Virus record (IMG/VR): IMGVR_UViG_3300034352_000121
Span: 1-22,193 of that record
Direction: 5' to 3' (one strand)
DNA from: a virus
Length of the DNA: 22,193 bases
Under the pieces are notes generated by a model. It had not been told where the DNA came from and made no database searches. It worked only from the letters and a program-made list of their open reading frames with translations. Positions 1 through 22,193 of this stretch are shown piece by piece. Position 1 is the stretch's first letter. Each line of letters begins with the position of its first letter. The position numbers were made by a program, and so were the translations under genes.

Positions 1-604
1 GGATTGGAATTCAGGTTCTGGGGATGCTCATATTTTAAATAAACCAACTCTTCCAACAAGAGATTCATTGGGAATAGATACTAATGATACTGTTAGATTT
101 GGGAGTGTGGAAGTAGATAATGACTTATGGATAAATGGTTATGCTGATACTACCGCATCAAGGATACGATTCCATCATAATAATACCAATGCCTATCAAG
201 ATTGGGAGACTGGGAATTACTATATAAGATACGACACCACAACGAGATATATGATGGATAGTGTTGGCAACTTTCATGCGGATGCAGATATTTATGCATA
301 TTCTACTTCAGTTGGTTCAGATAAAAAATTAAAAAAGAATATAAAAGATATAAAGTATGGCTTATCCGATGTATTAAAACTTCGTGGAGTTGATTTTGAC
401 TGGAAAGAAAAGAGAGATGGAAGGCATGATATTGGTGTTATAGCTCAAGAGGTTCAAGAGATTGTTCCAGAAGTGGTAAGAGAAGTAGACGATTTTGAAG
501 GAGGAACTTATTTAGCTGTTGACTATTCTAAATTAGTTCCAGTATTAATTGAGTCTATTAAAGAATTAAAGGAAGAATTAGATGGCATTCGGAAGTCCAG
601 ATAA
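1..604 (+). CDS. Tail fibre/spike protein, C-terminal fragment with S74 self-cleaving chaperone domain (5' partial)
   Basis: The frame is open from base 2 with no stop, so the gene continues upstream of the window; the TTG at 68 is only an internal codon. The visible N-terminal part has short motifs typical of tail fibres (WNSGSGDAHIL, NKPTLP). From about base 316 the sequence reads SDKKLKKNI, then DFDWKEKRDGRHDIGVIAQE, then VDYSKLVPVLIESIKELKEE. This is the layout of the peptidase S74 intramolecular chaperone of endosialidase-type tailspikes. In that family the domain helps the fibre trimerise and then cuts itself off just before the serine of the SD motif, here between G and S at base 316. 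The C-terminal helix is a likely trimeric coiled coil. The protein would be an adsorption fibre or spike that recognises the host surface. The last 23 bases overlap the next gene, which suggests coupled translation. Confidence 0.88.
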   Translation, partial: DWNSGSGDAHILNKPTLPTRDSLGIDTNDTVRFGSVEVDNDLWINGYADTTASRIRFHHNNTNAYQDWETGNYYIRYDTTTRYMMDSVGNFHADADIYAYSTSVGSDKKLKKNIKDIKYGLSDVLKLRGVDFDWKEKRDGRHDIGVIAQEVQEIVPEVVREVDDFEGGTYLAVDYSKLVPVLIESIKELKEELDGIRKSR

Positions 605-1184
605 TTGTAGGCTTAGCGATTTAGGTCTAATTGCAGCTGGAAACGGCAGTAGTACCTCTGGCTCTGCCACAAGCCAAAAGAAGTTAAGAGCTGATTGTGC
701 TAATAGTAGTAGTGCTACTAATGTAAGATTGTGGGACTCATTTAAATCTCCTACTCAGTCTCAAATGATGAGCGGTACAGTTTTAGATGACGACCCAGAA
801 GATGATACTTATGAAGTCGATACTAATGATAGTTCTGTTGGTGGTTCTGTGACTACTGATTCACCTAGTACATATGGTATTGGTACATATTTCATGTCAA
901 GATGTTGGAATCTGAATACTACTTTTATACAAAATACATGGGAAGCAATCATAGCAACTGGAAGCATCTTTGGTTCTGGCACAACAACTAATGAGACTGC
1001 TGTTACGACAGATTGGTCGATGAGCTTACAAGGCAATAATACAGGTACAGGCTCTGTGTACATAAGACAAACCCTAGATGGTAGTTCTGCATGGAAGAAA
1101 TTCTTTGGATTAGATAGTGGGACAGATTGGATGGGAAGAGTGACTGCGAATGTTAACAGGACAAGTGGTGGTGGTGGTGAATAA
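582..1184 (+). CDS. Small probable virion protein with glycine-rich C-terminus
   Basis: The 200-residue product has no family I can name. It starts at ATG 582 inside the end of the fibre gene, behind an AAAGGAAG ribosome-binding site at 568-575 (6 bases spacing), which makes this start convincing. The protein is rich in Ser, Thr, Gly and Asn, has few Lys and Arg residues, and contains an acidic patch (DDDPEDD) near residue 70. Its second half resembles a beta-rich structural domain with many Thr/Gly turns, and it ends in a short Gly run (TSGGGGE). No signal peptide or membrane segment is visible. Its position directly after the S74 fibre and its composition suggest a fibre-tip, head-decoration or other minor structural protein, but this is inferred from context. 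Confidence 0.7.
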   Translation: MAFGSPDNCRLSDLGLIAAGNGSSTSGSATSQKKLRADCANSSSATNVRLWDSFKSPTQSQMMSGTVLDDDPEDDTYEVDTNDSSVGGSVTTDSPSTYGIGTYFMSRCWNLNTTFIQNTWEAIIATGSIFGSGTTTNETAVTTDWSMSLQGNNTGTGSVYIRQTLDGSSAWKKFFGLDSGTDWMGRVTANVNRTSGGGGE

Positions 1185-1196
1185 AAAGGCAAATTT

Positions 1197-1250
1197 ATGA
1201 TTATTAATTATTCCCAAAAGAACGTAAATTCGATGAAGGTTTATATATGA
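1197..1250 (+). CDS. Possible 17-residue mini-ORF coupled to the next gene
   Basis: The 62-base gap after the previous gene contains ATG 1197 preceded by AAGG with 7 bases spacing. The ORF runs 17 codons and ends in TGA at 1248-1250, overlapping the ATG of the next gene in an ATGA junction. The predicted peptide (MIINYSQKNVNSMKVYI) has no recognisable function. The good ribosome-binding site and the ATGA overlap are the same devices used by the surrounding genes, so it could be a leader that loads ribosomes onto the next gene. It could equally be chance, because the next gene also has its own GAAGG site at about 1235-1239. Confidence 0.25.
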   Translation: MIINYSQKNVNSMKVYI

Positions 1251-2512
1251 CAGGAATTGGAAAAATAGTATCTGGCAATAAGAAGCAAATCTCTGCTAAG
1301 GCTCAAGCGAGTAGTCGAGCACCGTGGATTTCAGGGCAACTTGAGTCATCTAAGCTAGGACAGACTATGGGAGATGTCTATTCTACTTTAGCCATAGGAG
1401 GTTCTTTAGCCTCTAGTTATATGAAATCTGCTGAGCCTTATAAGCAGATGCAGGCTGGAGGTAAGGAAGTCGGTCTTGATATACCAGATTTATCTATTAA
1501 AGATAGGATTGGGATGATGTTTGGTAAAGGGGCTGACGACATGCTTACTAAGAATTATGAAGCTGAAGGAAGTGAAAATTATCAATATAAAGAAGGTGAT
1601 GATTTATCAGTTAAGCAAACTCATCAATATTCAGGAGCAACTTTAATGGATATAGGTAGCAGAGCAGAATCAGGTACTCTTTCGTCTTTTTTAGAAGGAG
1701 AATCTGTTGGTGAAAAATTTGGCAAAGATATTTCAGAAAACAAATGGTGGGATGCCAAGACGGAACAAATGGATGCTCATCAATCTTCTCCACAATCTTC
1801 AAGCGAATCAGATACTCAAAGGACATTTCAAAGGGGAATAGGCGAAGGTGGAGGGCAAGGGGCTTATGGAAATAGAGACTTTGTAGGAGGTACAGATAAC
1901 AAAGGCATAGGAGGTGGCGGAAACCTTGACCCTAAATTGGGAAGAAAAGGAATGAATATCGGGCCTGATAAATTTGAATTGCAAAGAGAATACGAAAAAG
2001 AAAACCCTTACCATGCAGGAACTCATCCAGCGTCAGAGAGTAACGAACCAATTTATACTAATATGCAAGAAGCTGATTACGGAGGAGAGCCTACTAACAT
2101 AGGGGGAGCAGCTGACACATCAGACCTAACTGATTATGCGTCTTATGATTCAGGGTATAGAACCTCTAATGCTCACGCATCAGGATACGCTGGTATGGGA
2201 TATGACCCCAATGAAGGTGGTCAAACATCTATGGAGGGAGCAGGGGCTCAAGGTGACCCTGGGTCTAATGGGCAACCTACTGATATGAGTGGAGATACTC
2301 TTTATGGCAGAGAAAATAAAAGATTTACCCATACCGAATCTCCTGGATATGCGGGAAAAGCAGCAAGGACTGGGCAGTTTTATTCTGAACAAGAGTTTTC
2401 TGAAAGGGAGGCGGCAAAAAGAGACCCACTGGCAGGATATGAACCTGGATATGAGCAATCATGGCTTAAACCAGGAAGTATGTTTTCAACAATAGGAGAC
2501 TCACTAAGATGA
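1247..2512 (+). CDS. Gly/Ser-rich, largely disordered probable virion protein
   Basis: The 421-residue product is not a family I recognise. Start ATG 1247 has a GAAGG site 7-8 bases upstream. Only the N-terminal part, about residues 30-65, looks ordered: an amphipathic helix containing GDVYSTLAIGGSLASSYMKS, which could contact a membrane or pack in a core. From about residue 170 the sequence is low complexity, rich in Gly, Ser, Asp, Gln and Tyr, with loose repeats of aromatic-glycine motifs (GYAGMGYDP, GYEPGYEQ). It ends with a short basic tail (GDSLR). It is the first gene of the internal-virion block and overlaps the next gene by ATGA. A flexible structural or ejected protein is the most likely role, inferred from context and composition. 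Confidence 0.75.
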   Translation: MTGIGKIVSGNKKQISAKAQASSRAPWISGQLESSKLGQTMGDVYSTLAIGGSLASSYMKSAEPYKQMQAGGKEVGLDIPDLSIKDRIGMMFGKGADDMLTKNYEAEGSENYQYKEGDDLSVKQTHQYSGATLMDIGSRAESGTLSSFLEGESVGEKFGKDISENKWWDAKTEQMDAHQSSPQSSSESDTQRTFQRGIGEGGGQGAYGNRDFVGGTDNKGIGGGGNLDPKLGRKGMNIGPDKFELQREYEKENPYHAGTHPASESNEPIYTNMQEADYGGEPTNIGGAADTSDLTDYASYDSGYRTSNAHASGYAGMGYDPNEGGQTSMEGAGAQGDPGSNGQPTDMSGDTLYGRENKRFTHTESPGYAGKAARTGQFYSEQEFSEREAAKRDPLAGYEPGYEQSWLKPGSMFSTIGDSLR

Positions 2513-3051
2513 AGTTTTTTAGAAGAATAAAGAGAGAGAAAAAAGAAAAGAAGTCCTCGTCAGATGATGACGAGAGTGATTTTGTAATGGAAACAATTGC
2601 CGTTGCTGGTTTTGTAGCTAATCAGTGGGAAAAAAAGGAACAAGCAAAAATAAACGATAAAATGGCTGACGCTTTAGAGCTACAAAATACTCAAAATGCT
2701 ATGGGTATACAAGGAGCTGGGGAAGCTCAAGAAGGTAGTAGATTGCTTCGTCAAAATAGGCTAGGTCAAGATATATCTAATATGGGAGCAGCTGGAGCTT
2801 CCACAATGAAACAAAATTTAGGTTCTCTATCTGATGCAAAAAGTACTTTCGCAGGGAATTATAAACAAAACCAAGCACTAAGCTTTGGTAAAAAATCTGT
2901 ATGGGATACTTACAATCTACAATTTGACCAATTAAAGAGACGAGATGAGGATTCAATGATTCAAGAATTAACTGCTTCTGCGTCAGCAGCTGCAGATTTT
3001 AAATCTAACGCTAAAGATATGAAATCTCAAATAAAAGGGCTAAGAGGGTAA
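2509..3051 (+). CDS. Small internal virion (ejection) protein, T7 gp14-like in size and position
   Basis: The 180-residue product starts at ATG 2509, sharing ATGA with the previous stop. The N-terminus is strongly basic (KFFRRIKREKKEKK), followed by a Ser/Asp acidic stretch (SSSDDDESD) and a mildly hydrophobic helix (ETIAVAGFVANQWEKK, about residues 29-44). The rest is Ala/Gln/Asn-rich helix without cysteine. Size, helix-rich composition and place in front of two larger proteins and a giant resemble T7 gp14 before gp15 and gp16, the ejectosome that forms a channel through the cell envelope. I see no sequence identity with gp14, so this is an analogy from gene order. An A_AAA_AAG heptamer at 2631-2637 lies in the gene, but its -1 frame stops soon, so it looks accidental. 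Confidence 0.72.
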   Translation: MKFFRRIKREKKEKKSSSDDDESDFVMETIAVAGFVANQWEKKEQAKINDKMADALELQNTQNAMGIQGAGEAQEGSRLLRQNRLGQDISNMGAAGASTMKQNLGSLSDAKSTFAGNYKQNQALSFGKKSVWDTYNLQFDQLKRRDEDSMIQELTASASAAADFKSNAKDMKSQIKGLRG

Positions 3052-4712
3052 TGGCACAATATATAGTTCCACCAAGTTATAGAGCTGGGCAAGGAAATAG
3101 ATTAGCGTCTAATGTTAAAGATAGCCTCGCTTTAATGGACTTCCTAGTTAGATTAAAACAAGAGAAAATGTCTACAAAAATAGATGATGCTCGGTATTAT
3201 GCTCGTCAAGCAGCTGAGGAAGGCTCTCAAACTCGTAGGGATGAAAGATTGCATAAATATGGGTTAGAGGAGATAGAAAAAAGAGAGACCTTACAAATAG
3301 GTAGAGAAGACAGGGCTTTGGTAGCTGAGAAGAATAAAGAGCAACGGATATATGGAAAGGGCGGATTCCAATCCGATAAGGGAAAAGAAGAATTATATAG
3401 AGGATTATTGTCTGAATATGATACTGATGATATCAAAACGGATGACAAGGGATGGTCTTCAGTTGTGTCTGGGGCGTTAACTAAAGCGGACAAAGCAAAG
3501 GCATCTGATGATGTTTTTAAGTTATCAGGTTTTCAAACAAAATATTCTAAAGACCCAAAATCTGAATTTCAAACTCTTTGGACTGTATTTAGACAAGCAC
3601 AAAGTATGCAACATCCTGAGACTGATGTAAGGATAAGGACGGAAGGAAAGAAACGTATTCCAGAGTTCTTTTATCCTAATATGGGGGGTCTAAAAGCAGG
3701 AACAACTATGGGTTATGATATTGACCATACCCCAGGGGCTTTTACTCAAGGGGATATTGCACCTGCTATCAGAGATTTATCTAAGTTAATAGAAGGAACA
3801 GGGTTGCCTGAGACGGCAGTGTCTAATATGTTTCATTCTGGACTATCGAAAAATCAACAATTTATGGACTCAAAAGATTATCAGTCTTATCAGTCAATTA
3901 ATAAGGGAATAGAATCGACCACACAAGGAATTAAAGCCTCAACAGTGAATGTAAATAGGACTCAACAGCTAATTAATCAGTCGTCTAGTACCGAACAAAA
4001 TACGAAAAACAAAGCCTCTTTGGACTATGTAGCAACAGATGTTTTTGGAACTATATATAGTCAATTCTTTACGACTGAAGACGATGTAATGAAAACAACT
4101 GAAACTATGAACCAAAAAATGTCTGACCTAAATGAGAAAAATCCAGATTTAGCACACGCAACAAGGGCTCTTTTCTTCCAGGGGAGTAATTATTTAAACG
4201 AAGGAGGCCCTAACACTTATGAGGTGTACGATGATTTCTTTGCGAAATTTATTATGCATGACGAACCTGGCCGAGGTGGAAGCCCATCTGTGGCTCAACA
4301 GTCCTTTGAGGCTATGGGATTGTCTAATGAGTATAAAAAGGTAAAGGACATTGTCGATGGAAAAGATATAAGGGCAGGAAAAAAGGGAAGTATTGAGCAT
4401 ATTTATGTGATGGATTCTGCTGTTAGGATGGCTGAAGGGAAACAAGAAGAGATGCCTTTTGCTAAAGATATATTAGATGAGTACTTTAGAGATGCGTCTG
4501 GTCAGTCTACCCCTATATTGAAATCTTTAGATACTGCCAAAGAACGAGGAGATTTATCATATAAATATGAAGGTAATAAACTTATAATAATTTTTGATGA
4601 CGAGCAAAATGTGCATGCGTTCAGACAGGCTATAAAGGGACAATCTCCTGTAGAAATGCAAACCTTTGACAGTTTAATAAGAAACAATTTAATTGATATA
4701 CAAATAAAATGA
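3051..4712 (+). CDS. Probable internal virion protein, 553 residues
   Basis: I do not recognise this family. The start is ATG 3051 in a TAATG junction with the previous stop, preceded by AAGAGGG. The product is hydrophilic with no signal peptide or membrane segment. Residues 30-110 are highly charged and probably form long helices (LVRLKQEKMSTKIDDARYYA, EKRETLQIGREDRALVAEKN). A Gln/Ser/Thr-rich linker lies near residues 285-325, and the C-terminal 100 residues look globular (NKLIIIFDDEQNVHAFRQAI). The next gene begins in its stop codon (ATGA). Its place between the small 180-residue protein and the giant matches the slot of a gp15-like ejectosome tube protein. The assignment rests on context alone. 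Confidence 0.75.
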   Translation: MAQYIVPPSYRAGQGNRLASNVKDSLALMDFLVRLKQEKMSTKIDDARYYARQAAEEGSQTRRDERLHKYGLEEIEKRETLQIGREDRALVAEKNKEQRIYGKGGFQSDKGKEELYRGLLSEYDTDDIKTDDKGWSSVVSGALTKADKAKASDDVFKLSGFQTKYSKDPKSEFQTLWTVFRQAQSMQHPETDVRIRTEGKKRIPEFFYPNMGGLKAGTTMGYDIDHTPGAFTQGDIAPAIRDLSKLIEGTGLPETAVSNMFHSGLSKNQQFMDSKDYQSYQSINKGIESTTQGIKASTVNVNRTQQLINQSSSTEQNTKNKASLDYVATDVFGTIYSQFFTTEDDVMKTTETMNQKMSDLNEKNPDLAHATRALFFQGSNYLNEGGPNTYEVYDDFFAKFIMHDEPGRGGSPSVAQQSFEAMGLSNEYKKVKDIVDGKDIRAGKKGSIEHIYVMDSAVRMAEGKQEEMPFAKDILDEYFRDASGQSTPILKSLDTAKERGDLSYKYEGNKLIIIFDDEQNVHAFRQAIKGQSPVEMQTFDSLIRNNLIDIQIK

Positions 4713-5761
4713 GCAACGGACAAACACCACAAAAAGGAAGGTCTTTAGGAAAATCATGGCTAGATGCCAATGCTAGTGAGGATTCAATTTTACACAATGC
4801 TGCTTTAGGTAATATACAGACTGAAACAGATACATTAAAAGCAGGTGACAGTACCCATGTAGAGACTGCTCTTAAGGGAATCTACGGCCCAGTCAGTAAA
4901 TATGTGACTCAGGAGTCTTTATATGGTGATTACTCTGATATATATTCATCATTAAATACCTTATCTGGAAGGAATATGACAGGATTTGACCCTATTGATT
5001 ATGCGACAAAAAATAAAATGGGGAATCCTTGGGAATTAGAAAGAGCTGTTAGGGGAGGTTCTTTTGAGCATTACGCTCCAAGAAAAGGAAGATGGGAAGG
5101 ATTTTCTTCTAGTAAAGCTGAATATGATAAAGGAAAGAAACTCCCTGGGTTCTCTCAATGGCAAAAAAAGGGAAGACCTTCAATAGAAAATTATTTTTAC
5201 GACTTAGCTTTTTCGCAAAATCTTAGAGCAACAGTTGATTTAGGAGCTGGGGCTCAAAATAAAAAAGCAGGGCATCCATCTGTAAAGGCTCAAATGAGAA
5301 AATTAAAAGAGTTTACTGGGGATTCTTATGAAGGGTATATGAAAGATATAGTTAAATCTTCTATTGCCCAGGCTGATAAATGGGCTTCTGAGTATAGCCT
5401 TGAGACTCAAAATATGATGGGGAAATCTATATTAGCTGTTGATAATAGACAGATTACCAATGAAGTACGTCAGAATCTTACAGACTTAAATAAAGTTGTA
5501 AACAGAAAGGCTGAATTTGAAAAGACTAAGGCATCATTAAATAATATTAAGGATAGTGAAACACAAGATATAACTCTTAAAATTCTAAAAGATGAAGAAA
5601 ATTCTGTAACAAAATTAGAAGATAGAATCTTATTTAACATAGATGCTTCTAGCGGAAAAATGACTAGGGCTTTAGGTCAGTCTCTTGAGAATATGATGAC
5701 TATCCAAAGTTTCCCAACATCAGCCAAGCGTCGAACTCAAAAAAAAAAGATAAAAAAGTAG
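4709..5761 (+). CDS. Probable internal virion protein, 350 residues, with -1 frameshift site at its end
   Basis: The gene starts at ATG 4709, overlapping the previous stop (ATGA), and has no family I can name. The protein is hydrophilic and helix-rich. A central segment (LGAGAQNKKAGHPSVKAQMR, residues about 178-197) is followed by helices, and the C-terminus is very basic (SAKRRTQKKKIKK). The last codons read CAA AAA AAA AAG ATA AAA AAG TAG and contain two in-phase A_AAA_AAG heptamers. The -1 frame is open from base 5689 and runs past the stop into the zinc peptidase ORF that ends at 6129. The likely outputs are therefore a 350-residue protein and a minor 473-residue protein with a peptidase domain at its C-terminus. 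A sequencing indel in the A10 run would be an alternative explanation for the broken frame. Confidence 0.78.
   Translation: MSNGQTPQKGRSLGKSWLDANASEDSILHNAALGNIQTETDTLKAGDSTHVETALKGIYGPVSKYVTQESLYGDYSDIYSSLNTLSGRNMTGFDPIDYATKNKMGNPWELERAVRGGSFEHYAPRKGRWEGFSSSKAEYDKGKKLPGFSQWQKKGRPSIENYFYDLAFSQNLRATVDLGAGAQNKKAGHPSVKAQMRKLKEFTGDSYEGYMKDIVKSSIAQADKWASEYSLETQNMMGKSILAVDNRQITNEVRQNLTDLNKVVNRKAEFEKTKASLNNIKDSETQDITLKILKDEENSVTKLEDRILFNIDASSGKMTRALGQSLENMMTIQSFPTSAKRRTQKKKIKK
5743..5758 (+). promoter_or_regulatory. Tandem A_AAA_AAG slippery heptamers (candidate programmed -1 frameshift)
   Basis: Two copies of A_AAA_AAG, the heptamer used by E. coli dnaX, lie in the correct zero-frame phase at 5743-5749 and 5752-5758. 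The second is followed directly by the TAG stop at 5759-5761. A shift of -1 at either site reads on through GTA GTC CCA TGG into the M15 peptidase frame. I see no strong hairpin and no upstream Shine-Dalgarno stimulator. A weak CCAG/CTGG pairing could form 15-40 bases downstream. The tandem sites and the abutting stop may be enough for low-level shifting. Confidence 0.65.
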
Positions 5762-5838
5762 TCCCATGGCTCCCAGAAGGAATAAAAGATACTGGTTTAA
5801 AAAATGCGTCAGGGCATAGAATTCGTTTCCATGAAGAT

Positions 5839-6129
5839 ATGATTCCTATATTTTTAGAAGCTAAAGATACTTTAGAAAAGGAAGGTATAGATTTGAACAT
5901 TCAAGACAATTTTAGGTATCCTGGGGTTCAAAGAAAAGCTTATGAATCAGGTAAGTTTGGAGTTGCTCATCCTGATAGTTCATTCCATCCAAAAGGTAAA
6001 GCATTTGATTTAGAACAAACACATGAAATGAAAGATAATCCAAGAATAGCAGAAGTTCTATCGTCATTAGGACTTATACAATCAGCTTTAGATAAGGGAG
6101 AGTGGTGGCACTGGTCAACGCCTAAATAA
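5839..6129 (+). CDS. M15-type D-Ala-D-Ala/L-Ala-D-Glu zinc peptidase domain, probably made as frameshift extension
   Basis: The ORF encodes the zinc site of peptidase family M15: SFHPKGKAFDL supplies His50 and Asp57 (the SxHxxGxAxD motif) and EWWHW supplies catalytic Glu88 and ligand His91, numbered from ATG 5839. Enzymes of this family cut peptidoglycan stem peptides and serve phages as endolysins or virion-associated lysins. The ATG at 5839 is a poor start: it has only a weak GAAG site and it cuts off residues that look like the beginning of the domain (NASGHRIRFHEDM). The frame is open upstream to 5689 without any ATG, GTG or TTG before 5839. The natural N-terminus is therefore probably supplied by -1 frameshifting from the 350-residue protein. 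Linked to an internal virion protein, it would locally open the cell wall during DNA entry, as the transglycosylase domain of T7 gp16 does. The domain call is firm; the start is not. Confidence 0.85.
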   Translation: MIPIFLEAKDTLEKEGIDLNIQDNFRYPGVQRKAYESGKFGVAHPDSSFHPKGKAFDLEQTHEMKDNPRIAEVLSSLGLIQSALDKGEWWHWSTPK

Positions 6130-6131
6130 AT

Positions 6132-9100
6132 ATGCCTCAAGATAAAAAATTTAGTTATATAGACGACATCTATGATGAGTTCAAAAAGCGTGAACAGTCT
6201 ACTATAGACATGACTCGCCAAAACGAACAACAGACTTCACATCAACGAAATATCAAACGAATGAATGAAAAATCTCGTGGGGTAGAGAGAGGTGGAATGG
6301 GTGAATTTACTCGCCAATTCGGAGCTGGCTTTATTGAAAGTGCAACTTTGGCTCCTACTCTTTGGGATAAGTTAGGTGTGCCTGTGTCCTCATTAGTAGA
6401 ATCAGTTGAAGGTGAATATGAAGGAGATTGGGGAGACCTTAGTGGGACAGGTAAGGCTGGCTTTGGATTGGGAGCTGGAGCAGGTGCTCTTCTTCCTTGG
6501 GGTCTAGCTGGTAAAGTAGTAGGTGGAGGTTTAGGACTTGTTGGGAGAGGGGCAGCCCTTATAGGAAAAAATCCATGGACTAAAAGAGCAGCGTTACGTC
6601 AAATAGCAGCTCAAACAGAAAAATTAACAGGAAAAGCTGCCGTTAAGTTGAGTGACGATGTTCTTAAGGGGACTGTTGATGCAGCGACAGATGCAGTGGG
6701 TAAACGTGGTCTTGCTTCTCTTGTTTTAGGGAAAGGAAGAGGAGAAAGTTTTGAGGTTATAGCTAAGTCTCAAATTAAAGCAAATATAGCAAAAGATGTT
6801 GGTGCTGAGTCTATTGATGATGTAACAAATATAGCTTATGAAGCCGTTACGAGTATGAACCCTAAGGATGCTCATGCTTTCTTATCTTCTACTCTAGGGA
6901 GAATACCAAATCTGATAAGAAGAGGAGGTATTATGGGTAAGGGTCGAGGAGATATGGCTGGTGAATTCCTTGCGGCTTATTCATTTGATGCTCTTCTTGG
7001 GGCTACTATGGGCGCGGCAAGATATAATATGCATCATTGGGATGAACATATGAAGGAGACTGGTACTGAAGGATGGGGAACTCTTTCTCCTTACGTTAAC
7101 ACAATCGATACTGCTAAAATGTTAGATGAAATGCAAAGTGAGGCTTTTTGGCTTGGGTTCTTAGGAATATCAAGATTGGTAAAAGGTGGAACTTCTGGTG
7201 CTAATGTTATGGGAATGAAGTCTAAGGCAAGTCAAATGTCTTGGAATCTATTAAAAGCCCACGCTAAAGACCTGAAAAAACTTACGCCTAGAGAACTTAG
7301 GGGACAGCTAAAATTAATAGATAGAATATCAGAAGGCTCTCTTGTCCATGAGGGTATTCCTTCTATAACAAAGGCAGCGAGCAAGTTTGATGATTTAGCA
7401 TCTGTTAAAAAAGGATTAGGTAAAGATATACATTGGTCTGACCTTATGGATGAAAAAGATTTAGTCGGGGCTTTAAAAGGAGTTAGGTGGCAGTTTACTA
7501 AGAAGGCTCCTAAGTTTCTATTTGATGAAGCAAGAAAAGATTTATGGGGTAGTCTTCCAAGAATGATGATTGGGGCTACAACTATGAACCTACCCGCTAT
7601 AGCTCAATTACATGAAAGGACTGGCGGTGATATTGGGGCTACTCTAAAGAATGCTCCTTATACATGGGGAGAAAGCTTACCTGAAATGGCAGCTAATATA
7701 TTTGTAGGAATGGTTATGACTAAAAAAGGTAGAGGTATGAGACTATATGATAAGCCTTCCTCTGCTATGTTCCAAAGAGGGCATCCTCCTCAATTCATAG
7801 GTGGGCAAGCTAGCATATTTAGAAAGATGTTAGGCAGTATGGAGACAATGGGGATGAGTACCAAAGAAATTAGAGGTAATCATAGGGCATATAATTATAG
7901 TGCTTCTCAAAGATATGAAGAAGGGATGCGAAATCATGCTCTTGATGGCAACCCCACTTATAAAAAACTACAACAAATTTTAGATTCTAAGGGATGGGAT
8001 AAAGAATCAGATTCTAAAGTAGAGGGAGAACTTCCATTTAAAATTGCAATATCAGAAGCAATTGCTAACGAAAAAAACCCAAATATTAGAAAACAATTAC
8101 AAGAACAAAAGGCTGTTGCTGAAACAATTATAGCTGAAATGGATGTTTTATCTGGCTCTAATTATACTTCTAAGTATATGACACCAGGAGAAGCTCTTAG
8201 GTGGATGCAAAGAATTGCTAAGACTAGGATTAATGGTGAAGTTTCTTCTATTGAAACAATCAGAGAAAATTTAGATGTTCACGCTGAAAGAGTTTTCGGA
8301 GAATCAGCTAGTAGAGCCAAGGGGATACAGTTCAAGTATATTATGAATATCCTAAGAGATATGGGTCTTGACTCAGATGTTAGAGTAGATAAACAAGGCA
8401 GGATTGTATTGCCAGGACAAATTAAGTTGTCAATCCCAAGTGGAGAAGCTGGTGATGCTATTGTGATGAAAACTAATTTTATGAAGGTTCTTCAAGACGG
8501 AGCTAAGGTTGGTTGGATAAAATTCGGAGATAAAAAGTCAGATGATTACGTAGCTAGTGTTGAACAGACTGAAAAGGCATTAAAAACTCATAATGAAGTA
8601 CTTGACGAGATGCATAGGGAAGTCTTTGGAAAAGATTATACTAGAGACGGAGAAGACTATGTTGGTTTATTTGACGATACTATAGTGTCTAACCCAGTAT
8701 GGGGTCTTACGAATAGACATTATGCAAATATAAAACAAGGTAAAAATGTAATAGCTTTGTTAACTGGTAATGTACCATCAACGGATACAGCAGGGGGGGC
8801 AGAGGCTACAAGGCTTTTATCTGATTTGCAAAGAGCGTTATCTGCTAAAAATATTGAAGTTACTGGGTGGGATGCGGTAAAGGATTCTGACTATCAAACT
8901 AGTGAGTCTAGAAATGAAGCTTCATTATGGTTTAGTAATGTTAAAAAAGCTTTCGGATTATTAAATGAATCCCCATCTCAGGGAACAAAAGAAATAACAG
9001 CTACTCAATTAATAGCATTAAAAACTAAGATGGATTCTCTTGTTGGAGATGCGTTTATTAACCCTGATGCAGTCAATAACCTCATAGGGGAGAGTGGTAA

Positions 9101-12100
9101 GATTGTTGAATACGCTGTGATGAATATGGGTATAAAGGGAGCATCGTTCTCTTCTAAGGTTGGTATACTCCACCTTGTTAAGAATAATGATATTTCAGAG
9201 GGATTAAATCTCCCAGATGCAACTAAGGTATCTGAGCTTTTATCTATTAAAGAAAAGAATGGGGATATTTCTCATGAGGAAAGAATTGAGTTAGAATCTT
9301 GGTATAATAAAAATATTTTAGGGGCTATTGAAGAGAGTAGGACATCTGTTATTAAGATAGAGGCTACTACAATTGATGACAAAGCCCAAGAAGGATGGCT
9401 CCCAGCTTTACAAAACGCTAAGAAACAATTTACACATGCTGAGCAAAAGTTGGATATGATGAATATGCATGGGCTTGTTAAGTCAATTGATAAGACCTTA
9501 GCTAGCTTCGGAGTAGGTGAAGACCTTATGTCTCAAGTTCGTGGTTTAGAAACAGCTGGCATTGAAGCGACTGAAGGGAATAAAGACCTCGCTGAGCATA
9601 TTGGAAAGATGAACTCCTTAACTACAGATTTAAAATTTAAGATTGAAAGAGCGTTGAGAGAGGGCGACGTTGACATGATGAAAGAATTGTCTACAAGGTC
9701 TCCTGATTTGCAATTATTGATGGATAAGTTAATGCAAACCGCACCTTCTTCTTCTCATGAGGCGTTTCTGGTAGAGCTAACTAAGCATTTAAACGATTTA
9801 GACGCATTTAGAGATAAGAAAATTAGTGAAGTAGAAATGGATGAAATGGTTGAAGGTAGGATAGCCTCGTCCGCCACTAAGGGAGGTAAGGACAAAAGTG
9901 AGAACAATGATGTAGTAATTACAGCGTCTCAATATGCTATGAAATATAATATTCATCCTAATGTTATGATGGAAATTATAAAGAGTACTAAGTCTAGATT
10001 CGGAGTAGGTCAAGACCTTATATCTGAAGTTCGTAGGACAATGCCTTATTTATGGACAAAAAGTCCGAAAGATATGTCAGCGGTTGAAAAGAATCTCGTT
10101 AGAAGTTTAAACTCTTTAGATAACATAACAAAGGATTTGGATAGCCTCCAAAGGGATTTAGCTCCAACCCCGAAAGAGGTGGTCGAAGATTTAATACCAA
10201 GATTAATGTTGTTAGCTAAGGCACAGTCAGAACAACGACAAAAGGTTGGTCTACATCAGGAATCAGGTACTTTAGAATCAGATTTAAAAACTGATACATT
10301 CCAATTACTAAGAGGTTTGTTTAATTCAACAGATGTATCCGTTCTAGAATTTGTTAATGGAGGTTTTGATTTACGAAGAAATACAGTATCTAAGAGCAAT
10401 AATGGATTTTTAGGACTCCAGAAGTTATTGGGATTGCAAGATGGACTGTATTTAATGAGCAATAGTGCAGTTGTCGATAAAAGAAAAGTAAACTTTATTG
10501 ATTCAGATAATATTAAGATAATTAAAAAAGATTTAGCATCTGGAGAGGGTCAGATAAGTTCTCAAGAGCTTCAAAGACTTCAGGCTTCAGGTGATGCAGG
10601 TACAAAATCTATGTATCAAGAATTATCTAGGCTTGTAAGCGGAGACCATAATTTTCAAATAATACATTTAGATGAAAATACAAATATGGTTTTTATTAAT
10701 TCTGTAGAATCTAGGTCTAGGTTAGCATCGTCTTTTAATAAGGATGGTGCAGTTTATGACCAATTAGATAAGATGTATGCCCTTGATAGCAATACCAATA
10801 TGAAGCAAAATGTATTGAAAATTGCTGATGGGGTAGCCAATGGAGACTCTAAGACTATAGAGCAGTCTATTCTTTTAGCGAGATTAATGAATGATTTTTC
10901 TCCTGAGGTTGCTGAATACTTATCGTCAAGAAGAATTGATTTTTCAGAAGCTAAAGGTCTTTGGAAAAGATTAAACCTTACAGAGTCTAAGAGTGGTATC
11001 TATGGTACAAAGGATAATTTAGATTTTGCTTTAGAGGCGTATAAATTATTTTCAAAAGAAGGCTCTGAAATACATCAAAAAACATTAGAAGTAATGGAAT
11101 CTGAATTTAAAACACCATTTAAAACATGGGTAATTAATGATGAGTCTGGAAGTCATAGTCAATTAGATGCATATGAGGTAATCGTTGCTAAAGCAGGTAA
11201 GGAGCTTGACTCTGGAGTGTTAACTAAAGAGCAATTTGATTCTATAGAAAAAGATTCTAGGGCTTTGCAGGGTAGAGGAGTAGCTGACGCTGATTGGTAT
11301 ATATCTAGAGATAGATTTCTATCTATATTGGGATTGTTTGGAGTTAGAGAGAATATGCTTATTACCACAGAAATGGGAGAAACGTCTCCAAGTGGAGTCT
11401 TCAGAGAGACATATACTATAGACGGGTTCAGGTCAGGAGCTATCAAGCCAACAGTACATTTAAATAATGTTGAAGCAGATGGTAGCATGACCCTTTTTAT
11501 AGGAAAAACTGCATTTAAGTATGACCCATCTCTTGATAATCTTATGAGCACTAAAAGGATTAATTCTTTAACCTTTAAGAGTGCGGCTAAGATATGGACT
11601 ACTGTTGATAAATTGGATGGAGGAACTATACAGTCTCCCAATAGAGATAAATGGCAGAAACTACCTCTTACTGATGATAGAAGAGATTTTAATGATAACT
11701 GGATGTCTGAATTAGATAGACATAATGCAGATGCAACAATAGACATACCGTGGGAAGCAATTAATTTTAAACAAGTGTCTAGAGAGCATACCTCTGGGGT
11801 AGGAGCAAATACATTTAATCACTTTAGTGAGAGAGGTCAGGCCGCAGCTAAAGAATGGGCTGATGTTGACAATAGGATGAACAATTTTGATGGAAATTTT
11901 AGACTTATGATAAACGACCCCTATGCTAGGACTGATATTGTTAGGCAAATGCTAGGGTTTTCTATTGAACAAGGGGATAATACCCTTGCTCGGACTGGAT
12001 TAGATTATATTGTTGAAGAGGGTGGTGTTCTTACTGATTCATGGCAAATACCTCAGATAGAAAGAGCGATGATATCATATTATTTAAATGGTGGTGCAAT

Positions 12101-15100
12101 TGTTAATAAACAGGTGTATCATTCTTCAATGGATGTCATGACAGCTGCTCCTTCAGAATACGATTCGCCTATAAGAATAAAAACAAGAAAAGATGGAACT
12201 CTTGGTGGACTCCCAATTCAAACTCAGTATGGTGGCAAGGGGATATCATTCTTTTTAGGAGAAAAATCTTTTTCATTGACTGGCTCCCAAGATATGAATA
12301 TAGACTCTAATGGGAGTGTTGAGGTGGGACAGAAACAAGGTTCGGCATTTATATTTAAACATGGATATGAACAAAAATTAGGAACAGGTCAGACCGAAAG
12401 GCGTCAAAATATATCAGAAGAGGGCATTGTCTATGAGAATGTCTTCGGAGATAAAATTATTAATTATAGAGGACTTCAGATTACAAAAGAGGGAGGTGAT
12501 GTGAAGGTTAGAAGGCTATCTGACAGTACTAAGTCGGAATGGAAATCTATAGATTTTGATACTCCGTGGGACAGAAATGGTCTTATGATTGATGATGTAT
12601 CTTTTGATAAAAAGTTTTTTGTAGAATTGTACGAACAGCACGCAGGTAGTGAGAGTGAGTATAGTAAGACAATAGGATGGGTTAAGGATAACCTACAATT
12701 TAATGTTACAAATTCTGATGTTGTTAATCACCTAAAAGATAAAGGACTTTGGTTGGCAGCTTTTAGCATAAGACAACCTCGAAACTCTCCTGGAGATATT
12801 ATCTTAACTAAGGTTGAAGATGTTTTAGACCATAGACAGGGGAATGTTGAAAAGACAAACATATTAGATGCCCTAAAGCATCACGATGCAGATAATGATT
12901 TTGATAAGAACACTACATTCACAGCTGCTCCTGATGGGATATGGACTGAACTTGGTCGACTTTCAGGTTCAAAGATATGGTCAAGTCAGGCTGATATTAC
13001 AAAAAACATAGAACATCTTATGGATAGAAATAATTTAATGTTAGATGACAATGGTATGATGTCGATGCAGCAAGGGGATGTTATTGAAGGGGCATTGATA
13101 AGAGGAAGATATGTTAAAATGCATCAAACACTTACCTACATGATGAATATGTTTGGGAATAAAGGGACTGTTTTAAAGGGGATTTATAAAAATAAGGAAA
13201 TAAGTATAAAATGGAATGATAATCCTCAGGCGTATTTAAATACAGCGGATTCAATATCGCATTGGGTAAAAACTTATATTGATTTATATAAAAGGACTAC
13301 TCGCTCGCAGGCAGATAGTCGCAATTTTATAGACAACGTACAGTGGGATATGTACTTTGGAAACGCAGATAGACCAGGCTTATTTAGTTTAGTCGACCAT
13401 CAGGGTGTGGCTATAACAGATAAATGGGGTGGTAATAGTGAGTATGCTCCATTAAAAGAAGCAATAGCTGCTAGATTATTAAACCCAATTAATAAATTTC
13501 TTACTTTTAACAGAGGAACTGCTGACTTGGGTGAAGGTTTCTCAAGGCAGGCGTCCTTAGAGCAAATGGCTAATGGGTATTCGACATTAATACATAGTTT
13601 AGACTCTAACACTTCTTGGAATGGTGTTGATTCAAAAAGTCAAAACTCTAAGGGGTGGTCAAGTATAGATGTTATGCCTGGGTTAGATTCAGCTAGGCAA
13701 TATTTTGCGAGGTCTAATAATCCTTTTGATTATGGAATGAGAAGACTTCATGAGCTTGATAGGAGCAAATATGCAGATGTTGATTATAATAAAGATTCAA
13801 TAGGAAGTTTGGTTCAAACCGTTGAGTCTGGTAAATTTGATAACATAAAAGATAGTCAGACTGAATGGAATAAATCTTTACAAAGTGCCCTCCATCATTA
13901 TGTAAAATCTGAAGGTAAGATAGTTGAGATAGTTAATCTTCAAAGAAAAATTGATGCAGTTAAAGAGAACATTGAGTACACTCAACAAAAATTTGGTGAG
14001 AATTTTGAATCATTTGAAACCTCAAGAGATGCTAAAAGATTAGATTTATTGGAGCAAGCTAGGGATGAATTGGTAGCTGGGGTTGGATTCCAAAGAGATT
14101 ATATAGTGGGTAGATATTCTGATGTTATAAATACGGTAAAGATTAAGAATGAATTAATTACAGAAGGTAAGTTGACAAATCATTTTCCTAAAACTCCAAT
14201 AGGAGTTATTATAAAAGGCGAGTTGAGTGAAGTTATAATGCCAGGGAAAAGCAATAGAAATTCAATTCCTAAGGGGGCAACTGTTATTGAAAGCCCTAGA
14301 CGTTATGAAGCGGCTAGTCTGAGTGCTATGGGGGATAGAATAAATTTTCATATGTTCGCTGGTCGACCATCTTATCATGGTGAGGATGGACGAAGAGAAG
14401 ATATGTCTATGAATGATTGGAAAGCTACTAAAGGTATTGTTTATGATATTAAAAAAAGGTTTGCTGATATTGCCAAAAGATACGATGATGCTCCTCAAAA
14501 TACAGTAGGTACTAGAGAAGCAGAAAAAATCAATGCTATACATGAGGTTTTGACTGACCCAAAATGGTCGTCCTTCTCTGACCGTGGTATGATTGGAAAG
14601 TGGTCAATGATTCAAAGGTTATTAGTTCCTGAATTGGATAGAAGTGTTATGGAAATTTCTCCAGTTGTAGGCATTGGGCAAGACGTACAAATACAACCTA
14701 AGGTTAGAATGGCATTCGGAGGTTCTATAGAAAAGTATCTTGTAACATATTTAAATCAAATAAGAATGGGGTCATATAGGGATACAGGCGGTAAAGATGT
14801 AGGTTTTTCTACTCAAAATGAAGCAACACTTTTACTTGAGCATTATACTCAAAGCAAAAAACAAGGACTAGTAGAACTAACAAATAAATTTGGAGATTTA
14901 GAAGTTCTAAGAGAAGGTGTTTTTAGTAATGAAATTGATGTTAATAGGTGGCATGGATTTAAGGAAATTAATTTAAACCAAGAGGTTGGACAGTGGAGTA
15001 CTGATTCTAGAGAATCTACAGCTAATGCATCCAAAGTGTTAATGAAGTATGCATCAGGTGAGATATTGGTTGACCCATTTGTATTGTATAGGCACTCTCG

Positions 15101-15314
15101 TGAGATGGAATCAGTTGGAATCCCTCGTAGTCAAATATTTGGGAAATGGGTAGAGTCTAAGGTTCAGGCAGATTTCGGTAAGTCTACGAATATGGAGTTT
15201 ATTCACCCTCTAGACGCTGCAAGTGAAAGAGGTAGGCGTTTTGGTGACCAAAGTATAGAAAAAGAAGGAATAGATGGTATGATTGATAGAGTATTTAGAT
15301 GTGGAGGTAGGTAA
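6132..15314 (+). CDS. Giant (3060-residue) ejected virion protein; candidate virion RNA polymerase of the two-barrel crAss-like type
   Basis: ATG 6132 lies two bases after the peptidase stop and has no clear Shine-Dalgarno site, so translation is probably coupled. The first ~550 residues contain glycine-rich hydrophobic segments (GFGLGAGAGALLPWGLAG near residues 110-127, others near 275-300, 335-345 and 520) that could insert in a membrane, as in ejectosome proteins. Residues about 600-1900 are long, charged and mostly helical, with a short duplicated motif at 1126 and 1290. Around residue 2036 the motif QYGGKGIS resembles the GNKG lysine motif of the beta-subunit barrel. At 2214-2259 an RQP motif followed by ADNDFDK resembles the RxP...ADFDGD catalytic loop of beta-prime and the DFDIDK loop of crAss-like polymerases. 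The spacing (about 220 residues) is like that in single-chain QDE-1-type enzymes. I see no T7/N4-type polymerase motifs and no HExxH. The virion-protein role is likely; the polymerase call is motif-level inference. Confidence 0.8.
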   Translation: MPQDKKFSYIDDIYDEFKKREQSTIDMTRQNEQQTSHQRNIKRMNEKSRGVERGGMGEFTRQFGAGFIESATLAPTLWDKLGVPVSSLVESVEGEYEGDWGDLSGTGKAGFGLGAGAGALLPWGLAGKVVGGGLGLVGRGAALIGKNPWTKRAALRQIAAQTEKLTGKAAVKLSDDVLKGTVDAATDAVGKRGLASLVLGKGRGESFEVIAKSQIKANIAKDVGAESIDDVTNIAYEAVTSMNPKDAHAFLSSTLGRIPNLIRRGGIMGKGRGDMAGEFLAAYSFDALLGATMGAARYNMHHWDEHMKETGTEGWGTLSPYVNTIDTAKMLDEMQSEAFWLGFLGISRLVKGGTSGANVMGMKSKASQMSWNLLKAHAKDLKKLTPRELRGQLKLIDRISEGSLVHEGIPSITKAASKFDDLASVKKGLGKDIHWSDLMDEKDLVGALKGVRWQFTKKAPKFLFDEARKDLWGSLPRMMIGATTMNLPAIAQLHERTGGDIGATLKNAPYTWGESLPEMAANIFVGMVMTKKGRGMRLYDKPSSAMFQRGHPPQFIGGQASIFRKMLGSMETMGMSTKEIRGNHRAYNYSASQRYEEGMRNHALDGNPTYKKLQQILDSKGWDKESDSKVEGELPFKIAISEAIANEKNPNIRKQLQEQKAVAETIIAEMDVLSGSNYTSKYMTPGEALRWMQRIAKTRINGEVSSIETIRENLDVHAERVFGESASRAKGIQFKYIMNILRDMGLDSDVRVDKQGRIVLPGQIKLSIPSGEAGDAIVMKTNFMKVLQDGAKVGWIKFGDKKSDDYVASVEQTEKALKTHNEVLDEMHREVFGKDYTRDGEDYVGLFDDTIVSNPVWGLTNRHYANIKQGKNVIALLTGNVPSTDTAGGAEATRLLSDLQRALSAKNIEVTGWDAVKDSDYQTSESRNEASLWFSNVKKAFGLLNESPSQGTKEITATQLIALKTKMDSLVGDAFINPDAVNNLIGESGKIVEYAVMNMGIKGASFSSKVGILHLVKNNDISEGLNLPDATKVSELLSIKEKNGDISHEERIELESWYNKNILGAIEESRTSVIKIEATTIDDKAQEGWLPALQNAKKQFTHAEQKLDMMNMHGLVKSIDKTLASFGVGEDLMSQVRGLETAGIEATEGNKDLAEHIGKMNSLTTDLKFKIERALREGDVDMMKELSTRSPDLQLLMDKLMQTAPSSSHEAFLVELTKHLNDLDAFRDKKISEVEMDEMVEGRIASSATKGGKDKSENNDVVITASQYAMKYNIHPNVMMEIIKSTKSRFGVGQDLISEVRRTMPYLWTKSPKDMSAVEKNLVRSLNSLDNITKDLDSLQRDLAPTPKEVVEDLIPRLMLLAKAQSEQRQKVGLHQESGTLESDLKTDTFQLLRGLFNSTDVSVLEFVNGGFDLRRNTVSKSNNGFLGLQKLLGLQDGLYLMSNSAVVDKRKVNFIDSDNIKIIKKDLASGEGQISSQELQRLQASGDAGTKSMYQELSRLVSGDHNFQIIHLDENTNMVFINSVESRSRLASSFNKDGAVYDQLDKMYALDSNTNMKQNVLKIADGVANGDSKTIEQSILLARLMNDFSPEVAEYLSSRRIDFSEAKGLWKRLNLTESKSGIYGTKDNLDFALEAYKLFSKEGSEIHQKTLEVMESEFKTPFKTWVINDESGSHSQLDAYEVIVAKAGKELDSGVLTKEQFDSIEKDSRALQGRGVADADWYISRDRFLSILGLFGVRENMLITTEMGETSPSGVFRETYTIDGFRSGAIKPTVHLNNVEADGSMTLFIGKTAFKYDPSLDNLMSTKRINSLTFKSAAKIWTTVDKLDGGTIQSPNRDKWQKLPLTDDRRDFNDNWMSELDRHNADATIDIPWEAINFKQVSREHTSGVGANTFNHFSERGQAAAKEWADVDNRMNNFDGNFRLMINDPYARTDIVRQMLGFSIEQGDNTLARTGLDYIVEEGGVLTDSWQIPQIERAMISYYLNGGAIVNKQVYHSSMDVMTAAPSEYDSPIRIKTRKDGTLGGLPIQTQYGGKGISFFLGEKSFSLTGSQDMNIDSNGSVEVGQKQGSAFIFKHGYEQKLGTGQTERRQNISEEGIVYENVFGDKIINYRGLQITKEGGDVKVRRLSDSTKSEWKSIDFDTPWDRNGLMIDDVSFDKKFFVELYEQHAGSESEYSKTIGWVKDNLQFNVTNSDVVNHLKDKGLWLAAFSIRQPRNSPGDIILTKVEDVLDHRQGNVEKTNILDALKHHDADNDFDKNTTFTAAPDGIWTELGRLSGSKIWSSQADITKNIEHLMDRNNLMLDDNGMMSMQQGDVIEGALIRGRYVKMHQTLTYMMNMFGNKGTVLKGIYKNKEISIKWNDNPQAYLNTADSISHWVKTYIDLYKRTTRSQADSRNFIDNVQWDMYFGNADRPGLFSLVDHQGVAITDKWGGNSEYAPLKEAIAARLLNPINKFLTFNRGTADLGEGFSRQASLEQMANGYSTLIHSLDSNTSWNGVDSKSQNSKGWSSIDVMPGLDSARQYFARSNNPFDYGMRRLHELDRSKYADVDYNKDSIGSLVQTVESGKFDNIKDSQTEWNKSLQSALHHYVKSEGKIVEIVNLQRKIDAVKENIEYTQQKFGENFESFETSRDAKRLDLLEQARDELVAGVGFQRDYIVGRYSDVINTVKIKNELITEGKLTNHFPKTPIGVIIKGELSEVIMPGKSNRNSIPKGATVIESPRRYEAASLSAMGDRINFHMFAGRPSYHGEDGRREDMSMNDWKATKGIVYDIKKRFADIAKRYDDAPQNTVGTREAEKINAIHEVLTDPKWSSFSDRGMIGKWSMIQRLLVPELDRSVMEISPVVGIGQDVQIQPKVRMAFGGSIEKYLVTYLNQIRMGSYRDTGGKDVGFSTQNEATLLLEHYTQSKKQGLVELTNKFGDLEVLREGVFSNEIDVNRWHGFKEINLNQEVGQWSTDSRESTANASKVLMKYASGEILVDPFVLYRHSREMESVGIPRSQIFGKWVESKVQADFGKSTNMEFIHPLDAASERGRRFGDQSIEKEGIDGMIDRVFRCGGR
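9507..9542 (+). repeat. Copy 1 of a 36-bp in-frame direct repeat in the giant gene
   Basis: This copy encodes FGVGEDLMSQVR (residues 1126-1137). It matches copy 2 at 9999-10034 in 33 of 36 bases, while the flanking sequence is much less alike. The distance between copies is 492 bases (164 codons), so both are in the same frame. Confidence 0.8.
9999..10034 (+). repeat. Copy 2 of a 36-bp in-frame direct repeat in the giant gene
   Basis: This copy encodes FGVGQDLISEVR (residues 1290-1301) and differs from copy 1 at only three bases. Weak protein similarity continues outside it: both copies are followed by predicted helices with Leu/Asp heptads, which suggests an old module duplication with a conserved core. 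Confidence 0.8.
12174..12266 (+). other. Candidate first catalytic barrel motif (beta-like GxKG lysine) in the giant protein
   Basis: Residues about 2015-2045 read RIKTRKDGTLGG, then LPIQTQYGGKGISFF. The GGKGIS part, with K2036, resembles the GNKGVIS motif of bacterial RNA polymerase beta (E. coli Lys1073). The second conserved lysine of cellular beta, eight residues earlier, is not matched (a proline is there). K2017 and K2020 are possible substitutes, because spacing differs in single-chain enzymes. Alone this motif would be weak; it matters because the Asp motif follows about 220 residues later. Confidence 0.45.
12768..12908 (+). other. Candidate second catalytic barrel motif (RxP...ADxDxDK, metal-binding aspartates)
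   Basis: The segment starts with IRQPRNSPGDII (R2214, P2216) and ends with HHDADNDFDKN (D2254, D2256, D2258). The layout follows RAPTLH...NADFDGD in RNA polymerase beta-prime, and the DxDxDK ending matches the DFDIDK-type loop known from crAss-like phage polymerases. The spacing from the proline to the first catalytic Asp is about 38 residues here against about 33 in E. coli. The three aspartates would hold the catalytic magnesium. Confidence 0.55.
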
Positions 15315-18232
15315 TGTCTTGGTTATTATGTAAACCTTCCAACAGGAAGCATGACAATAAGAATGATGAGAAGAACAAGCAGCTTAGAGATTCTATGAAG
15401 CAGCATGGTATTATGTACACAACTGACCCTAATATTGTTAAATGGAACTACCATAAGGACACAAAGACCTTTGAGTGGTTGTTTAGGAGATATACAGGTA
15501 AGGAAATGGACTTAGATGCTAACCCAATAACGCCAGCTGATTTAAGAATATTTAAAAGTGGTATAAAAGAGTTCTCTAGAGATTTAGGCAAACAAGGGAC
15601 TCTTCGTGAAAGAGTATCATCCTTTTTTAAGGTACCTGGTGCTACTATGAGAAAATTACCAGAGTTAAAAAGGTATCAAGACGATTTAATTGCAGAGTCA
15701 TCTTTCTTTAGAAGATATCAAATTGAGAATCAGCATCATTCAAAAATAGTAGCAGACAATTGGGAAGTTTTAGCTGCTGAAATCGGAGGTAAAAATTTAC
15801 CTAAAGAATTTAGGGCTCTTGAGAAAAAAATGGATGTTAACCTATCTATTAAAACCCCAAATGCTGAGCAAAAAGCGGAAAGAAATGCTTTAAAACAGCA
15901 GTGGACTCGTTTGTTAGAAAAAGGCGCCGTCCCAGTTTTAAGAGATATACAAGAAGTTATTAATGGCGCTGATATCGATACTTTACCTGGATATACTCAA
16001 GGACAAAAATCTATGTTGAAAGAGATAGATTCAAGTATGATGAAGATTAGACAGAATGGGGTAAAGATTATGACGAGTGCCCTTAGGAAAGTAATTGAAA
16101 CTGCTAAAATGGTTGATGCGAGAGAAGGTTCTACTAGAAATTTACATAATATAATGAAAGAGCTTTCATCTGCTATAAAACATATTGAATTTCAAGGTAA
16201 AAAAGATATTGAAGGGGGTAAAGTCCCATATAATAAGATGGTGGCTGATACGGATATGGAAGTATTGGGATTTACAAAGGGAGAGACTATCTATTTTAAA
16301 AAATATATGCCACATAAATTGTTAGGGATGGTAAAGTTAATTAAAGATGGTCATAGGATGATGTTAAATACAGAAGGAAAAACATCGGAACAACAAAGCT
16401 TAGATTGGGATAATTTTAGAACCAATGTGGAGTCTGCTATGAGTAGGTCTCCATTCCCAAACCCTTATTTTAGTAAAGACCCTTTATTCTTTCTTAGGCA
16501 ATACAATCATGAGATAGCTCAATTTAATTATCAAGCTCACTTAGAAAATACATTTAGAAAACAAGTATCACATTTAATGGATATGTCAGAGAAAGCTGTT
16601 AATGAAAACGATAGACAGCTAGAGAGAGCTTCTGAGGCTTTAATTACACAAATGCATGAGATGAAGCATAGTTTAATTGGTATTGACCCTAAGTCGGATA
16701 GTGCCCTTAATCAAATGTCTAGATTATTAACTTCTGTGCAGTATTTCAGATTAATGGGTGGCAATGTTAGGTCAGCGGCTAGAAATGGGACTCAAAGACT
16801 TTATGAATTTGTTCATTTTGGGTTTAAGGCTACTAAGGACGCTGGTAAATGGTATAAAGACAACCCTGATAAAAAGTCTGGAATGGAAAAACAAGCAAAG
16901 GCTCATGGTATTCTTTGGCATTCAGGTGGACAAGGCAAAAGAACAAGGGATGCCCTATCTGTTGAGACTGGTGCTAGGGGAGCAATTGAAGTTAGTCAAG
17001 TTCCTCAGGGTATGAGAGTTGATAGTGATGGTGTTTTACGAATGTCAGAAGGAGCAGAAATTGGTAAAAAAGTAACTGAAGCTGCTGCTAAGACTGCTGA
17101 TATGTTTGGTACTTTTCATAGGAGAGTTGAGAATTGGAATAGAAAAGGAACTTTTGAAACAGCTTATTCATTATCAAAAATGAATCTAGAAAGAGCTAGT
17201 GATGCTTGGGTCTCAAAACAAATGGGAGTTTCGTTAGATAGGCTTAGAGGTAAGGGTGGAGCAGGCAAGCGTGAAGCATGGGAACAACGGAAGGCTGGTA
17301 ATGTTGCTTATAATGCAGTCGTTGATTTACATTTTGAATATGCTAAGTGGGCTAAATCTAAAGCATTGAAAGGGCCAGCTGGTCAAGTGGTTGGACAGTT
17401 TTTACATTATAGATTTAGTTTGTTTGATTTGATGTCAAGGTGGTGGAAAGATGGGAAAAGGTCTATTTTAGCTGGTGATTTTAATAGAGAAGAGTCTTGG
17501 AGATTATATCGTTTAGGATTAATACAAAGCATGGTTTCTGGTACCTCCTTAGCTATGGGTTTAAATATAGGAGCATTAGTTCAAAATGATGTGGTTGAGA
17601 CTGCTGAACAATTGTGGATGCTAATGTCAGCGGATAGAGATAATCCTGATGAAATGAAAGAATTAGAAAGAAAAACATATAGACAAGGAGTCACATCGTT
17701 TGCTGGTCCTACTGTTAGCCACGGTATTCAATTCGGAGAGTGGATGAATTGGTGGAGCACAGACCATAACGGAATACCTCGTTCACCGTATCAGTATACT
17801 GTGGATACAGGTGATAGTTATAAAAGAAAGCAAAGATGGAAAGGTAGAAGTTTAATTAATTCTGAGTTAGCAAGAGCATCTACTTATAGCATACCAGTCC
17901 TCGCAGAGCAAGGTATATGGGATTTTGCTCAATTAGAAAGCGGGACATACCTTACAAAAGAAAATAGAAAAACTAGAAAAAGAGCAGGTAGACTATTTAG
18001 AGATTATGTTCCTGAGAAAATTAGAAACCTAAGACCATTTGCTGATGTAACGTTAGCTCAATCTAAGCTTCCTAATGTGTTGAGACCTAAGAGAGCTGGA
18101 GCTGTAGCTGGTTTAAATAAGAGACCTGGATTGAAAGTAAGCCCATATGAGGTAAGTAGAGTTCTTGGCTCTCTTGATTATATTAAAGGGAAAGCGACCC
18201 CTGGTTCAATATTAGAAACAATTAGGAGTTAA
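15314..18232 (+). CDS. Large (972-residue) probable virion/ejection protein after the giant gene
   Basis: ATG 15314 shares its A with the TAA stop of the giant gene (TAATG) behind GGAGGTAGG, so the two are co-translated. I cannot name the family. Most of the protein is charged and helical. Residues about 600-710 contain FHRRVENWNRKGTFETAYSL and later VVGQFLHYRFSLFDLMSRWW, a layout reminiscent of C-terminal regions of large phage polyvalent (LPD) proteins, although I cannot confirm the relation. A hydrophobic stretch near residues 735-757 (SGTSLAMGLNIGALVQ) could cross or touch a membrane. The C-terminal 150 residues are very basic (ENRKTRKRAGRLFRDY, LRPKRAGAVAGLNKRP), suitable for binding DNA. 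It is the last gene of the plus-strand operon. A role as a partner of the giant protein in the virion is inferred from linkage. Confidence 0.75.
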   Translation: MSWLLCKPSNRKHDNKNDEKNKQLRDSMKQHGIMYTTDPNIVKWNYHKDTKTFEWLFRRYTGKEMDLDANPITPADLRIFKSGIKEFSRDLGKQGTLRERVSSFFKVPGATMRKLPELKRYQDDLIAESSFFRRYQIENQHHSKIVADNWEVLAAEIGGKNLPKEFRALEKKMDVNLSIKTPNAEQKAERNALKQQWTRLLEKGAVPVLRDIQEVINGADIDTLPGYTQGQKSMLKEIDSSMMKIRQNGVKIMTSALRKVIETAKMVDAREGSTRNLHNIMKELSSAIKHIEFQGKKDIEGGKVPYNKMVADTDMEVLGFTKGETIYFKKYMPHKLLGMVKLIKDGHRMMLNTEGKTSEQQSLDWDNFRTNVESAMSRSPFPNPYFSKDPLFFLRQYNHEIAQFNYQAHLENTFRKQVSHLMDMSEKAVNENDRQLERASEALITQMHEMKHSLIGIDPKSDSALNQMSRLLTSVQYFRLMGGNVRSAARNGTQRLYEFVHFGFKATKDAGKWYKDNPDKKSGMEKQAKAHGILWHSGGQGKRTRDALSVETGARGAIEVSQVPQGMRVDSDGVLRMSEGAEIGKKVTEAAAKTADMFGTFHRRVENWNRKGTFETAYSLSKMNLERASDAWVSKQMGVSLDRLRGKGGAGKREAWEQRKAGNVAYNAVVDLHFEYAKWAKSKALKGPAGQVVGQFLHYRFSLFDLMSRWWKDGKRSILAGDFNREESWRLYRLGLIQSMVSGTSLAMGLNIGALVQNDVVETAEQLWMLMSADRDNPDEMKELERKTYRQGVTSFAGPTVSHGIQFGEWMNWWSTDHNGIPRSPYQYTVDTGDSYKRKQRWKGRSLINSELARASTYSIPVLAEQGIWDFAQLESGTYLTKENRKTRKRAGRLFRDYVPEKIRNLRPFADVTLAQSKLPNVLRPKRAGAVAGLNKRPGLKVSPYEVSRVLGSLDYIKGKATPGSILETIRS

Positions 18233-18262
18233 CCAGAGGCCTCCTTGGCAGGATTTATTCCC

Positions 18263-18430
18263 TTAATTAAATTCTTTCTTTTTTAACGGTTGTTCTTTTT
18301 GCGTGTGAATGAATTGCATAATATCATATATTAAAAGATACAAATCATCCCATGTTTGAATTTTATCAAATTTAGTAGATATAATTTTTTTATCTATTGC
18401 TATTTTTTTTTCTATCGGTATTAGTGCCAT
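18263..18430 (-). CDS. Small 55-residue hypothetical protein overlapping the resolvase gene
   Basis: ATG at 18430 is preceded by an AAGGAAGGG ribosome-binding site about 7 bases upstream and opens a 55-codon frame ending in TAA at 18263. The peptide begins MALIPIEKK, has a central segment KFDKIQTWDDLYLLIYDIMQ that should form an amphipathic helix, and ends in a basic tail (PLKKKEFN). It overlaps the 3' end of the resolvase gene by 41 bases in another frame. Plausible composition, a strong ribosome-binding site and its filling of an otherwise empty 157-base gap support a real gene. The function is unknown. It would be the last gene of the minus-strand operon. Confidence 0.65.
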   Translation of the reverse strand: MALIPIEKKIAIDKKIISTKFDKIQTWDDLYLLIYDIMQFIHTQKEQPLKKKEFN

Positions 18431-18893
18431 AATTTCTGCCCTTCCTTTTGTAATATTTGGCGATTAAAATAGCATCTGCGTTAGCAAATGTAACATTGAA
18501 TGTGCTTTTAGAATTATCAACATATCTTTGAGCAAATATTTTTAATTTATTTTTTCTTTCTTTTCCTTGAACTGTTAATTCGTATTCTTTTTGCCATTCT
18601 TTAGGACTAATCTTTATCCATTCTACATTTAAGGTTGTTAGGATACCCTCCCAAACACCTAAATTTCTTCCGAAAGTAAAAGTTCCCTTAGCCGATGAAC
18701 CTCTTAATGCGTGAACATCCTCTACCATCCAACGTTCTTTAAATCCTTCTACGTAGCAATGGTTTTTAATGGATTGTACTATCTCAGGGAGTTTATATAA
18801 CTTAGATGGGAATCTATAAGCATCAATAGTTCTGTCTGGCCACACAACTGATATACCACCGTTGTAACCAGGGTCTATTCCAATATAAGCTAT
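18390..18893 (-). CDS. RuvC-like Holliday junction resolvase (crossover junction endodeoxyribonuclease), probable ATA start
   Basis: The product has the RNase H-fold RuvC signature: IGIDPGYNGG with Asp7, MVEDVHALRG with Glu58 followed by TFTFGRNLGVWEG, and NADAILIAKYY with Asp140 (numbered from the ATA at 18893). Phage enzymes of this type resolve branched DNA during replication and packaging. The first ATG/GTG/TTG-type codon in frame is GTG 18845, which would remove the first catalytic Asp. Upstream of that Asp there is no ATG, GTG or TTG back to the in-frame TGA at 18956-18954. ATA at 18893 gives MAYIGIDPG, the natural start of such proteins, and overlaps the TAG stop of the preceding gene (ATAG). 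I chose it for that reason. The family is clear; the start is inferred. With this start the protein has 167 residues, normal for the family. Confidence 0.85.
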   Translation of the reverse strand: MAYIGIDPGYNGGISVVWPDRTIDAYRFPSKLYKLPEIVQSIKNHCYVEGFKERWMVEDVHALRGSSAKGTFTFGRNLGVWEGILTTLNVEWIKISPKEWQKEYELTVQGKERKNKLKIFAQRYVDNSKSTFNVTFANADAILIAKYYKRKGRNYGTNTDRKKNSNR

Positions 18894-19090
18894 ATTATTT
18901 CGCCGTGGAATAGGTCTACGATTCTTTCTATAATCGGATGGGTTTCTATTGGTTCAAGTTTAGACACTCTATGCTTACATCCTTTCGAGAATATTTCATG
19001 AGGTATGTTTTTAGGTCTTGCAAACCACAAGCAGTCACCGTGTTGCTGATAACTACAACCTCGGCAACTGATGCGTTTGCTTAATATCAC
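18890..19090 (-). CDS. Small four-cysteine protein, possible zinc-binding
   Basis: The 66-residue product starts at GTG 19090, sharing GTGA with the stop of the helicase gene, and ends at TAG 18890. It has Cys9, Cys12, Cys20 and Cys38 in the motif CRGC...GDC...GCKHR, with His17, His31 and His40 nearby. This would suit a structural zinc site or, less likely, an iron-sulphur cluster. I recognise no named family. Coupling between helicase and resolvase suggests a role in replication or recombination, for example as a small DNA- or protein-binding adaptor. Confidence 0.7.
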   Translation of the reverse strand: MILSKRISCRGCSYQQHGDCLWFARPKNIPHEIFSKGCKHRVSKLEPIETHPIIERIVDLFHGEII

Positions 19091-20403
19091 TTTTTAGATT
19101 CAAGTAAAGCTTTCGATTCTGTATTATAGAATCTACACTTATTACCATTAAAACCTACAGTGCTTTCTCCAGTTAATCCATATCTAGATTTAGCAGCTAT
19201 TACGCTTATAGAAAATGGACTAAATTTCTCATCATCGTACTGGTATGGATAGTATACGAACAGGGCAGATTCAGCGCATTGTTCTATAACTCCACTTTCA
19301 GCAAAATCACTTAGTTTAGGTTTAGGGTCGAATCTTCTTTCTATTTCTCTATTTAACTGGCTTACTAAAATAGCAGAACAGTTTTCTTTTTTACAAATCC
19401 ATTTATAATCATTCATAATCTTTTCCAATTGGAATCTTCGTTCTAAGGAAGCACTCCCTACTGAAATCAATTGAATGTAATCATCTATAATCACATCTGG
19501 TTTAAACTTAGTTATCTCACCGATAGATTCTTCCAATGAACGTATATCTTCATACATTACTAAATTGGAATACTTATCACTAACGGCAGTTGATATTCCG
19601 TTTAACAATTTTTCTTCAACTCTTTTAGGAATCTCATTTTGTCTTACATCATCATAGGTAATACCATCAGATTCCATCACTATTACTTTTCTCATCATTT
19701 CAGTATTGCTCATTTCACGATTGAATAGCAACACTCGCTTACCACTTTCAACTAATTTTCTAATAAGATTAACTACTAGAGTAGTTTTGCCATGCCCTGG
19801 TCTTCCACCTAGCACAGTAATTTCACCTCGCGTCATTCCACCTGAAAATTCATCTAATGGCTTGAAATTAAAGGGTATCATAGCGTTCCCCTTAATAATC
19901 TTGTCTACTGTCTCTTTTATTATCGTACTTATATCCCCATTCCTGGAAGGCAGGAGTGCCCTTAGGTCATCTACATACCTGCCATGCTCTTCTAGAATAG
20001 AACGAGTAGTGTCTATACTAGAGAAACTTGCGTTGTAGAGTTTGTAAGCAGTTTTAGCAACTTGACGCTGAACGAATTTTTCCCAAACCATCTTAGCATG
20101 CTGTTTTGCCATAGCAGCCCCGACAACCTTATCAGGTAGTCCAGTCATCCAATATGCAGTAACAGCGTTATTCTTTTTTTTGGTTTCGTTTAGTAGTGTT
20201 ATAGGCTCTATAACTTGTTCAGCTCTTCTTAGTCTTCCCATAGCTATCCAAGTATGTTTAGTTAAATGGTCATAGAAGGCTTCGTTATCTTGTATGATTG
20301 CTGAAACTTCATCGTATGTATCCCATCCACCTAATAGTATAGCACCAAGTACACATTCTTCTGCCTCCCCATCCCACGGGGGAAGTTTGATATCTGTTTT
20401 CAT
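19087..20403 (-). CDS. dnaB: DnaB-like replicative DNA helicase
   Basis: The product has the two DnaB domains. The N-terminal helical domain begins PPWDGEAEECVLGAIL, as in bacterial DnaB. The RecA-like motor domain has Walker A GGRPGHGKTT (residues 199-208), Walker B VIIDDYIQLI (Asp307/Asp308) and the DnaB-specific segment LVSQLNREIERR followed by LSDFAESGVIEQCA. It would unwind the phage fork as a hexamer with ATP. I set the start at ATG 20403 (438 residues) because a perfect GGAGG lies 5 bases upstream; the ATG at 20415 has no ribosome-binding site and would overlap the methylase gene. The gene begins one base after the methylase stop and overlaps the next gene by GTGA. No loader or primase is seen in the window. 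Confidence 0.95.
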   Translation of the reverse strand: MKTDIKLPPWDGEAEECVLGAILLGGWDTYDEVSAIIQDNEAFYDHLTKHTWIAMGRLRRAEQVIEPITLLNETKKKNNAVTAYWMTGLPDKVVGAAMAKQHAKMVWEKFVQRQVAKTAYKLYNASFSSIDTTRSILEEHGRYVDDLRALLPSRNGDISTIIKETVDKIIKGNAMIPFNFKPLDEFSGGMTRGEITVLGGRPGHGKTTLVVNLIRKLVESGKRVLLFNREMSNTEMMRKVIVMESDGITYDDVRQNEIPKRVEEKLLNGISTAVSDKYSNLVMYEDIRSLEESIGEITKFKPDVIIDDYIQLISVGSASLERRFQLEKIMNDYKWICKKENCSAILVSQLNREIERRFDPKPKLSDFAESGVIEQCAESALFVYYPYQYDDEKFSPFSISVIAAKSRYGLTGESTVGFNGNKCRFYNTESKALLESKK

Positions 20404-20404
20404 A

Positions 20405-21235
20405 TTATCCTCCATTGAATAAGGTTTCTTGATAAGCTACTTTTTCATAATTAGTTATTACTAATTCGTTTTTATATTCTCTTTTCTGTGTTTGACCAGC
20501 GTATTTTACTGGAATAGCCTCTATTTCATAATCTTTATAAAGTTCATGGACTTCAGGTTTATCATCATAGCTTACCATAAAATTACCACCACTATCATCT
20601 ATAACTTTGCAAATGTTACGCAAGTCAATATGGTCTTGTTCAACAAGAGAGTGTATGTAGTAATCATTTCTAGTTCCTGCCACAATATAAGGTGGGTCTA
20701 AGTACCAAAAATCTCCTTTATCAGGAGGATACCTATCCACCAAGACTCTGAAATCTAAATTTTCAATCAAAACATCATTAAGATATTTTCTTGAATACTT
20801 TAAATCTTCAATTAATTTATCGGTATTCCAGTCAGCTGAGTTTTTACTAAATGTCCCTTGAGGATTATTATTAAATGAACAACGAATTAAATAGTAATAT
20901 CTAGCTGCTCTTTTAGCGTCTGGTATGTTTTCAACTTTTGTGTTTTTAATGTACTCTTTAAGTATTTCATGTAAACTCCTGCTCTTAACATACCAGCTAA
21001 TATGATGAATGAATTCATCAAATTTTTCTGCTAAAACAGTGTACAAGTTTACTACATTTTTATCTAAATCGTTAACTACATTCCACTCTACTTTCTTTTT
21101 CCTAAAGAACATTGAGAGACCTCCAGCAAACATTTCTATGTATTTATTATGAGCTGGAATCATCGGAACTAGCTTTTGACTTAGATAGTATTTACCTCCA
21201 TAATAAGGTATTATAACAGGGCAATCTATGTTCAT
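20405..21235 (-). CDS. dam: Dam-family DNA adenine-N6 methyltransferase (class D12)
   Basis: The 276-residue product, a normal length for Dam, has PYYGGKYYLSQKL near the N-terminus (motif X), YIEMFAGGLSMFF (motif I, SAM binding), VVNDLDKN, and the catalytic motif DPPY at residues 180-183. The C-terminal VKYAGQTQKREYKNELVI is also typical of the D12 class (NRxxxxEL-like). It transfers a methyl group from SAM to adenine N6, usually at GATC. ATG 21235 follows AGGAGG by 4 bases and overlaps the previous stop (ATGA). In a phage it may protect DNA from host restriction. Oddly, I find no GATC in this window, so either the specificity differs or selection has removed its sites. Confidence 0.93.
   Translation of the reverse strand: MNIDCPVIIPYYGGKYYLSQKLVPMIPAHNKYIEMFAGGLSMFFRKKKVEWNVVNDLDKNVVNLYTVLAEKFDEFIHHISWYVKSRSLHEILKEYIKNTKVENIPDAKRAARYYYLIRCSFNNNPQGTFSKNSADWNTDKLIEDLKYSRKYLNDVLIENLDFRVLVDRYPPDKGDFWYLDPPYIVAGTRNDYYIHSLVEQDHIDLRNICKVIDDSGGNFMVSYDDKPEVHELYKDYEIEAIPVKYAGQTQKREYKNELVITNYEKVAYQETLFNGG
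20409..20413 (-). promoter_or_regulatory. GGAGG ribosome-binding site deciding the helicase start
   Basis: GGAGG lies 5 bases before ATG 20403 and after the earlier in-frame ATG 20415, so it selects the shorter protein. The same bases encode the last Gly-Gly of the methylase. Confidence 0.8.
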
Positions 21236-21429
21236 TCTTCCTCCTCATCTATTTTCTTTTGACCCCACCACCAGCCGTTACCGTTCTCTTGAAAAAGTTT
21301 AGACCTTGCTTTTAAATAGGCAGGGTCATCAACATCTCCTTTGAACGGCCAGCTAGAAGTTTTATTTCTCCAATCATAGAAAGAGCTTGGTATAGGGTTT
21401 TTTTTGGGTTTAAGCCCTTGCTTCTTCAT
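21232..21429 (-). CDS. Small 65-residue hypothetical protein with acidic tail
   Basis: ATG 21429 lies inside the 3' end of the DUF932 gene (20-base overlap), and the TGA overlaps the methylase ATG. The N-terminus is basic (MKKQGLKPKKN), the middle aromatic (SFYDWRNKTSSWPF, GNGWWWGQ), and the end acidic (DEEEE). The codons of that acidic tail (GAG GAG GAA GAA) form the ribosome-binding site of the methylase gene, so the tail may reflect this constraint rather than function. I recognise no family. Coupling on both sides supports a real gene. Confidence 0.6.
   Translation of the reverse strand: MKKQGLKPKKNPIPSSFYDWRNKTSSWPFKGDVDDPAYLKARSKLFQENGNGWWWGQKKIDEEEE
21240..21245 (-). promoter_or_regulatory. 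AGGAGG ribosome-binding site of the methylase gene
   Basis: A full AGGAGG lies 4 bases before ATG 21235 and is embedded in the Glu codons that end the 65-residue gene. Confidence 0.75.
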
Positions 21430-22186
21430 TAGTCCACTTACTTATGGTTGGGAATATCTGAGATTCAAATTTATGAGTAGAGTTGTATCCTCTATTCATA
21501 TGATGAGTGTTAACCCATGTAGCAGCATTGATTAAATCCCAATAATTATCTGGATTATGGGACATTAAATACTGAACAAATGGCTCCATTACGTTAGTAG
21601 GAATCATTTCTATGAGTTTTTGCACATGCTCTTTGTTGACTTTTGTATCAAGCATTAATGCAAAATCATCTTTGAATACATTTGCAGTTGTTTCAATAGT
21701 CTCTGCAATTAATTCAGGTAACTCTGATATTCTAGGGTTATATATTGAGTGTTTATTTGACTTTTTAGACAAGACAACACCAATAACCATCCCATTAGAA
21801 CATACCAAGCGATATGCTCCTGCTTGAATACCTATCTCCCATGAACCATCATAACTGTTTTTTAACATTATTTCAGGGTTTACTACATCTTCCTTTGAAA
21901 CCTTTACTTTAACATTTGGTATCACATATCTCATAATAGAACGTTTACCATCAGCTAACACTTTTACTTCCCTCTCTACTGCTCCTACTTTTCTTAATGT
22001 GTCAATAGACGCATCATATAACTGTTGATTAGTTACTAATTGATATTCATCAGTCATACAACTTAGAATATCTCCAGTATCTTCTCTTACTATGAATTTA
22101 TACCCAGTTTTTTCTTTTAATCCTTTACCAAACAACTGTCCGACAGCTGGTACTTCTTTTACTGGAAACAAAGCTTCATTAATCAT
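21410..22186 (-). CDS. DUF932 family phage/plasmid protein
   Basis: The 258-residue product matches the DUF932 layout, found in many phages and plasmids: an N-terminal part with IVREDTGDILSCMTDEYQLV, then LKNSYDGSWEIGIQAGAYRL followed by VCSNGMVIG, and a helical C-terminal half ending with a NYWDLINAATWVNTHHMNRG segment. The molecular function of the family is unknown; members usually sit in replication or early modules, as here. An in-frame TAG lies just upstream of ATG 22186 (at 22192-22190), so the gene is complete. The ribosome-binding site is weak (TTAGG, very close to ATG), so coupling to a gene beyond the window edge is likely. It is the first visible gene of the minus-strand operon. 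Confidence 0.85.
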   Translation of the reverse strand: MINEALFPVKEVPAVGQLFGKGLKEKTGYKFIVREDTGDILSCMTDEYQLVTNQQLYDASIDTLRKVGAVEREVKVLADGKRSIMRYVIPNVKVKVSKEDVVNPEIMLKNSYDGSWEIGIQAGAYRLVCSNGMVIGVVLSKKSNKHSIYNPRISELPELIAETIETTANVFKDDFALMLDTKVNKEHVQKLIEMIPTNVMEPFVQYLMSHNPDNYWDLINAATWVNTHHMNRGYNSTHKFESQIFPTISKWTNEEARA

Positions 22187-22193
22187 AACCTAA

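Follow-up and report, generated by a model that had tools for sequence, protein, structure and literature searches.

Results

The Locus and Its Neighbours

This locus raises the question of how an open reading frame (ORF) that crosses the end of another gene in the -1 frame, and that offers no usual start codon over its first 150 nt, comes to be translated, and what its product could do for the phage. The window, that is, the whole stretch of DNA analysed, is an entire virus record of 22,193 bases from an uncultured phage and is probably a genome fragment. The gene whose end is crossed, here called gene A, lies among the following genes.

3051..4712, + strand: 553-aa protein, upstream of gene A, which it overlaps as ATGA
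4709..5761, + strand: gene A, 350 aa, frame 2; the product ends in KKKIKK followed by the stop
6132..15314, + strand: 3060-aa protein, downstream of gene A, without a family match
15314..18232, + strand: 972-aa protein with a weak NCBIfam match, tail-700 / PLxRFG domain

The end of a tail-fibre chaperone (S74) precedes this region, upstream of the cassette that holds the 553-aa and giant proteins. Positions 18390-22186 carry replication-type genes in the opposite orientation, on the minus strand, encoding a DnaB-like helicase, a D12 adenine methylase and a DUF932 protein. Shine-Dalgarno sequences are present at the starts at 2509, 15314 and 21235; none is recognisable at 4709 and 6132 or, in the related contig L006 described below, at 2644 and 4528. 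Most genes of these packed operons share -1 overlaps (ATGA or TAATG), so that an open -1 frame at the end of a gene is, taken alone, unremarkable.

The original prediction regarded gene A as an internal virion protein. The one support for this identity is the operon position of the gene: gene A has no match in Pfam, PHROGs or NCBIfam and none among phage records by tblastn, and no homology to T7-type internal virion proteins was found. Since gene A itself lacks a family match, we infer its association with the virion from its surroundings. The region looks like an ejection-protein cassette, which is supported by the match of the 972-aa protein to the tail-700/PLxRFG model (residues 657-793, E 3.4e-9, under the curated cut-off), and the 3060-aa protein is likely a giant ejected virion protein.

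Gene A Ends on Two Slippery Heptamers

The 3' end of gene A reads CAA AAA AAA AAG ATA AAA AAG TAG and contains, together with the frame that overlaps it, the following elements.

5689..6129, + strand: -1-frame ORF (frame 1), 146 codons plus stop, which would be entered through a shift
5739..5748, + strand: A10 run, containing heptamer 1; a candidate for RNA polymerase slippage
5743..5749, + strand: slippery heptamer 1, A_AAA_AAG, in the phase of gene A; kept in L006 (3609-3615)
5752..5758, + strand: slippery heptamer 2, A_AAA_AAG, abutting the stop; kept in L006 (3618-3624)
5759..5761, + strand: TAG stop of gene A

The two in-phase A_AAA_AAG heptamers first noticed here, the second touching the stop, are therefore confirmed at these positions. 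Both have the X_XXY_YYZ form associated with programmed -1 ribosomal frameshifting, in the 0-frame phase and upstream of the stop, and in the window an A_AAA_AAA overlaps heptamer 1. In E. coli this heptamer ranks with the strongest -1 sites, and dnaX uses it (PMC5009743, PMC4066793). Among the genes of the window and of L006, gene A is the only one with -1 slippery heptamers inside an overlap with a long -1 frame.

From 5689 to 6129, across the stop of gene A, the -1 frame stays open, and its first ATG, GTG or TTG is the ATG at 5839, as had been claimed. None of the ATC, ATA and ATT codons in this frame, when read by eye, has a well-placed ribosome-binding site. The stretch ahead of the ATG had also been said to resemble coding sequence, and it does so modestly: positions 5762-5838 score +7.1 bits over 25 codons in the -1 frame, the best of the six frames, the other two plus-strand frames scoring -12 and -15 bits. 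The score from 5839 to 6126 is +42.5 bits. The -1 ORF is thus both open through the site and coding.

A stimulator is usual, though not obligatory, for -1 frameshifting, and none was found in the window: no downstream RNA structure was stable beyond that of shuffled sequences (z +1.0 to +1.3), and no Shine-Dalgarno-like stimulator was obvious upstream of the site. The efficiency of a shift could therefore be low. In L006 a hairpin directly follows the site, its energy lying within that of shuffles (z -0.84). At least one proven case of -1 frameshifting has no established stimulator (PMC4066793).

The -1 Frame Encodes a Predicted M15-Type Peptidase

The -1 ORF is a real domain and, as judged from its residues, a predicted M15-type zinc peptidase.

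5818..6126, + strand: M15-type zinc peptidase domain, with predicted zinc-site residues H (5986-5988), D (6007-6009), E (6100-6102) and H (6109-6111)

The complete zinc site on which the original prediction relied is present: H50, D57, E88 and H91 of the 96-aa ORF have the spacing of M15 enzymes (SxHxxGxAxD ... ExxH), and the motifs SFHPKGKAFD, EWWH and FRYPGVQ agree with the M15 motif of MEROPS, including the upstream R and Q. When the ORF was aligned with 12 phage M15 enzymes, R33, Q38, G45, S55, H57 and A62 were invariant, and D64 and the final H were almost invariant. Homology to the MEROPS M15 family was found by hhalign (E 5.1e-5, probability 67%), and our own HMM, built from 12 phage M15 domains, ranked the -1 ORF first of 479 ORFs (E 0.003). 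The trimmed domain gave weak matches that did not reach curated cut-offs, to VanY (E 0.53), VanX (PRK10178, E 0.021) and phrog_5115 (E 0.015); the Pfam models M15_3 and M15_4 did not match the -1 ORF, nor did any phage record match its protein. A single-sequence AlphaFold2 model (pLDDT 37.8) was too poor for a fold search. The homology begins at FHEDM, aligned with GVHPDLV, a few residues before ATG 5839.

The family phrog_5115, which the region 5818-6126 matched, is labelled "ferredoxin". A match to the catalytic domain of Ply500-type enzymes at 7.9e-53 shows it to be a mislabelled family of M15 (Ply500-type) endolysins, and the wrong label recurs on Listeria phage LP-114.

The Junction Is Conserved in a Relative with a Different Module

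One relative was found, an 18.5-kb IMG/VR contig (IMGVR_UViG_3300022225_000848, here L006). Its homologue of gene A (L006:2644-3657) is 65% identical at the protein level, and its 3048-aa and 972-aa proteins share 89-91% identity with their counterparts in the window (89% for the giant protein). Viral contigs were scanned with gene A, the gene A alignment, a conserved stretch of gene A, the peptidase ORF, the alignment of the 3060-aa protein and its conserved piece, the 972-aa protein and the junction DNA pattern, and these scans returned no relative beyond L006. Scans of genome contigs for relatives were empty, and phage records held no match for gene A or the 3060-aa and 972-aa proteins. The junction DNA pattern occurred in the T4-like phage contigs L010 and L011, inside an open 613-aa gene with no gene end nearby, and was rejected there as a chance occurrence.

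In L006, gene A ends GTA AAA AAA AAG ATA AAA AAG ACC CGT GGC TCC CAA ATG AGC ATA TGG CAT TAG, in which the site, A9-GATAAAAAAG, is as in the window. Both heptamers are kept despite divergence of the 3' end of the gene and the absence from L006 of the 12 codons directly before the site. They belong to a short conserved island.

5740..5775, + strand: conserved junction island, encoding KKKDKK..PWLP in the -1 frame

Of 33 aligned bases in the island, 31 are identical between the two phages, apart from a 3-nt gap, as against 88 of 136 in the portion of gene A before it; such identity has a probability of about 1e-4 under a 65% background, for a region chosen after being seen. The gap preserves the -1 frame, and a CCA/CCG difference is silent in it. 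In both phages the -1-frame peptide is KKKDKK, then VV or D, then PWLP. Since the bases encoding PWLP lie 3' of the gene A stop in the window, 0-frame coding cannot account for their conservation. The predicted fusion junction would read ...KKVVPWLPEGIK in the window and ...KKDPWLPNEHMALAM in L006. The site is thus conserved in the one relative available.

What follows the junction is another matter. Beyond the island, the window and L006 share nothing up to the next gene, and the place of the M15 domain is taken by a different module.

L006:3648-4505: C-terminal module, 285 aa

Its ORF begins MALAMAGMIPGPTGITADIADAALYAKEKDWKGMGWALLGAIPLLGQVA..., a hydrophobic start, and contains a hydrophobic segment, PGPTG...ADIADAALY, which we presume to resemble the pre-toxin regions of polymorphic toxins. 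The module had no usable match in Pfam, NCBIfam, PHROGs, PADLOC, the PDB or phage records, and its single-sequence AlphaFold model (pLDDT 40.9) was too poor for a fold search. Our M15 HMM found no M15-like ORF anywhere in L006. The original prediction had called for an alignment of homologues; in this comparison the slippery site and the -1 junction peptide were kept, while the M15 ORF was not. From the unrelated module and the absence of an M15 ORF in L006, we conclude that one C-terminal module has replaced another while the junction was preserved, and that the conserved part is the site and not the lytic function. Judged from these two sequences, the site resembles a socket into which different effector domains can be fitted.

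Recoding and Its Alternatives

The reading to which we give slightly better than even chances is that gene A and the ORF behind it are one recoded gene, in which a -1 slip would yield a predicted M15 fusion at a dose set by the slip rate. Most ribosomes would terminate at the TAG at 5759-5761 and release the 350-aa protein. A minority would slip one base back on A_AAA_AAG, the tRNA-Lys re-pairing from AAA AAG to AAA AAA, and would read on into the peptidase, the resulting fusion being about 473 aa long. The enzyme would then travel with the gene A protein, probably to the particle or among the ejected proteins. In the related phage the same site would feed another C-terminal module, the junction being constant and the modules swapped. 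Ribosomal shifting is our first choice because A_AAA_AAG is a strong -1 site in E. coli and because insertion sequence (IS) elements and phage structural proteins provide precedents. The 150-nt start-less part of the -1 ORF, with M15 homology that begins before the first ATG, was counted in favour of recoding. The comparative case covers two genomes.

The same fusion could be made by RNA polymerase. If the polymerase added one A on the A9-A10 run, some mRNAs would encode the fusion in frame, and extended products do arise by transcriptional slippage in Shigella spa13, while many IS elements rely on it (PMC5009743). The run is longer than A_AAA_AAG needs; the A10 exceeds every other homopolymer of the window, and the A9 at the same place in L006 is the longest there, tied with one T9. 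On the other hand, both heptamers lie exactly in the phase of gene A, and the second, interrupted heptamer (ATA AAA AAG), which is probably too short for the polymerase, is also conserved, which argues for ribosomes. We therefore favour ribosomal slippage and hold polymerase slippage to be unlikely.

As the chief remaining alternative, two separate proteins could be made, the downstream ORF starting by itself (ATG 5839 in the window, ATG 3648 in L006) through coupling or re-initiation. A start at 5839 would retain every zinc ligand, and several genes here begin with no evident Shine-Dalgarno sequence. A relative whose peptidase clearly starts on its own had been named at the outset as evidence against a fusion, and in part such a relative exists: ATG 3648 of L006 lies in frame with the downstream ORF and overlaps the stop of gene A by 10 nt, in the -1 phase, like other coupled genes of the operon. 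The window, however, offers no such ATG; its first start is 77 nt beyond the stop and has no good ribosome-binding site. What is more, both ATGs are preceded by coding signal in the -1 frame and by the conserved PWLP peptide, and separate initiation leaves the conserved heptamers unexplained. We regard it, too, as improbable.

Variation in the length of the A run, through replication slippage (phase variation), decay of a broken gene or an assembly error, is very improbable: a homopolymer of 10 is prone to replication and sequencing errors and one extra A would fuse the genes in frame, but two contigs with gene A proteins 65% identical show the same frame relation, with A10 after C in one and A9 after T in the other, so that an error or decay would have had to arise twice, independently. 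Stop-codon readthrough was rejected, the 0 frame meeting another stop within eight codons.

Discussion

Under the recoding that we prefer, the site resembles several known systems. E. coli dnaX, IS911 and other IS3-family elements use A_AAA_AAG in the same phase as gene A, and in IS elements the -1 shift joins an upstream protein to a catalytic domain encoded in the -1 frame (PMC5009743). The site described here differs from those of dnaX and IS911 in having no demonstrated stimulators and two heptamers nine bases apart, and in belonging to a phage late gene instead of a polymerase subunit or a transposase. Frameshifting also extends the C-terminus of some copies of structural proteins, as in T3/T7 gene 10, SPP1 gp17.1* and the Listeria phages A118, A500 and PSA (PMC5009743, PMC9022992). 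Those added domains are mostly Ig-like or FN3 and non-catalytic, whereas here the predicted addition is an enzyme and, in L006, an unrelated module; those proteins are virion proteins, whereas gene A encodes a presumed one.

A virion-linked N-terminal part followed by variable C-terminal effectors is characteristic of MuF polymorphic toxins (PMC5576092), and among phages with MuF-VIP2 fusions and their kin, Floof lacks the VIP2 part carried by its relative Percival (PMC7302621). In MuF toxins the C-terminal part is fused in frame within one gene, while the gene A candidate would be joined through the -1 frame, and no match to a MuF domain was found in gene A. Polyvalent phage proteins are large and co-injected, and some have peptidoglycan-cutting domains (PMC5512222). 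The likeness here lies in the weak PLxRFG/tail-700 match of the neighbouring 972-aa protein; polyvalent proteins carry the domain in frame, whereas attachment here would be by recoding. The M15 endolysins Ply500, PlyP35 and SPO1 gp19.3 have the same zinc-site motif and invariant residues as the -1 ORF. They are stand-alone lysis enzymes, whereas the predicted domain is a C-terminal extension in a structural-type operon and, unlike them, lacks an independent start close to the domain boundary.

The peptidoglycan-cutting domains of injected polyvalent proteins have been proposed to cut the wall locally at entry (PMC5512222), and by analogy the predicted M15 domain would fit such local cutting. 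We infer, taking these points together, that the shift occurs and is made by ribosomes and not by RNA polymerase, that the gene A protein belongs to the virion, and that the M15 domain cuts peptidoglycan at entry. More tentatively, and at somewhat less than an even chance, the conserved -1 recoding site may act as a constant adaptor that sets the dose on a particle or ejection protein of the phage, while recombination swaps the unrelated effector modules behind it: a cell-wall peptidase in one phage, and in the other a module that may be toxin-like.

Frameshifting is already known to give phage structural proteins inert or adhesive domains and IS proteins catalytic domains. In the literature that our search covered, which was part of the whole, we found no account of a particle protein of a phage in which an exchangeable catalytic module follows a frameshift site. 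If our reading is correct, an enzyme would be added to a late, probably particle, protein of the phage at a dose set by the slip rate, and the module behind the site would be exchangeable between close relatives. The combination of a late gene ending in slippery heptamers, a start-less -1 ORF and a conserved junction peptide is a signature that can be searched for, and it would find effectors that gene callers truncate or mis-start.
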